A stretch of DNA of 64,000 nucleotides from Paraburkholderia phytofirmans PsJN (GTDB taxonomy: Bacteria > Pseudomonadota > Gammaproteobacteria > Burkholderiales > Burkholderiaceae). Position 1 is the first letter of the stretch. Every line of letters begins with the position of its first letter. Below the pieces are notes generated by a model, which was given only the letters and a program-made list of their open reading frames with translations, did no database searches and was not told the origin of the DNA. The DNA lies in NCBI RefSeq assembly GCF_000020125.1, contig NC_010681.1, forward strand, positions 124,001-188,000, given 5' to 3'. The translations under genes were made by a program, and so were the position numbers. Positions 1 to 64,000 of the stretch are shown here, one piece after another.

Positions 1-785
<785 letters not shown>

Positions 786-1061
786 CTAACGAAGATAGGA
801 CCGTACGATAGAGATCGTTTCATCGATGGACTTCTTCTGCGAATCGGTCGTCGTTCCACTATCCGGGAACTCCTCTCGCAGATGGCTCTCCAGCACAGCT
901 GCCATCAAGCCGTTGACTGCACCCCGGATGGCTGCCAGTTGCTGAAGAACGGCAGCGCATTCGGCATTGTCTTCAAGCGCCTGTTCGAGAGCCGCTGCCT
1001 GCCCTCGGATACGTCGAACACGCGTAAGCGCCTGCTTCTTCTCTTTGGGGCTGTATGGCAT
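786..1061 (-). CDS. frmR: Formaldehyde-sensing repressor FrmR (CsoR/RcnR family)
   Basis: A 91-residue all-helical repressor. Its N-terminal PYSPKEKKQALTRVRRIRGQ and the stretch ECAAVLQQLAAIRGAVNGLM follow Escherichia coli FrmR closely. Pro2 and the conserved Cys in DAEC/NAEC are the pair cross-linked by formaldehyde in FrmR, and both are present. A longer frame reaches 1106, but the ATG at 1061 gives the exact family N-terminus, with an AAGGGA-like ribosome site upstream. It precedes frmA and sits directly behind a promoter overlapped by an inverted repeat, consistent with autorepression. Confidence 0.94.
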   Translation of the reverse strand: MPYSPKEKKQALTRVRRIRGQAAALEQALEDNAECAAVLQQLAAIRGAVNGLMAAVLESHLREEFPDSGTTTDSQKKSIDETISIVRSYLR

Positions 1062-1092
1062 GAGATCCCTTCCCGGGTGGTAGTGTTCACAT

Positions 1093-1121
1093 ACTATACT
1101 ACCCAATAGTATCTAGTGCAA
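1093..1121 (-). promoter_or_regulatory. frmRA promoter with overlapping FrmR-type operator
   Basis: Read on the minus strand there is a -35 TTGCAC (1116-1121), a 17-bp spacer and a -10 TATAGT (1093-1098). Over the spacer and -10 lies a perfect inverted repeat ATACTA-N5-TAGTAT (1096-1112) with a G/C-rich centre, the style of CsoR/FrmR-family operators. The start codon of frmR is about 32 nt downstream of the -10, so repression by occlusion is the simple reading. Confidence 0.8.
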
Positions 1122-1254
1122 CTGAAACGATTTTGAAGACCGACCGGAGTCATGCGCAACCACCATCGAGTTCGAAGACGGAACACTCCTGCGCGCAGGC
1201 GCCCTCCAACCCTGCGTACCTGACGTAATTGCCCAATCCCGGACGCCGGCAAAG

Positions 1255-2853
1255 TTAGATCAGGGTCGCGTGGTCACCGGAGAGCGACAGGAGACTCCCC
1301 TGAAAGGCGCCCACAAATGCGTCGAAGCCGCTCGCCTGTTCTTTTTCAAGGCGCGCCTGTTCGGCCCGCGATGCGTCCGCTAACGCCCTGAAGGCCATAA
1401 GCCTGTCAGCAGGCAGCGGACGCTTGCGGAAAGACTCCGCATGAAGCCGGCTTTGATCCATCGCGAAGCGGTTGAAACTCACACCGCGCTCGCTCATTGT
1501 CGCCAGCATCATGCTCGAGGGCGTGAGCGACGGATCGTTGACCTTCGCGCTTTGAGCCGCGAGGGCTTGACGATGGCTGCCGCCACCCTTTGCACAATCG
1601 AGCATTTCAGCCAGTGGCGCGATGTCGGCGAGCAATTCGTTGGACCAATCTTTCAGATAAACAGATTGGGCTCCACGCTGCAATACCAGTCCCGGACGAC
1701 GACCTTCCCTGGCTACGGTGAGCCCATTGGCAACCCCTTGCGCAAATTCTCCGTCACGCAAAAGTGGGCTCTCACGCAAGGCGCAGAACAACAGGAACGC
1801 ATCAAGGAAATGCGCCTGTGACTCATCAATGCCCAACGGCAGGAAGGGGTTGATGTCAAGGCTGCGCACCTCGACATATTCCACCCCTTGGTCCTTTAGC
1901 GCTTCTACAGGCCGCTCTCCAGCGCGGGCGACGCGCTTGGGCCGGATGTTCGAGTAGAACTCGTTCTCACTCTGCAGAATATTCGTGTTGAGTTGCACCC
2001 ATTCCGCCCCCCGATGCGTGCCAATCTGCCCATATAACGGATAAGGCGTGCCCATCGCCATTACCAGCGCGTCGATGTAGCCCGTCAGACTGTCGTAACA
2101 GGGCGCTAGGCTTGACTGGGCATGGCTCTGGTAGCCCAGATCACTCATCCGCAGGCTCGTGGCATGAGGGAGGTACAGGGTTTCACCGTCTAACCTCTCC
2201 AGTTCGTGGCGACGACCGCGCAGGAAGTCAGCGTTTACTGCAGGCGAGGCTCCGAACAGATACAGCAGCAGCCAGTTGTAGCGGTGAAAATTTCTGATCA
2301 GCCCCATATAAACCCAGGACTTGAGGTCGCGGTCAGTGCGTTCCCTGCGATTCCCACCACCAAGCAGCGGCCAGATCGCCTGCGGCAGTGAGAAGTTGTA
2401 GTGAATGCCGGCAATGCACTGCATGGTACGCCCGTAGCGCAGAGCGAGGCCTTTCCGATAGACGTGCTTGAGCCTGCCTGTGTTCGAGGTTCCATACATG
2501 GCGATCGGAATCTCTTCCTCGGCAGGCAGTGCACATGGCATGGACGAACTCCACAGGAATTCATCGCCAAGGTTTGCGTAGGTGGAACGATGCAGATCAT
2601 CGAGGCTTTCGAGCGTTCGCACCGGATCTGCAAGCGCTGGAGTTATGAACTCCAGCAAGGATTCGGAATAATCGGTGGTGATTTGCGGATGAGTCAGCGC
2701 AGCACCGAGGCCACCGGGGTGGGGGCTGAGAGAGAGGTGTCCATCGCCGGTCACGCGCAGACATTCACGCTCTACGCCCCGGTGGCACGCATTGAACAGG
2801 TGGATGTGATCGCGCAGCACGTCGAGCCCAGGACGGAGTGGGGCGCTATACAT
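1255..2853 (-). CDS. gshA: Glutamate-cysteine ligase, proteobacterial type 1
   Basis: Catalyses ATP-dependent joining of glutamate and cysteine, the first step of glutathione synthesis. The protein has about 532 residues, the usual length. Family landmarks include [10 protein letters not shown] near the N-terminus, [20 protein letters not shown], the [10 protein letters not shown] segment and the [16 protein letters not shown] motif. The frame extends to a TTG at 2877, but the ATG at 2853 is the first good start. It stands between fdhA and frmR on one strand, so a formaldehyde detoxification group has its own glutathione supply gene. An FrmR-like inverted repeat lies about 200 nt upstream. 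Confidence 0.92.
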
Positions 2854-3053
2854 GATCAGGTCCACGTGCGTATGCAACCGGTACGATTCGAAGATAGGCC
2901 ACAGCAGAGGTTCCCTGGGTCAATAGGCTCTTCAACGGATGAAGCGAGCCGGCTAGCAAAATATGAAAACACTGCTGTGAGCCGCGTCGAAAGCTAAGGT
3001 ACGGGTTACGGGAAGCAACATACCGTAAGCACATCTGCGACAGCCTCGTTTCG

Positions 3054-3072
3054 TATACTATACACCAGTATA
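3054..3072 (-). promoter_or_regulatory. FrmR-like operator upstream of gshA
   Basis: A perfect inverted repeat TATACT-N7-AGTATA lies between fdhA and gshA. Its core ATACT...AGTAT and GGTG centre resemble the operator in front of frmR (1096-1112). It is about 200 nt upstream of the gshA start, so it could overlap a gshA promoter with a long leader. Shared control with frmRA is inferred from this resemblance only. Confidence 0.5.
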
Positions 3073-3222
3073 GAACAAGGGAAGTCGGCAGATGTGAAAT
3101 ATTAAAAGCGGGTCACCCTTTGGAAAGTATTGGTCTCCTCATCCACGCAGCAATGCTTGCGCGACGGGTCATGGGGTTTTGAAATATCGACTACGGGATA
3201 AGAAACGTTTTTTGTTAGAACA

Positions 3223-4437
3223 TTAATGCTTGACCGAACCGTGCGGGTCGATGACGTACTTGTACGCCGAACCGGCATCGAAGTCCTTGTACGCCTGCGG
3301 AGCATCTTCCAGCTTGATGAACTTGATGTTCATCATCGGGGTGAGATAGGGCATCCGGTCGTTCAGAATCGCTCTCATCAATGCCCGGTTGTAGTTCGCG
3401 GTAGGGGACTGGCCGGCCGCCATGCGCGGCGATTTGATCCATGCATTCGACCATTCCAGATCCATATGACCTGCCTTCGCTGCCGCGTCTTTGGAAATCG
3501 GATTCGCACAGTAAACACCGACGGTACTCGTCGTTCCACCGGCCCGGACATATTTCAGCATCGCGTTTGTGACCGCGTTCTCCACGATCTTGCCCGCGTC
3601 TGGACCGAAGCCGCGACAGTCGACACCGACGTAGTCTATGACGCGATCGACCTCCCGATGGCCGGTAATGCGCTCGAGATGATCTTCAATCGGTGTTCCG
3701 TCGGAGAGGTTGATCGTTTCAATACCGTGTGGCTTGAGAAGATCCAGCCGCTCCGGGATGAAATCGGCAACGACGATTGCCCCGGCTCCGAGCAGCTTCG
3801 CACACGCTGCGCCTGCCCGTCCTACCGGCCCGGCGCCGAAGATCAGTACATTCTCGCCCACGATATATGCTGGCGCTGCGGGCCAGTCTGGCGCGGCGAA
3901 ACCATGAAAAGCGGTGGGCAGCACGTCGGAGAGAAGAGTCAGGTCGCGGATCTTCTCCATCGCTGCGTCCTTGTCAGGAAAGCGCAGGAGGTTGAAATCG
4001 GCATAAGGGACGAACAGGTAATCGCCCTGTCCGCCGGTCCAGCCGCCGAGGTTGAACCCATAGGCGCCGCAGTCGACGTCGGTATTCGTATTTTCGCAAA
4101 CTTCGGAACGCATGTGCTTGCAGTTGTAACATCGGCCGCAGCCCACGTTGAACGGAACGGAAACGACATCGCCCTTTTTGATGAACTCGACATCCGACCC
4201 AACTTCGATCACCTCGCCGGTCATCTCATGACCCATCGTCATCCCTTTGGGCACCGGAAAGGAGCCTCGATAGATGTGAAGGTCGCTACCACAGATGTTT
4301 GTCGTGACGATCTTGAGGATCGCTCCGTGAGGTGCGCTTTTTCCTTGGGGAGTGATGAGTTCGGGGAACTTGAAAGTGTTAACTTTCATTTCCATCGGCT
4401 TTTCGAAAGTGACGATTCTGTTACCAGGTTGAGCCAT
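3223..4437 (-). CDS. fdhA: Glutathione-independent formaldehyde dehydrogenase (zinc, NAD)
   Basis: A zinc alcohol-dehydrogenase-superfamily enzyme of the Pseudomonas putida FdhA type, oxidising formaldehyde to formate without glutathione and with tightly bound NAD. The 404-residue length fits. Visible are ICGSDLHIYRG (catalytic Cys), MGHEMTGEV (catalytic His), the structural zinc cluster GCGRCYNCKHMRSEVCE and the cofactor motif FGAGPVGRAGA. The frame runs upstream to 4587, but the ATG at 4437 has a strong AGGAGG ribosome site 8 nt away and gives the family N-terminus MAQPGNRIV. Formaldehyde dismutase is a close relative and cannot be excluded by eye. Confidence 0.9.
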   Translation of the reverse strand: MAQPGNRIVTFEKPMEMKVNTFKFPELITPQGKSAPHGAILKIVTTNICGSDLHIYRGSFPVPKGMTMGHEMTGEVIEVGSDVEFIKKGDVVSVPFNVGCGRCYNCKHMRSEVCENTNTDVDCGAYGFNLGGWTGGQGDYLFVPYADFNLLRFPDKDAAMEKIRDLTLLSDVLPTAFHGFAAPDWPAAPAYIVGENVLIFGAGPVGRAGAACAKLLGAGAIVVADFIPERLDLLKPHGIETINLSDGTPIEDHLERITGHREVDRVIDYVGVDCRGFGPDAGKIVENAVTNAMLKYVRAGGTTSTVGVYCANPISKDAAAKAGHMDLEWSNAWIKSPRMAAGQSPTANYNRALMRAILNDRMPYLTPMMNIKFIKLEDAPQAYKDFDAGSAYKYVIDPHGSVKH

Positions 4438-5280
4438 TTCGCTTACCTCCTGCGTTAAGTGCATTAAGGTGCCGGTCGTAACAAATGACGGTCGTGACTT
4501 TGTGGTGCGATCCTCTGGAAAATAGACAGGTGCCAGGCTCGCGCATTCAAGGCCCGTTCCGAATTCGTTACTGGTGAAAAATCGCATCTTCGCCGCAGCA
4601 GGTCAAACTCGAAAATTCTATGAATTGATAGAACACATCGATCATCGCCCTTTGAACGGGCGATCAGGGTCACTGGGCCGGCGCGGATCGTGCCGTTTCG
4701 CGAAGCGGGCACGAGCGCATACACCGGCCAGCGCTCCATGAATTACGGGGCGGGCCGCGATTCCGGTCGCCCTGTGACGCCCGATTGTCCTGATGTGGGG
4801 GAGCTCTGTGCAGCCCCATCAGTTGCGGCGTCCCGTCCGGGCGCGTCAACCAACGTGCGCGGACCCGATTGCGTAGTCAGGGTTTGCACGCATCCAATTG
4901 ATTCTTCGACGGGATTTCTGTCCAGAATCGTCCGCACTAATCCAATAAAGTGTTTCTTATCCTGCCGCTGATCGCGAACCAGCAACCACTCGCTCGAGTT
5001 TGATCCTGTGCGGCCTTCCAATGACGGAGTCGAAAATGAAAGCCCTGGTCAAAGCCCACTTGTTCCACCCCTCAGTCGTGCTGCCGCTCGCTGCCTTTAC
5101 GGAACTTCTGGTCGAGCGTGATTTCAATCTGGGACAGGTGGGAATTATTGTCGCGGCGCGTAGCGCACAAGCCGTGGTATCGCGTTCCCGCTCGCTTCTC
5201 TGCTGCCACGGTTGCCACCCGGTTTGCTAAGGTAGCTCACCAGCGGGAACTTAATGTCGCTCCCCACGCAAGGGCATCGC
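4438..5280. other. Intergenic region upstream of fdhA, no convincing gene
   Basis: The 843 bases between the fdhA start and the GlxA-type regulator hold the fdhA control region (see the repeat at 4545-4695), a hairpin with arms ATCGCCC and GGGCGAT near 4644-4664, and a 76-codon open frame at 5000-5230 that matches no family I recognise and has no clear ribosome site. I do not call it a gene. Confidence 0.6.
4545..4695 (-). repeat. fdhA upstream repeat, copy A, with LysR-style inverted repeat
   Basis: On the minus strand this 150-bp block, 110-260 nt before the fdhA start, is similar to 10936-11088 on the plus strand. The best-kept core reads CATAGAATTTTCGAGTTTGA in both. In copy A it contains a perfect inverted repeat TTCTAT-N6-ATAGAA (4616-4633), a form common for LysR-type regulator sites. 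Conservation between copies suggests this is the functional control region of fdhA. Confidence 0.7.
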
Positions 5281-6345
5281 TCATGCACTCTTCAGGCTAC
5301 TGGTGCTAAAGCGTGCCCGATAGGCACGTGGCGTGAGCGAAAACTGACGTACGAATGCTTTGCGCATCTGCTCTTCGGTCGGGAAACCAACCCGCGAGGC
5401 AATCGTCTTCAGGGGCAGGTCGCTGTCGAGCAGCAACGTCGCGGTCCGCTCACAACGCGCACGAACCAGATAGCTGGCCGGCGATATTCCGACCTCCTCC
5501 TTGAACAGGCGGGTGAAGTTGCGAACACTCATTCCCGCCTTGTCGGCCATATCCTCCAACTGCAGGGGCTTGCTCAGATTGGACATCACCCAGCTCTGCA
5601 CATCACGTATCTCCGGTGCAGCCGTCATCTGGCTGTTCAACAGATCGCTGAACTGTGACTGCCCGCCCGGCCGCTTCAGATAGATGACGAGATCCCGGGC
5701 TACGGTCAGCGCAAGGTTGCGACCGAAGTCCTGCTCAACGAACGCTAACGTAAGGTCAATCGCGGCAGTTACACCTGCCGAGGTCCACATGTTGCCCTCC
5801 TGGATGAAGATGGCATCTGCGTCCACCTCCACCGAGGGAAACCGCTGCTGCAGCAGGGTTGCAACACTCCAGTGGGTGGCAGCACGACGCCCACTCAATA
5901 CGCCAGCGTTCGCCAGAAAAAAACTTCCCGAGCACAGTGCGGCGAAGCGCTTCGCTGAAGCTGCGCGCCGGCGACACCAGTCGACCAGCCCGGCTTCGCG
6001 CGCGACCGCTGTCTCGATGTCCAGCGCGCCAGCGACCAGCACCGTCGAGAGCGCCTCACGCTCCGGCAAACCAGCACTTGCCTCAAGCGAGATCAGCGTG
6101 TCCGAGGGAATACGTCCGGCCTGCGGCGCCACGATATGAATCTCGTATCGCCTCGAATCCCCCTGCAACGCCAGATGACGGTTCGCATAGCTGAGCACGC
6201 TGACCGGGCCAACCGCCTCCATCAACTTGAAGCCCGGGTAGATGACGAGATGCACCTGATGGCTGCCCGCCGACGCAGTGGCGCATCGAGAATCGGAACC
6301 GCCGGACTCTATGACGGGTTGACCGTCATGCAAAAGGGGAAACAT
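5281..6345 (-). CDS. GlxA-family AraC-type transcriptional regulator (DJ-1/PfpI plus HTH)
   Basis: A 354-residue regulator with an N-terminal DJ-1/PfpI-like domain (HLVIYPGFKLMEAVGPVSV at the start, CSGSFFLANAGVLSGRRAATHW around the nucleophile-elbow Cys) and a C-terminal AraC HTH domain (SVRNFTRLFKEEVGISP, then IASRVGFPTEEQMRKAF). This is the architecture of GlxA/GbdR/CdhR regulators. The ATG at 6345 is preferred over an upstream extension to 6498 because it starts just before the domain. It is divergent from the broken VOC gene. The ligand is unknown; methylated amine or glutathione-linked catabolism would suit the neighbours. Confidence 0.88.
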   Translation of the reverse strand: MFPLLHDGQPVIESGGSDSRCATASAGSHQVHLVIYPGFKLMEAVGPVSVLSYANRHLALQGDSRRYEIHIVAPQAGRIPSDTLISLEASAGLPEREALSTVLVAGALDIETAVAREAGLVDWCRRRAASAKRFAALCSGSFFLANAGVLSGRRAATHWSVATLLQQRFPSVEVDADAIFIQEGNMWTSAGVTAAIDLTLAFVEQDFGRNLALTVARDLVIYLKRPGGQSQFSDLLNSQMTAAPEIRDVQSWVMSNLSKPLQLEDMADKAGMSVRNFTRLFKEEVGISPASYLVRARCERTATLLLDSDLPLKTIASRVGFPTEEQMRKAFVRQFSLTPRAYRARFSTSSLKSA

Positions 6346-6582
6346 TTCACGACTCCACGTGATTGACAGGAAGGAACTTGGCCAAAATCGTCCGTGACGT
6401 GCCAATAGACTTGGTCTTGCTGAATGTGCATAGACAGCCCGATGGCTTCGCTGACACGCAGTGGATTGCCAGGCTGCCCCGGACAGATCGCTTTGCAATC
6501 TCGCCGATTCGCTTACAACACCAGCACGCGGACCGACGGCACCAGTAGAACTTTGATTTCGCTACTTTCCTTGAGGAATAGG

Positions 6583-6971
6583 ATTATCACCACTTTTACC
6601 CACGTCACGGTTGGCACCAACAACTTGCCCGAAGCACGCGCATTTTATGACAAGGTTCTCAAGACCCTGGGCTGGTCGCGTAGCGCAGATCTTTCCGGTG
6701 ACATCGGTTCGATCTGGGCGACGGCACGCCGAGCTTCTTCGTCCTGAAGCCCGCCAATGGTCAACCGGCTAGCGTCGGCAATGGCGTCACCGTCAGCTTC
6801 AAGGCATCGAACCGTTCGGCAGTCAAGGCATTTCATGACGCCGCGCTGTCGCTGGGCCGCCCTGACGAAGGCGCGGTTGCTCCGCGTGGCTGCGCACCGA
6901 ACGCTTTCGCTGCCTACACCCGTGACCCCGACGGTAACAAGCTCGCCGTCTACAGCTTCACGGCGGAATAA
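6583..6971 (+). pseudogene. VOC (glyoxalase-like) protein, start lost and frameshifted
   Basis: The first part reads TFTHVTVGTNNLPEARAFYD in one frame and the remainder reads GDGTPSFFVLKPANGQPAS, ending in RDPDGNKLAVYSF, in the next frame. Together they make a normal VOC-superfamily protein of about 125 residues. The frame switch is near 6715. The expected ATG-ATC-ACC start is ATT-ATC-ACC at 6583, so both the start and the frame are damaged. A sequencing error could explain one defect but hardly both. Confidence 0.75.
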
Positions 6972-7513
6972 GTTGCTTAAAGCGTGAGTTTGGGAAGCGT
7001 CTCTGTTAGCCTCATTCAATCGACCTGGGATACGCGCGAGTTTCACAATCGCCTTTGTGATGATCTGGCCACACGACATCCATCTTCATGCCTTCGCGTA
7101 AAGGCAACCGTAGTCAGGGCGCCCGATCTTTCTACTTCCGGGAGCGATTCATACAACGGTTCCCGGGCGACTGCGCTGGCTAGCAGCATCCCTTCCGGAG
7201 TCATGCCGATCTGCGAATCGGCCATCGGGCTGTCGACACATCGCCAACAAAACCGAAGGCATAAGCCCGCTGGCAGCCATATAGCCTACGACGGAGCCGT
7301 CAGATTGACGTGACGGCCACGTCCAGCCATACGAAGATGTGCACTGTGGCGGGCTTCGTGGTCGCCGAATTGTATAGTCCTGAGGTGCAGGTTCCTCGCT
7401 TCCCAGCATTCCCCTCAATCGCCAAGAGGGAAATCACAGAAAATACGTGTACACAGAATGAGAGCTATCGTTGCCGAAAGGCGTTCCGCGGAAAGTCACC
7501 CCAAGAGGCATAC
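6972..7513. other. Intergenic stretch with no recognised gene
   Basis: About 540 bases between the VOC relic and the LysR gene. Several short open frames cross it on both strands, but none has a family motif, a ribosome site or a credible start. It should contain the promoter of the LysR gene; I see no clear -35/-10 pair. Confidence 0.55.
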
Positions 7514-8455
7514 GTGATCGTACGAAATTTCGAATACCTGATTGCCTTGAACCGCGAAGGCCATTTCGGTAAAGCAGCCAAAAGCTGCAATGTCTCGCAG
7601 CCCACCCTTTCCGCCGGTATCAGGCAGTTAGAAAAGGATCTGGATGCCGAGATCGTGCGACACGGCCAGCGCTATGACGGGCTAACCAAGGAAGGTATGC
7701 TGGTTTTGGCCTGGGCGCAACAGATGCATGACGACTGTAAAGGTCTCAAGCGGGACCTGTCGGCGCTTCAACATGATATCGAGGGCCAGTTCCGCCTTGG
7801 CGTACTACCCGGGACTTCTGCCGTTGCTCCCATTCTCAGTGTGGCGCTTGCTGAAAAGATGCCACTCCTGGAGCAATCTATCATTACCGGCAGTGCGCCC
7901 AGTTTATTTTCTGGCTTGAGTGACGGCGAGCTTGATATCGCGCTGGGATATCTCGACGACCTTCACGACAAGAGCCTGGATACCCATTTGCTCTATCGGG
8001 AACGAATCTTTCTTTTCCAGGCCAGTCGTCAAACGCGACCACGGAGTATCAAGTGGGATCACGTCGTAAAGCTGCGACTCTGCCTTCTGAACTCATCAAT
8101 TCCAGAGATCGCTCAAGCCCAGTTGTCGCTGTGCGCCGGAGCGATCTATACGGACTCGGTTGATGTTCTCGCGGCGCATGTTGCCTCAGGGAGATATTCG
8201 ACGGTGCTACCCCAATCTCTGGCAGCGCGGCTGAAACAGATTCCACACCTTCGGGCGCTTGCCATTACAGGACCGGGTTCTCAGGCGAGCGTCGGCTTTG
8301 TCGCTGCTAAACACCGCCTGAAATCCGACCCGCTGACTGCTCTGCTCGAGCTGGTTCACAGCCCGGAAGTCGTTGCGCCCATTCAAGCGCTTCTTGGCGT
8401 TCATCGGAGTCTACGTCCGAAGGCTGCTCAGGATAAGGGTGGTACGCCCAGCTAG
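7514..8455 (+). CDS. LysR-family transcriptional regulator (FdsR-like)
   Basis: A 313-residue LysR protein. The N-terminal winged helix is clear (FEYLIALNREGHFGKAAKSC, then VSQPTLSAGIRQLEKDL), followed by a substrate-binding domain with weaker conservation. The open frame extends to 7310, but the GTG at 7514 fits the family start and has AAGAGG six bases upstream. The N-terminal half resembles regulators of formate dehydrogenase operons (FdsR type), which would fit the formaldehyde theme, but no formate dehydrogenase genes are in the window. Base composition is visibly more A/T-rich than in neighbours, as in the following uvrB. Confidence 0.85.
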   Translation: MIVRNFEYLIALNREGHFGKAAKSCNVSQPTLSAGIRQLEKDLDAEIVRHGQRYDGLTKEGMLVLAWAQQMHDDCKGLKRDLSALQHDIEGQFRLGVLPGTSAVAPILSVALAEKMPLLEQSIITGSAPSLFSGLSDGELDIALGYLDDLHDKSLDTHLLYRERIFLFQASRQTRPRSIKWDHVVKLRLCLLNSSIPEIAQAQLSLCAGAIYTDSVDVLAAHVASGRYSTVLPQSLAARLKQIPHLRALAITGPGSQASVGFVAAKHRLKSDPLTALLELVHSPEVVAPIQALLGVHRSLRPKAAQDKGGTPS

Positions 8456-8756
8456 GAGCGTGCGCCCGCGGAAACCCGAAGCCGTGTGACGGCCTGTCTC
8501 GGGATCCGATGGGCGTACACCCATCTACGGGATGCTAACCCCGGTGCTCGCTGGTGCGGCCTTAGGGGGCGGGGGGGCGGACAGCCTACCCGCGTGGCAG
8601 CGGTGCTATACACTGAGATCAGCCATTCGGGCGGCGCGCCGAAACGTTTCCGATGAGCCGGGTGCTTCCACGTCGGCCGGAAAGCGGTTCTGGATTAGCA
8701 TGACCCCATTCGCCGGGATACTCTGGCTTCGCGATGTTCAACAGGGAGGTTTTCCA

Positions 8757-10736
8757 ATGCCAACTGGTACTTTCATCTTGCACTCCGCCTATACTCCGGC
8801 AGGTGATCAACCCGAAGCGATAGCGCGACTGATAGAAGGTATAGAGGAAGGGGCGAAGCACCAAACCTTGAAGGGCATCACGGGTTCGGGCAAGACCTTT
8901 ACGATGGCAAACGTCATTCACCGCCTCAATCGTCCGACCTTGATGCTGGCTCCCAACAAGACGTTGACGGCGCAGCTTTACGAGGAGATGAAGCAGTTCT
9001 TTCCTGAAAATGCGGTTGAATTCTTTGTTTCCTACTATGATTTCTTTCAGCCCGAAGTGTATATGCCGGGCAGTGATCGTTTTATTCAGAAGGACTCGGC
9101 GATCAATGATCATCTTGAACGCTTGCGCCTGTCCACGACGAAGTCTCTGATTGAACGTCGTGACGTGATCGTCGTCGCTTCGGTGTCTTCAATATATGGA
9201 CTCGGGGATCCCAATGGGTATCGCGAACTGCAGATTGCGCTGTCTCGAGGAATTAGTTTCCGACCCAGGGAACTCATTCGTCGCCTCGTTCGACTGCAGT
9301 ACGAGCGTGTCGAACGCACGCTCAAGCGCGGGACGTTCCGGGTTAGAGGCGATGCAGTTGACATCTTTCCGGCGGATTCTGAATATAGGGCCGTCCGCGT
9401 GGAGTTGCTCGATGATTCTGTGCAATCCGTTCACTGGATAGATCCTGCCACGGGAGCCCAATTGGGGGAAATTGATCATTATCTGGTTTCTCCGAAGACG
9501 CTTTTTGCAACACCCAGGAACAGGGTCAACTCGGCCACGATCAAAATACTCGCAGAAATGGAAGCGCGAGTTGCTGAGCTCAATAGCGAAAACCGGCTCG
9601 TAGAAGCGGATCGATTGTACGAGCGGATTACAGGTGATGTCGAAATGATGCGGGAGCTTGGCTATTGCCCCGGGATGGAGAACTATTCGTGTTATCTGAA
9701 CGGCCGGGACCCTGCGCTGCCCCCAAACACCTTGCTCGACTATCTGCCAACGGATGGCCTGCTGTTTGTCGACGAGTCCCATGTGATGGTCCCGCAAATC
9801 TCGGCAATGTATAAGGGTGACCAGAGTCGCAAAGATACGCTGATCGACTACGGCTTCCGGCTGCCGTCATCAAAAAACAATCGTCCGTTAAGTTTTGAGG
9901 AATTTGAAAAGGTCAAACCTCAGACTATCTTTGTTTCGGCGACCCCCGGAAACTACGAATTGGCGATTTCGAAAGGCCGATTTGTTAGCCAAATTATCAG
10001 GCCGACCGGGTTGCTGGATCCAGAAGTGGAAGTGCGGACAACGGATGGATGTATAGACGATCTGCTCGTCGAGATAAAAAAATGCGTGAAAAACAAAAAT
10101 CGGGTCCTGGTCACCACGCTGACAAAAAGAGCAGCCGAGGAGCTCAACGATTTTATGACAGAGCGGGGCATTCGTTCCCGGTATCTGCACGCTGACATAA
10201 AGACCGAAGATCGCATAGAAATTATAAATGGGCTTCGCGAGGGGGAATTTGATGTGTTGATCGGGATTAGCCTTTTGCGGGAGGGCTTGGATATCCCGGA
10301 GGCTGCTTTAGTGGCCATTCTCGATGCGGATCATGCAGGCTTCCTGCGCTCGGCACAGGCCCTTATCCAGATGATCGGCCGCGTTGCCCGCAACGAAGAA
10401 GGCCGGGCGATCCTGTATGCCGATGGCATCACGCCGGCGATGAAACAGGCAATGGATGAGACAGGCAGCCGAAGAAAGAAGCAGATCGAATTTAATGAAG
10501 AAAACGGAATCGTGCCAGCTTCGTCTGTGCGAAAGCTGGCTTCCGAACACGTTGAACCGGAAGAGAACGCTTCGGTTCATTCGGTGGCTTTCTGTAAAAA
10601 TCTTTCAGACCTCTGTGACCAGATTACGAAAAAGGAGGAGAGGTTGCTTGAATTCACGGATGCTGGTGACGAAAAGAAAATTGAAGATACCCGCGATCAG
10701 TTGAACGGGCTTTATCGTCAATTTATCTTCATGTAG
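8757..10736 (+). CDS. uvrB: UvrB paralog, excinuclease ABC subunit B
   Basis: A 659-residue, full-length UvrB: Walker A GITGSGKTFTMA, the damage-probing hairpin region following FVSYYDFFQPEVY, VDESHV-type DEAD motif, helicase motif VI QMIGRVARN and a C-terminal UVR domain that binds UvrC. The ATG at 8757 with AGGGAGG upstream starts the family N-terminus; the frame itself reaches 8532. Tyr95 and Tyr96 of the hairpin base (E. coli numbering YYDYY) are both Phe here, while Phe108 is kept. Codon use is A/T-richer than flanking genes and it lies among relics, so it is probably an acquired second copy and not the housekeeping gene. Confidence 0.93.
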   Translation: MPTGTFILHSAYTPAGDQPEAIARLIEGIEEGAKHQTLKGITGSGKTFTMANVIHRLNRPTLMLAPNKTLTAQLYEEMKQFFPENAVEFFVSYYDFFQPEVYMPGSDRFIQKDSAINDHLERLRLSTTKSLIERRDVIVVASVSSIYGLGDPNGYRELQIALSRGISFRPRELIRRLVRLQYERVERTLKRGTFRVRGDAVDIFPADSEYRAVRVELLDDSVQSVHWIDPATGAQLGEIDHYLVSPKTLFATPRNRVNSATIKILAEMEARVAELNSENRLVEADRLYERITGDVEMMRELGYCPGMENYSCYLNGRDPALPPNTLLDYLPTDGLLFVDESHVMVPQISAMYKGDQSRKDTLIDYGFRLPSSKNNRPLSFEEFEKVKPQTIFVSATPGNYELAISKGRFVSQIIRPTGLLDPEVEVRTTDGCIDDLLVEIKKCVKNKNRVLVTTLTKRAAEELNDFMTERGIRSRYLHADIKTEDRIEIINGLREGEFDVLIGISLLREGLDIPEAALVAILDADHAGFLRSAQALIQMIGRVARNEEGRAILYADGITPAMKQAMDETGSRRKKQIEFNEENGIVPASSVRKLASEHVEPEENASVHSVAFCKNLSDLCDQITKKEERLLEFTDAGDEKKIEDTRDQLNGLYRQFIFM

Positions 10737-10935
10737 TCGCTGCTTTAACGAGGGTTGATATCGAATTTGGCGAGTGCCGGGAGGTGCTCGCCGACCAGGC
10801 GTGCCCTGCATAATCTCATAAGATCAGGCTACGCTTGCGCAGCCGGACATCTTCAGGATTTAGCTGGCCAGGGTCGGCACTCCCAAACACCCTTAGGACG
10901 TGCTCACTCGGCAGACTCGCCGTGGATCCGTGGCG

Positions 10936-11088
10936 GTTCAAACGGCACGATTCAGGCCACATGAATTGTCTAATGACCTGTCCGAAGGGCGATGATAGGT
11001 GCGGGCTATCAAATCATAGAATTTTCGAGTTTGACCTGTTGCAAGTTAAATGCGATTTTTCATCTTCTGACGAAGTCAGAACGGGCCG
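10936..11088 (+). repeat. Relic copy B of the fdhA upstream region
   Basis: Imperfect copy, in inverted orientation, of 4545-4695. Both start near ACGGCACGAT and end near GAACGGGCC, and share GGGCGATGAT, the core CATAGAATTTTCGAGTTTGA and ATGCGATTTTTCA. The inverted repeat is degraded here to CTATC...ATAG. No fdhA follows; instead a scrap of gshA appears 85 nt on. Confidence 0.75.
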
Positions 11089-11173
11089 TTAATGTCGACG
11101 TGGATAGACATGTAGCGCATATGTAGCTCAAAGCGCGAAGGTCGACGTTCGGTCACTGACACTCCAAGGGTTG

Positions 11174-11246
11174 ATGCTGGCTGCAATAAGCGAGCGCGGC
11201 GTGGGTTTCAACCGCTTCGCGGTGGATCAGAGCCAGCTTCATGCGT
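11174..11246 (+). pseudogene. gshA 3' fragment
   Basis: In frame this reads [20 protein letters not shown] then QLHA, against [20 protein letters not shown] then RLHA in the intact gshA at 1255-2853. Only about 24 codons are recognisable. Together with the promoter-like copy just upstream, this is what would remain of a second fdhA-gshA locus after a large internal deletion. Confidence 0.8.
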
Positions 11247-11508
11247 CCGTACTTCGTTCACATCAAGCTCTCGCCGCAACAAGGCTGGTCCGCGCCGGGC
11301 TTCGCAGCATTCGTGTCTTCGGGGATTGAAAGCGGCAACGCCACCTTCGTGCATGACGCCGGTCGACAATTGTCGGCAGGAACTCCAGCTGGAACCCTGC
11401 AACTGTCTGCCCCGGGCTGATGGATGCGCCGGCTATAAACGTAGCCAGGCAAAAAGGTACGTACCGCGAGGCCTGAGCGCTTCGCTTCGACGAAAAATCA
11501 AGGTCATC

Positions 11509-11910
11509 ATGAACGAGCCAGTTCTAGCCAAAGCGGCCCAGCAGGCGTCCCCGACCGTATATGGCATGCCGGCTCACGAGGATCGGGCCGCGGCCGTCGG
11601 CGAGCTGCATGCGCGCCCGTATCCTCTCATTGCAGTTCCGCGAACCCTGCTGCAGTTCGCGTTTATGACCGAGGGGGATTTAAGCCGGGACTATGCAGCG
11701 ATGGACTCCCTGTCGGATCGCCTGGGAATTGCTCCCCGGGCGCATGCGTCTCCACTGCATGACCTGAAGTCGGGCGAGGAAGATCGCCATTGCGAAATCC
11801 TCCGGGGAGCACCGGGCATTGGCAAGAGGAACCTGGGGCGTGGCAGCCCGGGTAATCAACAGTCCTCGCGGGAGTGGAGACGTCAACCAGATGACCCACT
11901 GCATGAGTAG
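11509..11910 (+). pseudogene. Decayed DUF3422-family membrane protein, N-terminal part
   Basis: The frame contains RAAAVGELHARPYPLIAVPR and then LLQFAFMTEGDLSRDY, which match the N-terminus of DUF3422 proteins (usually over 400 residues). After about 90 residues the conserved tryptophan-containing segment is degraded to EEDRHCEILRGAP and the rest of the frame is unrelated. The family's C-terminal membrane segments are missing, so this is a truncated relic. Confidence 0.65.
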
Positions 11911-12062
11911 TACATCCTCCTACAAGTCTGTGCCCGTTCACGTCGCGCGTGCGGCGGGAAGCCCGCCTTACCCGCTCGGGGTAGTACTGCCGGAGGACTG
12001 TTTTACCGGCCGGAATGTCTTGGACATGCAAATAAAGTCGTCACCAGGAGTTCAAAACAATC

Positions 12063-13451
12063 ATGGATATCTTTGACGCATTCCATCTCGCCAGGCTGCA
12101 GTTCGCATTCACGGTTTCGTTTCATATCGTCTTTCCGGCAATCAGCATCGGCATGGCAAGTTTCCTCGCCGTTCTCGAGTGGCGCTTGCTGCTCACGGGC
12201 GACGCGGCTTATAAGGATATGTACCGCTTCTGGTCGAGAATCTTCGCGGTAGGTTTTGGCATGGGGGTGGTCTCAGGCGTCGTGATGGCGTACGAGTTCG
12301 GCACGAACTGGAGTGGCTTCTCGACGGTTGCTGGAAATATTACGGGACCGTTGCTGACCTATGAAGTCCTGACTGCGTTTTTTCTCGAGGCGGGATTTCT
12401 CGGTGTGATGCTGTTCGGCTGGAACCGTGTGAGCCCGAAGGCGCATTTCTTCGCCACATTGATGGTCGCGATCGGCACGCTGATTTCGACCTTCTGGATT
12501 CTCGCGTCGAACAGTTTCATGCAAACACCGCAGGGCTATGCAATACAGAACGGCCGCATTGTTCCCGTCGACTGGTGGAAAGTGATTTTCAACCCTTCGT
12601 TCCCGTTCCGTCTGGCGCATATGACGATCGCCGCCTTTATCGTGGCCGCCTTTATTGTTGCGGCTTGCGGAGCGTGGCACTTGTTGCACGGGCGGCGTGA
12701 CGTACCGGTCAAACGCAGCTTTTCGATGGCGCTATGGATATTGCTTCTTCTCGCTCCGGTTCAGATCTTTGTCGGCGACGCACACGGTCTCAATACGCGT
12801 GAGTATCAACCCGCGAAAATCGCCGCGATCGAAGGGCTCTGGGAGACAGAGCACGGTGGCACCGCGCTCAATCTCGTCGGTCTGCCCGACATGAATGCCG
12901 AAGTGACGCGTTACGCCATCAAGGTGCCACATCTCGGCAGTCTGATTCTCACGCATAGCTGGAATGGCGAAATCCGCGGACTCAAGGAGTTCCCGCCGGA
13001 GGATCGCCCGTTCTCGCCAATCATATTCTGGACGTTCCGCGTCATGGCCGGTCTTGGCATGTTGATGCTGTTGACTGCCGTGCTAGGCCTCATACTCCGT
13101 CGCGGCGGGCGCCTCTACGAAGCGCGCTGGTTTCAATGGTTTGTGTTCTGCATGGGGCCGTCCGGCATCCTGGCTTTGCTCGCGGGATGGATTACCACCG
13201 AAGTCGGCAGGCAGCCGTGGACCGTGTATGGCGTCTTGCGCACCGCCGATTCGATTTCGCCCATCGGGTCACAGCAGGCCGGCGTTTCGTTACTGATCTT
13301 CGTCATCGTCTATTTTCTCGTGTTCGGAACGGGCATCTACTACATGCTCAAGATGATGAAGAAGGGCCCGGCGAGTGGTGTCGAAGGCACCGAATCGCTC
13401 AAATATCCGGGATTGCACAATCGCACGCTCGATGCCGTTGTGGGAGAGTAA
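12063..13451 (+). CDS. cioA: Cyanide-insensitive cytochrome bd-type quinol oxidase subunit I
   Basis: Inner-membrane quinol oxidase subunit of 462 residues carrying the haem ligands. It begins FHLARLQFAFTVSFHIVFPA (haem-ligand His), contains GLNTREYQPAKIAAIEGLWE (quinol-site region) and ends its core with the conserved GRQPWTVYGVLRT. The periplasmic quinol loop is short, the hallmark of the CIO subgroup rather than E. coli CydA. It is followed after 4 nt by cioB. Such oxidases keep respiration going under cyanide, sulphide or other stress. Confidence 0.93.
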   Translation: MDIFDAFHLARLQFAFTVSFHIVFPAISIGMASFLAVLEWRLLLTGDAAYKDMYRFWSRIFAVGFGMGVVSGVVMAYEFGTNWSGFSTVAGNITGPLLTYEVLTAFFLEAGFLGVMLFGWNRVSPKAHFFATLMVAIGTLISTFWILASNSFMQTPQGYAIQNGRIVPVDWWKVIFNPSFPFRLAHMTIAAFIVAAFIVAACGAWHLLHGRRDVPVKRSFSMALWILLLLAPVQIFVGDAHGLNTREYQPAKIAAIEGLWETEHGGTALNLVGLPDMNAEVTRYAIKVPHLGSLILTHSWNGEIRGLKEFPPEDRPFSPIIFWTFRVMAGLGMLMLLTAVLGLILRRGGRLYEARWFQWFVFCMGPSGILALLAGWITTEVGRQPWTVYGVLRTADSISPIGSQQAGVSLLIFVIVYFLVFGTGIYYMLKMMKKGPASGVEGTESLKYPGLHNRTLDAVVGE

Positions 13452-13455
13452 GACC

Positions 13456-14463
13456 ATGCAAATCGACCTTCCGGTTATCTGGGCTGCCATCATCGGACTC
13501 GGTGTATTCATTTATGTGATGCTCGACGGTTTCGACCTCGGTGTCGGGTTGCTATTCCCCTTTTTCGAGGGCAAGGGTGAACGCGAGGTAATGCTGAATA
13601 CCGTCGCACCGGTGTGGGACGGCAATGAAACGTTTCTCGTGCTTGGGGGTGCCGCTCTTTATGGCGCGTTTCCCGTGGTGTATTCGACGCTGTTGCCTGC
13701 CAACTACATGCCGCTGATCCTCATGGTGGTGGGCCTGATTTTCCGCGGCGCCGCCTTCGAGTTGCGCGCCAAGGCCACGCGCACGCAGCACGCGTGGGAT
13801 CTCGCCTTTATCGGGGGCTCGGCGCTCGCGGCAATGTGCCAGGGAATCACGCTCGGATCGCTCCTGCAGGGTATCAAGATCGTCGATGACAAGTTCGCGG
13901 GCGACCCGTTCGACTGGTTCTCGCCATTCAGCGTGTTCTGCGGCTTCGGCGTGCTGCTCACCTATGCGACGCTCGGTTGCGGCTGGCTGATCCTGAAGAC
14001 GGACGGTGAATTGCAGCGCAGGATGCGCGAGGTAATGCGCCCGCTCATTGCCGTGCTGTTTCTCGCGATCACAATCGTCAGTCTCTGGACCGTGCTGGGC
14101 CTGCCTGCCGTGAGGCACCGCTGGTTTTTTAGCGGCAATCTCGGTTGGTTCCTGCCGGTGCCGGTTCTGGTCGTGCTCTGCGTGCTGGGCATCTATCGCT
14201 CGCTCACTCGGCGCCATGAAGCGACACCCTTCCTGCTCTCCCTGGCGATCTGCTTTCTCGGCTATACGGGCCTTATCATCAGCATCTGGCCTTACATCAT
14301 TCCGCCGTCACTCACAATCTGGGACGCTTCGTCGAGCCACTCAAGTCAGTCCTTTGCCCTCGTGGGCACGATCATCGTGCTACCGGTCATACTCGTCTAC
14401 AACGCCATGCAATATCGTGTGTTCCGTGGCAAGGTTCGCGAAGGGGATCATGGCTATCACTGA
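13456..14463 (+). CDS. cioB: Cytochrome bd-type quinol oxidase subunit II
   Basis: A 335-residue polytopic protein that partners CioA. The N-terminus carries the family signature YVMLDGFDLGVGLLFPF and then APVWDGNETFLVLGG. About eight membrane segments can be traced. The frame extends back into cioA, but the ATG at 13456 with GGGAGAG upstream is the natural start, four bases after the cioA stop, so the two are co-transcribed. No CydX-like micro-subunit is evident after it; the short frame following cioB has no membrane segment. Confidence 0.92.
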   Translation: MQIDLPVIWAAIIGLGVFIYVMLDGFDLGVGLLFPFFEGKGEREVMLNTVAPVWDGNETFLVLGGAALYGAFPVVYSTLLPANYMPLILMVVGLIFRGAAFELRAKATRTQHAWDLAFIGGSALAAMCQGITLGSLLQGIKIVDDKFAGDPFDWFSPFSVFCGFGVLLTYATLGCGWLILKTDGELQRRMREVMRPLIAVLFLAITIVSLWTVLGLPAVRHRWFFSGNLGWFLPVPVLVVLCVLGIYRSLTRRHEATPFLLSLAICFLGYTGLIISIWPYIIPPSLTIWDASSSHSSQSFALVGTIIVLPVILVYNAMQYRVFRGKVREGDHGYH

Positions 14464-14699
14464 AGCGCGTGTGACTTCCTGGCGCCTGCAAGATCGGCGA
14501 GACTCCCGCTCGCGCCAGCGCGAGCGTTTGGATTGATCATGCACGCCTCGCGCCGTGACAGGAACTGTCGCAATATCCTCGTCATTCACGTCGCACAACC
14601 GATTCGAATTTGTGCCCAGTCGAGCTACGCACACGAATCGAAGCTGGCGCTGGCGCTGGCGCTGGCAGCCCACTTTATCTCACAAGAAAAAGTACGATC

Positions 14700-15611
14700 A
14701 TGATCGTTCGACCCCGAGAAAACTGGTTCCGTTTGCTGTTCGTCTGGAACGGATCGGTCCTCTCATCGATCATTCCACAACTGTGTTTCATGGCGGTTGT
14801 GAGCACGCTTGCCGTGTTTACGCACGGCCGCGTGTTCGGGGAAAAGATTCCCCTTAATACCGCGCCTTTTACGCTGTTCGGTGTCGCACTGGCTATCTTC
14901 CTTGCATTCCGAAACAATGCCAGTTATGAGCGCTTCAACGAAGCGCGGCACCTCTGGGGCAATCTGCTGATCGCGTCGCGATCGCTCACTTCGCAGATAC
15001 TCTGCTATGTTCCCGAACATGCGGATACCTTGCGTATCGCAAAGCAAGTCATTGCCTTTGTGTATACCCTCAAGCACGAACTGCGTGCCACCGATTCCAC
15101 GGCGGATATTCAGCGTCTCCTTGGTCGCGAACAGGCTGAGGAGTTGAGCGGGGTGGTCTACAAGCCGATGTTCATTCTCAACAAGATACGGCGTGAACTC
15201 ACGGTTCCGAATCGCCGCATCAACACGTCCGATGCGAAGCTGTGGATGTTCGATGCGCAGCTCGACGAACTTGGCAAGGCGTTGGGCGGATGCGAGCGCA
15301 TCGCCTCCACGCCCATTCCTTTTGCGTATAACGTCTTGCTACATCGGACGGTCTATTCCTATTGCGTATTGCTGCCGTTCGGACTCGTGGATTCCACGGA
15401 GTTCTTTACTCCGTTGCTCTGTGTCTTCATTTCCTATACGTTGATCGCACTTGAGGCGATCGCGAGCGAAGTTGCCGATCCGTTCAGCGTTGCCCCCAAC
15501 GCGCTTGCGCTCGATGCGATGTCGCGGAATATTGAACGCTCCGTACTCGAGCTATGCAGATGTCCCATGCCCAAACCGGTTGTACCTGTTCGTCCTTATC
15601 AGCTTACGTGA
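14700..15611 (+). CDS. Bestrophin-family (UPF0187) membrane protein
   Basis: A 303-residue protein of the bacterial bestrophin-like family, putative pentameric anion or cation channel in the inner membrane. It starts MIVRPRENWFRLLFVWNGSV, contains LAIFLAFRNNASYERFNEAR (the conserved family signature), and has the C-terminal ALEAIASEVADPF segment typical of the group. The ATG at 14700 is used; the open frame begins earlier at 14610. The 236 nt from cioB contain only a GCTGGC run (about 14645-14665), so it may have its own promoter. Confidence 0.88.
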   Translation: MIVRPRENWFRLLFVWNGSVLSSIIPQLCFMAVVSTLAVFTHGRVFGEKIPLNTAPFTLFGVALAIFLAFRNNASYERFNEARHLWGNLLIASRSLTSQILCYVPEHADTLRIAKQVIAFVYTLKHELRATDSTADIQRLLGREQAEELSGVVYKPMFILNKIRRELTVPNRRINTSDAKLWMFDAQLDELGKALGGCERIASTPIPFAYNVLLHRTVYSYCVLLPFGLVDSTEFFTPLLCVFISYTLIALEAIASEVADPFSVAPNALALDAMSRNIERSVLELCRCPMPKPVVPVRPYQLT

Positions 15612-15910
15612 ACGAACGCCTATGCGGAGGTTGGAGCAACCTTTTCAGGCATGATCATATGATCGAATCCGTCGCATTCAATGAAGCGCTGCACCGCTTC
15701 ACAGACTCTTTCAGGCGTTGCGGCATGCCAGAACACCTTGCCGTGGAACGTGAAGCGAGCCAGGCGACCTTCACGTTTCCCGCTTGCACCTGCACTTCGT
15801 CGGCAAGTATTATCTCTCGCACGCCGGTCCGTGCATTTCAGCTACAGTCGTTCGCCGGCGAAGTCTCTCCCGGATACGGGACCACGAAATTCAACCCCAC
15901 GGAGTTTGGC

Positions 15911-16261
15911 ATGAAGCCGATCGCTGGTCGTTTGGTGGCAGCCGCCACATTGTCTGTAGTGCTTACGTTTTCCGTTCAACCTTTGATGTCCTTTGCGCAA
16001 ACTCCGGCTTCGAGCACGCACGCCACCCGGGCCGCAGAAAGAAAAGCAAATCACTTGCTGGAGCGTCAGGTGCGCGATGCCCTCGTGAAAGGGAAAATCG
16101 ATACCGTCGACGTTCGGGTGATTGCCAAGCACGGAGAAGTTGGTCTAGCCGGTGAAGTCGCCCGTCAGGAAGACATTGAAAACGCGGCCACGATCGCAGG
16201 CCAGGTACCGGGCGTTACCTCGGTGAAGAACTATCTTTCGGTCGTTGAAGGCGGCCGATAA
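15911..16261 (+). CDS. Secreted BON-domain protein
   Basis: A 116-residue protein with an N-terminal signal peptide (MKPIAGRLVAAATLSVVLTF, cleavage likely after SFAQ) and a single BON domain: VRDALVKGKIDTVDVRVIAK, GEVGLAGEV, then GVTSVKNYL. BON proteins are periplasmic and bind membranes; in beta-proteobacteria they are common stress-linked proteins. The ATG at 15911 follows GGAGTTTGGC. The upstream 300 bases (15612-15910) hold no other convincing gene. Confidence 0.85.
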   Translation: MKPIAGRLVAAATLSVVLTFSVQPLMSFAQTPASSTHATRAAERKANHLLERQVRDALVKGKIDTVDVRVIAKHGEVGLAGEVARQEDIENAATIAGQVPGVTSVKNYLSVVEGGR

Positions 16262-17177
16262 GGCGAAGATCGGGCAGCCCCGATCTATTCCTCTGTCGGT
16301 GAAACAGGGCAATTGGTTACAACCTGATAGTGGTGCACTCCTGCTGGAGTGGACCACTATCGGGCTTCCTGGCCTCGAGCATGAGGTTATTGCAAACGCC
16401 CGCACCCATCGGGTGCAAGGTCCCATACACGCGAACGGTATCAGGATAGCGCAGGGGTCGGTTATATCCCGGCTGAATCGACACTGATCAAGTGGTGCTC
16501 TGACTGGCGCAATATGGCTACAGGATTTGCGGTCACGAGATATCGACGCGGCGCGGTTATCGGGGCACCGCTTGCAATCTGGGTCATGGGACGCCATGCG
16601 TACTGCAGCATCCCGGCGTCACGTTGACGCTCGCGCTGATCGCGATGGTGTCATGGACTTTGTCGCGGCGGTCGTCGGCACTGGATTTCGCATTTCACCG
16701 GGTGGCTGAAAAGCCATCGGAGGAGAGCAGCCTGAGCAGGCGCAGCGTAACTGGATGGTCAAGCACCAGGACGTGTACTTGGACGCGACAAGAAAGGCCG
16801 CAATTCTGCTGATACGGGGTTGCTATGCCTGAAGGTGACTGCAGGGATCGCCGTCATTTCGATGGCAAGTCGCAAGTTGCGAGACGCGTTCGGTGTGGGT
16901 CTTATAGGCGTGCACGTTGTCATCGAATTGACGCGGGCACAGAAGGTGGCTATCGCGGTTTCGCCGTGGGAATTGTGGGGCTCGTCAGCCTGCGCAATGT
17001 GCTCGATCGTATTTTCCGGGCATCGCTGCCCGGCGGGATAGCCCCCAAAAAATCTGTACCTTCGGTATCTCAATGTACTGGCTGTTGCCTTTTCTGCCCA
17101 GACTATCGTCCGGCTCAAGGCTGCGTGCGACGTTAACTCCAACGGCATCTGGAAGGCTCCAGCCGTCAGAGGTCCTG
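16262..17177. other. Region without recognisable genes; contains a strong hairpin
   Basis: No frame here has a family motif, ribosome site and start together; fragments such as LYLRYLNVLAVAFSAQTIVR in one frame suggest decayed coding DNA. A long two-step hairpin lies at 16326-16361: outer arms GATAGTGGT and ACCACTATC, inner arms ACTCC and GGAGT, loop TGCT. It is 65 nt after the BON gene but has no following T run, so I do not call it a terminator. Confidence 0.5.
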
Positions 17178-17618
17178 TTAAAACAGGTGCGTTACCTTTA
17201 ACCTGTTATCCCATTGGGAATTCAGATATTCAACCGCGAGCCGGCGGTGGCAGTGATGCGGCTTGTCTTCGCTGCACAGGAGGCATCCCTTATCGAACAG
17301 GGCTATATCGAGTTTGGTCTCGACTCGACGTGTTGCCAATAACTCAAGGTATTCCGCAGCGTAGCTTTCCCAGCTGAGTTCCTTTTTCTGATATCGCTTG
17401 AGCATCTCCTTCTCGGGTGCCAGGTCACGGAGTTCGATAAACCTGGCGCCGAGCAGTTCCGACAGAAAGTATTTGAGGTCGGGCTTCTTCGCAAACCCGG
17501 CGAGTTGTGAGACGTTATTCAGGCGCACATCCAGCAGTGTCCGAACTTCAGCCTTACGCAGCAGACCAAAGAACGTCTCCGCAGACTTTCTGGTAAATCC
17601 GATTGTCGCTACGTCCAT
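17178..17618 (-). CDS. DUF488 domain-containing protein
   Basis: A 146-residue DUF488 protein, complete: TIGFTRKSAETFFGLLRKAE at the N-terminus, LLDVRLN, GFAKKPDLKYFL, and the C-terminal CLLCSEDKPHHCHRRLAVEY, which is the diagnostic cysteine/histidine motif. The biochemical role of the family is not established. It is isolated, with empty stretches on both sides. Confidence 0.88.
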   Translation of the reverse strand: MDVATIGFTRKSAETFFGLLRKAEVRTLLDVRLNNVSQLAGFAKKPDLKYFLSELLGARFIELRDLAPEKEMLKRYQKKELSWESYAAEYLELLATRRVETKLDIALFDKGCLLCSEDKPHHCHRRLAVEYLNSQWDNRLKVTHLF

Positions 17619-18978
17619 ATCCGCCCTTCCTTTCGCAGACGAGCTGTGACTATGGTCGGGTCAGGTTAAGGATGAGATGACACCGACCGCCCGTTCGTCA
17701 CGATATCAAATCCGGAATCTGTATGCCCGGGGCGGCGTTGCCGACGCTCGCCGCGATAGTCCACTGCCGTTCCCGTGATTCGGGTCTGGCGTCAGCGACG
17801 CTGCTGGGTTCGCGTTTGCGCTCGTCGTGTGCTGCGCCACCCATGCTTGCTAATTTCCACCACCGTGCGCCGTTGGCACCGCCTGCGGGCAAAATGGCGA
17901 ACGCGTTCCGTCAGGAGACAGGCTGCCCGATCCTTGTACATCGCGATTAACTTGCCTCGTGAGGTACCAGTGTTTTGAGGGTGCGGAGGTTGCTTCGGCT
18001 CCCGACGAATGGTTTCAGCTTCGTCGAAACACCTGGCCTGATGATGTTCAGGAGAGCGATGACGAATACGAATGGCGCCGACGCCCATACTTCGACGACG
18101 CCTCCGGCTTGGCTGTCGTGGTGAGGGTGAGCATATAGGGCAGAGCCCCGAGGTTATGCGCACGCTCCCGGCATTTGGCAATGCCTTTATTCCAATGGGG
18201 AGACAGTCGACGCAGGGCGCAGGATCTGGAGGCGACGAATATTCCCTATCTGGGGCGAGCGCTCAAGGATCCGGCTTTTGATGAATTCTGGCAACAGGAC
18301 AGGCGGGATGTTGCTTGGTACTTCCTGGACGAGTTGGGATGGCACCGTACCGATGTAATCGTCGGGTGCATTGCACAAACTGTACTCGTAGGTAACGTGA
18401 TACTCCATGGCGGGGACGCAAATAACTTTGTGTACGGATTGTACCCTTGTCTGTGCGGCCGGGGACGAGCCGGCGGTTCGGATTGGGCAAATGCGCTGGC
18501 GATCCGATCGAAAAGTGCAGCATGGCACTGGACCACGCGTTGCGCCGCACATGAGTGCGGTCTGCTCTCATGAGGGGGCCTGTCAGGAAACGAAGTTGCG
18601 GCCATTCCGGCCTGCGAGCGTTCGAGAGGTGTTCTGCGCGATGACAGCGTGCTAACCACCACGATCTTGCGATAGCAGGTTCGCCGTGCTTGCCGCTTGA
18701 CGCGGCCAGCGCTGTCGACGTAGGGCGCGCATGCATTGCCGCGCTGGCGCAAGTGCATGCTGTACCAGCTATGGCGCACCCTGCCATTTTTCGCAGTTGA
18801 TATTTCGTCTGAGAAAACCGAAAAACGATACGTGGGCGAAGCCCCATAACTCCACAGCGATCAACGCACACGATTGATCGCTGGCGGAAACTGCGCGTGC
18901 CACTCCGTTTGCAGGGGACAGCGAGAAACGGGCGCTGCCGGAACAATACAAGTATCCGCATTTGAGGCAGGGAACATC
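17619..18978. other. Long gene-poor, probably decayed region
   Basis: About 1.36 kb where frames overlap on both strands with no family motif. The longest plus-strand frame (18175-18573) contains FDEFWQQDRRDVAWYFLDEL but I recognise no family and see no ribosome site. The composition suggests former coding DNA. I see no transposase motif. Confidence 0.5.
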
Positions 18979-19545
18979 ATGAAAGAACTCAATGCATGGA
19001 CCGCCACGGAAATGGACAGCGTCCCGCCGATACCATCTGCAAACGCAGTCCCTGATCGGCGGTTGCGGCGGGCCGAAGCCGAAGTCCGTCGGCTGACCCG
19101 ATGTGTTGAGCTGAAGGACCGGCAGCTCTGCGAGTTACGCAGGGCGCTCGCGCACTCGGCGACCGTTCACTATTCGTTTGAAGATCGCCTGCAGCGAGAA
19201 CTCGATTCCCTCCGGATCATGGCGCCCAACGACGGATTCGAGGAACACTGGGGCACGCCAGCGAGCGATCAACCGGGTGAGGGCGTCGTCGTGAAGCTGC
19301 CCTATATGACATCGATCCTGTCCATTCTGTTCGATGCGATGTGTACCTTCTGGGGTGACTGCGATCGCGATCGTCCTCCGAAGTCTGCGACGGTGGCACA
19401 CGCGATCGATGAGTGCCTCGGCTTGAGTTCACAACAGAATGGCGAGGCGTCGCGCAGCGGTCAGGCATATGCATCGGCGATCAGGCCGGACTGGGTGAAG
19501 GAGGCCGACAACCGGCATCATTGTCGGCCAGCCCGTATGCGCTGA
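18979..19545 (+). CDS. Hypothetical protein with N-terminal coiled coil
   Basis: A 188-residue frame starting at an ATG preceded by GCAGGGAACATC. Residues about 30-60 (RRLRRAEAEVRRLTRCVELK onwards) look like a short coiled coil; the middle is acidic and polar with a hydrophobic patch LPYMTSILSILFDAM. It converges with luxI, 24 nt between the two stops. I recognise no family. Its conserved-looking N-terminus and neighbourhood suggest a real gene, but this is not certain. Confidence 0.5.
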   Translation: MKELNAWTATEMDSVPPIPSANAVPDRRLRRAEAEVRRLTRCVELKDRQLCELRRALAHSATVHYSFEDRLQRELDSLRIMAPNDGFEEHWGTPASDQPGEGVVVKLPYMTSILSILFDAMCTFWGDCDRDRPPKSATVAHAIDECLGLSSQQNGEASRSGQAYASAIRPDWVKEADNRHHCRPARMR

Positions 19546-19569
19546 CGCTACGCTCCAGTGTCAAGCTGT

Positions 19570-20283
19570 CTAAACGGTTGCCTGCTTGCGCGTCGCCCCT
19601 CCGCGACAGACTGCGCCGGACATCTCATCGCACGCATGCCCCGAATGTTCGCAAGGTTCGGGAAGGGATAGCTCTCCGAAGCGGGTGACGGAGGCCAGCA
19701 ATATAAGCGGATCGCACTGGAGTCTCTGGAAAGTGGGAAGCCCCAGGTCGATTGAGCACGCAACGATGTCGGAATGGGCGGATGCATGAACGTTCATATC
19801 GTGCAGTTCCAGCCCGAAACGTCGGTACAGGCGGGCAACAGGCCGTGAGACCACGCCGATCACGCGTGTTGCGCCGAACGAGAGGGCGAGCGCCATGGCA
19901 TACGGGAACAGGGACATGCCCGACGTCGAGCCCGTCCGGCGATCCGGTAGCCCTGAACCGGCGAATCGCGACATCTCCCATACCGAAGGGGATGACGGCA
20001 GGGGGCATGGACCTGCAAGTTCCGGAAAGACGTTGCGGAGCAGATAGGGCCCAGTGGTCGGCATAAGTCGGGCGCATCCACATACCTCGCCGCCTCCTGA
20101 CAGCGCGACCAGATGGACAGTATTGGCTCCGTCGAACTCATCCCACTCGCTTGTGGCATCCTGGTGGACGCCGGGTATTTCCCAGTGCAGGCGCTCGACG
20201 AAGACCTTGTGGCGGAAGACTCCGAGACGGCGATGGATATCCGGTGGCAGCTCATCAAGCCTGCCGGCGACAATGAAAGACAT
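19570..20283 (-). CDS. LuxI-type acyl-homoserine lactone synthase
   Basis: A 237-residue autoinducer synthase joining an acyl group from acyl-ACP to S-adenosylmethionine. The invariant residues of the family are present: Arg24, Phe28 and Trp34 in FRHKVFVERLHW, Asp48 and Asp51 in WDEFD, Arg72 in CARLMP, and the Glu and Arg of VWEMSRFAG. The start ATG at 20283 has GGAGGAG seven bases upstream. It is the last gene of the luxR-luxI pair behind the biosynthetic operon. The C-terminal 30 residues after the GELSLPEP segment are unusual for the family. The acyl chain cannot be deduced. Confidence 0.92.
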   Translation of the reverse strand: MSFIVAGRLDELPPDIHRRLGVFRHKVFVERLHWEIPGVHQDATSEWDEFDGANTVHLVALSGGGEVCGCARLMPTTGPYLLRNVFPELAGPCPLPSSPSVWEMSRFAGSGLPDRRTGSTSGMSLFPYAMALALSFGATRVIGVVSRPVARLYRRFGLELHDMNVHASAHSDIVACSIDLGLPTFQRLQCDPLILLASVTRFGELSLPEPCEHSGHACDEMSGAVCRGGATRKQATV

Positions 20284-20295
20284 GGGCTCCTCCGG

Positions 20296-20312
20296 GTGTC
20301 AGCGTTTGACAC
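20296..20312. promoter_or_regulatory. Inverted repeat at the luxI translation start region
   Basis: A perfect GTGTCA-N5-TGACAC repeat sits immediately upstream of the luxI ribosome site (20287-20293). It could be an operator or an mRNA hairpin restricting ribosome access. It does not match the lux-box consensus. Confidence 0.4.
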
Positions 20313-20351
20313 GACGCTATCAGCGCACCTGCGGCGCGGAAACTCGGAGCT

Positions 20352-20363
20352 TTAGGAGGGTGT
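20352..20363 (+). promoter_or_regulatory. 12-bp motif shared with the biosynthetic operon promoter region
   Basis: TTAGGAGGGTGT occurs here, 70 nt upstream of luxI, and again at 35220-35231 upstream of the first gene of the biosynthetic operon, in the same orientation relative to both. A possible lux-box-like element, CTG-N9-CAG at about 20431-20445, is one base short of the usual spacing. Confidence 0.4.
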
Positions 20364-21027
20364 CGGTCAGCACGCAAGCGTGCGCTGACGCACCTTGCCT
20401 GCACGGCGGTGTATAGCGGATGTGAGGGATCTGTCGGAAAAGCAGGTTCAGGGTTTGATGATGCCCTGGACGCTCGCGTAGACGGCGGCGGCCGTCCTGC
20501 TGCACATGTTGAGCGCCTGCATTGCCTTTCCGATGTGGTAGTCAACGGTATAGTGAGATCGCCCGAGAATTTTGGCGATTTCGGCCGAGGTCTTGCCGCG
20601 GGCGACCCAGGTCAGGCATACGATCTGACATGGCGTCAGCAGGCGCGAGGCCCTGCATCGTGATATCGGGGAGAGCCGATGCAGTTCGCAATGAAACTGT
20701 GTGCTGATGAGGCAGGCGATCCGTGACTTGATGGCATCGTTCACGGAATGAAGGGGGCCGGACAGATTGAACAGCACGACACTGCCATCGGCCTGATGGA
20801 CCGGGATGCTAAGGCCGCCGGGCAGCCCTGCCTCTTTTGCTTCGTCGAGCAGACGACGTTCGGCTTTGCTCAGGCCGGCGATATCGTGCCACCGGTAAGG
20901 CGTGGACTGGATGAACGCAGCCCGATGCACGGGATCGGTGGCCGCATAATCCCGCCCCTCGTAATACTGTACCCATTCCCGCGGGTAGTGGGCACCGATC
21001 ATTTCTATCGCCGTGCGGCGTGGGTTG

Positions 21028-21054
21028 CTGAGCGTGAGCACGTAAATCGATGGG
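21028..21054 (+). repeat. Left terminal inverted repeat of the transposon
   Basis: 27 bp starting CTGAGCGTGAGCACG, exactly the reverse complement of 24426-24452. It is preceded by GTTG, the candidate target duplication. Confidence 0.9.
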
Positions 21055-21093
21055 GCAATGAGCAACATAAATGATGTTCGAGGGACGAAGTAA

Positions 21094-21117
21094 AACGGGA
21101 GCGATGAAGCTCCCGTT
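21094..21117 (-). terminator. Intrinsic terminator at the end of the transposon operon
   Basis: Nine-base perfect stem AACGGGAGC / GCTCCCGTT with a six-base loop; on the minus strand it is followed by TTTTAC. It lies just after the stop of the last transposon gene (21124) and would shield the downstream luxR remnant and luxI from element transcription. Confidence 0.75.
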
Positions 21118-21123
21118 GTCGTT

Positions 21124-21339
21124 TCAGAATGGCTCGTCAATGCTCTGGTGTGGCGGCTGTGTCGGACCGCGGTACCAGGGCTCGCGATAGCGGCGGATCT
21201 GGGTGGCGTAGGCGCGGCTGAACCACAGATAGAGGTCTTCGATGAAGAACTGCATCATGTAGGCTGCCTCGTCGGAGAGCTCGGGCAATGGCAAGCTCCG
21301 GGAGGCGTTGGGTTTGTGAGGTGATGCTTTACGGGACAT
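21124..21339 (-). CDS. Small transposon-encoded protein
   Basis: A 71-residue protein starting MSRKASPHKPNASRSLPLPE with a central hydrophobic-aromatic segment AAYMMQFFIEDLYLWFSRAY. Its ATG at 21339 is directly after the ATPase stop (21341), so it is translationally coupled. A longer frame to 21402 overlaps the ATPase and is less likely. I know no function; the position as third gene after transposase and ATPase suggests an accessory or target-selection role. Confidence 0.6.
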   Translation of the reverse strand: MSRKASPHKPNASRSLPLPELSDEAAYMMQFFIEDLYLWFSRAYATQIRRYREPWYRGPTQPPHQSIDEPF

Positions 21340-21340
21340 G

Positions 21341-22198
21341 TCATCGGGCTCCGTTGGGTTGACGCGCTGGCGTGCGGCGCGAGGACTGTGTTGATGGTGC
21401 AAAGACCTCGAAGTACAGCTTCTCGTCGAGTTCGGACAGTTCCCGCTGCGCGGCGGTGGTGAGCAGTTCGTTGGCGAGCGTGGTGAGCACGCGGTAGTTG
21501 CCCAGCGCGTGTTCGCACAGCGTGTGGCGCAGCGGCGGTGTCATCAGCTGCGGGGCGCCGGCGCTGGCGAGCAGATGTTCGAGGCAGGCCAGCAGGTCGT
21601 CGGCCGAAGCCTTCTCGGTCCCCAGGCGGGAACGGATACGGCTGCCCAGTGGCAGCAGTTCGTCGCGCCGCAGCTTGTCGGTCAGGCGCGTGTCGCCGGC
21701 GAGCACCACGCACAGCAGGGGCTGCGAATCGAAGCGGGCGCTGGCCATGAGCCGCAGTTCGTTGAGCACGCCGGGACTCATTTCCTGCGCTTCGTCGATC
21801 AGCAGGATTGGGCGCCGGCGCGTGCTTTGCAGGTGCGACATCCACCGGTCGCGCAGCGACCTGAAGCCGCCCCAGCGGTTGTGCGGCCGGAGTTCCAGAC
21901 CGAAGATGTCGCCCATCTCGCGATAGAAGTCGGCAAGGTTGCTCTGCGGATGATTGATCGAGACGACTGTCAGATCGGTCAGTCGCTCGAGCTTCTCGGC
22001 CAGCACGCGCATGACCACGCTCTTGCCGGTCCCCGGCTCGCCGTGGATCATCGCGAAGCCGCCTTCGCGCACGAGCGCGTTCTCGATGCGCCAGCAGAAG
22101 TTCTCGACGCGCGGCGGCACGTACAGCGCTTCGAGGGGAAGCTCCGGCGAGAACGGGTTCCACTTCAGGCCGTAGAGGGCTTGCAGACGCTGGCTCAT
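21341..22198 (-). CDS. AAA ATPase of the transposon (TniB/ExeA-like)
   Basis: A 285-residue ATPase resembling ExeA/TniB/MuB proteins that select target DNA and activate the transposase. Walker A is [11 protein letters not shown] near residue 50, Walker B is [11 protein letters not shown] near residue 130, followed by a sensor-like [11 protein letters not shown]. The N-terminus [19 protein letters not shown] is typical of ExeA-like proteins. It begins four bases inside the transposase stop (ATGA overlap). Confidence 0.9.
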
Positions 22199-23631
22199 GC
22201 CTCCTCCTGCCAGTTGGCGGGAATCCAGGCTGGCGGCAACCCGGTTGCGGCGTGGTCGGCCAGCATCTGGCGTAGCAGCGGCGCGATGCCGGGCGCACTG
22301 GCCGGTGGCGGCTCGACATTGACGGCATCGAGTCGCCTGCGCTGGCCATCAGCATTGGCGGCCTTGTCCAGCGGCCGCAGCGGGCACAGCACGGCGCCGC
22401 TGCCGGCGTCGACGAGATCGACGCCGCTCAGGTCCCAGCGCGCATAGCGCAGGTGCACGCGCTGCAGGTGCCGGTAGGCCGAGGGAATCTCGAAGCGCGT
22501 GCCGGCCAGACTCACGGTGCCATCCGAGCGCCGCTGGGCGCGCGTCACGTCGATACGGAATGCGGCGCGCAGCGCGTCACTCGACGGGCATTCGCGGCCC
22601 ACATCGGGGCCGGCCAGATAGCGTTTGAGCGGCGTGCCACCGATCTCAGAATGATGCGCGTGGTGGTACTCGCGCTCGATCCACGCGTGGGTGGCCTGAT
22701 TGAGCAGTTCGAGCGTGAGATTGGGCTCGCCTTCGAGCATGGCCATCACGCGCCCTTCGATGCGGGCCCAGAACGTTTCCTGCTTCGCGTTCTGGTACGG
22801 CGAATATGGCAAGGTCGTCTGGTGCAGCACGCCGAGCGCGAGCAAGCCGGCGGTCGTCTCCTCGGCAAGCATTGCTGCGCCGTTGTCGGTCATCAGTGCG
22901 CGAGGCCGGCCACGACGCTGGAGCGCCTGGGTGAGCCCATGGATCAGACTACGTGCGGTCTCATCGAGAAACCATTGCGCGTGACAGACGACGCGCGAAC
23001 GGTCATCGAGCACGCACAGCAGCATCGGCGTGATCCACTGGCCATCATGCGTGAGCAGCTTGCGCGAGCCGTGATGGAAATCGAGATGCCAGAGCGCGTT
23101 GACGTGCTCGACCTCGAAGCTGCGGACCTCGAGCTTCTCGAGGCGATCGCGTGCGAGCATCGCGCCGGCGCTGGTATGACGCGGCTTGCGTTCACGGGAC
23201 AGGCCCTGCGCACGCAGATAACGACGCACCGTCGTGTACGACGGCAGGTTCGCCGGGCCGAGCGTGACCTTGAGATTGTCGACGTGCAACTGGCAGGTCC
23301 AGCCGGGATGTTCCCGGTACTGCGCGCGAATCGCCTGTACCGCCTGAGGCGACAGGCTTGCGCCGGCGCCGCTGGGGCGCTTGCGGTCGCGCAGGCTCGC
23401 CACCGGATCGTGGGCCGCCTTGCGGGCCCGGTAGAACCACCGCTCAACGGTGGAGCGGCCGAACTGGACATCGTCGCCAGTGACGGGATGACGCCAGCGT
23501 TTGGCGGCCAGCGCGGTGATGAGTTCGCGCACCTGCCCGGGTTCAGGCGGTGCTGCCAGCAAGGGGCCCACAACCGCAAAGCGCAGGCGCGCCCAACGAT
23601 CCCGCAGGGGTAAATCGTGAAGTTCAGTCAT
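22195..23631 (-). CDS. DDE transposase with rve core and Mu-type C-terminal domain
   Basis: A 478-residue transposase. N-terminal HTH region ([16 protein letters not shown]), rve catalytic core with the acidic triad visible as the Asp of [10 protein letters not shown], the Asp of [10 protein letters not shown] and the Glu of [13 protein letters not shown], and a C-terminal beta-barrel region typical of Mu/TniA transposases. The ATG at 23631, preceded by GGAGAGAGC, is chosen over an extension to 23655. It is intact, matching the intact element ends. Confidence 0.92.
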
Positions 23632-23729
23632 GCTCTCTCCAGGGATGCGGCGCACCGCGCCGCGATTCGGGGGAGAGGCGAGACTACCGGCGCAGTCCGA
23701 GGGGGGCGAGCGACAAGTTCTGCGGGCGG

Positions 23730-24308
23730 TTACCGTCCCTCACGCAGGGTGCTCACGGCGCTGCCGCTGGTGAGCGGTGAGAGCCAGCGCAGCAGGCATG
23801 GCAATGGCTCGGCAGGCTGCGTGGTAGCGAAGCGCTCGAGCAGGCTTGCCGGCACCTGTGCGGTCTCGACGGGCGGCACGAACGCCGCCCGTCCGAGCGC
23901 CCAGAACGGTGTGCCGACAAACCCGGTCATCCACCAGTGCCGCCATCGCGCGATCGTCGAGGGTGGCACGCCCAGCGCATCGAGCTGGCGCATTGCCGCG
24001 GCCGTACCGGCGCTCGCACGCGTGGCGCTGACGACAATCATGATTGCGGCGGTGTAGACGCGCCGGCCGAGAAAGCGCACCGAGAATGGCGTGGTACGAC
24101 GGCGACAGTCGGCGCAGCAGAAGCTGTAGCGGAACTCGCAGTGGCAGCGGGCTTCGTATGAAATTCCGCGCGGCTTGCGCGGGTAGCGGGCGCTATGGAG
24201 TACGCCACCGCAGCGACAACGCTGCGCGCGGGTCTGTTCGGCGAAGTCCTGATCGATACGTAACAGCAGGTGATAGAAGTTGGGATCGCGGGCACTCACG
24301 TGGCACAC
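23730..24308 (-). CDS. Zinc-ribbon protein of the transposon
   Basis: A 192-residue protein with an N-terminal cysteine-rich region: QRCRCGG, then EARCHCEFRYSFCCADCRRR, which looks like one or two zinc ribbons as in transposase-associated proteins. The C-terminal part (RQLDALGVPPSTIARWRHWW) looks like a helix-turn-helix. It lies between the right end and the transposase on the same strand. The role is not known. Confidence 0.75.
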   Translation of the reverse strand: MCHVSARDPNFYHLLLRIDQDFAEQTRAQRCRCGGVLHSARYPRKPRGISYEARCHCEFRYSFCCADCRRRTTPFSVRFLGRRVYTAAIMIVVSATRASAGTAAAMRQLDALGVPPSTIARWRHWWMTGFVGTPFWALGRAAFVPPVETAQVPASLLERFATTQPAEPLPCLLRWLSPLTSGSAVSTLREGR

Positions 24309-24425
24309 TCTGGAAGTCTCGGTTCTTGGCAGACACGAGACTCTCCCTTGGGCGTCGTTTGTGCAAGATGCCTGAGGGAGACCCCCACCGCTACATCACG
24401 CAAGCTGCTCAAAACGCCCCGAATT

Positions 24426-24452
24426 CCCATCGATTTACGTGCTCACGCTCAG
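24426..24452 (-). repeat. Right terminal inverted repeat of the transposon
   Basis: Reads CCCATCGATTTACGTGCTCA on the plus strand up to its outer CTCAG end; exact reverse complement of 21028-21054, followed by GTTG. Confidence 0.9.
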
Positions 24453-24671
24453 GTTGCTTGAGCGGCTGCGCATGACGCGGCTGATGACGTAATGGGGAAA
24501 GCCAAGCGTCGTGGCCGCGCTGCCGAATGAATCGACAAGCGAAGGAATGTCCGAAGCGGATGCAAGACGCATCACGAGTGCAGGCGTATCAGCCAGTAGA
24601 TGATCCGCTTCAGATGCCCTGCGCTGGAGTTCGTTTGAACGGCGTCGAGAGACATGTTTCATCTTCGTCAC

Positions 24672-24980
24672 CCCGGCGCTGCTCCACAGAATCCGGGTCG
24701 CGTGTGCCTCGCAGATGCAAGACTCTGTGCCACAGCCGCGTGGCTCATACGACGCGCGTCACCGGGGGTGGGGAGCCAGTCAGAGGTCCACACGTGACCG
24801 CCGCCTCAGCGGCGTCCCCAATCGTCAGCTCAACGCCTTACGGCCGCCCAGCTGACTGCATTTAACAATCATTATAGTATGCAGATTGCGAGTTGGAGGT
24901 TCGCGGTACAAAGATCCCAAGGGAATTCAGTTTGCCTTGCTCACGGGTGTCTGAAGCGGGAGGCGTGCCGTGGCGGGACC
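24672..24980 (-). promoter_or_regulatory. luxR upstream region with a possible -10
   Basis: About 310 bases between the last ketosynthase-like gene and luxR. On the minus strand a perfect TATAAT (24871-24876) lies 200 nt before the luxR start, but there is no matching -35 at 17-18 bp, so it would need an activator. No other gene is seen here. Confidence 0.35.
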
Positions 24981-25907
24981 CTAGCGGACCAGCAGTGCAA
25001 CTGCCGAAAATCCACCGATACCCCTTGCAAACAGCAGGAATGGCTGCCCTGGCGCCAGGTCGTGACACTGGGCAAGATTGATGAATGCATCGCTGACGGT
25101 GACGTGCCCGATGCGCGAAAAGTTCTCCGAGAACAGCCGGTCCCTGGGAATCCGCAGCGAATCCAGCAACCGGTGCCACGCAGGCAGGTCAAGGTGATGC
25201 GGCAGGATACGACGGATATCGTCCAGTGCGATATGTGCCTGCCGGGCGGTGTGTGTGATCAGTCTGCGCGCCGTGAAGAAGTGTTGTGCTGCCAGGCGCG
25301 ATTCGTCTTGTTCCAGCACTCCTCGCCAGCCTGCGCCGGTGGCATGCATTGTGATCGCCACCAGGCGGTTGATGGGAGCGTCGCGCTCGATGAAGGCGGC
25401 AAACGCACCATCCCCCAGAATCCCTTCGGCGATCATTAATCTTTCTGATGCCAGCGGCATGACGTCGGCGCCGACAAGCAGCACCCGTTTCATATGGGGG
25501 CGGGCGACGAACATTGCCCTGATCACGCGCAGTGCGCCAAGGCCCGACGCACAATGCTGCTGCGCGAACGAAAAGGCTTCAGCGTTGCTGAAGCCGAACC
25601 GGTCACACAGCAGGCCCGGCAACGACTGTGGCGGCGGCGCGATGCTGCCCTGTAGTGTGTGAACATAGACGAGGCAGTCGACCTCACGCGGCGCAATAGC
25701 GGACGCAACGAGAAGGCGCTGAACCGCGCTGGCCGCCAGGCCAATTGCGGTTTGTCCGTTCGCACTGCGGTACTTATACATTCCGGCCTGCTCAAGTTTC
25801 CGCACGGTGGCGATCGTCTGCCGGGTACGTTGCCCCCAGTCCCGGATATTGTCGATGCACGGGGGGAGATAAAAAGCGACGTGCGCTATGCCGAGATCGG
25901 GAATCAT
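24981..25907 (-). CDS. FabH-fold (KAS III-like) condensing enzyme A, Cys-bearing subunit
   Basis: A 308-residue thiolase-fold protein. The nucleophile is Cys119 in FAQQHCASGLGAL; the catalytic His is His237 in LPHHLDLPAW. Where FabH has the active-site Asn (RHGN), this protein has RIGH, giving Cys-His-His, a triad otherwise seen in KAS I/II. The C-terminal glycine motif is RGIGGFSA. It overlaps the upstream partner gene by ATGA (25904-25907), and that partner lacks the nucleophile. Heterodimeric FabH-type enzymes such as PqsBC and LstAB are the nearest known design. The substrate is unknown. Confidence 0.85.
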   Translation of the reverse strand: MIPDLGIAHVAFYLPPCIDNIRDWGQRTRQTIATVRKLEQAGMYKYRSANGQTAIGLAASAVQRLLVASAIAPREVDCLVYVHTLQGSIAPPPQSLPGLLCDRFGFSNAEAFSFAQQHCASGLGALRVIRAMFVARPHMKRVLLVGADVMPLASERLMIAEGILGDGAFAAFIERDAPINRLVAITMHATGAGWRGVLEQDESRLAAQHFFTARRLITHTARQAHIALDDIRRILPHHLDLPAWHRLLDSLRIPRDRLFSENFSRIGHVTVSDAFINLAQCHDLAPGQPFLLFARGIGGFSAVALLVR

Positions 25908-26965
25908 GAGGCGGGGCGGACCTCGTCATGCTGACAGAAGGAGGGCACGCCGTTCGCGCCCAGCAGCGCCGAGCCGACGAAACCACCTATCCCGTAACCC
26001 CAGAGCAGCGTGCGGCGCGCTCGCAGAGACGCCGTGCGGTTAAGTGTCTGTGCCAGTCGTACGATGGAATCGGCTGCGCCGAGATGAATACCGACCTCAT
26101 GCTGCGCTCTCGCGTTTGGTTGGCCGAAATGCTCACTGACTGCAGCCGCGAGCGACGTCATGCCTGGCTGTCCGACAATCTCGTCAATTTCATCGCAACG
26201 AAGGGCGTGTCGCGCGAGGAGAAAGTCGATTATCGACAGCAACGAGAATGTCCAGGCCTCCGGGACGACTTCGGTACATCGTCCGACCTCCTGGGGAACG
26301 TGCCGGACTGCTGCATCGAGCAGGTACAGGCCGTCTGTTCTCCGGTCGGCTCTTTCAACGAGCAGTGCACCGGCAGCGTCCCCGTGCACGATGCCAGGTC
26401 CGCAGATTCTGGAAAACGGCGGATACCATTTCTCCGCTGCAACGATCAGTATCGTGTGCACGTCCGGTTCAGCGTCGAGCAGGTCGGAAGCAAGCCTTAA
26501 CGCTGTGAAGGGTGACGCGCCATGCTGCTGCGAGACCGAAAAAGCAAAGCACGGCGGTCCCACTTCGGCACACAGCCGCCCGGCAACCGTCGTGGAAACG
26601 TGCTCGTCCGGTATGCTATGGCAGAACATCACGACATCGATGGGTCGCACGCGATGCGGCCGCACCGAGCAGATCCCGTTTGCCACTTTTGCGGCGAGTC
26701 CTGACAGATCTGTCCTGGTTTCGACCGGTATCTCGCACGCCAGGTCGAGCGGCAGAAGACCGGGAGGCACAGGCAGCGAACCACCGGTTTCCCCATGTGG
26801 CGACGCCTCGATCCAGTGCCCGTAGTCGGGATGCCACGACTTCACCCAGGCATCCCAGCCAGAATGACCGGTCGCGCGAAGTGCCGGCTCCATTGCCGTC
26901 CATCGGGACAGCGTCATGGTATCAGGCACCCAGGCCGTCACGGCGGTGATGACGGCCGGGCTCAT
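25904..26965 (-). CDS. FabH-fold partner protein A, nucleophile replaced by Gly
   Basis: A 353-residue KAS III-like protein in which the active-site position reads VSQQHGASPF, Gly149 in place of Cys. The segment that should hold the catalytic His reads EIVGQPGMTS, so His is lost too. The C-terminal GYGIGGFVGSALL glycine motif is kept, so the fold is intact. The start ATG at 26965 overlaps the GNAT stop by ATGA; an upstream extension to 27151 lies inside that gene. It is likely a non-catalytic, specificity or dimer subunit for the following gene, as PqsB is for PqsC. Confidence 0.82.
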   Translation of the reverse strand: MSPAVITAVTAWVPDTMTLSRWTAMEPALRATGHSGWDAWVKSWHPDYGHWIEASPHGETGGSLPVPPGLLPLDLACEIPVETRTDLSGLAAKVANGICSVRPHRVRPIDVVMFCHSIPDEHVSTTVAGRLCAEVGPPCFAFSVSQQHGASPFTALRLASDLLDAEPDVHTILIVAAEKWYPPFSRICGPGIVHGDAAGALLVERADRRTDGLYLLDAAVRHVPQEVGRCTEVVPEAWTFSLLSIIDFLLARHALRCDEIDEIVGQPGMTSLAAAVSEHFGQPNARAQHEVGIHLGAADSIVRLAQTLNRTASLRARRTLLWGYGIGGFVGSALLGANGVPSFCQHDEVRPAS

Positions 26966-27570
26966 GGGCCGCCCGCAGCTGAATGGAAGCCGTTGGGCAG
27001 ATCGCCCGGCAGCAGATCGTAGAGGACTCGCCCGCATCGCGATCCCTGCATGACATGGCAATCGCGCTGCATCCCGATCATGCGGAATCCGATCCGTTCG
27101 AGCAGGCGTCGCGAACGTACATTGCAGTCCACGGCCCATGCCGTGATGCAATGCAGCCGCCCGATTTCAAACGCCTCGCGAAGGATCGCCGTGGAGGCGA
27201 GAAGCGTCATGTTCCTGCACGCGGGCCGCCGACTGTCGCGCAGTACCCAGAATGAGCCCGTGCCAAAGGCGTGTGTGAGATCGCTGACGGCAACCAGTCC
27301 ACTGGCGAGGGGGTTGCCCGTGGCGCCGAAGACGCGGAGACGATGCCGGCCGCCTTGCATCATGAGCTGCACAGCGAGAACGGGAAGCGTCTGGCGACCC
27401 TGCCCGAAGTCGAACCACTGGTTGATGCCCGGATCGGCGAGCCAGGTCGCGATGTCATTGACGTCATTGCCATCGGGCTCACGCAGCCAGCATGAGGCCG
27501 TTCCTACGGACGTCTGGAGGGATCCTTCCGTCTGCCGGATGGATGCCTGTGCCTTTGCGTCGTCCCTCAC
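26962..27570 (-). CDS. GNAT-family N-acetyltransferase (RimJ/RimL-like)
   Basis: A 202-residue acyltransferase: an opening WLREPDGNDVNDIATWLADP typical of RimJ/RimL-type proteins, a beta-strand region around FGTGSFWVLRDSRRPAC, and the C-terminal NVRSRRLLERIGF acyl-CoA-binding signature of GNATs. It is 25 nt after the acyl-CoA dehydrogenase-like gene and overlaps the next gene by four bases. In this pathway it may transfer an acyl group to an amine, for instance one produced by the PLP decarboxylase; that link is inference. Confidence 0.82.
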   Translation of the reverse strand: MRDDAKAQASIRQTEGSLQTSVGTASCWLREPDGNDVNDIATWLADPGINQWFDFGQGRQTLPVLAVQLMMQGGRHRLRVFGATGNPLASGLVAVSDLTHAFGTGSFWVLRDSRRPACRNMTLLASTAILREAFEIGRLHCITAWAVDCNVRSRRLLERIGFRMIGMQRDCHVMQGSRCGRVLYDLLPGDLPNGFHSAAGGP

Positions 27571-27595
27571 ATCGAACCTCCTGCCGGTGTACGTT

Positions 27596-28684
27596 TCACC
27601 CGATTACGGTGAACGCGCGCAGCGCGGCCTCGACCTTCATGAGCAGCATCGCAAACCAGTGCACCGTCTGGAAGCGAGCCGACGGCGGCAGTCCCTGCAC
27701 GTAGCCATGGCCGCCGCAAAGCTGCACGAGTTCCCTTGCAACGTCCAGTGCCTCAGTCGCAACGTGGTGGGCCATCGACCGTACGGACCTGATCTGCACC
27801 TGCGTCTCCTGTGCTGCGACGGACCGGAGAAATAGGCGGGTGGTATGAGCCGAGATGAGCATGTCGGCGAGCCGCGCGGCGACGAGCTGATGCGCAGCGA
27901 TCGGCCTGCGGAACGTCTGGCGGGAAGCGCTGTAGGCCAGGGCGAAGTTCACGCCCTGCTGGACCGCGCCAGAAAGCAGCGCAGCGAAGTAGATGGCTGC
28001 GTCGACAAGCCACCGCCGTACCGAATTGCCGTCGGTCCTCCCGTCATCGGGCACCACCAGACACTGCATATCGCCTGCGCATGGTGGTGCTGTGGTGTAT
28101 CGTCCGATCGAGAGTGCGCCCGGCAGGGCAACGACGGCGGAGTATGGTTCGACCCGCCGGGCAGGTAGCTTGGCGAGCACGAGCTGCGGATATCCGCCCT
28201 CCAGCCGGACCATCATTGCGTGCGAGGATGCCTGCTGGCGCAACACCCAGAAACCTGAAGCGTCGACGTCGGGTATGCCAGGCGCAATCGATGTCGTGCC
28301 GTCAAGGTAGTGCTGGATAGGCTGGTCGGGCAGCCGATCGAGTGCATCGTACTCGCGCAGCGTCATCAGTGCGGCGCTGCTGAGTGTCAGTTCGGCGGCC
28401 CGCTCGAGCGGGCCCGCCGCGAACTGTTCAACGACCAGTGCAAGGTCGTGCCGGGTGATGCCCATGCCGCCCATCTGTTCCGGCAGGATCATGGTCGCGA
28501 GGTCGAGCGTGGCGGCGAGCTGGACCGTTTCGGTCCACCGCGTGGAGTCGGGTGCGCCTCCCAGTAGCGGCTCGAGGCGCTCGCGTGCGAAGTCCCTTGC
28601 GGCCGCAACGAGCCCCTGCTGGTCACCGTCGAGCGCCCACGACACAGGTACGGGATCTGCAACAACGGATTCACGGAATGGCAT
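27596..28684 (-). CDS. Acyl-CoA dehydrogenase-like flavoprotein 1
   Basis: A 362-residue acyl-CoA-dehydrogenase-fold protein. Recognisable are LPEQMGGMGITRHDLALVVE in the N-terminal helical domain, the FAD-contact segment SRQTFRRPIAAHQLVAARLA, and the C-terminal ARELVQLCGGHGYVQGLPPS. The usual catalytic Glu after the CGG(xG) helix is not obvious: the region reads SARFQTVHWF. The middle beta domain is short. The true start is the ATG at 28684, not 28780. It probably oxidises a carrier- or CoA-bound intermediate, but with a shifted or absent base. Confidence 0.82.
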   Translation of the reverse strand: MPFRESVVADPVPVSWALDGDQQGLVAAARDFARERLEPLLGGAPDSTRWTETVQLAATLDLATMILPEQMGGMGITRHDLALVVEQFAAGPLERAAELTLSSAALMTLREYDALDRLPDQPIQHYLDGTTSIAPGIPDVDASGFWVLRQQASSHAMMVRLEGGYPQLVLAKLPARRVEPYSAVVALPGALSIGRYTTAPPCAGDMQCLVVPDDGRTDGNSVRRWLVDAAIYFAALLSGAVQQGVNFALAYSASRQTFRRPIAAHQLVAARLADMLISAHTTRLFLRSVAAQETQVQIRSVRSMAHHVATEALDVARELVQLCGGHGYVQGLPPSARFQTVHWFAMLLMKVEAALRAFTVIG

Positions 28685-28709
28685 GACGTTTCTCCGGGAT
28701 AGGGCAGTG

Positions 28710-29918
28710 TCACACGAGCATTTCGACGGGTTCCGGGTGGCTGAGGAAATGCACCGGACTTGCCGAATGGCCATAGGCACCCGACTGCTTCACCACCACG
28801 AAATCCCCGATGTGCGCTTCGGGAAGTTCAACGTCGTCCGCGAGGCGGTCGAGCGGCGTGCAGAGGCACCCGACCACGTAACACCGCTCGCGTGATATGC
28901 CGTCTGGCCGGTTGCCGATCACGACCGGAAAGTTGCGGCGCAGGACCTGGCCGAAGTTGCCGGAAGCCGCCAGATGATGATGCAGTCCGCCGTCCGTGAT
29001 GACGAATGTTCTGCCGCGCGAGACTTTCCGGTCAATGACACGGCACACATAGATGCCGGCCTCTCCTACGAGATAACGCCCGAGTTCCAGAATGGGCGTG
29101 GTTCCGGGCAGACGTTCGCAAAGCCTGGGCAGCCAGTCGTGCATCGCTTCGCAGACCACCTTCGTGTCGAGTGGTGTTTCGCCCGGAAAGTAGGGGATGC
29201 CAAAGCCGCCACCCAGGTTCACGAACCGTAGTGGTCGAGGCAGATCACTGGCGAGCCGAAGGATGAGATCCACGCTCTGGCGCTGGGCCTCGATGATGGT
29301 TGAGGCATGCAGGCACTGCGAACCCCAGAAGACGTGGAAACCGGCGAGCGCGACTTCCCGCGTTTCGAGTTCGTGCAGCAATGCCGGAATCTGGTCGACA
29401 TCCACGCCGAACGGAGCCGCACTGCCGCCCATGCGCATGCCGCTGTGGCCGACCTGAAAATCGGGATTGATGCGGATCACCACGTTCGGCTGCACGCCAA
29501 GCTCCCATCCGAGCGCGGTAACAAGGCGCAACTGGGTATCCGACTCGACGTGAACGTTGACGCCGCTGGCGACCGCGCGGCGCAGGTCGTCGTGAGACTT
29601 GCCTGGCCCGGCAAAGCCGATTGAGTCGGGAGTGGCACCGGCATCGAGTGCCAGCGCCATCTCCTGCGCGGAGGCAACATCGAACCCGTCGACCCGTTGG
29701 GCCAGGTAGTGGATCACGGCGGGCATCGGGTTCGCCTTGATCGAGTAGTGCAGCTGCATGGCGGAGGGCAGCAGGCTGCGCAATTCCCGCACACGGGTGT
29801 CGATCGCCGAGCGGTCGTACGCGAAAAAGGGTGTCTGGCCGGCACGGTCGGCCAGCTGGCGCACGTCGATACCATTGAACTGCAGCCCGGGTGGGCGCTG
29901 GAGGAAAGTCAGGCTCAT
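28710..29918 (-). CDS. PLP-dependent decarboxylase, DAP/ornithine type (exosortase-A-associated subfamily)
   Basis: A 402-residue fold-type III decarboxylase. The PLP lysine is Lys61 in LHYSIKANPMPA; the phosphate-binding glycine run is FVNLGGGFGIPYF; GRYLVGEAGIYV and the active-site Cys region VVGCLCTPLDRLADD follow. The pattern matches the subfamily paired with an AMP-forming acyl ligase and a carrier protein in exosortase-A regions, a pairing repeated here: its start overlaps the ligase stop by ATGA. The likely chemistry is removal of a carboxylate from an amino acid or its thioester; the substrate is unknown. Confidence 0.88.
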   Translation of the reverse strand: MSLTFLQRPPGLQFNGIDVRQLADRAGQTPFFAYDRSAIDTRVRELRSLLPSAMQLHYSIKANPMPAVIHYLAQRVDGFDVASAQEMALALDAGATPDSIGFAGPGKSHDDLRRAVASGVNVHVESDTQLRLVTALGWELGVQPNVVIRINPDFQVGHSGMRMGGSAAPFGVDVDQIPALLHELETREVALAGFHVFWGSQCLHASTIIEAQRQSVDLILRLASDLPRPLRFVNLGGGFGIPYFPGETPLDTKVVCEAMHDWLPRLCERLPGTTPILELGRYLVGEAGIYVCRVIDRKVSRGRTFVITDGGLHHHLAASGNFGQVLRRNFPVVIGNRPDGISRERCYVVGCLCTPLDRLADDVELPEAHIGDFVVVKQSGAYGHSASPVHFLSHPEPVEMLV

Positions 29919-31534
29919 GATGTCCGCTCCCCTGAACGACCCGTCAGCGAGGCGGCCCCGCACGACGCAACCCCGCTGCGGAGCGCTGCCCTGTCGAATT
30001 TCCCGTTGGGATTGCGCGGCATATCCCGATAACTCACGATATGCCGGGGAACCATGTAGCGTGGAAGACGCTGCATGCACCAGTCGCGCAGCCCATCGAC
30101 ATCCGCATCACCGGCGAGGACGACAAATAGCGCCACGGCTTCGCCGAGCTCGTCATCCGGCACACCGAGCGCTACGGCTTCCACGACGAGGCCACTTGCA
30201 TGTACCGTTTCCTCGATCTCCTCAGGACTGATCCGGTAGCCGGAACTCTTGATCTGGGCGTCGTTGCGAGCGATGAAATAGAGAAAGCCTTCACTGTCGT
30301 ATCGCACAAGGTCCCCGGACCACACCGCGATGTCACGCGGCGTGCCGCCAGGTTTCGCCTCAGGCGAAGGGCGGTAGCGCTGTGCGGTGCGCGCTGCGTC
30401 GTTCCAGTAGCCGAGCGTGACGCACGCGCCCACATGGACCAGTTCGCCCGGTTCGTCGGGAGCGCACGTCGTACCGTCTTCACGGACCACCAGGACGCGC
30501 GCATTGGGCACGGCCTTGCCAATCGAATCCGGCCGATGGTCAACCTCGGCCGGGTCGAGGAACGTGGAGCGGAACGCCTCCGTCAGCCCGTACATGAGGA
30601 AGGGGGTGGCGCGCGGAAACAGCGCCCTCAGCTTCTGCAGGACGGGTAGCGGAAGGCGTCCCCCGGTATTCGCGAAATAGCGCAGATTGTTGCGCGCCGC
30701 GTCGGGCCAGTTTGCTGCTGTAAGCTGCATCCACAGGGGCGGCACACCCGTGATCGCTGTGATGCGCTCCCGCACGCACGCAAGGACGGCGTCGTGCGCC
30801 GTGAGATAGTTCAGCAGCACCGCTGTCGCGCCTGCCGACCAGGCCGAGGTCAGCTGGCTAAGGCCCGCATCGAAGCTGAGTGGCAGGACGGCGAGAATGC
30901 GGTCCGACGGACCGTGCCGCAGGTACTCAGCGACGCTCCAGGCGCCTTCAAGCAGGTTCCGGTGGCTGAGCATCACGCCCTTGGGCAAACCGGTCGAGCC
31001 GGAGGTATAGAGAAGGGCCGCAAGGTCAGTATCGATACAGGCGGCACCCGCAGACGGGATGGACGCGTCGTCGGGCCGGGTGATGCACAGGTCTCGCCAG
31101 CGGTGGAGCCTCACCGAGCCCGACAGCACAGAAGGCCCCGGGTCCGGTTCATCCACGATGATCACGTCGACCACAGGCGCAACGCCCTCCGCGGTCAGGG
31201 AACGGGCGCGCAATGCGGAGGTGACGAGGCACCGGGCGCCGCTGTCCCGAAGCACGTGGGCCACCTGGCCCGGTTTCAGGAGTGGATTCACCGGAACGAA
31301 AACGCATGCTGCGGCACTCGCGCCGAGCATCGACACAACGGTCTCAATTCGCTTGTCGAGGAGGACGGCGACGCGTTCGCCCGGAGCCACGCCGAGGGAT
31401 GAGAGGGCCTGCCCGAACGCATGGCTGTGCTGCATCAGCTGGCGGTAGGTGAGGCGGACATCGCCACAGACGAGCGATTGCGCGTCGGGTGTGCGGCGAG
31501 CGGCCGACTGGACGAGATCAAGGAGATTTCTCAT
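29915..31534 (-). CDS. AMP-forming acyl-CoA/acyl-ACP ligase (exosortase-A-associated type)
   Basis: A 539-residue ANL-superfamily adenylating enzyme: P-loop LLYTSGSTGLPKGVMLSHRN, A5-type MYGLTEAFRST, the WSGDLVRYDSEGFLYFIARN core, the hinge YRISPEEIEETV and the C-terminal catalytic Lys in NPNGKFDRAAL. The start MRNLLDLVQSAARRTPDAQS is family-like. It is followed with four-base overlap by the PLP decarboxylase and preceded by an ACP two genes back, so loading of an amino or carboxylic acid onto that ACP is the natural inference, as in PigI-type systems. Confidence 0.9.
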   Translation of the reverse strand: MRNLLDLVQSAARRTPDAQSLVCGDVRLTYRQLMQHSHAFGQALSSLGVAPGERVAVLLDKRIETVVSMLGASAAACVFVPVNPLLKPGQVAHVLRDSGARCLVTSALRARSLTAEGVAPVVDVIIVDEPDPGPSVLSGSVRLHRWRDLCITRPDDASIPSAGAACIDTDLAALLYTSGSTGLPKGVMLSHRNLLEGAWSVAEYLRHGPSDRILAVLPLSFDAGLSQLTSAWSAGATAVLLNYLTAHDAVLACVRERITAITGVPPLWMQLTAANWPDAARNNLRYFANTGGRLPLPVLQKLRALFPRATPFLMYGLTEAFRSTFLDPAEVDHRPDSIGKAVPNARVLVVREDGTTCAPDEPGELVHVGACVTLGYWNDAARTAQRYRPSPEAKPGGTPRDIAVWSGDLVRYDSEGFLYFIARNDAQIKSSGYRISPEEIEETVHASGLVVEAVALGVPDDELGEAVALFVVLAGDADVDGLRDWCMQRLPRYMVPRHIVSYRDMPRNPNGKFDRAALRSGVASCGAASLTGRSGERTS

Positions 31535-31559
31535 GGCTGGATAGCGGTCAGGTTCAGGA

Positions 31560-32507
31560 TCAGTGGCGGATCACCATGGCGCCAAAGCAGCCAGCAAGTC
31601 CGCTGGAGAACAGCAGGGAACAGGAGCCCGGTTGCCCGTGCGGCGCGGTGTGGAAGTTGATGAACGGATCCGCGCCGAACACGTGCCCATGGCGTGAGAA
31701 ATTGGCCATGTAAAGGCGCTCCTGTGGTACGGACAGCATGGTCATGAGGCGCGACCAGCCAGGCAGGTTCACGTGGTGAGGCAGGACATGGACAAGTTCA
31801 TTGCCCGTGACGCCAGCCTGTCGCAGCGCCGCACGCATCGTGGCGAATGCCGACCAGTAGTAACGGTCGTCTGGCACGGGCTGCAGGTCGTCGTCGGTGC
31901 CGCGGAAGTAGCGCCCGTCGGTATAAAGGTGCAGTCCCACGATGTCGTTGTGGCCGCCGCCGCGCTCCAGCAGGAGCGCGCATGCGCCGTCGCTGTGTAG
32001 TGCGAGATCCTGGATGGCGCGCAGATGGTCGCAGCCTGAACCCATCACGTCCGCGCAGACGACAATCGCCCGCTGGATCGGGCGCCCCGCGAGGGTGAGC
32101 ACGCGCAGCACGCGGATGGCGGCCATCGGCGAGACGCAGTTCTGCTGCATCACCGAGAACGCGAGTGCGCGGTCCAGTCCCATATGGGACTGGACGAAGG
32201 CTGCCGTGCCGGCAGGCGGTGCCATGACGCTGCTCTGGATGGTGTGCGTGTAGATCAGGGAATCGATACTTGCCGGTGTCGTGCCCGTATCTTCAAGCAG
32301 GGCGGCAACCGCTTCGCAAGCGAATGTGACGGGAGAAGCCGCTGCGGCGTCGTGGAACTGCTGCACACCGTTCTTCAGCAGTCCCGTCGCGCGGGCCTCG
32401 GGCAATCCGCAGCGACGAGCCCAGGTGTTCGCATCGACCGACCGGGCCGGAACGCTGAATGCGATACCGGACAGCGACAGCACGGAACGGGTTGAGGGCG
32501 CAGGCAT
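31560..32507 (-). CDS. FabH-fold condensing enzyme B, Cys-bearing subunit
   Basis: A 315-residue paralog of the enzyme at 24981-25907. Nucleophile Cys124 in VMQQNCVSPMAA, catalytic His244 in LPHHVNLPGW, and His275 in SRHGHVFGAD where FabH has Asn. It ends with the glycine motif SSGLAGCFGA. The ATG at 32507 is two bases after the stop of its partner gene; a long upstream extension to 32897 runs through that gene and is rejected. The same gene order (Gly subunit, then Cys subunit) as pair A points to duplication of a two-gene unit. Confidence 0.86.
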   Translation of the reverse strand: MPAPSTRSVLSLSGIAFSVPARSVDANTWARRCGLPEARATGLLKNGVQQFHDAAAASPVTFACEAVAALLEDTGTTPASIDSLIYTHTIQSSVMAPPAGTAAFVQSHMGLDRALAFSVMQQNCVSPMAAIRVLRVLTLAGRPIQRAIVVCADVMGSGCDHLRAIQDLALHSDGACALLLERGGGHNDIVGLHLYTDGRYFRGTDDDLQPVPDDRYYWSAFATMRAALRQAGVTGNELVHVLPHHVNLPGWSRLMTMLSVPQERLYMANFSRHGHVFGADPFINFHTAPHGQPGSCSLLFSSGLAGCFGAMVIRH

Positions 32508-32509
32508 CG

Positions 32510-33532
32510 CTAGCTCCCGCAGTATTGAAGGATCGCGCAGGCAGCCTGCGCCTGGAGGCCGGTCGCCCACAGCAGGATGCGTTGCCCATCCGTCGGAGCA
32601 ACCGACCGCAGCAATACGTGGAGCTGCGCCAGCGCGTCTGCGGCACATAGATACCCGATGTCGCGCGGTTCGGGGTACCACATCCGCCAGACAGGAAGCC
32701 CGGCATCTGCACTGACGTCGCATGCCAGGGTGGTATTGATGCGCGGGGGCACTACCCAGTTGATTTCCGCGGGGTTCAGGCCTGCCTGCGTGCACGTCCG
32801 CCCGATGACTTCGACCAGGACTGTTTCGTCGACACAGACATCGAGGAACGAAAATGGGAGGCCGGGCGTATCGACGTTGACAGTGAGCACGCGCCATCCG
32901 GGCCCCACCTGCCGCGTGACCAGCGCGGCGGCTGCACCGTCACCCAATGCGGTGAGCGCGCCGACCTGCCTGGAGAACGGTGGCAGCCAGCGTTCAGCGC
33001 CGACGATCAGTGCGCTGCGCATGCGCTCGTCGCTGGCCATCATGTCGGACACCATCTGCAGCGCAAGAAAGAAAGAGACACCCTGCAGCTGTCCAATTGC
33101 GAACGGCACACCTGTCGATCCCAGCTCGCTGTGCAGCCGCCCCGCGCACGATAGCGCGAGGTCGTCCTCAAAACTTGTCGCACAGACGATGAGCTGGTCC
33201 GGCGGGAGGTTGTCCTTCCCGGGAGACCGGCGCATGGTTTCCCTTGCGACCATTGATGCCATTTCCGAGAGCAGGAGGCGTGACTCGCAGGCGACGTACT
33301 CCGGCATCGCGGTGCCCGGCGGGCTTGCCGAATGATGGACGGAGCCCGGAACCACCTCAGGGCGCCAGCGCAGCGTATCGGCATAGACTGACCGCATGAT
33401 GGCTTCGCGCGCGGATGAAGGGGGGGCCGGATGCTGTAGCGCAACGTTGGCCCGCACGCGCGCTGCCGGAACATACCGCGCCGTGGTCGCTATGCAGGGC
33501 CGCTGGCGAACGGGGTCAGTCGCGGGGGACAT
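32510..33532 (-). CDS. FabH-fold partner protein B, nucleophile replaced by Gly
   Basis: A 340-residue KAS III-like protein with IGQLQGVSFF at the active-site elbow (Gly151 for Cys) and NWVVPPRINTT where the PH of the catalytic His should be, so both catalytic residues are gone. The DGAAAALV and C-terminal WATGLQAQAACAIL segments keep the fold. It overlaps the ACP stop by 17 bases and is followed by its catalytic partner after two. This is the second non-catalytic/catalytic pair in the operon. Confidence 0.82.
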   Translation of the reverse strand: MSPATDPVRQRPCIATTARYVPAARVRANVALQHPAPPSSAREAIMRSVYADTLRWRPEVVPGSVHHSASPPGTAMPEYVACESRLLLSEMASMVARETMRRSPGKDNLPPDQLIVCATSFEDDLALSCAGRLHSELGSTGVPFAIGQLQGVSFFLALQMVSDMMASDERMRSALIVGAERWLPPFSRQVGALTALGDGAAAALVTRQVGPGWRVLTVNVDTPGLPFSFLDVCVDETVLVEVIGRTCTQAGLNPAEINWVVPPRINTTLACDVSADAGLPVWRMWYPEPRDIGYLCAADALAQLHVLLRSVAPTDGQRILLWATGLQAQAACAILQYCGS

Positions 33533-33794
33533 GGGATTCCACGAAGTCGACGAGGTTGCTGAAGCGCATGAACAGATCGGCAGACAGGTCCTCAGGCGCG
33601 AGCGTGAAGCCGAAACGTTCCTCGAGCTGAAGCAGCAGGTCTGTCATGTTCATGGAGTCGACACCGACGTCGAACAGGTTGGTGTCGTCTGCGATCAGGT
33701 CTGCAGCCACGGTGCTGCCGATGGCCGATACCAGGCACGACCGGATCGTGGCGGCGATTTCCTCGCGTCTGGGGCTGTGCGTGTCATGCGTCAT
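33516..33794 (-). CDS. Acyl carrier protein
   Basis: A 92-residue carrier protein with the phosphopantetheine site FDVGVDSMNMTDLLLQLEER; Ser is the attachment point. An acidic helix II follows as expected for ACPs. The ATG at 33794 follows a GGAGACATCCC ribosome site; the frame itself extends upstream into the flavoprotein gene. It overlaps genes on both sides (11 and 17 bases). As the only carrier protein in the operon it probably shuttles the intermediate between ligase, flavoproteins and condensing enzymes. Confidence 0.9.
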   Translation of the reverse strand: MTHDTHSPRREEIAATIRSCLVSAIGSTVAADLIADDTNLFDVGVDSMNMTDLLLQLEERFGFTLAPEDLSADLFMRFSNLVDFVESHVPRD

Positions 33795-35094
33795 GGGATG
33801 TCTCCTGCCCGGGCTGGCGTACGTTGGCGATGTCAGGGGATGAGTCGGACGCGGTGGTGTCGCGGGAGGGAGGCTCCGTGATGTCCCACGAACTTGGCGT
33901 CGATCGCAGCGCGGCCCGCGCAATCATGAGTCGCTGCAGGTCGCCGGTGCCTTCCATGATGTCGAAGGCCCTGGCGTCCCGGTAAGCCTGCTCGAGTGAC
34001 GGACAGGCGGTGATGCCGTCGATACCGGCGAGGTCCATTGCGGCGCGCGTCACCCGCGCGGCCACGCGCGAGGCAAACGCCTTGGTCATAGACGAATCCA
34101 TGGGCGTCACGATGCCGCGATCCGTCTTCCAGGCCGTGCAGTGACAGAGCAGCCAGGCGGCCGTGATCTGGCGGTCGATGTCGAGCAGCGTCGCTGCCAC
34201 GCCTGCCACGTGCTGATGCCTGTCCACGGGTGTTCCACCCCCATCGAGCCAGGCGGCGAGGTCCGCGCGCACCCGCCGGCAGGTACCGACCATGACGGCG
34301 GAAAGCAGTGGCCGGAAGTAGTCCCAGGATCGCTGCGCACCCGAGAAGGCGTCGTCGAGCGGCTTCTCGTCGCCGCGGACAAGAAGCGCATCGTCGGGTA
34401 CCTCGCAGTCGGCATAGGAGAGCACGGCAAGCTGGGTTGCGCGCAGGCCGGCCATCCGCTCGATGCGCGAAACCGTGAATCCGGGTGTATTGCAGTCCAC
34501 GAGGAACGCGCGGATACCGTAGCGGCCCATCTGCCGGTTGATCGTGGCAAACGTGATCACGCAACCGGCGCGTGCGCCGTTTGTGATAAAGCACTTGGTG
34601 CCATTCAGGGCCCAGCCTCGGCTGGTTTTCCGCGCGGTTGTACGCATGGCAGTCGCGTCGGAGCCACAGTCAGGTTCGGTGATGGCGAAGGCGCCCCAGC
34701 GTGGCGTGCCGGACTGGAACCCCTGGAAGAACCGGGCCTGCTGTCTGGCGGATGCGAGCGCAACGACCGGTGGCATGGCGAGTCCCGGGCCGGGCAACGC
34801 CAGCGCAAGGCTCGCGTCGGCCTCCCCGAGGCAGGCCATCAGCGTTGCCTGCGCCACGAGGGACTGCAGGGCCGGGCAGCCGCCGTACCGGGTGGGCACG
34901 AGGTTCATGTTCAGGGCGGATACGTCGTCCGGGCGCCAGGGAGGACCGGCGATGTCACCGGTCACGTCTGATTCGAGGCTGACTGCCCGCATTCGCCGCG
35001 CGAGCAGTCCGAGATCGAGCCCGCGATCGGCGAGCGCGGTACCGATATCATCGATGGTGTGAGCCTGCTGCAGCGTCTGTTGATACTGGGCCAT
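33784..35094 (-). CDS. Acyl-CoA dehydrogenase-like flavoprotein 2
   Basis: A 436-residue acyl-CoA dehydrogenase. It has the FAD signature WGAFAITEPDCGSDATAMRT, NGTKCFITNGARAG, and the C-terminal AFDIMEGTGDLQRLMIAR with the Glu expected as catalytic base, so it should be active. The ATG at 35094 opens the protein; it is the first gene of the minus-strand operon, facing the GntR gene across 239 bases. In carrier-protein pathways such enzymes oxidise prolyl- or acyl-ACP; whether it does so here is inference. Confidence 0.9.
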   Translation of the reverse strand: MAQYQQTLQQAHTIDDIGTALADRGLDLGLLARRMRAVSLESDVTGDIAGPPWRPDDVSALNMNLVPTRYGGCPALQSLVAQATLMACLGEADASLALALPGPGLAMPPVVALASARQQARFFQGFQSGTPRWGAFAITEPDCGSDATAMRTTARKTSRGWALNGTKCFITNGARAGCVITFATINRQMGRYGIRAFLVDCNTPGFTVSRIERMAGLRATQLAVLSYADCEVPDDALLVRGDEKPLDDAFSGAQRSWDYFRPLLSAVMVGTCRRVRADLAAWLDGGGTPVDRHQHVAGVAATLLDIDRQITAAWLLCHCTAWKTDRGIVTPMDSSMTKAFASRVAARVTRAAMDLAGIDGITACPSLEQAYRDARAFDIMEGTGDLQRLMIARAALRSTPSSWDITEPPSRDTTASDSSPDIANVRQPGQETSHDA

Positions 35095-35212
35095 GACATG
35101 TCCCCCGGGCTGGGCGCATCTGCGCCCGGGACCGATATTCACGCTTACCCACGGACAAGGTTCACGTGTCGTATGGCCAGAGCGTAGGCATCAAGGCCCG
35201 GGTTCGTCACCT

Positions 35213-35238
35213 CCAAACATTAGGAGGGTGTTGTTTGG
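35213..35238. promoter_or_regulatory. Inverted repeat in the divergent GntR/operon control region
   Basis: CCAAAC-N14-GTTTGG is a perfect six-base inverted repeat 119 nt upstream of the first biosynthetic gene and about 96 nt before the GntR gene. Its interior carries the TTAGGAGGGTGT motif (35220-35231) also found upstream of luxI. It is a candidate binding site for the neighbouring GntR protein or the LuxR system. Confidence 0.45.
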
Positions 35239-35333
35239 TTGCAGTCGCGGGGACGTCACGGCGGTCACGCTACGGCAGATGTCCGATAATGACGTTCAGA
35301 CCAGAGAATGATCGGCAACTACGGGTGTGACGT

Positions 35334-36170
35334 ATGGCAGCGCGAAAACAGACGACCGAGAAAGAACCGTTGCTTCAGCCAGACAACAAGGGACCGCGCA
35401 CGACCAAGCGGGGAGATCAGGTGGCCGAGCTCATCAAGAGCTGGATTACCGACGGAAAGCTGCGCCCTGGCATGCGATTGAACAAGGAGGCGGAGCTTCA
35501 GGAAATGTTCAGCGTCAGTCGCGGGTCCATGCGCGAGGCTCTCAAGTCCCTGGAGGTGCAGGGGCTGGTGCGTCTGAGTACCGGGCCCGATGGCGGAGCG
35601 ACGATTACGCGGGTGCCGCTCGCCCGCGCATTCCAGTCGCTACAGAACTACCTGTTTTTCGAGAGCATCAGTCTTGAGGACATTTATGCTGTGCGACGTG
35701 TGCTTGAACCGCTACTTGCGGCGGGAGCGGTGGAGCATCTGACTGACGCGGATCTGGAAGCGCTCGAGTGCAGCGTGGAGGTATGCGAGCCATTTGCCGC
35801 GAGTCACGAGCGCGCGCTCGATCAGCGACAGGAGGACATCCGTTTCCACGATGTGCTGGCCCGGGCGAACCCGAACGCATTCCTCCGGCTCAGCTGTCAG
35901 ATTATCAATCAGATGCTGCATAGCCTGGTGATCGTTGCGGGCAATGTGACGCGAGACGATTACCAGGCGTTTGGCCGGCAGACCGTGGTCGCGCACCGCG
36001 CGATCCTGGATGCGGCAAGGCGCCGCGACACAGCGGCGGTGGAAAGTCTCATGGCGGCCCACATGGAGGAGGCGGAAGCGCAGCTTCGCAAGGTGCACGC
36101 CGCCTTGCGTCAAAAGCTGGTGCTGGATTCGGACGTCGGGCTGCGCACAGGAAGGAAAGGTGGTTCGTGA
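35334..36170 (+). CDS. FCD-type GntR (FadR subfamily) transcriptional regulator
   Basis: A 278-residue regulator: N-terminal winged helix (DQVAELIKSWITDGKLRPGM, then FSVSRGSMREALKSLEVQGL) and a C-terminal all-helical FCD ligand domain with metal-ligand candidates in DIRFHDVLARANPN and the VVAHRAILDAARRRD helix. It is divergent from the biosynthetic operon and next to the amidase/transport module, so it could control either. Such regulators usually bind a carboxylic acid metabolite. It starts with ATG at 35334; the C-terminal 20 residues are disordered-looking. Confidence 0.9.
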   Translation: MAARKQTTEKEPLLQPDNKGPRTTKRGDQVAELIKSWITDGKLRPGMRLNKEAELQEMFSVSRGSMREALKSLEVQGLVRLSTGPDGGATITRVPLARAFQSLQNYLFFESISLEDIYAVRRVLEPLLAAGAVEHLTDADLEALECSVEVCEPFAASHERALDQRQEDIRFHDVLARANPNAFLRLSCQIINQMLHSLVIVAGNVTRDDYQAFGRQTVVAHRAILDAARRRDTAAVESLMAAHMEEAEAQLRKVHAALRQKLVLDSDVGLRTGRKGGS

Positions 36171-36224
36171 CCTGGCGTTCGGTCCGCGTTCTGCAGATCC
36201 AGGCGTCTTTCCTGATAGCTAGTC

Positions 36225-37649
36225 TCAGTGCGTTTGGCGGGTAGCAAAGGACGAGGAAAGCGTGCGCACCAGGTCGGCGAATGGCGCGCGTCCGAAAGCG
36301 AGTTCCAAAATGTGGCTGGCCCAGAGCACGAGCGCATCCGCGTGACGCCCACCAACGATCTGCACACCGACTGGAAGACCTTCCGGAGTCGTGCCCGCGT
36401 AGATACTTGCTGCAGGCAGGCCGAGCTGGTTGCACCAGGCCGTGAAATGGGGAAACAGCTCATGGTTTGCCGCGAGTTCTGCCAGTGGCATGGCGACCCG
36501 GGTATACACCGGGCAGATGACAAGATCGTACCGCTCGAAGAACGCGTTGATAGCAGCGCCAAGTTCCCCTCGCTCGATGAGGGCGCCAAGCAACGCCTGG
36601 CGCGATATCGCCGCACCGGCATCAGAGTATGCCTGCAATGATGGATCGAGCGCCGCCCCTGCGTCAGCCATGCCTTCGGTAAGCTGCCGACAGCAGGCCG
36701 GCCAGAGCGTGGCGTGAACCGCGTTGCAGCGGACGATGCCGGGGGGATCTTCCTGTTGGACCTTGGCGCCCAGGTCACGGAAGATGTCGGCTGCGCGTTG
36801 GACTGCGTCCAGAACACTGGCTTCGGGCGTGACAGCGAGGCCCAAGGATGGACTGTACGCTATGCGCACGCCGCCCGGTGTTGGCTTGCACTTCAGACCC
36901 AGTTCATAGTCGCTGCCGTCGTGCGGTAAGGCGTACCAGTCACGACTGTCGGGGCGGCTGATGACGGTCAGGATTCGGGCAGCATCTGCGACGCACCGGG
37001 TCATCGGGCCGATATGGCTCAACAGCCCGAACGGACCGCGCGGAGCATGAGGAACGCGGCCGAAGCTCGGTTTGAAACCAAACGTACCCGTGAATGCGGC
37101 TGGAATCCGGATCGATCCGCCGCCGTCGGTGCCGATCGCGGCCGGTGCCATACCGAGCGAAACTGCGACGGCCGCTCCGCCGCTGCTGCCGCCCGGAGTC
37201 CGGCTCGTATCCCAGGGATTGCGCGTTATTCCGGTCAGTGGACTATCGGTGACGATCTTGTGAGCGAAATCTGGCAAGGTGGTCTTGGCGAAACAGAGCG
37301 CACCAGACTCGCGAAGTCTCGCTACAGATGGACTGTCGTGGGGTGATGGCGTTTCATCGGTGACGCGTGAGCCGTATCGTGTGGCGAGTCCGGCAACCGC
37401 GACGTTGTCCTTGACGCTGATTGGCACCCCGTCGAGCGGGCCAAGCGGGCGATTGCCTTTCCACCGTTTCTCCGATGCGCGGGCCATGTCGAGCGCGTCC
37501 GGAGCTATCTGGCAGAAGGCATTCACGGCTGGATCGAGCCGCTCGATACGCGTCAGCACGGCCTGGGTCACCTCGACCGGAGAGGTTGCGCCCGACTTAT
37601 ATAGCGCGTGAAGTTCCTGTGCCGTCAGATCGCAGATGTCGTCACTCAT
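36225..37649 (-). CDS. Amidase-signature family amidohydrolase 1
   Basis: A 474-residue amidase. The Ser-cisSer-Lys triad can be seen: Lys in GVPISVKDNVAVAG, Ser in TPGGSSGGAAVAV and the nucleophile Ser in GTDGGGSIRIPA. The N-terminus DLTAQELHALYKSGATSPVE is typical. The ATG at 37649 (GGAG 8 nt upstream) is preferred over ATGs at 37673. A strong promoter is just upstream (37680-37708). It is convergent with the GntR gene. About half its residues appear shared with the second amidase at 43570, suggesting related substrates. Confidence 0.9.
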   Translation of the reverse strand: MSDDICDLTAQELHALYKSGATSPVEVTQAVLTRIERLDPAVNAFCQIAPDALDMARASEKRWKGNRPLGPLDGVPISVKDNVAVAGLATRYGSRVTDETPSPHDSPSVARLRESGALCFAKTTLPDFAHKIVTDSPLTGITRNPWDTSRTPGGSSGGAAVAVSLGMAPAAIGTDGGGSIRIPAAFTGTFGFKPSFGRVPHAPRGPFGLLSHIGPMTRCVADAARILTVISRPDSRDWYALPHDGSDYELGLKCKPTPGGVRIAYSPSLGLAVTPEASVLDAVQRAADIFRDLGAKVQQEDPPGIVRCNAVHATLWPACCRQLTEGMADAGAALDPSLQAYSDAGAAISRQALLGALIERGELGAAINAFFERYDLVICPVYTRVAMPLAELAANHELFPHFTAWCNQLGLPAASIYAGTTPEGLPVGVQIVGGRHADALVLWASHILELAFGRAPFADLVRTLSSSFATRQTH

Positions 37650-37679
37650 ATCATCTCCATAGTTAATCATCATAAATAC

Positions 37680-37708
37680 ACATTAGACATCGCTTCTGTC
37701 CGTGTCAA
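37680..37708 (-). promoter_or_regulatory. Sigma-70-type promoter of amidase 1
   Basis: On the minus strand: -35 TTGACA (37703-37708), 17-bp spacer, -10 TAATGT (37680-37685). Transcription would begin about 20-25 nt before the start codon. The remaining 270 bases up to the XRE gene hold no other feature I can support. Confidence 0.75.
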
Positions 37709-37979
37709 GTGATCATCTTTCTGGAAAATTCGTGGTAAACGAGCGATGTGGCAGCGTTGACATCCAGATTTTGAGGGCGTAGATTTATGGTCAGAAATAA
37801 CTGATCGATTTCCTTCGGGAAAGGATAGTGTCGGCGTAAGACGTGACGCAAGTTTGACGGGCACCGTGGTTCGGTAGCAGGAACCGGTTGGCGCGGGTTG
37901 CTGGTTTAATGCCCTGAACCGTCCAGGTGTCAGTTACGGCGTCGTCTTCGGCTGGCCACGAGACTCAGGAAGTCTTAGT

Positions 37980-38309
37980 TTATTCCTGGGCCAGTTTCTC
38001 TGCACTGGCGAGGAGGGCTCTCTTCTTTTCCTTGCTGAGCCTGCCGGCGATTGCGAGCAGGCTCGCGAGGAGATCGTCGTCCTCGTAGAGGAAGCCTGTA
38101 GGGACGAGCAGCGCCCGCGCCAGACGCTGACTGGTCTGTATGGCTGGGGTGTGTTTGCCCTTTTCGTACTGGTTGACGCGGGTGCTGGCAGAAAATTCGT
38201 CGATACCCGCCTGGATGCCGAGCTGCTCTTGAGTCAGGCCCGAGCGCTGTCGCGCCTGTTTCAGGCGTCGAGGGAAGACGGCATCCGATGTAGTTGTATC
38301 GCGCGACAT
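37980..38309 (-). CDS. XRE-family HTH regulator 1
   Basis: A 109-residue Cro/CI-type DNA-binding protein: RLKQARQRSGLTQEQLGIQA, GIDEFSASTRVNQYEKGKHT, then a C-terminal helix rich in Lys and Leu. It is a close paralog of the next gene, sharing SGLTQEQLG/SCLTQEQLG, GIDEFSAS and FLYE(D/E)DDLLA. An operator-like pair of inverted repeats sits 31-61 nt upstream. Probable autorepressor. Confidence 0.88.
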   Translation of the reverse strand: MSRDTTTSDAVFPRRLKQARQRSGLTQEQLGIQAGIDEFSASTRVNQYEKGKHTPAIQTSQRLARALLVPTGFLYEDDDLLASLLAIAGRLSKEKKRALLASAEKLAQE

Positions 38310-38339
38310 CCGGCGAGTGTCCCGGATTCGCTCAGGGAT

Positions 38340-38370
38340 TTTACTAAGTAATTCTTAGTCGAAAGACTAA
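38340..38370. promoter_or_regulatory. Operator upstream of XRE regulator 1
   Basis: CTAAG-N5-CTTAG (38344-38358) overlapping TTAGTC-N4-GACTAA (38355-38370). The same CTAAG-N5-CTTAGTC block occurs at the same distance upstream of the paralog (38761-38777), which supports a shared repressor site. Confidence 0.7.
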
Positions 38371-38726
38371 ACATTACCTGGTTTCTTGATCCTGGATGTT
38401 GCTGATTGGGATAGCGTCTCCGCATTCGCGAGGAGGACCTTCTTCCTGCTCCGGGTGAGCCGGGCTGCAGCGACGAGAAGAGCTGCAAGCAGATCGTCCT
38501 CTTCGTAGAGAAAAGAGGTGGGGACATGCAGTGCCCTCGCCAGACGTTGCCCCATCCCGAGATGGGGCAAGTGTTTGCCTCTTTCGTACTGGTTGATGCG
38601 GGCACTGGCAGAGAATTCGTCGATTCCTGCGTTAATGCCGAGTTGTTCCTGGGTAAGGCACGAGCGTACCCGCGCCTCTTTCAGGCGTTTGGCAAAAACG
38701 GAGGATGTCGCGTGCTTAGCCGGCAT
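38367..38726 (-). CDS. XRE-family HTH regulator 2
   Basis: A 119-residue paralog of XRE regulator 1: RLKEARVRSCLTQEQLGINA, GIDEFSASARINQYERGKHL, then FLYEEDDLLAALLVAAARL. The C-terminal tail is about ten residues longer. Its stop lies within the operator of regulator 1. Upstream it faces the ABC importer operon across a region with a 13-base inverted repeat, so it may repress itself and the importer. Confidence 0.88.
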   Translation of the reverse strand: MPAKHATSSVFAKRLKEARVRSCLTQEQLGINAGIDEFSASARINQYERGKHLPHLGMGQRLARALHVPTSFLYEEDDLLAALLVAAARLTRSRKKVLLANAETLSQSATSRIKKPGNV

Positions 38727-38760
38727 CCTAGGAGTCTCTGGGAATTGCTCGGCCTTTTTA

Positions 38761-38796
38761 CTAAGAGTTCCTTAGTCTTGATCCTAAGGAACTCTT
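38761..38796. promoter_or_regulatory. Operator between XRE regulator 2 and the ABC importer
   Basis: A perfect 13-base inverted repeat, AAGAGTTCCTTAG / CTAAGGAACTCTT with an 8-nt centre (38763-38796), overlapping CTAAG-N5-CTTAG (38761-38775) as found at 38344-38358. It lies 35 nt from the XRE start and about 95 nt before the importer's first gene. It could also form a transcript hairpin but lacks a T run. Confidence 0.7.
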
Positions 38797-38890
38797 GGTG
38801 GTGAGGGCTGAGGTACGGGAAAGCGGCTCGTTTGCCGATTGCACATCCGGGGCAACGGCTGCGCAGACATGAAGACTGGGACTGACTTAT

Positions 38891-39766
38891 ATGACGACGA
38901 TTTTGAACATTCTGGGTTACGTGAGCATTCTGATCCTGGTTGCGCTTGGGCTGGCGATCGTCTTCGGCATGATGGACATCGTGAACCTCGCGCATGCCGA
39001 GTGGGTCACGATTGGTGCCTACGCGTTAGCTGTCGCGCAGGCAGTTGGCGGGCAGCAGGCGTTCTGGCTTGCCCTCTTCGCGGCCCCCGCAGTCGGGGCG
39101 TTTCTCGGCTGGTGCCTCGAAAGGTTCATCATCCGGCTGCTCTATGACCGGCCGCTGGACACGCTCCTCGCGACCTACGCGATCAGCCTGATCCTGCAGA
39201 AGGTGCTAGAGCTGATCTTTGGCACCCAGCCGATGCTCGTCTATGCCCCGTTCAGCGGGGCAGTACCAGTTCCCGGCGGAAGCTATCCAGCCTACCGGAT
39301 CTTCGTGATCGGCGTTGCACTGACCGTGACGGCAGGATGCTGGCTGCTGTTCGCGCGAACGCGCTTTGGTACCCAGTTGCGCGCGGTGATCCAGCACCCT
39401 GCGATGGCGGAGGCCGCGGGCATCGACACCCGGCGTCTGAACCGCATCGCTTTCTGTGGTGGAGCGGCACTCGCCTCGCTCGCGGGTGTACTTGTCGCGC
39501 CGATGGTGTCGGTCGAATCGCATCTGGGCGTTTCCTATCTCGCCAAGGCGTTCTTCGTGATCGTGCTGGGCGGCATCGGGTCGATCGCCGGCAGCATCCT
39601 GGGCAGCGCAGTCATCGGTACCGCCGAGACATTACTGAGTTATCGCATCGATCCCTCCCTCGCATCCGCAGTGGTGCTGGTTCTGTCCATTGTGGTGATC
39701 CGGTTCAGACCACAAGGGCTGATTCCGGGATTCAGCGCGGCCCATCAGCTTCTTGGTAAAGGATAA
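38891..39766 (+). CDS. ABC importer permease 1 (LivH/UrtB type)
   Basis: A 291-residue inner-membrane permease of the branched-chain amino acid/urea class: GLAIVFGMMDIVNLAHAEWV near the N-terminus (the family motif), RAVIQHPAMAEAAGIDTRRL in the coupling region and VIVLGGIGSIAGSILGSAVI near the C-terminus. About eight membrane helices. It is the first gene of a tight seven-gene operon. The Urt-like gene set with amidases suggests an amide or urea-like substrate. Confidence 0.9.
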   Translation: MTTILNILGYVSILILVALGLAIVFGMMDIVNLAHAEWVTIGAYALAVAQAVGGQQAFWLALFAAPAVGAFLGWCLERFIIRLLYDRPLDTLLATYAISLILQKVLELIFGTQPMLVYAPFSGAVPVPGGSYPAYRIFVIGVALTVTAGCWLLFARTRFGTQLRAVIQHPAMAEAAGIDTRRLNRIAFCGGAALASLAGVLVAPMVSVESHLGVSYLAKAFFVIVLGGIGSIAGSILGSAVIGTAETLLSYRIDPSLASAVVLVLSIVVIRFRPQGLIPGFSAAHQLLGKG

Positions 39767-39771
39767 GGCGT

Positions 39772-40854
39772 ATGTCTGGAAAACACGCAGGCTGTCTGCG
39801 GCTCTGGTTCTCGCAGCCCGCCCTCGGCCCCAGGGATGCTTCCCCCCTGTTGATGTGGATCGCAGCCGTGGCTGCAGTGGTCCTCGTGCCATTGGTTGCC
39901 AGTCCCTGGTTGCTGGCGATGGTGCGCGATGCACTGGTGATGGGGATCCTCGCGTTGAGCTATGACCTGCTCTGGGGACGTGCTGGCGTGCTCACGCTCG
40001 GGCACACGACGTTCCTGGGCCTCGGCGCCTATGGATTTGCCGTCATGACCGTCCAGTTCGGACAGGCGCCCTTGACGGGCGTGGCGGTCGGTGTGCTTTG
40101 CGCTGCGGGTGTCGCTGCCGTGATTGGCTATTTCCTGCTTTTCGCGGGGGTGAGGCTCCACTTCTTCGCCATCATCAGCCTTGCCGTGCTGATCGTCGCA
40201 CAGCAGCTCGCCGTCAGCTGGCAGTCGGTCACAGGGGGCGATACGGGCATCCTGGGTATCCCCGGGCTGTCGTTCAGCGTGGACGGTTATGCATTTGACC
40301 TGAGCGGTCCCCGGACGTCCTGGTACACCGTGGCGGCCATACTGCTCGCCGCGACGGGCCTGATCTGGCTCGTGTGTCGCAGCCACTACGGCAAGGTGCT
40401 CAATGCGATCGCAACCAACGAGTGGCGCGCGAAGGCTTGCGGCTATCACACGCCGTTGCACCTGCTGCTCGTCTTCGTCGCGTCGGCGGCGCTTGCTGCA
40501 GTCGCCGGCGTGCTGATGGCGGCGTGCTCGGGGGTGGTGGCGCCAGACGTGTTCTCGCCGCTTCTTGCGACCGAAGTCATCCTCTGGGTAGCTATCGGTG
40601 GCCGGGGAAGAACTGGTGGTCCCGTCGTCGCAGCGGTCGCCCTGACGCTGCTCAGGCAGGCCGTCTCCAGTTACAGCACGGACGGCTGGCCGCTGATGCT
40701 CGGGGGTCTGTTTCTCGCCTGTGTGCTGTTCATGCCGAACGGACTACGCCTTGACGGATGTGTGGTGGGTGCGCGCCGGGCTGGTCGGGCGATAAGGGGC
40801 CGACGACGGGTTCAACCGATTCATCGCGCGGGCCACGCACAGGAGAAGCGCTAA
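39772..40854 (+). CDS. ABC importer permease 2 (LivM/UrtC type)
   Basis: A 360-residue polytopic permease, second of the pair. Family motifs: LSYDLLWGRAGVLTLGHTTF and GLGAYGFAVM, NEWRAKACGYHTPLHLLLVF in the coupling loop, and WVAIGGRGRTGGPVVAAVAL. It follows permease 1 after 5 nt and its TAA overlaps the ATPase ATG by one base. The C-terminal 40 residues (GCVVGARRAGRAIRG onwards) are basic and cytoplasmic. Confidence 0.9.
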   Translation: MSGKHAGCLRLWFSQPALGPRDASPLLMWIAAVAAVVLVPLVASPWLLAMVRDALVMGILALSYDLLWGRAGVLTLGHTTFLGLGAYGFAVMTVQFGQAPLTGVAVGVLCAAGVAAVIGYFLLFAGVRLHFFAIISLAVLIVAQQLAVSWQSVTGGDTGILGIPGLSFSVDGYAFDLSGPRTSWYTVAAILLAATGLIWLVCRSHYGKVLNAIATNEWRAKACGYHTPLHLLLVFVASAALAAVAGVLMAACSGVVAPDVFSPLLATEVILWVAIGGRGRTGGPVVAAVALTLLRQAVSSYSTDGWPLMLGGLFLACVLFMPNGLRLDGCVVGARRAGRAIRGRRRVQPIHRAGHAQEKR

Positions 40855-41588
40855 TGGACAGCCAGTTTCTTCTGGGCACCGGCCTTTCGCGCGCGTTTGG
40901 CGGGATCAGGGCGGTGGCCGGCGTCGACGTCAGCATCGCGCCACGCGACCTGCTGTGTGTGATTGGTCCGAACGGGGCCGGCAAGAGTTCGCTCGTCGGC
41001 CTGCTGTCGGGCGCGATTACCCCCGGATCCGGTGAACTGTATCTCGATGGTGAGCGGATGACAGGCCGCCCGATGCACGCGTTCTGCCGGCGCGGTGTGG
41101 TGCGCAAGTTCCAGGGGACCAACACCTTCCTCACGATGACCGTGCGCGACAACCTGATGGTGGCAGGCCTGGGCGTCGCGGCTTACCGGGCCTCGCCCAT
41201 GCCGGATCCCGACGCCGTCCTGGAAGAAGTGGGTCTGTCCGGGCAGGCGTGCGAACTCGCGTCGCATCTGCCGCATGGGGAGCGGCAGTGGCTCGAAATC
41301 GGCATGGCGATCATGTGTCAGCCCGCACTGCTGCTGCTCGACGAGCCTGCGGCGGGCCTCTCTGCAAAGGACGCGCAGCGGCTGGTGCGCCTCATCCACC
41401 GGCTGCGGGAGCGGTGCGCGGTACTCGCCATCGAGCACGATCTGGACTTCGTGCAGTCTCTCGCGTGCGAGACATGGGTGATGCATCGGGGCGAAGTGGT
41501 TCGACGCGGATCGTATGCGGAGATCGCAGCCGACGAGGAGATCCGCCGCATCTATCTGGGACGGGGAGCGACACATGCTGCACATTGA
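40854..41588 (+). CDS. ABC importer ATPase 1 (LivG/UrtD type)
   Basis: A 244-residue nucleotide-binding subunit: Walker A GPNGAGKSSLVG, a signature region HGERQWLEIGMAIMC (the LSGGQ is replaced by LPHGE, as is usual in UrtD-like proteins), Walker B ALLLLDEPAAGLS and switch His in IEHDLDFV. The start is TAATG with the permease stop. The open frame begins earlier at 40758 inside the permease gene and is not used. Confidence 0.92.
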   Translation: MDSQFLLGTGLSRAFGGIRAVAGVDVSIAPRDLLCVIGPNGAGKSSLVGLLSGAITPGSGELYLDGERMTGRPMHAFCRRGVVRKFQGTNTFLTMTVRDNLMVAGLGVAAYRASPMPDPDAVLEEVGLSGQACELASHLPHGERQWLEIGMAIMCQPALLLLDEPAAGLSAKDAQRLVRLIHRLRERCAVLAIEHDLDFVQSLACETWVMHRGEVVRRGSYAEIAADEEIRRIYLGRGATHAAH

Positions 41589-42318
41589 AAACCTGTGTGC
41601 CGGATACGGTGACATCGACGTGGTTCACAACCTCGCGCTCGACGTGATGCCGAACGAGGTGGTCGGTGTGCTCGGCTGCAATGGCGCGGGCAAGACCACG
41701 CTCGTGAAGGCCATCATGGGGCTGTTGCCGCGCATGAGCGGCCAGGTTGCTTTCCTCGGCCAGCCGCTGAAGGGACTGCGCACACATGAGATTGCGCGCC
41801 GGGGGATCGGTCTGGTGCCGCAGGGGCGCTGGATCTTTCCGAAGCTGACCGTGCGGGAGAACCTGCTGATGGGTACGCAGGCCGCCGGGGGAGCTGACAT
41901 CCTCGACGAGGTATTCGATTACTTCCCGGTGCTGAAGTCGCGCCTGTCGCAGCAGGGTGGCACGCTTTCGGGAGGCGAGCAGCAGGTCCTCGCCATTTCA
42001 CGCGCCCTGTGCGGGCGCCCGAAACTGCTCCTGCTGGACGAACCCTCCGACGGTGTGCAGCCCAACCTGGTCGAGCGCATCGGCGAGGTGATCCCCGACC
42101 TGTGCCGCCGCTCGAAGCTGGCGGTGCTCCTCGTCGAACAGAACCTCGATCTCGTCCTCCAGAGCGCGCAACGCTGCATCGTGCTCAGTAACGGGCGCCT
42201 GGTGCATGCCGGCACCGTCGAACCGCAACCGGGTGACAGCGGTGAACACCCGCTCGCGCGCTATCTCTCTCCAGCCGCGGAGCTTGCCGCGGATTCCCAG
42301 CATGAAAACCTCCAGTGA
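41575..42318 (+). CDS. ABC importer ATPase 2 (LivF/UrtE type)
   Basis: A 247-residue ATPase: Walker A GCNGAGKTTLVK, signature LSGGEQQVLAISRALCGRP, Walker B LLLLDEPSDGVQPNLVERI; the DGVQP variant resembles the EGIQP of UrtE. Switch region LLVEQNLDL. Its ATG at 41575 overlaps ATPase 1 by 14 bases. Complete the importer with the binding protein that follows. Confidence 0.92.
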   Translation: MLHIENLCAGYGDIDVVHNLALDVMPNEVVGVLGCNGAGKTTLVKAIMGLLPRMSGQVAFLGQPLKGLRTHEIARRGIGLVPQGRWIFPKLTVRENLLMGTQAAGGADILDEVFDYFPVLKSRLSQQGGTLSGGEQQVLAISRALCGRPKLLLLDEPSDGVQPNLVERIGEVIPDLCRRSKLAVLLVEQNLDLVLQSAQRCIVLSNGRLVHAGTVEPQPGDSGEHPLARYLSPAAELAADSQHENLQ

Positions 42319-42336
42319 CCTTCAGTGAGAATACGC

Positions 42337-43515
42337 ATGAACCGTCGTGACTTTTCCCGAACCGTGCTGCTGGGTGCGGCCGCTTCCCTTGCCGCATCAA
42401 CTGTCCCCCGGCTTGCGCGCGCGGCTACGCCGTTGAAGATCGGTCTGCTCGCGCCACTTAGCGGACCGCTCACGCGTGTGGGACAGACCAACCGCAACTG
42501 TGCCGCGCTCGCAGTGGACGAAATCAATGCTGCCGGTGGTCTGCTTGGCCGGCCGCTGCAACTGAGCGTCGAGGACACGCAGATGTCCACGGCCGTGACG
42601 CTTGAGAAGGCGCGCCAGCTTTTCATGCGTGACGACGTGGCGATGATTACAGGCATGGTGCTGCCGTCCGAGCGAGAGGCGGCCCTTCAGGCCGCACGGC
42701 CGGCGCGAAAGCTCATCGTCTATCCGAATTTCGACGAAGGACGGTGCGACCCGCAACTGCTCACGACGGGGCTCGCCGCCAGCCAGCGGATCGAGCCGCT
42801 CATTGCGTGGCTCATGCGCGACGGTGGCCGATCCGTGTGCGCTGTCGTCTCGGATATCGGCAGCAACCGGAAGGTGCTGATTCCGCAACTGCAGGCTGCG
42901 GTGGCCCGCCATGGCGGCAAGTTCCTCGATGTCTACTGGCTGCCCTTCGGGACACGCGACTATGGCGCCGTCCTGCAGCAGGTCGCCGGCGCCGGGCCGC
43001 AGATCGTATGGCACAGCATCGGCGACGACCCGGTGACGTTCGTGAAGCAGTACCGGTCGTTTGCGATGAAGCCGCAACTGGTGACGGACATCGCACACGA
43101 ATCCCTTTCGATTGCCACCACGGGTGCCTCGACCGGGACGATCGGTGTGTCGTCGTATTTCATGAGCATCGACAACCCGGAAAACCAGGCGTTCCTCACG
43201 CGATATACGGCCCGTTACGCCGGTGCGCGCGATCCGCGGCTGGGCCGCTATGCCGTGGTGCTGCCGCATGGCGAGAACACGTACGCAGGCATTCGTCTTT
43301 TCGCCGAGGCCGTGAAGTCGGCAGGAAGTGTCGACGCCGATCGCATCAGGGCCGCGTTACCCGCCGTCTCCGTTGCGCTACCGCGCGGAAAGGCCGGCGT
43401 GAGTCACGACGGCGGTCATGTGCTTTGCCAGACACGCATCGGCCAGGCACTTGCCGACAACAGCTTTGCGATCCTCGAGTCCACTGGTCCCGTCATCCCG
43501 GTGTGTCAGGGATAG
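42337..43515 (+). CDS. ABC importer substrate-binding protein (UrtA/AmiC-like), Tat signal
   Basis: A 392-residue periplasmic binding protein with a twin-arginine signal: MNRRDFSRTVLLGAAASLAA, cleavage near ARAATPL. The mature part begins LKIGLLAPLSGPLTRVGQTN, the standard type I periplasmic-binding opening, and contains INAAGGLLGRPLQLSVEDTQ. It belongs to the group of amide/urea-binding receptors (AmiC, UrtA, FmdD). The ATG at 42337 is chosen over a GTG 12 nt upstream because it starts directly at the RR motif. Confidence 0.9.
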   Translation: MNRRDFSRTVLLGAAASLAASTVPRLARAATPLKIGLLAPLSGPLTRVGQTNRNCAALAVDEINAAGGLLGRPLQLSVEDTQMSTAVTLEKARQLFMRDDVAMITGMVLPSEREAALQAARPARKLIVYPNFDEGRCDPQLLTTGLAASQRIEPLIAWLMRDGGRSVCAVVSDIGSNRKVLIPQLQAAVARHGGKFLDVYWLPFGTRDYGAVLQQVAGAGPQIVWHSIGDDPVTFVKQYRSFAMKPQLVTDIAHESLSIATTGASTGTIGVSSYFMSIDNPENQAFLTRYTARYAGARDPRLGRYAVVLPHGENTYAGIRLFAEAVKSAGSVDADRIRAALPAVSVALPRGKAGVSHDGGHVLCQTRIGQALADNSFAILESTGPVIPVCQG

Positions 43516-43569
43516 GTACGTTGCATTCATTGTGCGCAAACGTTCGTCTCAGTAGATAAGGACTACAGA

Positions 43570-44997
43570 ATGAGTGAAATTGTCATGCTGAGCGCGGCTC
43601 AGCTGGTTGCCGGGTTCCGGCAGTGCACGCTCTCGCCGGTGGAGGTCATGTGCGAGGTACTGGACCGGATCACGAAGCTCGACCCGGTGGTCAACGCGTT
43701 CTGCGCCCTTGACGAGGAAGAAGCGATGTCGGCTGCCAGCGAGGCTGAGCGGCGGTGGATGCGCGGCGAGCCGTGCGGTCCGCTTGATGGTGTACCAGTA
43801 TCGGTCAAGGATCTTGTTGCCGTCGCCGGTCTTCCAACACGGCAGGGGTCGTGGACTGCCTCGCCGGACCGCGAAAGCGTCGATGCGCCGGCCGTGGCGC
43901 GGCTGCGTCGCGCTGGCGCCATACCGTTTGGCAAGACAACCACGTCCGAGTTCGGCAACAAGATCGTCACCGACTGTCCGATGACAGGCGCAACGCGCAA
44001 TCCATGGGATACGCGTCTTTCGCCCGGGGGCAGCAGCGGCGGGTCCGCAGTCGCGGTTGCGCTGGGCTTGGGACCGCTGTCGCTTGCGACCGATGGCGGT
44101 GGGTCGATCCGGATTCCGGCCTGCTGGAGCGGCGTGGTCGGGTTCAAGCCGACGTTCGCGCTGGTGCCGGCGGGCAGTGCGGCGTCGTGGACTGCATTGT
44201 CCACACTTGGCCCGATCACGCGAACCGTGCGCGACGCAGCGTTGATGCTCGATGCAATGACCGGCACGAACACCTGCGCAAACAGCGACGGCCCCCCGGG
44301 GACCGGGAGGACGTCCGCCTATTCGGCCGGGCTGGACGACGGCGTCGCGGGCCTGCGGATCGCGTGGTGCGCCGCCCCGGCCGGCGTGTCAGTGGCGCCG
44401 GATATTGCGGAGTGCGTCGGGCGGGCAGTGGACGCATTCGGGACGCTCGGCGCGACGGTCATCCCGACCGACGTCGCACCGATCGTGGACTACTACGGCG
44501 ATGGCCGTATCCATTCGGTCCAGTGGTCGGTGTTCTTCGCCCAGCGTGTGCGGCATATGGAGGCAGCCGACAGGACGCTGCTTGATCCTGACCTGACGGC
44601 ACTTGCGGATGCGGGGGCACGGATCGACACCGCGACGTTCGTCGATGCCCTGCTTGCGCGTCACGCGCTCGGCGCGTCGATGGAGACCTTCTTTAAGCAC
44701 TACGACCTGCTGGTTACGCCGACGTTTCATTGCGGGCCACCGCCGGTTCCCAGCTTGCCCGGCCATCTGCGCAATGCCCCGCTGCTGACCGCGTGGTGCA
44801 ACCAGGCCGGCGTGCCAGCGATATCCGTGCCGTGCGGATTCGCTGGGGATATGCCGACCGGCCTGCAGATTATCGGGCGTCGGGGCAGTGATGCCCTGGT
44901 GCTGCGGGCAGCGCGCGCATATGAACTGGCACGCGGGGATTTTCCGGCGCCGGAAGGGGATCTGCCGCTTCCCGGTGACACGGAGATCGCGCCATGA
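43570..44997 (+). CDS. Amidase-signature family amidohydrolase 2
   Basis: A 475-residue amidase with Lys in GVPVSVKDLVAVAG, Ser in SPGGSSGGSAVAV and nucleophile Ser in ATDGGGSIRIPACW. The N-terminus LSAAQLVAGFRQCTLSPVEV matches the family. It sits inside the importer operon and overlaps the next gene by ATGA, so it should act on the imported amide in the cytoplasm. It is a homolog of amidase 1 at 36225-37649, which is outside the operon and oppositely oriented. Confidence 0.9.
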   Translation: MSEIVMLSAAQLVAGFRQCTLSPVEVMCEVLDRITKLDPVVNAFCALDEEEAMSAASEAERRWMRGEPCGPLDGVPVSVKDLVAVAGLPTRQGSWTASPDRESVDAPAVARLRRAGAIPFGKTTTSEFGNKIVTDCPMTGATRNPWDTRLSPGGSSGGSAVAVALGLGPLSLATDGGGSIRIPACWSGVVGFKPTFALVPAGSAASWTALSTLGPITRTVRDAALMLDAMTGTNTCANSDGPPGTGRTSAYSAGLDDGVAGLRIAWCAAPAGVSVAPDIAECVGRAVDAFGTLGATVIPTDVAPIVDYYGDGRIHSVQWSVFFAQRVRHMEAADRTLLDPDLTALADAGARIDTATFVDALLARHALGASMETFFKHYDLLVTPTFHCGPPPVPSLPGHLRNAPLLTAWCNQAGVPAISVPCGFAGDMPTGLQIIGRRGSDALVLRAARAYELARGDFPAPEGDLPLPGDTEIAP

Positions 44998-45539
44998 ACG
45001 TCCAGATTGTCAGGGTGGTGGTCCATGTCGTTGAACGGTGCGCGGAACTGGGCGAGCCGGTCACACCAGCGCATCGGCAGGTGGTCGCTGCTGCCGTGCT
45101 GAAGCCGGTCGACCCGGATGGCGCGGGTGACCTCGAGGCGCTCTATGCGACGGGCGCTGACCTGGGTCTGATCCTCACGGGTCGGGCGCTGCACGCGCTC
45201 GGTTGTCCGGGAGAGCAGATCCAGGGCTACGGGAAGGCAGCGCTCGTGGGCACTGGCGTGCCGCTCGAGTGGGGCGCGGCGCTGCTACACCCGCGACTCG
45301 GCAAGGCGGTTCGCAGCTGTCTGCCGGGCGCGTCCTCAATCATGCCGTCCGTCACGAAGCGAGGGCCGGCGGGTGCCTGCGTCGATATTCCCCTGCACAG
45401 CGTCACAGACATGTGGAGCTTCGACCATTTCGACACGGTCACGCTCTGCCTGGCGGATTCACCGGCACCGGACGAACTGCTACTTGCGATTGCACTGGCC
45501 GAGCGCGGCAGGCCGCTCGCGCGCGTCAGGCCGGGGTGA
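44994..45539 (+). CDS. DUF1185 (amino acid synthesis family) protein
   Basis: A 181-residue protein matching the DUF1185 family: VVVHVVERCAELGEPVTPAH, GYGKAALVGTGVPLEWGAAL, then SIMPSVTKRGPAGACVDIPL and the C-terminal RPLARVRPG. Members typically sit beside amidases and Liv/Urt-type importers, as here, but no reaction is established to my knowledge. ATGA overlap with amidase 2. Confidence 0.85.
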   Translation: MNVQIVRVVVHVVERCAELGEPVTPAHRQVVAAAVLKPVDPDGAGDLEALYATGADLGLILTGRALHALGCPGEQIQGYGKAALVGTGVPLEWGAALLHPRLGKAVRSCLPGASSIMPSVTKRGPAGACVDIPLHSVTDMWSFDHFDTVTLCLADSPAPDELLLAIALAERGRPLARVRPG

Positions 45540-45620
45540 CGTGTGGCGATAAACCGTGCGGTCAGTCAGGCGCGCGTCAAGCAAACGAGCGAACACTCAC
45601 AGGCGATGAAGGAGATAAAC

Positions 45621-46655
45621 ATGTACAGGGATGGTCGGGGAAGGTGGAGGAAGGGTCTGGCAGCACTGTCGTTGTGCATCACGGCGGGTGCAGCGCACGC
45701 GCAGTCGTCAGTGTCGCTATACGGACTGGCCGATGCGTTTGCCGGCGTGGTGCGTACGCCAGGCGCGTCAGGCAACACCTGGCAGGTGGGTTCGGGCGGG
45801 CTTTCGACATCGTACTGGGGCATGTCGGGCGCCGAGGACCTGGGCGGTGGCATGAAGGCGATCTTCACGCTCGAGAGCTTTTACCGGATCATCAGTGGAC
45901 AGTTGGGGGCGTACAACGGACAGTCCTTCTTCGGGCGCCGCGCGTTCGTGGGTTTAAGTGGCCCGTTTGGTCAGCTGACACTGGGGCGCAATGATTCGCT
46001 GCTGTTCGTCTCGACTCTGCTGTTCAACCCGTTCGGCAACTCGTTCGTCTTCTCCCCCATCGTGGTCCACAGCTTTCTGGGCTCCGCGATGGGTGCGGCT
46101 TCCGTGCAAAGCGATACGGCGATCGACGATTCGATCGTCTACCAGACGCCTGAGATTGGCGGACTCACGGGCAGTCTGCAGTACAGCAATGCGGGCGTCG
46201 CGGGCCACGCCGGGCAGGCAAACTACAGTGCGAACGTGCTCTACTTTGCGGGGCCGTTTTCTGCGACGGCCGCAGTCCAGAGCCTGCACACCGCGTCGCT
46301 TTTCCTGAACGGCGCCACGGAACAGACAGCGTGGCTGGTCGGCGCCGCGTATCGCCTGCAGGCGGTAAAGCTCTATCTCCAGTATGAGCGGGTGACCAAC
46401 AACAACGAGCTCACCGACGATACCGTTCAGGTGGGCGCGAGCGCGCAGGTCGGCACGGGCAGCATACTCCTGTCCTGGGCGGGAACGCTCAGGCAGCCGG
46501 CACAGGGCGCGGATGTCCGCTGGTCGACCGTGGTGCTCGGGTATGACTATCCACTCTCGAAACGCACGGACGTCTACGCCGCATGGAGATACGACACCAT
46601 GACCAGCGTCTCGTCCGGCAACAGCCTGGGCGCCGGTATCCGGATGAAGTTCTAG
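45621..46655 (+). CDS. Outer-membrane porin, Burkholderia Omp type
   Basis: A 344-residue 16-strand porin. Signal peptide MYRDGRGRWRKGLAALSLCI with cleavage after AHAQ; mature start SSVSLYGLADAFAGVV (family opening SSVTLYG); conserved FFGRRAFVGLSGPFGQLTLG; it ends in the aromatic residue of GAGIRMKF, required for outer-membrane insertion. The ATG at 45621 has AAGGAG at the right distance and is preferred over the ATG at 45606, which is that ribosome site. As last gene of the importer operon it may admit the same substrate. Confidence 0.92.
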   Translation: MYRDGRGRWRKGLAALSLCITAGAAHAQSSVSLYGLADAFAGVVRTPGASGNTWQVGSGGLSTSYWGMSGAEDLGGGMKAIFTLESFYRIISGQLGAYNGQSFFGRRAFVGLSGPFGQLTLGRNDSLLFVSTLLFNPFGNSFVFSPIVVHSFLGSAMGAASVQSDTAIDDSIVYQTPEIGGLTGSLQYSNAGVAGHAGQANYSANVLYFAGPFSATAAVQSLHTASLFLNGATEQTAWLVGAAYRLQAVKLYLQYERVTNNNELTDDTVQVGASAQVGTGSILLSWAGTLRQPAQGADVRWSTVVLGYDYPLSKRTDVYAAWRYDTMTSVSSGNSLGAGIRMKF

Positions 46656-46906
46656 CCGCCCCCATCCGTCGTGGTCGGGTCGCGTTGACCGGGGCCGCTT
46701 CAGCGGTTCCGCAGCCCCCATGAAGCAGGCATGACCGGCCTAATTGCCGCCATCCCAAGCCGGTACGTTCTGCTCGCCGCATGTTGTTCACTTCGTCCGA
46801 CGGGGTTCCCCGTCGATAAGACGGGTTTGTGTGTTGGCGTCAACCGCTGCTTGAATGCCCTCAGGTTCCGGCCACTGCAGGCCAGAACGATTCCTGGGGG
46901 CAAGTC

Positions 46907-47149
46907 ATGTCAATCGAGGACAGTAGCGCGGACAGGATCCTGCGCCGTCGACAGGTCGAGGCGCGCACGGGGTTGTCGCGCTCGACCATTTACCGTCGTA
47001 TGCAGGCCGGAACCTTTCCGCCGGCGGTCGCGCTTGGCGGCCGGCTGGTCGGGTGGCGGCAGGCCGATATCGAGGCGTTTCTCGCGAACCCTGCCCGCTA
47101 TCGTGTGCCGGCACGCCTTCGCGATGTGGGCGCGGGAGGCGCGCCATGA
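46907..47149 (+). CDS. AlpA-family DNA-binding regulator
   Basis: An 80-residue MerR-like/AlpA protein: DRILRRRQVEARTGLSRSTI then YRRMQAGTFPPAVALGGRLV and GWRQADIEAFLA, the complete AlpA pattern. These regulate excision or transfer genes in integrative and prophage elements. The start ATG at 46907 has GGGGGCAAGTC before it. It marks the left side of the conjugation module and overlaps the next gene by ATGA. Confidence 0.88.
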   Translation: MSIEDSSADRILRRRQVEARTGLSRSTIYRRMQAGTFPPAVALGGRLVGWRQADIEAFLANPARYRVPARLRDVGAGGAP

Positions 47150-47472
47150 GCCGGAACCTTGCTTCAGGACCGCTCGGCCCGCGTCTGGAGAATTGGGGCA
47201 ACGCAGCGCGGGGCGCCTACGATCTGGTCGATGCGGCGCGGATCACGAAGGCGTGGGAGACCTTGCATCCCCGGCATCGTGACATGCTCCGCATGGTGTA
47301 TCTCTGGCACGCCAACCAGGAGGTCGTCTGCCGACGTCTGCGCATACCGCGCCGGCCGGCGCAACGCTTCGCACTCGAACTGGCGGCCGCGCACACAGCG
47401 CTCGCGCGGGCGCTGGAGTCCGGAGACCCGCACCGCGGGAAGAACTCGCCGCCATTGGACGACGGTCACTAA
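47146..47472 (+). CDS. Small hypothetical protein coupled to AlpA-like regulator
   Basis: A 108-residue basic protein: a helical segment AWETLHPRHRDMLRMVYLWH followed by NQEVVCRRLRIPRRPAQRFA, which looks like a sigma-region-4-like helix-turn-helix. The ATG overlaps the AlpA stop, so both are translated together. I recognise no named family. By position it is a small regulator of the mobile element. The following 290 bases (47473-47762) appear empty. Confidence 0.6.
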   Translation: MSRNLASGPLGPRLENWGNAARGAYDLVDAARITKAWETLHPRHRDMLRMVYLWHANQEVVCRRLRIPRRPAQRFALELAAAHTALARALESGDPHRGKNSPPLDDGH

Positions 47473-47762
47473 GGGCGTGCTACTGCGAGGGGCATATCGG
47501 GGCTGGCCGCCCGGCATTCGAAGAACGGTAGATAACCGGCTTTTCGCAGCCATGAGGTGCCGCCCAGGCATCGGATGAAGCACCGAAAGCGCAGTGCGCC
47601 AACGAGGGGGAGCGCATCATTGGCCATGCCGGTTCAACGCACTCGCGCGCCTGCCGGCCCCGTATCGCCAGAAGGTGGGACCCATGGCAAAGTTGGGCGA
47701 CCCGCTATCGGGCGAACCACCTGATTCGTTTCTCGCGCAACGACTCCTGGTGATTGTGGTGG

Positions 47763-48167
47763 CTACCGGTCAAGCCAGTTCTCGATCGCAAGACCGCGTA
47801 TGCGGCTGAACACCTTCGTGTTGTCAGTCACGAGTGTGAGCCCCAACGCACAGGCATGAGCCGCGATCAGAAGCTCGTTTGCACCGATCGGCTGGCCAGC
47901 AATCTCAAGCTCTGCACGAATACCCCCGTATTCGGTGTCAGCAGGCACGTCCAGCGGCAGCACGGGAATGATCGCAAGCAGGCTTTCCACTCTGGCCAGC
48001 AATTTTTCGGAACCCTTTCTGGCACAGCCATAGCGCAGTTCCGCCGCGACGACGACGCTCGTGCAGATCGCCCTGGGATCAATTTGCCCGATATGGGTGG
48101 CCACCTTTCCGGACGGATAGCGGATCATGTCGCGGATGACGTTCGTGTCCAGCAGATAGCCGTTCAA
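47763..48167 (-). CDS. vapC: VapC-type PIN-domain toxin
   Basis: A 134-residue PIN-domain ribonuclease: YLLDTNVIRDMIRYPSG with the first catalytic Asp, VVVAAELRYGCARKGSEKL with the conserved Glu, IGANELLIAAHACALGLTLV (position of the third acidic residue is Glu in ANE) and VTDNTKVFSRI with the last Asp. Its start overlaps the antitoxin stop by ATGA. On a conjugative element it would favour retention. Confidence 0.92.
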   Translation of the reverse strand: MNGYLLDTNVIRDMIRYPSGKVATHIGQIDPRAICTSVVVAAELRYGCARKGSEKLLARVESLLAIIPVLPLDVPADTEYGGIRAELEIAGQPIGANELLIAAHACALGLTLVTDNTKVFSRIRGLAIENWLDR

Positions 48168-48436
48168 GGTATGCCCTCCGGCTGAAGAGGCGCATCCTCA
48201 ATATCCGGAAACTGGTCGTCAGGTCCGAACCGTGGCTCCTGTCTCCATGCATCCAGCAATTCGATGATGTTCGCGGGGGTTTTCACCGGCTCGATGATGA
48301 GCCTGTCGCCCTCCCGATAGATCAGGACGCGATCACCCGGCAACTCGAATTCGACCGGGATGCGTACCGCCTGACTCCGGTTGTTGCGGAACAGTCTGGC
48401 CTCCCTGGGGCGGCCGGAAGGAGGGGGCACGGGCAT
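48164..48436 (-). CDS. vapB: VapB-type antitoxin
   Basis: A 90-residue AbrB/MazE-fold antitoxin: ARLFRNNRSQAVRIPVEFEL, the classic VapB/SpoVT opening, then RVLIYREGDRLIIEP, and a disordered acidic tail for toxin binding. The ATG at 48436 has AAGGAG at normal distance; the alternative ATG at 48442 abuts the ribosome site. A 14-bp palindrome lies directly upstream. Confidence 0.9.
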   Translation of the reverse strand: MPVPPPSGRPREARLFRNNRSQAVRIPVEFELPGDRVLIYREGDRLIIEPVKTPANIIELLDAWRQEPRFGPDDQFPDIEDAPLQPEGIP

Positions 48437-48446
48437 GATCATCTCC

Positions 48447-48460
48447 TTTGTATATACAAA
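48447..48460. promoter_or_regulatory. VapBC autoregulatory palindrome
   Basis: TTTGTATATACAAA is a perfect 14-bp palindrome immediately upstream of the vapB ribosome site, followed by a second half-match TGTATATG (48462-48469). This is the normal place for VapBC operator binding. Confidence 0.7.
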
Positions 48461-48612
48461 ATGTATATGCCAGAATGCCCATAGTCAAGCTCGACCCGGG
48501 TCGTAATAGCAATCCGTAGGGTTTGCGGTATCGTGGCATCCTCTGTGTCCAGACCCGGCGCCATAACCGGTGCCATGAAGCCGCTGATGCTGTTCCGCCA
48601 TCGCAATTTTTT

Positions 48613-48652
48613 TGGGAACGCGTGGGAACACATGGGAACCCATGGGTAAACG
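48613..48652 (+). repeat. Four-unit, 10-bp-period direct repeat upstream of transfer operon
   Basis: TGGGAAC recurs at 48613, 48623 and 48633, with TGGGTAA at 48643: an exact 10-bp period, one helical turn, preceded by a seven-T run. It is 310 bases before the first gene of the conjugation operon. Such arrays can be iterons or multi-site regulator targets. Confidence 0.6.
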
Positions 48653-48818
48653 CAGAGCCGGCGAGGTGTCTGCAGGCCCTTGCATTGCGCCACGTAGTCG
48701 CCTAGATTGAACCCAACAATCTGATCCGGTCAACGTGCCACGCACGACCGAGTACGCGTTAGCGGCCCCGCAGTTTCGATGTCTGAGCAACGACGTGGTG
48801 TGCCGTGTCGCATTCGCA

Positions 48819-48842
48819 AAAAGCCTGCATATGCAGGCTTTT
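48819..48842. terminator. 24-bp perfect palindrome, bidirectional terminator-like
   Basis: A perfect palindrome centred on GCATATGC with arms AAAAGCCTGC and GCAGGCTTTT, followed by CTGTTTT on the plus strand. It could end transcripts in either direction or be a regulator site. No plus-strand gene precedes it. Confidence 0.55.
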
Positions 48843-48876
48843 CTGTTTTCTGGCGCTGATGCAATGATCCCCCGTT

Positions 48877-48917
48877 GAACCCGCGGTCAGCCTCCCCGGC
48901 GCCGCGGGTTCCTTTTT
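48877..48917 (+). terminator. Intrinsic terminator in the leader of the transfer operon
   Basis: Arms GAACCCGCGG (48877-48886) and CCGCGGGTTC (48902-48911) with a 15-nt loop, then CTTTTT. It is oriented to stop plus-strand transcription 45 nt before the first transfer gene, so it would act as an attenuator or end a small RNA made from the 48.65-48.88 kb stretch. The rest of 48461-48962 shows no gene. Confidence 0.65.
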
Positions 48918-48962
48918 CTGCACAGGTTCATCGGCAGCGGGTGCGGCTGAGGACGATGAACC

Positions 48963-49835
48963 ATGAAATCGCTTCTGATCATTTCGGCGACGGGCCGTTC
49001 GGGCAGCACGACGGTGTCCTGTCTGCTCGCCCGCCATCTGCAGTGCGCCTGCCGCTGCCGGGTACTGGTACTGGACCTGGCCGACCCACCCCGCTGCGCG
49101 CACGTGCTTGCCGGACTCGGCTTCGACGCGATCGCATCCAGCAACCAGGTGGTGGCCCCGAAAGAGAAGGGTCGATGCGTATCGGGGGGCTGTGTGCACG
49201 TGCTCAACGCCAACACCGTCGACGCGCTGGTCTTGCGAGACGATCCCGACCGCACGCGCTATTACGCGAACCTTCGTCACCTGCTGTCAACGGCGGCACG
49301 GTGGTTCGATGTCTGCCTGATCGACGCGCCCGCATTGCCTGACCTGCGCGCCGTCTGCGCGGAGGCGCTCGTAGACGCGGCGCTGAGCCCGGTCCCGATG
49401 TCGGCCGGATGCCTCAGTTGTGCCTCGGAGGTGATCAACGGCACATACGGCATCCGCAACGTCCGGGCCCGACTGAATCCGGCACTGCGCTTCACCGGGA
49501 TCCTGCCGGTCGCAACGACGCCTGCGGCGATGGAAGAAGCGTGGATGAAGATGATGGAGACGACACTGCGGGAGTGGCTCATCGCCGATGTGGCGTCTCC
49601 CCGTGGATACGTCTGGCTGCCCCATCTGACGTCCGGCCGGCATATGGGATCGCTCACGCCAGGAGAGAGCGGGCGTGCTGCACGCGATGCCGGGGTGCAT
49701 GAAGACCTGCCTGAAGAACCGCCTGAAAACATCAGGGCGAAGGCGGCCTGCCTGGATGTGCTTGCGCACCGGCTCGAAGCGATTGAGGACGCCACCGTGC
49801 CTGCGCTTCGTCATGGGGAGGCGTGTGATGCATGA
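48963..49835 (+). CDS. ParA/MinD-like ATPase-fold protein with degenerate P-loop
   Basis: A 290-residue SIMIBI-class protein at the head of the transfer operon, comparable in place to VirC1-like proteins. The fold is visible: SLLIISATGRSGSTTVSCLL at the N-terminus, VLVLDLADPP, and WFDVCLIDAPALPDLRAV as Walker B region. The deviant Walker A (KGGxGKT) reads TGRSGSTT, both lysines lost, so normal ATP hydrolysis is doubtful. The C-terminal 60 residues are acidic. Overlaps the TrbM-like gene by 8 bases. Confidence 0.72.
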   Translation: MKSLLIISATGRSGSTTVSCLLARHLQCACRCRVLVLDLADPPRCAHVLAGLGFDAIASSNQVVAPKEKGRCVSGGCVHVLNANTVDALVLRDDPDRTRYYANLRHLLSTAARWFDVCLIDAPALPDLRAVCAEALVDAALSPVPMSAGCLSCASEVINGTYGIRNVRARLNPALRFTGILPVATTPAAMEEAWMKMMETTLREWLIADVASPRGYVWLPHLTSGRHMGSLTPGESGRAARDAGVHEDLPEEPPENIRAKAACLDVLAHRLEAIEDATVPALRHGEACDA

Positions 49836-50412
49836 CGCGACCACCCTGATGAATACGGCCAGTGCCGTTGTCTTCCGCGCGCTGCGGCACGCACTGCGCC
49901 GCGGGTCGATCGTCGCCGCGGCATGCCTCGCCACGTCGGTCATGGCGCCGGGCGTTGCCCACGCCGACGACTGGGGCTGCCAGGTCATCCTCTGTCTGTC
50001 CAATCCCGGTGGTCCCGAACAGTATGGCGAGTGCGTGCCGCCCATCGAGAGACTGTGGACTGCACTGCGTCACGGCGATCCTTTCCCGACGTGCGATTTC
50101 GGGGAGGGTGGCTCGCAGGGGACGTCGGCCGCGAATGTCTGGGCGAGCGCGGGGTACTGCCGTGAGGACCTCCTGTACTGGGGTGGTTCCGAGCAGAGCG
50201 AACTGCTGTGCAACGCGCGCGGGGCGATCAACGTCGAGATCGACGGTGAACTGTACACGCGGGTGTGGTGGGACGCGCGAGGTACGGATCGAACGATCAC
50301 GGAGTTCTACGGGGCCGGCAGTATCGCGCTTCCATATGACCCGACGCAGTCGGCCCGCCTCTTCCTCGAGCGGGAATCGGAGGGCTCCGGTGGACAGGGA
50401 GGTGGCGAATGA
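49828..50412 (+). CDS. TrbM/KikA/MpfK-family conjugal transfer protein
   Basis: A 194-residue exported protein: signal peptide region SIVAAACLATSVMAPGVAHA, then DDWGCQVILCLSNPGGPEQY and GECVPPIERLWTALRHGDPF, matching the TrbM-type domain with its paired cysteines. More cysteines follow (GYCREDLLYW, ELLCNARG), so disulphides are likely. It ends with ATGA overlap on the VirB1-like gene. The family is needed for mating-pair formation in several plasmids, but its mechanism is not settled. Confidence 0.78.
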   Translation: MHDATTLMNTASAVVFRALRHALRRGSIVAAACLATSVMAPGVAHADDWGCQVILCLSNPGGPEQYGECVPPIERLWTALRHGDPFPTCDFGEGGSQGTSAANVWASAGYCREDLLYWGGSEQSELLCNARGAINVEIDGELYTRVWWDARGTDRTITEFYGAGSIALPYDPTQSARLFLERESEGSGGQGGGE

Positions 50413-51086
50413 TCCCGCTTGCCGCGTTCATGGTCCTCGCCCAGCAGTGCGCACCTGACGTGGCCCCCGCCACGATGGCCGCTGTCGTGCGCGTCGAGTC
50501 GGACTTCAATCCCTATGCGATCGGTGTGGTGCACGGGCGCCTGCAGCGGCAGCCGGCCAGCCTTGCCGAGGCCGTCGCCACCGCACGCGCACTCGATGCA
50601 GCGGGCTGGAACTACAGCGCCGGGCTCGCACAGGTAAACCGGTCGAACTGGCCGCGCTTTGGTCTGACAGCCGATACGGCCTTCGATCCGTGCCGGAACC
50701 TGGCTGCGGGCGCAGCCATTCTCCAGGGCTGCTTCGAACGCGCGAGGCGGATCCATGCGCAGGCCCGACAGGTCCAGCAGGCGTTGCGTTCGAGCCTCTC
50801 ATGCTATGCGAGTGGCGACTTCTCGACCGGCTATCGCACGGGCTACGTGCAGCGCGTGGTTGTGCACGTCGCCGACACCACGCGCATCGTTCCCGTCGTG
50901 CCGGCCATTGACCCACAGGCCGAACCGCGGACATTAGCCATTCCCGTTGAAGCGGTGGCGTCCCCGGTCACACCTGCAGCAGGTGCACGACCGGACGTCG
51001 CATCGTCCCGGCCAGGGAATGGGCAGAGTGGTCGCCCGGACGGGCAGCCGGAAGAAGCAGCACAGGAGAGTGCGGTGGTGTTCTGA
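50409..51086 (+). CDS. virB1: VirB1-type lytic transglycosylase
   Basis: A 225-residue SLT-domain protein opening a gap in peptidoglycan for the type IV secretion channel. The catalytic Glu is in VVRVESDFNPYAIG; GLAQVNRSNW and the RNLAAGAAILQGCF segment complete the domain. A Pro/Ala-rich C-terminal tail of about 60 residues follows. It begins within the stop of the TrbM-like gene. Confidence 0.9.
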   Translation: MIPLAAFMVLAQQCAPDVAPATMAAVVRVESDFNPYAIGVVHGRLQRQPASLAEAVATARALDAAGWNYSAGLAQVNRSNWPRFGLTADTAFDPCRNLAAGAAILQGCFERARRIHAQARQVQQALRSSLSCYASGDFSTGYRTGYVQRVVVHVADTTRIVPVVPAIDPQAEPRTLAIPVEAVASPVTPAAGARPDVASSRPGNGQSGRPDGQPEEAAQESAVVF

Positions 51087-51123
51087 GTCGCAAAGAGATC
51101 ACGGTGTGGAACAGGAGCATTCC

Positions 51124-51465
51124 ATGAAATCAGGACTACGAATGATATGGCGTTGGCTTCCGGAGCGGCTGGAAAAACCCGGGACGGCGCGCCCCTCCCG
51201 ACGCGGGCTTGCACTTCTTCCAGTGCTGGCCCTGACGGTGACGCCTGCCTGGGCCCAGCTTTCGCAGGTCAACACCCTGCTCACGACGATCCAGACGACA
51301 TTGCTTAGCGTGGGCGCGGTGGTGTGCTCGATATCGATCATCTGGGCGGGTTTCAAGATGATGTTCCAGCATGCGCGCTTTGGCGACATCGCCAACGTAT
51401 TCATCGGCGGCCTGTTCGTGGGCTGCGCCACGGTGATCGCGGCGATGCTGATCCCGACGAGCTGA
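51124..51465 (+). CDS. virB2: VirB2-type pilin
   Basis: A 113-residue pilin precursor: long signal peptide ending PAWAQ, then LSQVNTLLTTIQTTLLSVGA and a second hydrophobic helix VFIGGLFVGCATVIAAMLIP, with the short positively charged loop KMMFQHARFGD between them. The ATG at 51124 follows GGAGCATTCC. The open frame reaches back into virB1 but the pilin N-terminus starts here. Confidence 0.88.
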   Translation: MKSGLRMIWRWLPERLEKPGTARPSRRGLALLPVLALTVTPAWAQLSQVNTLLTTIQTTLLSVGAVVCSISIIWAGFKMMFQHARFGDIANVFIGGLFVGCATVIAAMLIPTS

Positions 51466-51478
51466 GGCGGAGGCGCAC

Positions 51479-51811
51479 ATGAATCCGGCCGCAAACCGAC
51501 TCGTGGATCCTGTCTTCAAGGGCTGCACGCGCCCCGCGATGCTCTGGGGTGTACCGCTCGTGCCCTTCCTCATGGTGGGCGGCAGCATCCTGATACCCGC
51601 GATCTGGGCGCTACTCGCGAGCCCGCCAGCAGGCGTCGGCATCGTGCTGCTCCTGATCCCCGTCTTCGTCACGATGCGCGCGGTCACGCGCCATGACGAC
51701 CAGCGCCTGGCGCAACTCGCATTGCGGCTGCGCATGGTGGTTCGCCAGCGTAACCGTGGCTTCTGGTGCGCGCATGCCTACACGCCGCTGCGCCTGAAGA
51801 GGAGGGGCTGA
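51479..51811 (+). CDS. virB3: VirB3-type inner-membrane protein
   Basis: A 110-residue protein with the VirB3 opening DPVFKGCTRPAMLWGVPLVP and two closely spaced membrane helices (FLMVGGSILIPAIWALLA and VGIVLLLIPVFVTM), then the RHDDQRLAQL segment. It lies 13 nt after virB2 and one base before virB4, and works with VirB4 in the inner-membrane complex. Confidence 0.9.
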   Translation: MNPAANRLVDPVFKGCTRPAMLWGVPLVPFLMVGGSILIPAIWALLASPPAGVGIVLLLIPVFVTMRAVTRHDDQRLAQLALRLRMVVRQRNRGFWCAHAYTPLRLKRRG

Positions 51812-51812
51812 C

Positions 51813-54281
51813 ATGGGTGCCCAGCCGCAACTGATTGACGTAGCCGAACGCGAGGTCGTACTCGCGGACTTTGTGCCGTTCTCGTCGCACGTCACCGACC
51901 AGGTCATCCGTACGCGGGAAGGAGACTACCTGCGCGTCTGGAAGATCGCGGGTATCGCCTTCGAGGCCGCCGATCCGGGCGACATCCTCGTGCGTCACGA
52001 AGGATTCAACCAGCTCGTGCGCAGCCTGCCGGGTGGTCATGTTGGCCTGTGGGCGCACCGGATACGCCGGCGCGTGACCGATCACTTCGCGACACCCTAC
52101 GGCAACCCGTTCTGCCAGGAACTCGCCACGCGTTATTACGCGAGCTTTGCCGGCTACCGGATGATGGCCAACGAGCTCTACCTCACACTCGTGTACCGGC
52201 CGCACCGCACGCGCCTGGGGCGTCTTTTCAGCCAGGCAGCCCGACGCACGCCCGATGATATCCGGCGCGCCCAGCATGAGGCCCTGAAGGTGATGGCGGA
52301 GCTCGCGGCGCAGGTGGAATCCGCCCTGAAGCCCTGGGATCCAGTGCCGCTCGGTGTCTACCGCAAGCCGATCCGTTACACGCAGCGACCCGTGCGCTTT
52401 TCGGCGGCGCTGGAGTTCCTGGGGTATCTCGTCAATGCCGTATGGGAGCCGGTGCCCGTTCCGTCTGGCCGCATCGCCGATGCACTGCCGACGTCGCGAC
52501 TGTTTTTCCGCACCGAGAAGGTGGAGATCCGTATGCCGGGTTCGACCCGTTACGCGGCGCTGCTCGACCTGAAGGACTACCCCGAGGAAACCGAGCCGGG
52601 CATGCTCGACGGTCTGCTTTACGGTGACTTTGAGTACATCGAGACCCAGAGCTTCACGATCCTCGACCGTCCCACGGCGAAGGAAGCGCTTGAGCGTCAG
52701 CGCAACCAGCTGATTGCGGGAGAGGACGTGGCGGTATCGCAGGTGGGCGCGATGGACCAGGCGCTCGATGACCTGATCAATGGCGACTTCGTCCTCGGCG
52801 AATATCACTACTCGCTGGCCGTCCTCGGTGACCGGCCGGACGAGGTCGCGCGACACGTGGCGAAGGCGCGCACGCAGCTCGCCGACGTCGGCTTCCAGAC
52901 GGCGCTTGTCGATCTGGTGGCGGATGCTGCATGGTTTGCGCAACTGCCCGGCAACTGGCGCTACCGGCCCCGCGAGGCGAAGCTCACCTCGCGCAACGTC
53001 TGCGGCCTCGCGAGCCTGCACAACTTCGCGACCGGCAAGCGCGACGGTAATCCTTGGGGCGAGGCGATCACGATCGTCAAGACCCCGAGCGGCCAGCCGC
53101 TGTATCTGAACTTTCATGCGACACCGGAGAAGAAGAACTCGGCAGACGAGAAGGCGCTCGCCAACACGCAGATCATCGGCCAGGCGGGTGCCGGCAAGAC
53201 GGTGCTGGAACTCTTCCTGCTCGCGATGGCGATGAAGTATGGCCTCACCGGTGTCGTCTACGACAAGGACCGGGGCACCGAAATCGCGATTCGGGCAATG
53301 GGAGGCCGCTACACGGTATTTCGACGGGGTGTCCCGACGGGACTCAATCCCTTCCAGCTCGAGCCGGACGGGACGGTGCTGGACTTCTGGGAGCGGCTGG
53401 TCCGCCGTCTGGTCGACATGGGCACGTTGCTCTCGGCGAAGGACGAACTCGACATTTCGCGCGCCGTACGGGAAGTGGCGCGCATGGAGCGGCCGCTGCG
53501 GCGTCTGTCGATGGTCCGGCAGCTCCTGCCGGCCGTGGGCGAGAACAGCCTGCATGCGCGGCTCACGAAGTGGTGCGCGGGCGGGCGTCTGGGCTGGGTG
53601 CTGGATAACCCGTCGGATCTGCTCGATTTCAGCCAGAACCATCTCTTCGGCTTCGACGATACGGAACTGCTCGACGATCCGGAGGTGTCGACTCCGGTCA
53701 CGATGATCCTGCTGCACCTGACAGAGAGCCTGATCGACGGCAGGCGCTTCGTCTATGTAATGACGGAATTCTGGAAGCGTCTGGGAGATCCGGTCTTTAC
53801 GGATTTCGCCAAAGACAAGCAGAAGACGATCCGCAAGCAGAACGGTCTGGGCATCTTCGACACGCAGTCGCCCGCCGATGTGTTGCGCAGTGACATTGCG
53901 CGCGCACTGGTCGAACAGACCGCGACATTCTTCTTCCTGCCGAATCCGCGCGCCGACCATGACGACTATGTGGACGGTTTCAAGCTGACCGAAGCCGAAT
54001 TCAACATCGTCCGGTCCATGGGCGAGAACAGCCGCCTGTTCCTGGTGAAGCAGGGCCACCGATCGGCCATCGGCCGGCTGGATCTCGCCGGGCTCGGTGA
54101 CGTGCTCGACGTGCTGTCGGGCACCACGGACAACGTCGAACTGCTTGACGGTATTCGTGCCGCAGTCGGCGATGATCCCGCAGCGTGGCTGCCGGTATTC
54201 CACGAGCAGCTGGCGAGGCGTCGCGCGATGGAATCGGCTGCACGCGGCCGTGCTGCGCACGCGACGGGAGGTTTGCGATGA
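51813..54281 (+). CDS. virB4: VirB4-type secretion ATPase
   Basis: An 822-residue ATPase of the CagE/TrbE/VirB family. Walker A is GQAGAGKT near residues 455-462, with FHATPEKKNSADEKALANTQ just before. The Walker B segment reads RFVYVMTEFWKRLGD: Thr651 stands where the family normally has Asp (DEFW), with Glu652 kept. C-terminal GENSRLFLVKQG and LSGTTDNVELLD motifs are normal. Full length. It drives pilus and channel assembly. Confidence 0.93.
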   Translation: MGAQPQLIDVAEREVVLADFVPFSSHVTDQVIRTREGDYLRVWKIAGIAFEAADPGDILVRHEGFNQLVRSLPGGHVGLWAHRIRRRVTDHFATPYGNPFCQELATRYYASFAGYRMMANELYLTLVYRPHRTRLGRLFSQAARRTPDDIRRAQHEALKVMAELAAQVESALKPWDPVPLGVYRKPIRYTQRPVRFSAALEFLGYLVNAVWEPVPVPSGRIADALPTSRLFFRTEKVEIRMPGSTRYAALLDLKDYPEETEPGMLDGLLYGDFEYIETQSFTILDRPTAKEALERQRNQLIAGEDVAVSQVGAMDQALDDLINGDFVLGEYHYSLAVLGDRPDEVARHVAKARTQLADVGFQTALVDLVADAAWFAQLPGNWRYRPREAKLTSRNVCGLASLHNFATGKRDGNPWGEAITIVKTPSGQPLYLNFHATPEKKNSADEKALANTQIIGQAGAGKTVLELFLLAMAMKYGLTGVVYDKDRGTEIAIRAMGGRYTVFRRGVPTGLNPFQLEPDGTVLDFWERLVRRLVDMGTLLSAKDELDISRAVREVARMERPLRRLSMVRQLLPAVGENSLHARLTKWCAGGRLGWVLDNPSDLLDFSQNHLFGFDDTELLDDPEVSTPVTMILLHLTESLIDGRRFVYVMTEFWKRLGDPVFTDFAKDKQKTIRKQNGLGIFDTQSPADVLRSDIARALVEQTATFFFLPNPRADHDDYVDGFKLTEAEFNIVRSMGENSRLFLVKQGHRSAIGRLDLAGLGDVLDVLSGTTDNVELLDGIRAAVGDDPAAWLPVFHEQLARRRAMESAARGRAAHATGGLR

Positions 54282-55435
54282 GCGGCCTCTTTACCGCCGT
54301 GGGCGGCACGCTCGAGAACGGCATGTCCACGTATGTCACGAGCGTGTCCTCTGCGCTTTCCAGCGCGCTGGTGCCGGTCGTCACGACCGCAGTGTCGATC
54401 TGGATCATCACGTACGGGTTCGCCGTGGTGCGCGGCGAAGCCCATGAATCCGTCCCGGCATTCGCGTGGCGGGGGCTGAAGGTGGCCGTCATCCTCGCCT
54501 TTGCGCTCGGGTCGGGCATCTACCAGTCGCAGGTCGTCACCGTAGTCGAAGGGGCCACGACGGGGCTTGCGCAGACGATCCAGACCGCCGCCGCCAACGC
54601 GGGAGCGGGTAACGCCGGCTGCGGGACTGTGAGCGGCAGCAGCGTGACGGGCACGAGTGCATCCGCCATTTACCAGACGCTCGACTGCTACGACCAGCAG
54701 ATCAATCTGGTGATGGATGCGTACTTCAACAAGGCAACGCATGAAGGCTTCAGCATCGCCGGCATCGTCGCAGGGGTGGGCGATTTTCTCTGCGGGCTGG
54801 TGGCGGCGCTCGGCGCGTCGGTCTTCCTGATCATTCTCGCGTTCGAGGTCGTCATGGCGAGGATGCTGCTGGATCTCGTGCTTGGCCTTGGGCCCCTGTT
54901 CATTGCGTGCGGGGCGTTCAGTCCGACCGCCCGGTTCTTCGAGGCGTGGATGGCCAAGATTGCCAACTACGCCCTGCTGCAGGTGCTCATCGCGGCCTTT
55001 CTGGGCATGGCGCTCACCGCATTTTCTGCGGATCTTGCTCCGTTTCAGGTGACGACGTCGGCACCCGATGCGAACGCGTCTGCGTTGACGGCGGCGATTC
55101 AGGGCGCACTCGATAACACGGCGTCCTGGGGGGCGGGGCTTGGCATGTTTGTGACGGGCGTGCTGCTGGCGACAGTGGGGTGGCAACTGCCTGCCGTCGC
55201 CTCTGGCCTGGCGGGTGGCGCCACGCTGTCCGGCTTCGGTGCCTTCGTGGCGGGATATGCCGCGCGGCAGGCTCTGCGCGGCCTCGGGGCGGCCGTCCAG
55301 TTCGGGCACGGGCCGCGTCGCCCCGGTGGAAAGATTTCGGATGGCGGCACACGAAACGGTTCAACACCTGCCTACCAGCGTATCGCCCGCGAGCATCTGG
55401 GTGACCTGGATAACAGAGGAGGGTCATCGTCATGA
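54278..55435 (+). CDS. virB6: VirB6-type polytopic membrane protein
   Basis: A 385-residue TrbL/VirB6 protein with about five to six membrane helices; the diagnostic stretch is MARMLLDLVLGLGPLFIACG followed by FSPTARFFEAWMAKIANYAL. A periplasmic loop with two cysteines (GNAGCGTV, LDCYDQQIN) precedes it. The ATG overlaps the virB4 stop. Here virB6 precedes virB5, unlike the Agrobacterium order. Confidence 0.9.
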   Translation: MSGLFTAVGGTLENGMSTYVTSVSSALSSALVPVVTTAVSIWIITYGFAVVRGEAHESVPAFAWRGLKVAVILAFALGSGIYQSQVVTVVEGATTGLAQTIQTAAANAGAGNAGCGTVSGSSVTGTSASAIYQTLDCYDQQINLVMDAYFNKATHEGFSIAGIVAGVGDFLCGLVAALGASVFLIILAFEVVMARMLLDLVLGLGPLFIACGAFSPTARFFEAWMAKIANYALLQVLIAAFLGMALTAFSADLAPFQVTTSAPDANASALTAAIQGALDNTASWGAGLGMFVTGVLLATVGWQLPAVASGLAGGATLSGFGAFVAGYAARQALRGLGAAVQFGHGPRRPGGKISDGGTRNGSTPAYQRIAREHLGDLDNRGGSSS

Positions 55436-56142
55436 TCAGGTCAATTGTGCAAACCGGCATCGTTCCCGTTGCGGCGGTGGTGATGATTGTCGGAACGATG
55501 CCATCGGCCCGTGCACAGGGCATTCCGGTCTACGACGCGCAGAACGTCCTGCAGGCCATTGCGACCGTCGGGCAACTGAAACAGGAAGTGCAGCAGGAGC
55601 TTCAGCTGTACCAGTCGCTCAGCGGCACACGCGGTTTTGGCGAGCTGATGAGTAATCCGGTCCTCTCCAATTCGCTGCCGTCGAACTGGCAGTCCGTCTA
55701 TACGTCCATCCAGAGCGGCGGCTATGCGGGCCTCACGGGCAGCGCGCAGACCCTGCGCTCCGCGAGCGAAATCTACAACTGCGAGGACCAGAGCGGCATC
55801 GACCAGCAGGTCTGCCAGCGCGCACTGAACAAGCCATTCCAGGACAAGGCGTTCGGCACGCAGGCGTACCAGACCGAACTGCAGGAGCTCGACCAGATCC
55901 AGGGGCTGATGCAGCAGATCGACGTGACGCAGGACCAGAAGGGTATCGCGGAACTCCAGGCGCGCATCCAGACCGAGAGCACGGCGGTCGGCAATGAGAT
56001 GACGAAGCTGCAGCTCTTCAGGATGCTGGCCGACACCGAAGACCGGCTCATTGGCGAGCAGCAGCAGGAACTCGTGCTCAAGCGCGCAGGCAACACTGCC
56101 CGGCTGCAGGACCAGATGGTGCCTGCGGGCTTTGGCAACTGA
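55432..56142 (+). CDS. virB5: VirB5-type minor pilin
   Basis: A 236-residue exported protein: signal peptide to ARAQ, then IPVYDAQNVLQAIATVGQLK typical of VirB5/TrbJ proteins, a central region with one cysteine pair (YNCEDQSGIDQQVCQRA) and a long C-terminal helix (LMQQIDVTQDQKGIAELQAR). ATGA overlap with virB6. It is thought to sit at the pilus tip. Confidence 0.88.
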   Translation: MIRSIVQTGIVPVAAVVMIVGTMPSARAQGIPVYDAQNVLQAIATVGQLKQEVQQELQLYQSLSGTRGFGELMSNPVLSNSLPSNWQSVYTSIQSGGYAGLTGSAQTLRSASEIYNCEDQSGIDQQVCQRALNKPFQDKAFGTQAYQTELQELDQIQGLMQQIDVTQDQKGIAELQARIQTESTAVGNEMTKLQLFRMLADTEDRLIGEQQQELVLKRAGNTARLQDQMVPAGFGN

Positions 56143-56177
56143 GTTCGGTAACCGGGTTCGGTAAAGAGGAGAGTGAA

Positions 56178-56342
56178 ATGAGCCGATCCACCGTGGCAAT
56201 CCTGATCGTTCAGTTAGTCATGCTGATGAATGGGTGTTCGGACAGTCTACCCAAACTAGTCCTGCCGGACGGTTCGCATCGCGTGCCGGTGAATCGCGTG
56301 CAACCGGTTCCTCCTTCCGACGGAGGCAGCCATGAGCAGTGA
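56178..56342 (+). CDS. virB7: VirB7-like lipoprotein
   Basis: A 54-residue frame between virB5 and virB8: MSRSTVAILIVQLVMLMNGC is a short lipoprotein signal with the lipidation Cys at residue 20, followed by SDSLPKLVLPDGSHRVPVNR and a short tail. The ribosome site AGAGGAGAG is strong. The last 11 bases overlap virB8. Size, lipobox and position all fit VirB7, which anchors VirB9 in the outer membrane. Confidence 0.82.
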   Translation: MSRSTVAILIVQLVMLMNGCSDSLPKLVLPDGSHRVPVNRVQPVPPSDGGSHEQ

Positions 56343-57090
56343 GCATGACGGCCGTGACGCCGGTGACTCCCTTGGTGATTACCGGCGGGCACTCGATTTC
56401 GAGGTGTCGGTCACCCACCTGCAGGAACGCTCGGAGCGTCGTGCGTGGCACGTGGCTCTGGCCTGCGTGACTGTCGCCATCCTGTGCGCCGTCGCACTGG
56501 CGGTGATGGTCCCGTTCTACCGGGTCGTGCCGTTGCCGATCGAGGTCGACCGGCTGACTGGTGAAGCCCAGGTGATCGACGTGCTGGACTCGAAGCAGGT
56601 GCCTATGCGTGACATCGAGGACAAGCACTGGGTGGAGGTGTACGTGCGCTCGCGCGAACGCTACGACTGGGGTCTGCTGCAGATGGACTACGACCGCGTG
56701 CTCGACATGAGTGACGAACGCGTGGCACGGGACTATCGCTCGGTCTATAACGGCCCTGATTCGCTGGACCGGCAACTCGGGGCGAACGCGCAGCGGCGCA
56801 TCCGCATCCTCTCGACGACGCTCGTGCCCGATGAACCTGGGCGCGCGGTCGTGCATATCGAGCGCACGACATGGAAGAACGGTATCGACAATGCCGAGCC
56901 GCCACAACGCTTCGTCATCACGCTTGCCTTCACCTACCGGCCATCCGTCTTCACGCGTGAGCGCACGGCCATCGAGAACCCGTTCGGCTTCAGGGTAACC
57001 GCCTACAGCCGCGATTCCGAATACACGCCTGCTGCGCCGTTGCCGGCATCGTTGCCCACATTGGCACCCGCTTCGGGAGGTGCGCGATGA
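56332..57090 (+). CDS. virB8: VirB8-type inner-membrane protein
   Basis: A 252-residue bitopic protein: cytoplasmic N-terminus, one membrane helix (LACVTVAILCAVALAVMVPF), then PFYRVVPLPIEVDRLTGEAQ and the periplasmic domain with RSRERYDWGLLQMDYDRVLD, the family core. A Pro/Ala-rich C-terminal tail follows. ATG overlaps virB7's end and its stop overlaps virB9. Confidence 0.92.
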   Translation: MSSEHDGRDAGDSLGDYRRALDFEVSVTHLQERSERRAWHVALACVTVAILCAVALAVMVPFYRVVPLPIEVDRLTGEAQVIDVLDSKQVPMRDIEDKHWVEVYVRSRERYDWGLLQMDYDRVLDMSDERVARDYRSVYNGPDSLDRQLGANAQRRIRILSTTLVPDEPGRAVVHIERTTWKNGIDNAEPPQRFVITLAFTYRPSVFTRERTAIENPFGFRVTAYSRDSEYTPAAPLPASLPTLAPASGGAR

Positions 57091-57932
57091 GAACGAACAC
57101 ATTGATGAGAGCCACCGCGCTGGCGACAGCGCTGGCAGTGTTATGTGTTGGCTCGTCCGGGGCGCACGCCTACGACGTGCCGGGCTGGTCGGGCGACTCG
57201 CGCGTGCGGCAGGTCGTGTACCGGCAGGACGAGGTGGTGCGGGTTATCGCGCAGCGCGGCTTCGCCACGCACATCGCGCTCGATCCGGCCGAACACATTC
57301 TCGTCGTGGCCCCGGGCGACCGGGATGGCTGGCAGGTGGTCGCGAACCGTGGTGACCATGATGTCTATCTCAAGCCGCAGCTTGCCGCGCACGACACGAA
57401 CCTGGAAATCCGCACCGACCGGCACAGTTACAGCTTCGATCTGGTCGTGCTGCCACTCAGGGCCCGTTTCGGTAACGACGATGAGATGTACCGCATCACG
57501 TTCGTTTATCCGGACGTGGAGGCCGCGAAGACAAAGACCACTGACGCCGCTGCCCTCGTGCGCGAGCGTCTTGACCAGCCGCCGCGGGTGCGCAATAGCG
57601 CGTACTCGATGCAGGTCATGCCGCATTCGGAGGACATCGCGCCGACAGCGGCCTGGGACGACGGGCGCTTTACCTACATCCGCATTCCCAACAACCGCCG
57701 TATTCCCGCGATCTTCCGGGTGGCCGACGACGACAGCGAAAGTGTTGTCGACAGGCACATGGAAGACGACGTGATCGTCGTGCACGAAGTAGCCCGGCGT
57801 TTCGTACTGCGTCTGGGAAAAGAGGTGGTGGGTCTGTGGAACGACGCGTTCGATGTGGACGGCGTGCCACCTGCCGATGGCACGACCGTGAGCGGTGTGA
57901 AGCGTGTCCTGCGGAGCGATGGCCATGAATGA
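57087..57932 (+). CDS. virB9: VirB9-type outer-membrane-complex protein
   Basis: A 281-residue exported protein: signal peptide ending AHAYDVPG, YRQDEVVRVIAQRGFATHIA (N-terminal CagX signature), the characteristic FDLVVLPLRA strand, and the C-terminal DDGRFTYIRIPNNRRIPAIF plus VARRFVLRLGKEVVGLWNDA. ATGA overlap with virB8. With VirB7 and VirB10 it builds the core complex. Confidence 0.92.
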   Translation: MRTNTLMRATALATALAVLCVGSSGAHAYDVPGWSGDSRVRQVVYRQDEVVRVIAQRGFATHIALDPAEHILVVAPGDRDGWQVVANRGDHDVYLKPQLAAHDTNLEIRTDRHSYSFDLVVLPLRARFGNDDEMYRITFVYPDVEAAKTKTTDAAALVRERLDQPPRVRNSAYSMQVMPHSEDIAPTAAWDDGRFTYIRIPNNRRIPAIFRVADDDSESVVDRHMEDDVIVVHEVARRFVLRLGKEVVGLWNDAFDVDGVPPADGTTVSGVKRVLRSDGHE

Positions 57933-59127
57933 GCAGACGCCGCGCAATGCGATTGCGCCCGATACCGACCCCGCAAAGGTCACTGATACCATAAACGGTG
58001 ACCTTGCGAGTCCGCCGACGGATCGCGGCATGCCGGAGCTGGGACAGGCGGGCGGCCGGCCCCGTGTCTGGTGGCTTGCACCACTGTTGATTGTGGCCTT
58101 CGTGATCGGTGGAGCGGTCTGGACGATCCACGGCTTCCTTGCCCGGCACGATGCGGCGGAGAAGGCGAAGCGCGATACCGTACAGGACCAGGTAGCCCAG
58201 GGGCGCGTGTTCGGCGACGGCGCCGCCCCGGCGTCGGCGGGTACAGCAAGCGGTCCGGTGGCCACAAGTGCGACCGCATCGGCACCGGTTGTAGCGTCAG
58301 CACGCCCGACTTCCGCACACACTGCACCGGCGCGCAGCTACTACGACGCGCCGCTGCTCTCGACCGGCTCAAGTGGTTCGGCCAACGGCGAGGCCGATAC
58401 GGTGGCATCCGCACCCGCTGACGCGTCCGGTACGCAGACAAACGTGGCGATGGTGTCCGGAGGCCAGTCGTCGCAGGGCAGCGGCCCGCTTGCCCAGGCG
58501 CTGACGCCGACCGTCACGCCGAAGGTGCGTGCGGGCTTTCTCGGCAACCGCAGCCTGATTCTTGCAGAAGGCGCCAAGATCGACTGCGCCGGCGATACGG
58601 CATTCGATTCGACCCAGGCGGGTATTTCGACCTGTACGGTGACGAAGAACGTCTACTCGGACGATGGTCGTGTCGTGCTGATCGAGCGCGGCTCGCAGAT
58701 CAACAGCGAGTATCGCTCGAACCTGGCACCCGGACAGAAGCGGGTGTTCATCCTGTCGGCACGGATCCGGACGCCGGAAGGGGTGACGGTCGAGATCGAT
58801 TCACCAGCAGCCGATGCGCTCGGCCGCATGGGGATCGACGGATACGTGGATAACCACTGGGGGGCACGGATCGGTGCGGCGCTGCTGCTCGGGCTGACGC
58901 AGGACGCGATCGGCTACCTTGCGACGCGGGGCGGCAACGGCAACAGCTCGACCATCTACGAGAACACGCAGCAGCAGGGCAACGACATGGCCTCGCGTGT
59001 GCTCGACAGCACGATCAACATTCCGCCCACCCTGACGCAGAACCAGGGGGCCGAGTTCACGATCGTCGTCGCACGGGACCTGGATTTCAGCCCGGTGTAT
59101 GCGCTTCAGCCGGAGGGCACGCGATGA
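57925..59127 (+). CDS. virB10: VirB10-type channel protein
   Basis: A 400-residue TrbI/VirB10 protein: short cytoplasmic N-terminus, one membrane helix (APLLIVAFVIGGAVWTIHGF), a long Ala/Ser/Thr-rich periplasmic linker, then the C-terminal barrel with RSLILAEGAKIDCAGDTAFD, ERGSQINSEYRSNLAPGQKR and VTVEIDSPAADALGRMGIDG. The ATG at 57925 (CGGAG nine bases upstream) is chosen over the ATG six bases earlier. Confidence 0.92.
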   Translation: MNEQTPRNAIAPDTDPAKVTDTINGDLASPPTDRGMPELGQAGGRPRVWWLAPLLIVAFVIGGAVWTIHGFLARHDAAEKAKRDTVQDQVAQGRVFGDGAAPASAGTASGPVATSATASAPVVASARPTSAHTAPARSYYDAPLLSTGSSGSANGEADTVASAPADASGTQTNVAMVSGGQSSQGSGPLAQALTPTVTPKVRAGFLGNRSLILAEGAKIDCAGDTAFDSTQAGISTCTVTKNVYSDDGRVVLIERGSQINSEYRSNLAPGQKRVFILSARIRTPEGVTVEIDSPAADALGRMGIDGYVDNHWGARIGAALLLGLTQDAIGYLATRGGNGNSSTIYENTQQQGNDMASRVLDSTINIPPTLTQNQGAEFTIVVARDLDFSPVYALQPEGTR

Positions 59128-60251
59128 ACGCGCAGGCCCACATCCACGATGAAGCGGCCACGGGCGCTGATACGTTGCTGCCGAGGCTGGCCGACGATGC
59201 GTCCGTGCGGGAGCTGATGCGGCCGTTCGCCGGCCTGCTCGATGACTCCTCGGTCACGGAGCTGGTGATCAACCGGCCGCAGCGGGTGCTGACCGAAACC
59301 CATCTCGGCTGGCAGCCACACGACTGTGCGGACCTCGACTTCGAGCGCCTGATGTCGTTTGCGGTCGCGGTCGCCACGCTCACGAACCAGGAGGTGTCGG
59401 CCCGGCATCCCATCCTGTCCGCACTTCTGCCGGGTGACGCGCGTATCCAGATTGTGGTGCCACCCGTCGTACCACCGCGCACGGTCTCGATTACGATCCG
59501 GCGCCCGTCCGCGCGCGAGAAAACCCTTGATGCGTACCGCAGCGAAGGCCTCTTTGGGGAAGCCGTATGGCGTCGCCAGGATGAGCTCGACACGTCGCGC
59601 CCGGCGCTGCGGCCTGCGGTTAACAGGCTCCTTCACTACCTGGAGGCGCGGGATTGGAGCACGTTCTTCGACCTGGCGGTGAAGGCCCGTCTGAATATTG
59701 TGGTCGTCGGCAATACGGGTTCGGGCAAAACCAGTTTCATGCGAACCCTGTGCCGCTCCATCCCGTCGTCCGAACGAATCATCACGATCGAGGACGTTCG
59801 GGAGCTGTTTATCCGGCATATCGAAAACAGTGTGCACCTGTTGTACAGCAAGGGCGGACATGGCCAGGCGGATGTGACCCCGGCTGACCTGATCGCATGC
59901 ACGATGCGCATGCGTCCCGACCGTGTGCTGCTTGCCGAACTGCGCGGTGCCGAAGCCTATGACTTCCTGAAGCTGCTGACCACGGGACACTCGGGTTCGA
60001 TCACCAGCTATCACGCGTCGAGCGCATCGGTGGCCATCGAGCGGTTCGCGCTGATGGCGAAGGAGCATCCCGAAGCCGCTACGTGGGACGACGCAGCACT
60101 GCGGCGGCTCCTCTTCATGACGATCGACGTGGTGGCGCATATGGAGGCAGTTGCGCTCTTCGACGAGACCGGTGTCCAGACCGGCCGGCGCTGGTCCATG
60201 ACGGAAGTCTGGTTCGATCCGCTGCGCCGCCATCAGGCGGACTTCCGCTGA
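59124..60251 (+). CDS. virB11: VirB11-type secretion ATPase
   Basis: A 375-residue hexameric traffic ATPase. Walker A is VVVGNTGSGKTSFMR, Asp box ITIEDVRELF, Walker B region RVLLAELRGAEAYDF and His box TTGHSGSITSYHA, all intact. ATGA overlap with virB10. It switches the channel between pilus assembly and DNA transfer with VirB4 and VirD4. Confidence 0.93.
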   Translation: MNAQAHIHDEAATGADTLLPRLADDASVRELMRPFAGLLDDSSVTELVINRPQRVLTETHLGWQPHDCADLDFERLMSFAVAVATLTNQEVSARHPILSALLPGDARIQIVVPPVVPPRTVSITIRRPSAREKTLDAYRSEGLFGEAVWRRQDELDTSRPALRPAVNRLLHYLEARDWSTFFDLAVKARLNIVVVGNTGSGKTSFMRTLCRSIPSSERIITIEDVRELFIRHIENSVHLLYSKGGHGQADVTPADLIACTMRMRPDRVLLAELRGAEAYDFLKLLTTGHSGSITSYHASSASVAIERFALMAKEHPEAATWDDAALRRLLFMTIDVVAHMEAVALFDETGVQTGRRWSMTEVWFDPLRRHQADFR

Positions 60252-60265
60252 AAGGGGCACGCACC

Positions 60266-60676
60266 ATGGACATCGGAAAGACAACCGGAACGGTACGGTC
60301 CACCAGCGATGGGAACAGAGGAATCCGTTACCACGCAGTGGTCGCCCTGGTGACGCTTGCGATCGTGGCTGGCGCGGCAGCCGGACTGGCGCTCGCGCTG
60401 TGGCTGGCTTCGTTTTTCTTCGTCGCGAGCCAGCACGTCAACCCGCTTCATGCCGGGTTTCATGCGTGGCCGGATGCGGCGCTGGCCTGGCATGATGGAC
60501 ATCTGCCGAAGCAGGGAAGACGCCTTGCCGGTGCCGCGTTGTTCGGCGTGGTGCTGGCATTTGGTGCCCCCGCACTCGGCGTATACACGCTTCTGGAACA
60601 GTCCGGGCGCCGGCGTCTCTATGGCAGCGCGAGGTTCGCCAACGAGGCGGATGTCCGCCGGGCAGGCCTGCTATGA
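60266..60676 (+). CDS. Membrane-anchor half of a split VirD4 coupling protein
   Basis: A 136-residue protein with two membrane helices (VVALVTLAIVAGAAAGLALA and GAALFGVVLAFGAPALGVYT) and a C-terminus RRRLYGSARFANEADVRRAG, which is the segment joining the membrane anchor to the ATPase in VirD4/TraG proteins. Its TGA overlaps the ATG of the ATPase part by four bases. So the anchor and motor of the coupling protein are made separately here, either by natural fission or by a frameshift. Confidence 0.75.
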   Translation: MDIGKTTGTVRSTSDGNRGIRYHAVVALVTLAIVAGAAAGLALALWLASFFFVASQHVNPLHAGFHAWPDAALAWHDGHLPKQGRRLAGAALFGVVLAFGAPALGVYTLLEQSGRRRLYGSARFANEADVRRAGLL

Positions 60677-62457
60677 GCACGATGGCGAACCCCGGCGTCT
60701 ACGACAGCGGGCCGCCGCTGGTCGTGGGCGTGTGGCACGGCCGCTATCTGCGGTTTGCCGGCCAGCAGTTCGTGCTGCTCGCAGCGCCTGCGCGCTCAGG
60801 CAAGGGCGTGGGTATCGTGGTGCCCAACCTGCTGAGCTACCCCGATTCGGTGGTGGTGCTCGACATCAAGCAGGAGAATTTCCACCTCACCGCGGGCTTC
60901 CGTCGGGCGCACGGGCACGACGTGTACCTGTTCAACCCGTTTGCGGAGGATGGCCGTACGCACCGGTACAACCCGCTGTCGGCCATATCGGGTGGCGTTT
61001 TCCGCGTCGGTGACATTCTCGCGATCGGCTACGCGCTGTACCCGGTCGGTGGTCACGACGACTTCTGGAAAGACCAGGCGCGCAACCTTTTCCTCGGCAT
61101 CGTGCTGCTGCTGTGCGAATGGCGCGATGCGCGCCGCGCGGGCAATACCGATGCGCCCGACTGTCCGGTGACGATGGGCGAGGTGCTGCGCCAGTCGTCG
61201 GGCAACGGCATGCCAGTCAAGGCGTATCTCCAGCAGGCATTGCTGCAGAACCGGCGGCGGCTCAGCGGTGCGTGCATCGACGCGCTGAACCGCTTCCTCG
61301 CGAACGACGACAAGGTGCTCGCGAGCATCCTCGCGACCTTCAATGCACCGCTCACGATCTTCGCCAATCCGATTGTCGATGCGGCCACAAGCGCCAATGA
61401 CTTCGACCTGCGTGACGTGCGCAGGCGCCGCATGTCGGTCTATGTCGGCATCACACCGGACCACCTGACCGAGGCGGCACTTCTCGTCAACCTCCTGTTC
61501 TCACAGCTGGTCAATCTGAACACCAAGGAACTGCCGCAGGACAACCCGGCGCTGAAGATTCAGTGCCTGCTGCTGATGGACGAGTTCACCTCGGTCGGCA
61601 AGATCCACATCATTGCCCGCGCGGTCGCCTACATGGCGGGCTATAACCTGCGGCTGCTCTCGATCGTGCAGTCGGTCTCGCAGCTCGAGTCGGTGTATGG
61701 CCGGGCGGACGCGAGAACGTTCGTCACGAATCACGCGATGCAGATCATCTATGCACCGCGCGAGCAGAAGGACGCGAACGAATACTCGGAGATGCTCGGC
61801 ACCTTTACGGACCGCTCGCGTAGCGTGAGCCGGTCGAACGCGATCTTCGGCGGACGCGGTGGGTCGAGCGAGAGTTTTTCGGAACAGCGCCGGCCGCTGC
61901 TGTTGCCGCAGGAGCTGAAAGAGCTCGGGCGCGAGAAGGAAATCATCCTGCTCGAAAACACCAAACCCATCCTGGCGGAACGCATCTGCTACTGGCGTGA
62001 TCCGGTTTTCACGTCACGCCTTGCGGCCGCCCCGGCAATTCCCGCGATGGACCTCGTGCGCTTCACCGCCCAGGTCGAGCGGCGGTTAAGGGATCTGCAA
62101 CCCGATGACATGGATGAAGCCGGCGTCCTGCACGTATCCCCGGAATATCTGGAAGTGCTGCAGACATGGGATCCGCGCGAGCTGCCGCGGCATCTGAACG
62201 ACATCAGCGATGAAGAGGCAGCCGCGTACGTCGAGCGGCATTTCATCCTGTTGGGCGTACCGGCCAAAGGGGTCGCGGTAGCGGCACGCCGACTGTCGCC
62301 ATCCGATCTCGATGTCGCGGAACTGCGCCCCGCGGATGGCGTCCCCAAAGCGCATGCCGCGCGCGGTACAGGCGCCTCGCGGAAACGCCAGGGGCGCACC
62401 CCGTCGCGCACCGCTGAGGGTTCGAACGTCGTGCCGCTTCATGGAGACCGCCGATGA
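60673..62457 (+). CDS. virD4: VirD4/TraG coupling-protein ATPase (cytosolic part)
   Basis: A 594-residue ATPase that delivers the relaxosome to the channel: LAAPARSGKGVGIVVPNLLS (Walker A), VVVLDIKQENFHLTAGFRRA, LLLMDEFTSVGKIHIIARAV (Walker B), and YAPREQKDANEYSEMLG. The N-terminal membrane anchor and GSAR segment are missing from this frame and encoded by the preceding gene. C-terminal 60 residues are basic. ATGA overlap with the primase gene. Confidence 0.92.
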   Translation: MSTMANPGVYDSGPPLVVGVWHGRYLRFAGQQFVLLAAPARSGKGVGIVVPNLLSYPDSVVVLDIKQENFHLTAGFRRAHGHDVYLFNPFAEDGRTHRYNPLSAISGGVFRVGDILAIGYALYPVGGHDDFWKDQARNLFLGIVLLLCEWRDARRAGNTDAPDCPVTMGEVLRQSSGNGMPVKAYLQQALLQNRRRLSGACIDALNRFLANDDKVLASILATFNAPLTIFANPIVDAATSANDFDLRDVRRRRMSVYVGITPDHLTEAALLVNLLFSQLVNLNTKELPQDNPALKIQCLLLMDEFTSVGKIHIIARAVAYMAGYNLRLLSIVQSVSQLESVYGRADARTFVTNHAMQIIYAPREQKDANEYSEMLGTFTDRSRSVSRSNAIFGGRGGSSESFSEQRRPLLLPQELKELGREKEIILLENTKPILAERICYWRDPVFTSRLAAAPAIPAMDLVRFTAQVERRLRDLQPDDMDEAGVLHVSPEYLEVLQTWDPRELPRHLNDISDEEAAAYVERHFILLGVPAKGVAVAARRLSPSDLDVAELRPADGVPKAHAARGTGASRKRQGRTPSRTAEGSNVVPLHGDRR

Positions 62458-64000
62458 ACACCCGCTACCTGAGCGAAGAAGAACGCGCCCGTGCGGCGCT
62501 GGCCATGATCCCGTCCGGGGACTACGCGACCTGGGTCGATATGGCCTTCGCGCTCAAACAGGGGTTCGGCGAGGCCGGCTTCGACATCTGGGACGAGTGG
62601 AGCCGGACCGCCCACAACTACAGCGAGCGTGCCGCGCGCGTGACGTGGCGTTCAGCCGGTGAGTCGGGCGGCAAGACGCTCGCCTCGCTCTTCTGGCTGG
62701 CGCAGCAGCACGGCTTCGACGTCCGGGCTTCGCGTGCGGCGATGGATCCCGCGGACAGGTCGCGGATGCAGCCGATCCGCCCGTCGGAGGAACAGGCCCG
62801 ACAGGGCGCGCAGCTCGAGGCCCGCGTGCGCGCGCGACAGGAGGCTGTCGCCCGGGAAGCACTCGCGATCTGGAAGTGGGCCCGGCCCGTGGGTCCAGAC
62901 CATCCGTATCTCGAACGCAAGCAGGTGAGGCCCGTGCCGGCGCTGCGCGAGCTGGAGGCCGAAGAACTGCACGCGCTGCTCGGCTACGCGCCGCGTAGTG
63001 CCGAAGAGCCGCTCACGGGGCGTGTACTGGTTGTGCCGGTCCGCATCGGTGACGCCCTTTCGACGCTGGAACTGATCGACGCCGACGGGCGCAAGTCAGC
63101 GCTCGCGGGCGGCGCGAAGTCCGGCGGCTGCTGGGTCGTCGAACCGGGCCAGTTCCGTGAGGGCGCCGTGACGCCGGTCCTGATTGCCGAGGGCGTCGCC
63201 ACGGCACTGGCGGCGTGGCAGGCGACGGGCTGGTTCAGCGTGGCCGCCCTGTCGAGCGGCAACCTGCGGCCGGTGGCTGCCATGTGGCGCGGCCGCTATC
63301 CGGAAGCGGAGGTGCTCGTGCTCGCCGATCTCGGCGCCGGATATGAGCATGCGAAGCAGGCCGCGCTCGGCACGTCGTCACTGCTGGCTGAGCCCCGTTT
63401 TGCATCGGACGCCCGCATTGCCGGTGCGATACCGACCGATTTCGACGACATGGCCGTACTGTCCGGAACCGGCGCGGTCGGTGATCTTTTACGGGAATCG
63501 CTTTACGGCGTGCGGGTGCGGGATGCAACAGGTGCGGAAGTGGACGGACCAGTCGCGGTTGCACAGGGAGCAGAGGGTGTACTGAAGGAGGACCATGCAA
63601 TGGGCAATGTGAAAGAGAAACTCGTGGGCGATGGAGAGGCTTCGGGGCGGCGCCGTACTTCGCGCCGTCGGGCTGGCCATCAGGACGCGCCGGAACCGGC
63701 ACCGCAGGACAGCACCGCACCGGAACCGGCAACTGAACAGCCCCAGTCGCAATCGCAATCGCCGGAGCCGGTTCCGGAACAGCGGGAAACCGATGCACCG
63801 AAACCTGCTCGTATGTCAGCGCGCGATGCGGAACCGCCGGCGCGCCGCCGGGTAGGTGAGCCACTGTACGGATTCGACGAAGTCCCCGGTGAGATCAAGG
63901 CACTCGCGCAGCACCGGTTCGGCGCGCAGATCCGCATGGCGACGCCCCGCGAGAATGGCGGACCGTACCGCGGCGAGGTGTTCAACACCGAGCACTACCT
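62454..64000 (+). CDS. TraC-like primase with PriCT-2, TOPRIM-like and KfrB-like parts (runs off window)
   Basis: At least 515 codons, open to the window end. Residues about 15-75 form a PriCT-2 domain (DYATWVDMAFALKQGFGEAG); a Toprim-like domain follows near residues 240-300 (LIAEGVATALAAWQATGWFS, then EVLVLADLGAGYEHA, where one of the usual acidic pair is missing). A Pro/Glu/Gln-rich linker (PEPAPQDSTAPEPATEQPQS) leads to LYGFDEVPGEIKALAQHRFG and GGPYRGEVFN, like KfrB. Such primases prime the transferred strand in the recipient. ATGA overlap with virD4. Confidence 0.85.
   Translation, partial: MNTRYLSEEERARAALAMIPSGDYATWVDMAFALKQGFGEAGFDIWDEWSRTAHNYSERAARVTWRSAGESGGKTLASLFWLAQQHGFDVRASRAAMDPADRSRMQPIRPSEEQARQGAQLEARVRARQEAVAREALAIWKWARPVGPDHPYLERKQVRPVPALRELEAEELHALLGYAPRSAEEPLTGRVLVVPVRIGDALSTLELIDADGRKSALAGGAKSGGCWVVEPGQFREGAVTPVLIAEGVATALAAWQATGWFSVAALSSGNLRPVAAMWRGRYPEAEVLVLADLGAGYEHAKQAALGTSSLLAEPRFASDARIAGAIPTDFDDMAVLSGTGAVGDLLRESLYGVRVRDATGAEVDGPVAVAQGAEGVLKEDHAMGNVKEKLVGDGEASGRRRTSRRRAGHQDAPEPAPQDSTAPEPATEQPQSQSQSPEPVPEQRETDAPKPARMSARDAEPPARRRVGEPLYGFDEVPGEIKALAQHRFGAQIRMATPRENGGPYRGEVFNTEHY

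Follow-up and report, generated by a model that had tools for sequence, protein, structure and literature searches.

What does a ten-gene operon make that combines an adenylating ligase, an acyl carrier protein (ACP), a PLP decarboxylase, two flavoproteins and two pairs of FabH-like proteins, and is it controlled by the luxR and luxI genes lying beyond it? The operon (24981–35094) is part of the window, a stretch of 64,000 nucleotides from Paraburkholderia phytofirmans PsJN that was analysed as a whole. Its ten minus-strand genes overlap or are tightly packed, and all gene types listed in a previous sequence-only reading are present:

33784–35094, minus strand: FP1, acyl-CoA dehydrogenase-type flavoprotein of 436 aa (Pfam Acyl-CoA_dh_1/M, EGT motif kept)
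33516–33794, minus strand: ACP of 92 aa with a DSM phosphopantetheine serine (PF00550, 44.5 bits)
32510–33532, minus strand: KB1, KAS III-like subunit without catalytic Cys (PF08545/PF08541)
31560–32507, minus strand: KB2, KAS III-like subunit with Cys (QQNC; PF08541/PF08545)
29915–31534, minus strand: LIG, adenylating ligase (TIGR03098)
28710–29918, minus strand: PLP decarboxylase (TIGR03099)
27596–28684, minus strand: FP2, degenerate acyl-CoA dehydrogenase-like protein without EGT (PF00441, 52.7 bits)
26962–27570, minus strand: GNAT-like N-acyltransferase of 202 aa (PF13302, 25.3 bits, just below the cut-off of 25.4)
25904–26965, minus strand: KA1, KAS III-fold subunit without catalytic Cys, 353 aa from the ATG at 26965 (fold match)
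24981–25907, minus strand: KA2, KAS III-like subunit with Cys (QQHC; PF08541/PF08545)

The joints had been described as ATGA overlaps or 25-nt gaps, and three of each exist (4-nt overlaps at ligase/PLP, GNAT/KA1 and KA1/KA2; gaps at KB2/ligase, PLP/FP2 and FP2/GNAT), but the remaining ones are an 11-nt overlap, a 17-nt overlap and a 2-nt gap. The complete set in identical order was found in 22 of 25 Burkholderiaceae loci from other genomes, the other three running off their contigs, and thus the arrangement is not due to chance. Carriers span Paraburkholderia, Burkholderia, Caballeronia, Trinickia and Pararobbsia, and the operon is common to many soil- and plant-associated Paraburkholderia and not confined to one strain. 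One locus (L016) lies on chromosome 3 of Paraburkholderia xenovorans LB400, and a rearranged version with the same gene types and its own luxR–luxI occurs in a relative from a different family (G940). Two further genes flank the operon:

35334–36170, plus strand: GntR/FCD regulator, conserved divergent neighbour (PF07729, PF00392)
36225–37673, minus strand: amidase-family protein, conserved upstream neighbour (PF01425, 327 bits)

The regulator was matched in all 25 loci (in L007 in part, at the contig end) and the amidase-family protein in 24, L007 stopping before it; the B. cenocepacia locus L061 gave no match to the latter. The ten genes include no exporter gene, and Pfam and NCBIfam profile searches detected neither a ketoreductase nor a dehydratase among them. 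No assigned product for the full ten-gene set was found in the searches made.

The first enzymes to consider are ligase, ACP and decarboxylase. LIG and the PLP decarboxylase score 685.9 bits against TIGR03098 (cut-off 592.35) and 562.6 bits against TIGR03099 (cut-off 478.45), respectively, and the DSM motif of the ACP is kept in 27/27 loci. Comparing 30 ligases (26 from the operon and four afc-type), we found MYGLTEAFRST, SFDAG and NTGG in all 30 and FANTGG in 29, a few orthologues differing slightly next to key positions. The Asp of SFDAG, matched by motif, is the predicted equivalent of VinN Asp230, which contacts the alpha-amino group, and the Arg of MYGLTEAFRST that of VinN Arg331/AfcQ Arg311 for the alpha-carboxylate (both 30/30), the Arg being assigned not via a VinN/AfcQ alignment but via a homologue of the afc type that, numbered from the start used, has the motif at 301 and the Arg at 308. 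At the likely place of VinN Ser299, located without a VinN alignment, operon and afc-type ligases have Thr. LIG is predicted to be an L-Asp (side-chain carboxylate):ACP ligase of the VinN/BolO/AfcQ type. AfcQ is reported to load L-Asp in vitro and AfcP to decarboxylate it on AfcK, and attachment via the side chain is the conclusion of those authors (PMC12186527). The nearest solved relative of the PLP decarboxylase is BtrK, an L-glutamyl-[BtrI ACP] decarboxylase (268 bits vs 149 for the next molecule), while its identity to AfcP-type enzymes is merely 25–27%; it is also predicted to use an ACP-bound amino acid. As the trio combines AfcQ-type pocket motifs with BtrK as nearest relative, its product is probably beta-alanyl-ACP, just as in the bolagladin and AFC-BC11 pathways. 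Decarboxylation had been placed late in the pathway, releasing a free amine; pocket motifs and relatives instead argue for an early step on the carrier.

What happens to this unit depends on the FabH-like pairs, each consisting of one Cys-bearing and one Cys-less member. At the Cys position KB1 has Gly in 24, Ser in two and Asp in one of 27 loci, and KA1 has Gly in 24 and Ser in one of 25. In 27/27 loci KB2 retains its Cys, the two His of PHH, a Gly-His and an Asp, and KA2 keeps the Cys, the second PHH His, Gly-His and Asp in 24/24. Both proteins have Gly-His in place of the FabH Asn motif, followed five residues further on by an invariant Asp. In this they resemble AfcO-type homologues, where the same Cys, Gly-His and Asp occur in 4/4 KAS III proteins. 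The position aligned with the catalytic His of FabH is His in 18/24 KA2 and in all 27 KB2, and it is not His in either Cys-bearing KS of the G940 relative. KA1, searched in a 345-aa form starting at 26941, has no Pfam match, and its AlphaFold model of modest quality (mean pLDDT 69) matches KAS III and related thiolase-fold enzymes. The KA2 model (pLDDT 81) gave Foldseek matches to BioZ, FabH, DpsC and ChlB3 with BioZ and FabH at the top; this fold is that of both carbon–carbon bond forming FabH/BioZ and the acyltransferase ChlB3 and so does not decide the chemistry.

Two condensations by these pairs, as proposed before, are therefore possible but not the best reading. If the trio made beta-alanyl-ACP and the pairs were true Claisen enzymes of the PqsBC/BioZ type, the product would be a beta-amino ketone, a nitrogen ring or another carbon-chain compound. 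PqsBC is a KAS III pair with one Cys-bearing and one Cys-less subunit, a make-up that the operon pairs resemble, and the BioZ and FabH matches of KA2, the FabH-type His of KB2 and the number of four KAS III proteins, which exceeds the need of one amide bond, all point in this direction. We nevertheless regard this route as unlikely, if worth keeping in mind, because the FabH Asn motif has given way to the AfcO-like Gly-His and Asp, reductive partners (ketoreductase, dehydratase) are missing from the ten genes, and a PDB sequence search with KA2 gave no match named PqsB or PqsC and PqsD at merely 28 bits. Moreover, AfcL, a member of the AfcO-type KAS III family, is described to form an amide and AfcO to be required in AFC-BC11 biosynthesis (PMC12186527). 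Acyl transfer is thus more likely than carbon-chain building.

The amino acid itself might be another one than aspartate, for example glutamate giving GABA-ACP, since BtrK works on glutamyl-ACP. As the ligase pocket agrees with AfcQ-type enzymes at the three stretches examined, and the butirosin ligase is of a different type (ATP-grasp), we consider this improbable and keep aspartate as the predicted substrate.

The genes that might control the operon, and their predicted operators, are:

24435–24671, minus strand: ORF of the N-terminal piece of luxR (xenR2-like), matching the luxR start in relatives, last codons in the transposon end
21029–24451, minus strand: transposon in luxR with integrase-core transposase (rve), AAA ATPase (AAA_22) and a further ORF
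20448–21068, minus strand: ORF of the C-terminal piece of luxR (xenR2-like; PF03472, PF00196), beginning in the transposon end
19570–20283, minus strand: luxI (xenI2-like), AHL synthase (PF00765, 67 bits)
35209–35230, minus strand: predicted LuxR-type operator at the operon promoter, imperfect dyad CACCCTCC-N8-GGAGGT
20341–20362, minus strand: related site in the luxI upstream region, left half-site identical, right half different

Both genes are present after the operon as claimed, but luxR is not intact. The 3.4-kb transposon (ends TGAGCG...CGCTCA, 27-nt inverted repeats) is flanked by a GGTTGC duplication (21023–21028 and 24452–24457) and has six copies in the genome with 100% identity over the 3301 bases searched. 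The luxR-derived part of the N-terminal ORF starts at 24452 and alone has no Pfam match, and the C-terminal piece was scanned as 20448–21041. LuxI shares 63% identity with LuxI of the LB400 locus, and luxR/luxI lie downstream of the operon in 21 of 22 complete loci, the exception (L011) having neither within the 3.4 kb examined. Among windows of equal length upstream of the operon, the predicted operon operator is the best conserved (first of 211; 27 loci, 25 distinct), and the luxI site likewise ranks first in the region upstream of luxI (first of 192; 23 loci, 21 distinct). Their pattern with up to three mismatches has three matches in 8.2 Mb vs none for the reversed pattern, although the two sites match by construction as the pattern was built from them, and a search of the window with a looser dyad gave 20 matches vs 19.0 expected, so dyads of this kind are not rare. 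The common predicted operator supports quorum control, and the operon is probably controlled by the neighbouring quorum-sensing genes; in P. phytofirmans PsJN itself, where luxR is broken, such regulation has probably changed. The XenI2/XenR2 circuit has been placed on LB400 chromosome 3 (PMC3742214) and was called poorly characterised in 2025 (PMC12394537).

The picture of a quorum-linked biosynthetic operon with two FabH-type pairs and an exosortase-type trio lacking an exosortase is borne out, and the last point holds genome-wide (no exosortase match, 0/1 genome). A role of the operon in modifying cell-surface polysaccharide or protein, as at exosortase-A loci, with the quorum genes acting on that, is very improbable: ligase and decarboxylase do exceed the exosortase-A family cut-offs and an RNA-seq study describes xenI2/xenR2 as potentially controlling EPS in LB400 (PMC10902836), a link that also counts against the proposed quorum control of the operon, but neither an exosortase in the whole genome nor a glycosyltransferase among the window ORFs scanned was found, and the gene content is of the natural-product type. 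Among 29 sampled genomes of the class with exosortase-type ligases (20 searched for exosortase, 18 positive), the Asp and Arg motifs are kept in all 29 ligases, which suggests a related chemistry for the exosortase-A ligase/decarboxylase pair, with an amino acid handled via its side-chain carboxylate. The VinN Ser299 position is Ser in 26/29, and the residue after the pocket Asp is Tyr in 26/29 vs Ala in the operon ligases.

FP1 has acryloyl-CoA reductase (151 bits, cut-off 640) and RedW (147 bits, cut-off 650) as best NCBIfam matches, followed by PigA (119 bits, cut-off 500), and keeps EGT in 25/25 usable frames. A prodigiosin-type start giving pyrrolyl-2-carboxyl-ACP from proline can hardly be credited, as RedW and PigA are far under their cut-offs, the ligase pocket carries a bulky Arg, the PLP decarboxylase would have no use and the solved relatives favour acyl-CoA dehydrogenases (151 bits) over prolyl-ACP dehydrogenase (98 bits). 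FP1 is probably a desaturase of (N-acyl-)beta-alanyl-ACP giving dehydro-beta-alanine; a bolQ deletion is reported to yield dihydro products (PMC7756342). FP2 lacks EGT in all 26 sequences (one cut by a contig end), has no middle-domain match in the Pfam scan and matches IpdE2 weakly (42 bits, cut-off 450), making it a possible non-catalytic partner of FP1.

With moderate confidence we propose that the ten genes encode a pathway under quorum control leading to an N-acylated (dehydro-)beta-alanine amide. Judging by homology and by the pocket residues, LIG would activate L-aspartate at the side-chain carboxylate and load it on the ACP, where the PLP decarboxylase would take off the alpha-carboxylate. 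An acyl chain may then be transferred to the beta-amino group by one of the Cys-bearing/Cys-less KAS III pairs, probably B, and FP1, perhaps with degenerate FP2 as partner, would desaturate the product to N-acyl-dehydro-beta-alanyl-ACP. In the least certain part, transfer of the chain to a second acceptor and its release might fall to pair A and the GNAT. The XenR2/XenI2-type luxR/luxI would switch on the operon and luxI via the shared operator. A wider idea is tentative and rather doubtful: the operon could stand for an amide assembly line of a new class that needs neither NRPS nor PKS nor fatty acyl-AMP ligase. Two KAS III heteropairs and two flavoproteins, one catalytic and one not, would work on a single ACP to build an N-acyl enamide; the orphan XenI2/XenR2 circuit would have this compound as its dedicated output, possibly as a second signal, and the exosortase-A trio would share the same aspartate-to-beta-alanyl-ACP chemistry. 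The operon, with its predicted operator, offers the XenI2/XenR2 circuit a concrete candidate target, which can be tested at once in the environmental model strain LB400. Furthermore, a chemistry is predicted from a compact gene set across several Burkholderiaceae genera, and the function of the exosortase-A-associated ligase/decarboxylase pair becomes testable.

Among known systems, PqsBC is like the operon in its pair make-up and differs in its whole context. Butirosin biosynthesis (BtrI/BtrJ/BtrK) shares a PLP decarboxylase acting on an ACP-bound amino acid, the nearest one with a solved structure, but uses glutamate and a different ligase class for an aminoglycoside side chain. VinN/VinL/VinO of vicenistatin share side-chain activation, ACP loading, on-carrier decarboxylation and the Asp and Arg recognition residues, but VinN uses beta-methyl-aspartate and feeds a modular PKS (PMC7756342). 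Compared with AFC-BC11 from the Burkholderia cepacia complex, identities are 49–56% for the ligase, 29–34% for AfcO-type KAS III and 25–27% for the decarboxylase; the afc-type loci (L060, L064–L067, assigned by gene content) also share ACP and acyl-CoA dehydrogenase, whereas afc is described to include FAAL, citrate synthase-like, methyltransferase, di-iron and TauD-type enzymes as well as parts of a transporter (PMC12186527), which the ten genes lack. Bolagladin from Burkholderia gladioli has a VinN-type ligase (BolO), an ACP (BolC) and BtrK-like BolN as proposed trio, two KAS III (BolM and BolP, one of them proposed for N-acylation) and the acyl-CoA dehydrogenase BolQ giving dehydro-beta-alanine, but in addition contains an NRPS, enzymes for citrate-primed fatty acids and the gene of a siderophore receptor (PMC7756342), none of which is among the ten genes. 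As no FAAL/NRPS, citrate synthase-like enzyme or methyltransferase was found in the ten genes and 20 further ORFs scanned from the first 42 kb of the window, we do not file the operon as a bol or afc cluster. The earlier statement that no characterised pathway has this gene set is valid for the ten genes together, but their core of trio, KAS III proteins and acyl-CoA dehydrogenase follows the bolagladin/AFC-BC11 logic, to which the operon, unlike bolagladin, adds two KAS III pairs, a second flavoprotein, a GNAT and luxR/luxI.

The ten-gene operon proposed in the sequence-only reading was confirmed at 24981–35094 as one uninterrupted series on the minus strand, in which neighbouring genes share ATGA overlaps or lie 25 nt apart, and its genes were searched against Pfam and NCBIfam. 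FP1 is an acyl-CoA dehydrogenase-type flavoprotein and FP2 a second flavoprotein with a weaker family match, ACP is an acyl carrier protein, and KB1 and KB2 (pair B) as well as KA2 (of pair A) are KAS III-like. The ligase LIG and the decarboxylase PLP match the exosortase-A-associated NCBIfam families TIGR03098 (685.9 bits, cut-off 592.35) and TIGR03099 (562.6 bits, cut-off 478.45), and GNAT scores slightly below its Pfam family cut-off. KA1 had no Pfam match; the AlphaFold models of KA1 (pLDDT 69) and KA2 (pLDDT 81) both match KAS III structures.

The genome collection, scanned by pattern with KB2, yielded at least 25 operon loci, all in Burkholderiaceae (Paraburkholderia, Burkholderia, Caballeronia, Trinickia and Pararobbsia), and with 25 related loci a strain-specific oddity is ruled out. 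The order of all ten genes is identical in 22 of 25 loci, while L007, L020 and L024 run off their contigs; the P. graminis C4D1M locus (L023), with FP1 split at 7420–8700, is still counted among the 22. luxR and luxI follow the operon in 21 of these 22, and neither was found within the 3.4 kb examined at L011. On the other side (35334–37673 in the window) a GntR regulator adjoins the operon in 25/25 loci and an amidase in 24/25. KA2 found a match of at least 52% identity in 25 of the 398 genomes of the family sample, PsJN among them. It also matched one of 274 genomes of the class sample (PsJN itself) and had no match in the phage collection, and KB2 matched 2/399 genomes of the order sample and 1/398 of the phylum sample, PsJN included in each. 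Within the window, positions 1–20000 have a G+C content of 0.55–0.60 (0.60–0.68 elsewhere) and genes including cytochrome bd oxidase subunits, a bestrophin-like protein and UvrB.

For residue counts, frames with stops or cut at contig ends were excluded, leaving from 27 loci 26 usable frames for LIG (without L030), 26 for PLP (without L024), 25 for FP1, 26 for FP2 and 24 for GNAT. Paralogue hits at contig ends were dropped for KA2 (L007, L020, L024) and KA1 (L007, L024), and the recount gave n = 24 and n = 25, respectively.

The ligase, decarboxylase and ACP can be compared with two described pathways. Five Burkholderia loci found via KA2 (L060, L064–L067) carry FAAL, citrate synthase-like, methyltransferase, di-iron, PLP, ligase, ACP and KAS III genes, as does the afc cluster of AFC-BC11 in the available text of PMC12186527, the match being one of gene content and not of afc sequences. 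In L060, a B. cenocepacia record, the afc-type ligase gene is interrupted (18127–19715). According to the same text AfcQ loads L-Asp onto AfcK, by the side chain as its authors conclude, and AfcP decarboxylates the carrier-bound L-Asp. For bolagladin, the available text of PMC7756342 proposes BolO, BolC and BolN for the same loading and decarboxylation and BolM or BolP for N-acylation, and when bolQ, the dehydrogenase gene, was deleted, dihydro products were formed. The ligases of the operon (26 of 27 loci) and four afc-type ligases have three pocket stretches in common, namely SFDAG (30/30), MYGLTEAFRST (30/30) and FANTGG (29/30), and the nearest solved relative of PLP is the L-glutamyl-ACP decarboxylase BtrK (268 bits, next 149). 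From these pocket motifs, the afc and bol relatives and the likeness of PLP to BtrK we infer that the trio would make beta-alanyl-ACP. A plain diaminopimelate or ornithine decarboxylation by PLP was rejected, as BtrK is far closer (268 vs 149 bits). A prodigiosin-type proline start was rejected as well, with FP1 far under the PigA and RedW cut-offs and an Arg in the LIG pocket.

As had been noted from the sequence, no exosortase accompanies these genes, and a genome-wide search of PsJN found no exosortase match, so that an exosortase role for the operon was rejected. TIGR03098 matched at E 1e-100 or better in 39 of 229 genomes of the class sample; among the 30 loci listed, one is the PsJN operon and the other 29 (L070–L098) carry exosortase-type ligases; an exosortase was found in 18 of the 20 genomes searched out of these 29. 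All 29 ligases have YGLTEAFRS and the Asp, as in aspartate-side-chain ligases, and at the likely place of the VinN pocket residue Ser299 they have Ser (26) or Thr (3). Directly after the Asp stands a Tyr in 26 of the 29 and an Ala in the other three; this position is Ala in the operon ligases, so the two pockets are not identical. Judged from these residues, aspartyl- and beta-alanyl-ACP may be products of the exosortase-A trio as well, a chemistry for which our search of the open-access literature found no report.

In both KAS III pairs one partner is without the catalytic Cys (KA1 25/25, KB1 27/27). KA2 (24/24) and KB2 (27/27) keep the Cys, a Gly-His stretch where FabH has its catalytic Asn motif, and, five residues past that His, an Asp. 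The same Cys, Gly-His and Asp occur in 4/4 AfcO-type proteins, and AfcR-type proteins have Thr, His and Asp or Glu at these places. They would correspond to the published triads, Cys/His/Asp for AfcL and AfcO and Thr/His/Glu for AfcR (PMC12186527, available text). According to that text AfcL holds the peptide and transfers it to lysyl-CoA forming an amide, and deletion of afcO abolished AFC-BC11 production. At the position equivalent to the FabH His, a His is present in KB2 27/27 and in KA2 only 18/24 (the next residue is His in KA2 24/24), and neither Cys-bearing KS of the relative G940 has one, which weakens the simple triad picture. The fold cannot tell condensation from transfer for KA2, since BioZ, FabH, DpsC and ChlB3, an acyltransferase, are near neighbours in its Foldseek list. 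The EGT motif is present in FP1 (25/25) and absent from FP2 (0/26), which matches IpdE2 weakly (42 bits, cut-off 450); this hints at a heteromeric dehydrogenase.

G940 (L103, L104), added by the order sample from another family of the same order, encodes on one strand luxR, luxI, KS, GNAT, KS, Cys-less KS, ATP-grasp, ACP, Cys-less KS, MatE, FP1, FP2, ligase (50% identity) and decarboxylase (54%). The ATP-grasp and MatE transporter genes are additional to the operon gene types, and an exosortase is present on a separate contig. That these gene types recur in a different arrangement, once more beside quorum genes, speaks for the operon as one functional unit. FastTree trees put one Cys-type KS of G940 in the AfcO-type group (local support 1.000) and one of its Cys-less KS in the AfcR-type group (0.998). 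Plasmids of Agrobacterium vitis VAR03-1 (L062, 11200–30400) and Rahnella aquatilis KM12 (L063, 4400–22700) carry larger clusters that encode several adenylating enzymes, KAS III-like proteins, ACPs, flavoproteins, a P450 and a decarboxylase resembling BtrK (34–36% to PLP); we know of no product for either.

The downstream luxR and luxI recognized earlier are both present, but luxR is broken by a transposon. The features of the quorum region are:

20341–20362, upstream of luxI: related predicted site, left half the same as in the operon site
21029–24451, inside luxR: transposon of 3.4 kb with integrase-core transposase, AAA ATPase and a further ORF
35209–35230, upstream of the operon: predicted operator, imperfect dyad CACCCTCC-N8-GGAGGT

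The transposon ends in 27-nt inverted repeats with a GGTTGC duplication. The interruption looks recent and the element has probably been active recently, as six copies in the 8.2-Mb genome are 100% identical across the 3301 bases searched.

The operon site is the best-conserved of 211 windows of its length (27 loci, 25 distinct upstream regions owing to near-duplicates) and the luxI site the best of 192 (23 loci, 21 distinct). A loose dyad search of the window showed no excess (20 matches vs 19.0 expected), so the dyad alone proves nothing and conservation carries the case. A pattern built from both sites matched the whole PsJN genome three times with up to three mismatches, at both sites and one other, and read backwards not at all. 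The third match (C3:284472; L069, 5973–5994) is about 0.7 kb from the start of the nearest minus-strand ORF of more than 200 aa and about 1.8 kb from a tyrosine-recombinase-like ORF (read by eye); having no clear target gene, it was treated as chance. The locus L016 lies on chromosome 3 of P. xenovorans LB400, the reported place of XenI2/R2, a system that produces and responds to 3-hydroxy-C8-HSL and that the orphan regulator BxeR represses (PMC3742214, available text); the shared chromosome and the luxR-luxI pair suggest that L016 is the XenI2/R2 locus. An RNA-seq study suggests in its available text EPS as an output of xenI2/xenR2, which counts against the operon as quorum target (PMC10902836), and the main text of a survey of luxR-linked clusters does not name xenovorans (PMC5872303).

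Our open-access literature search found no report of the operon gene set or its product. The earlier statement that no characterised pathway has this gene set thus holds for the full ten genes, which are without NRPS, PKS, FAAL and citrate enzymes, but not for their core, which follows bol/afc logic and is a VinN/BtrK-type beta-aminoacyl-ACP supply of a known kind. New is the whole set with two KAS III pairs and two flavoproteins, together with its quorum link.
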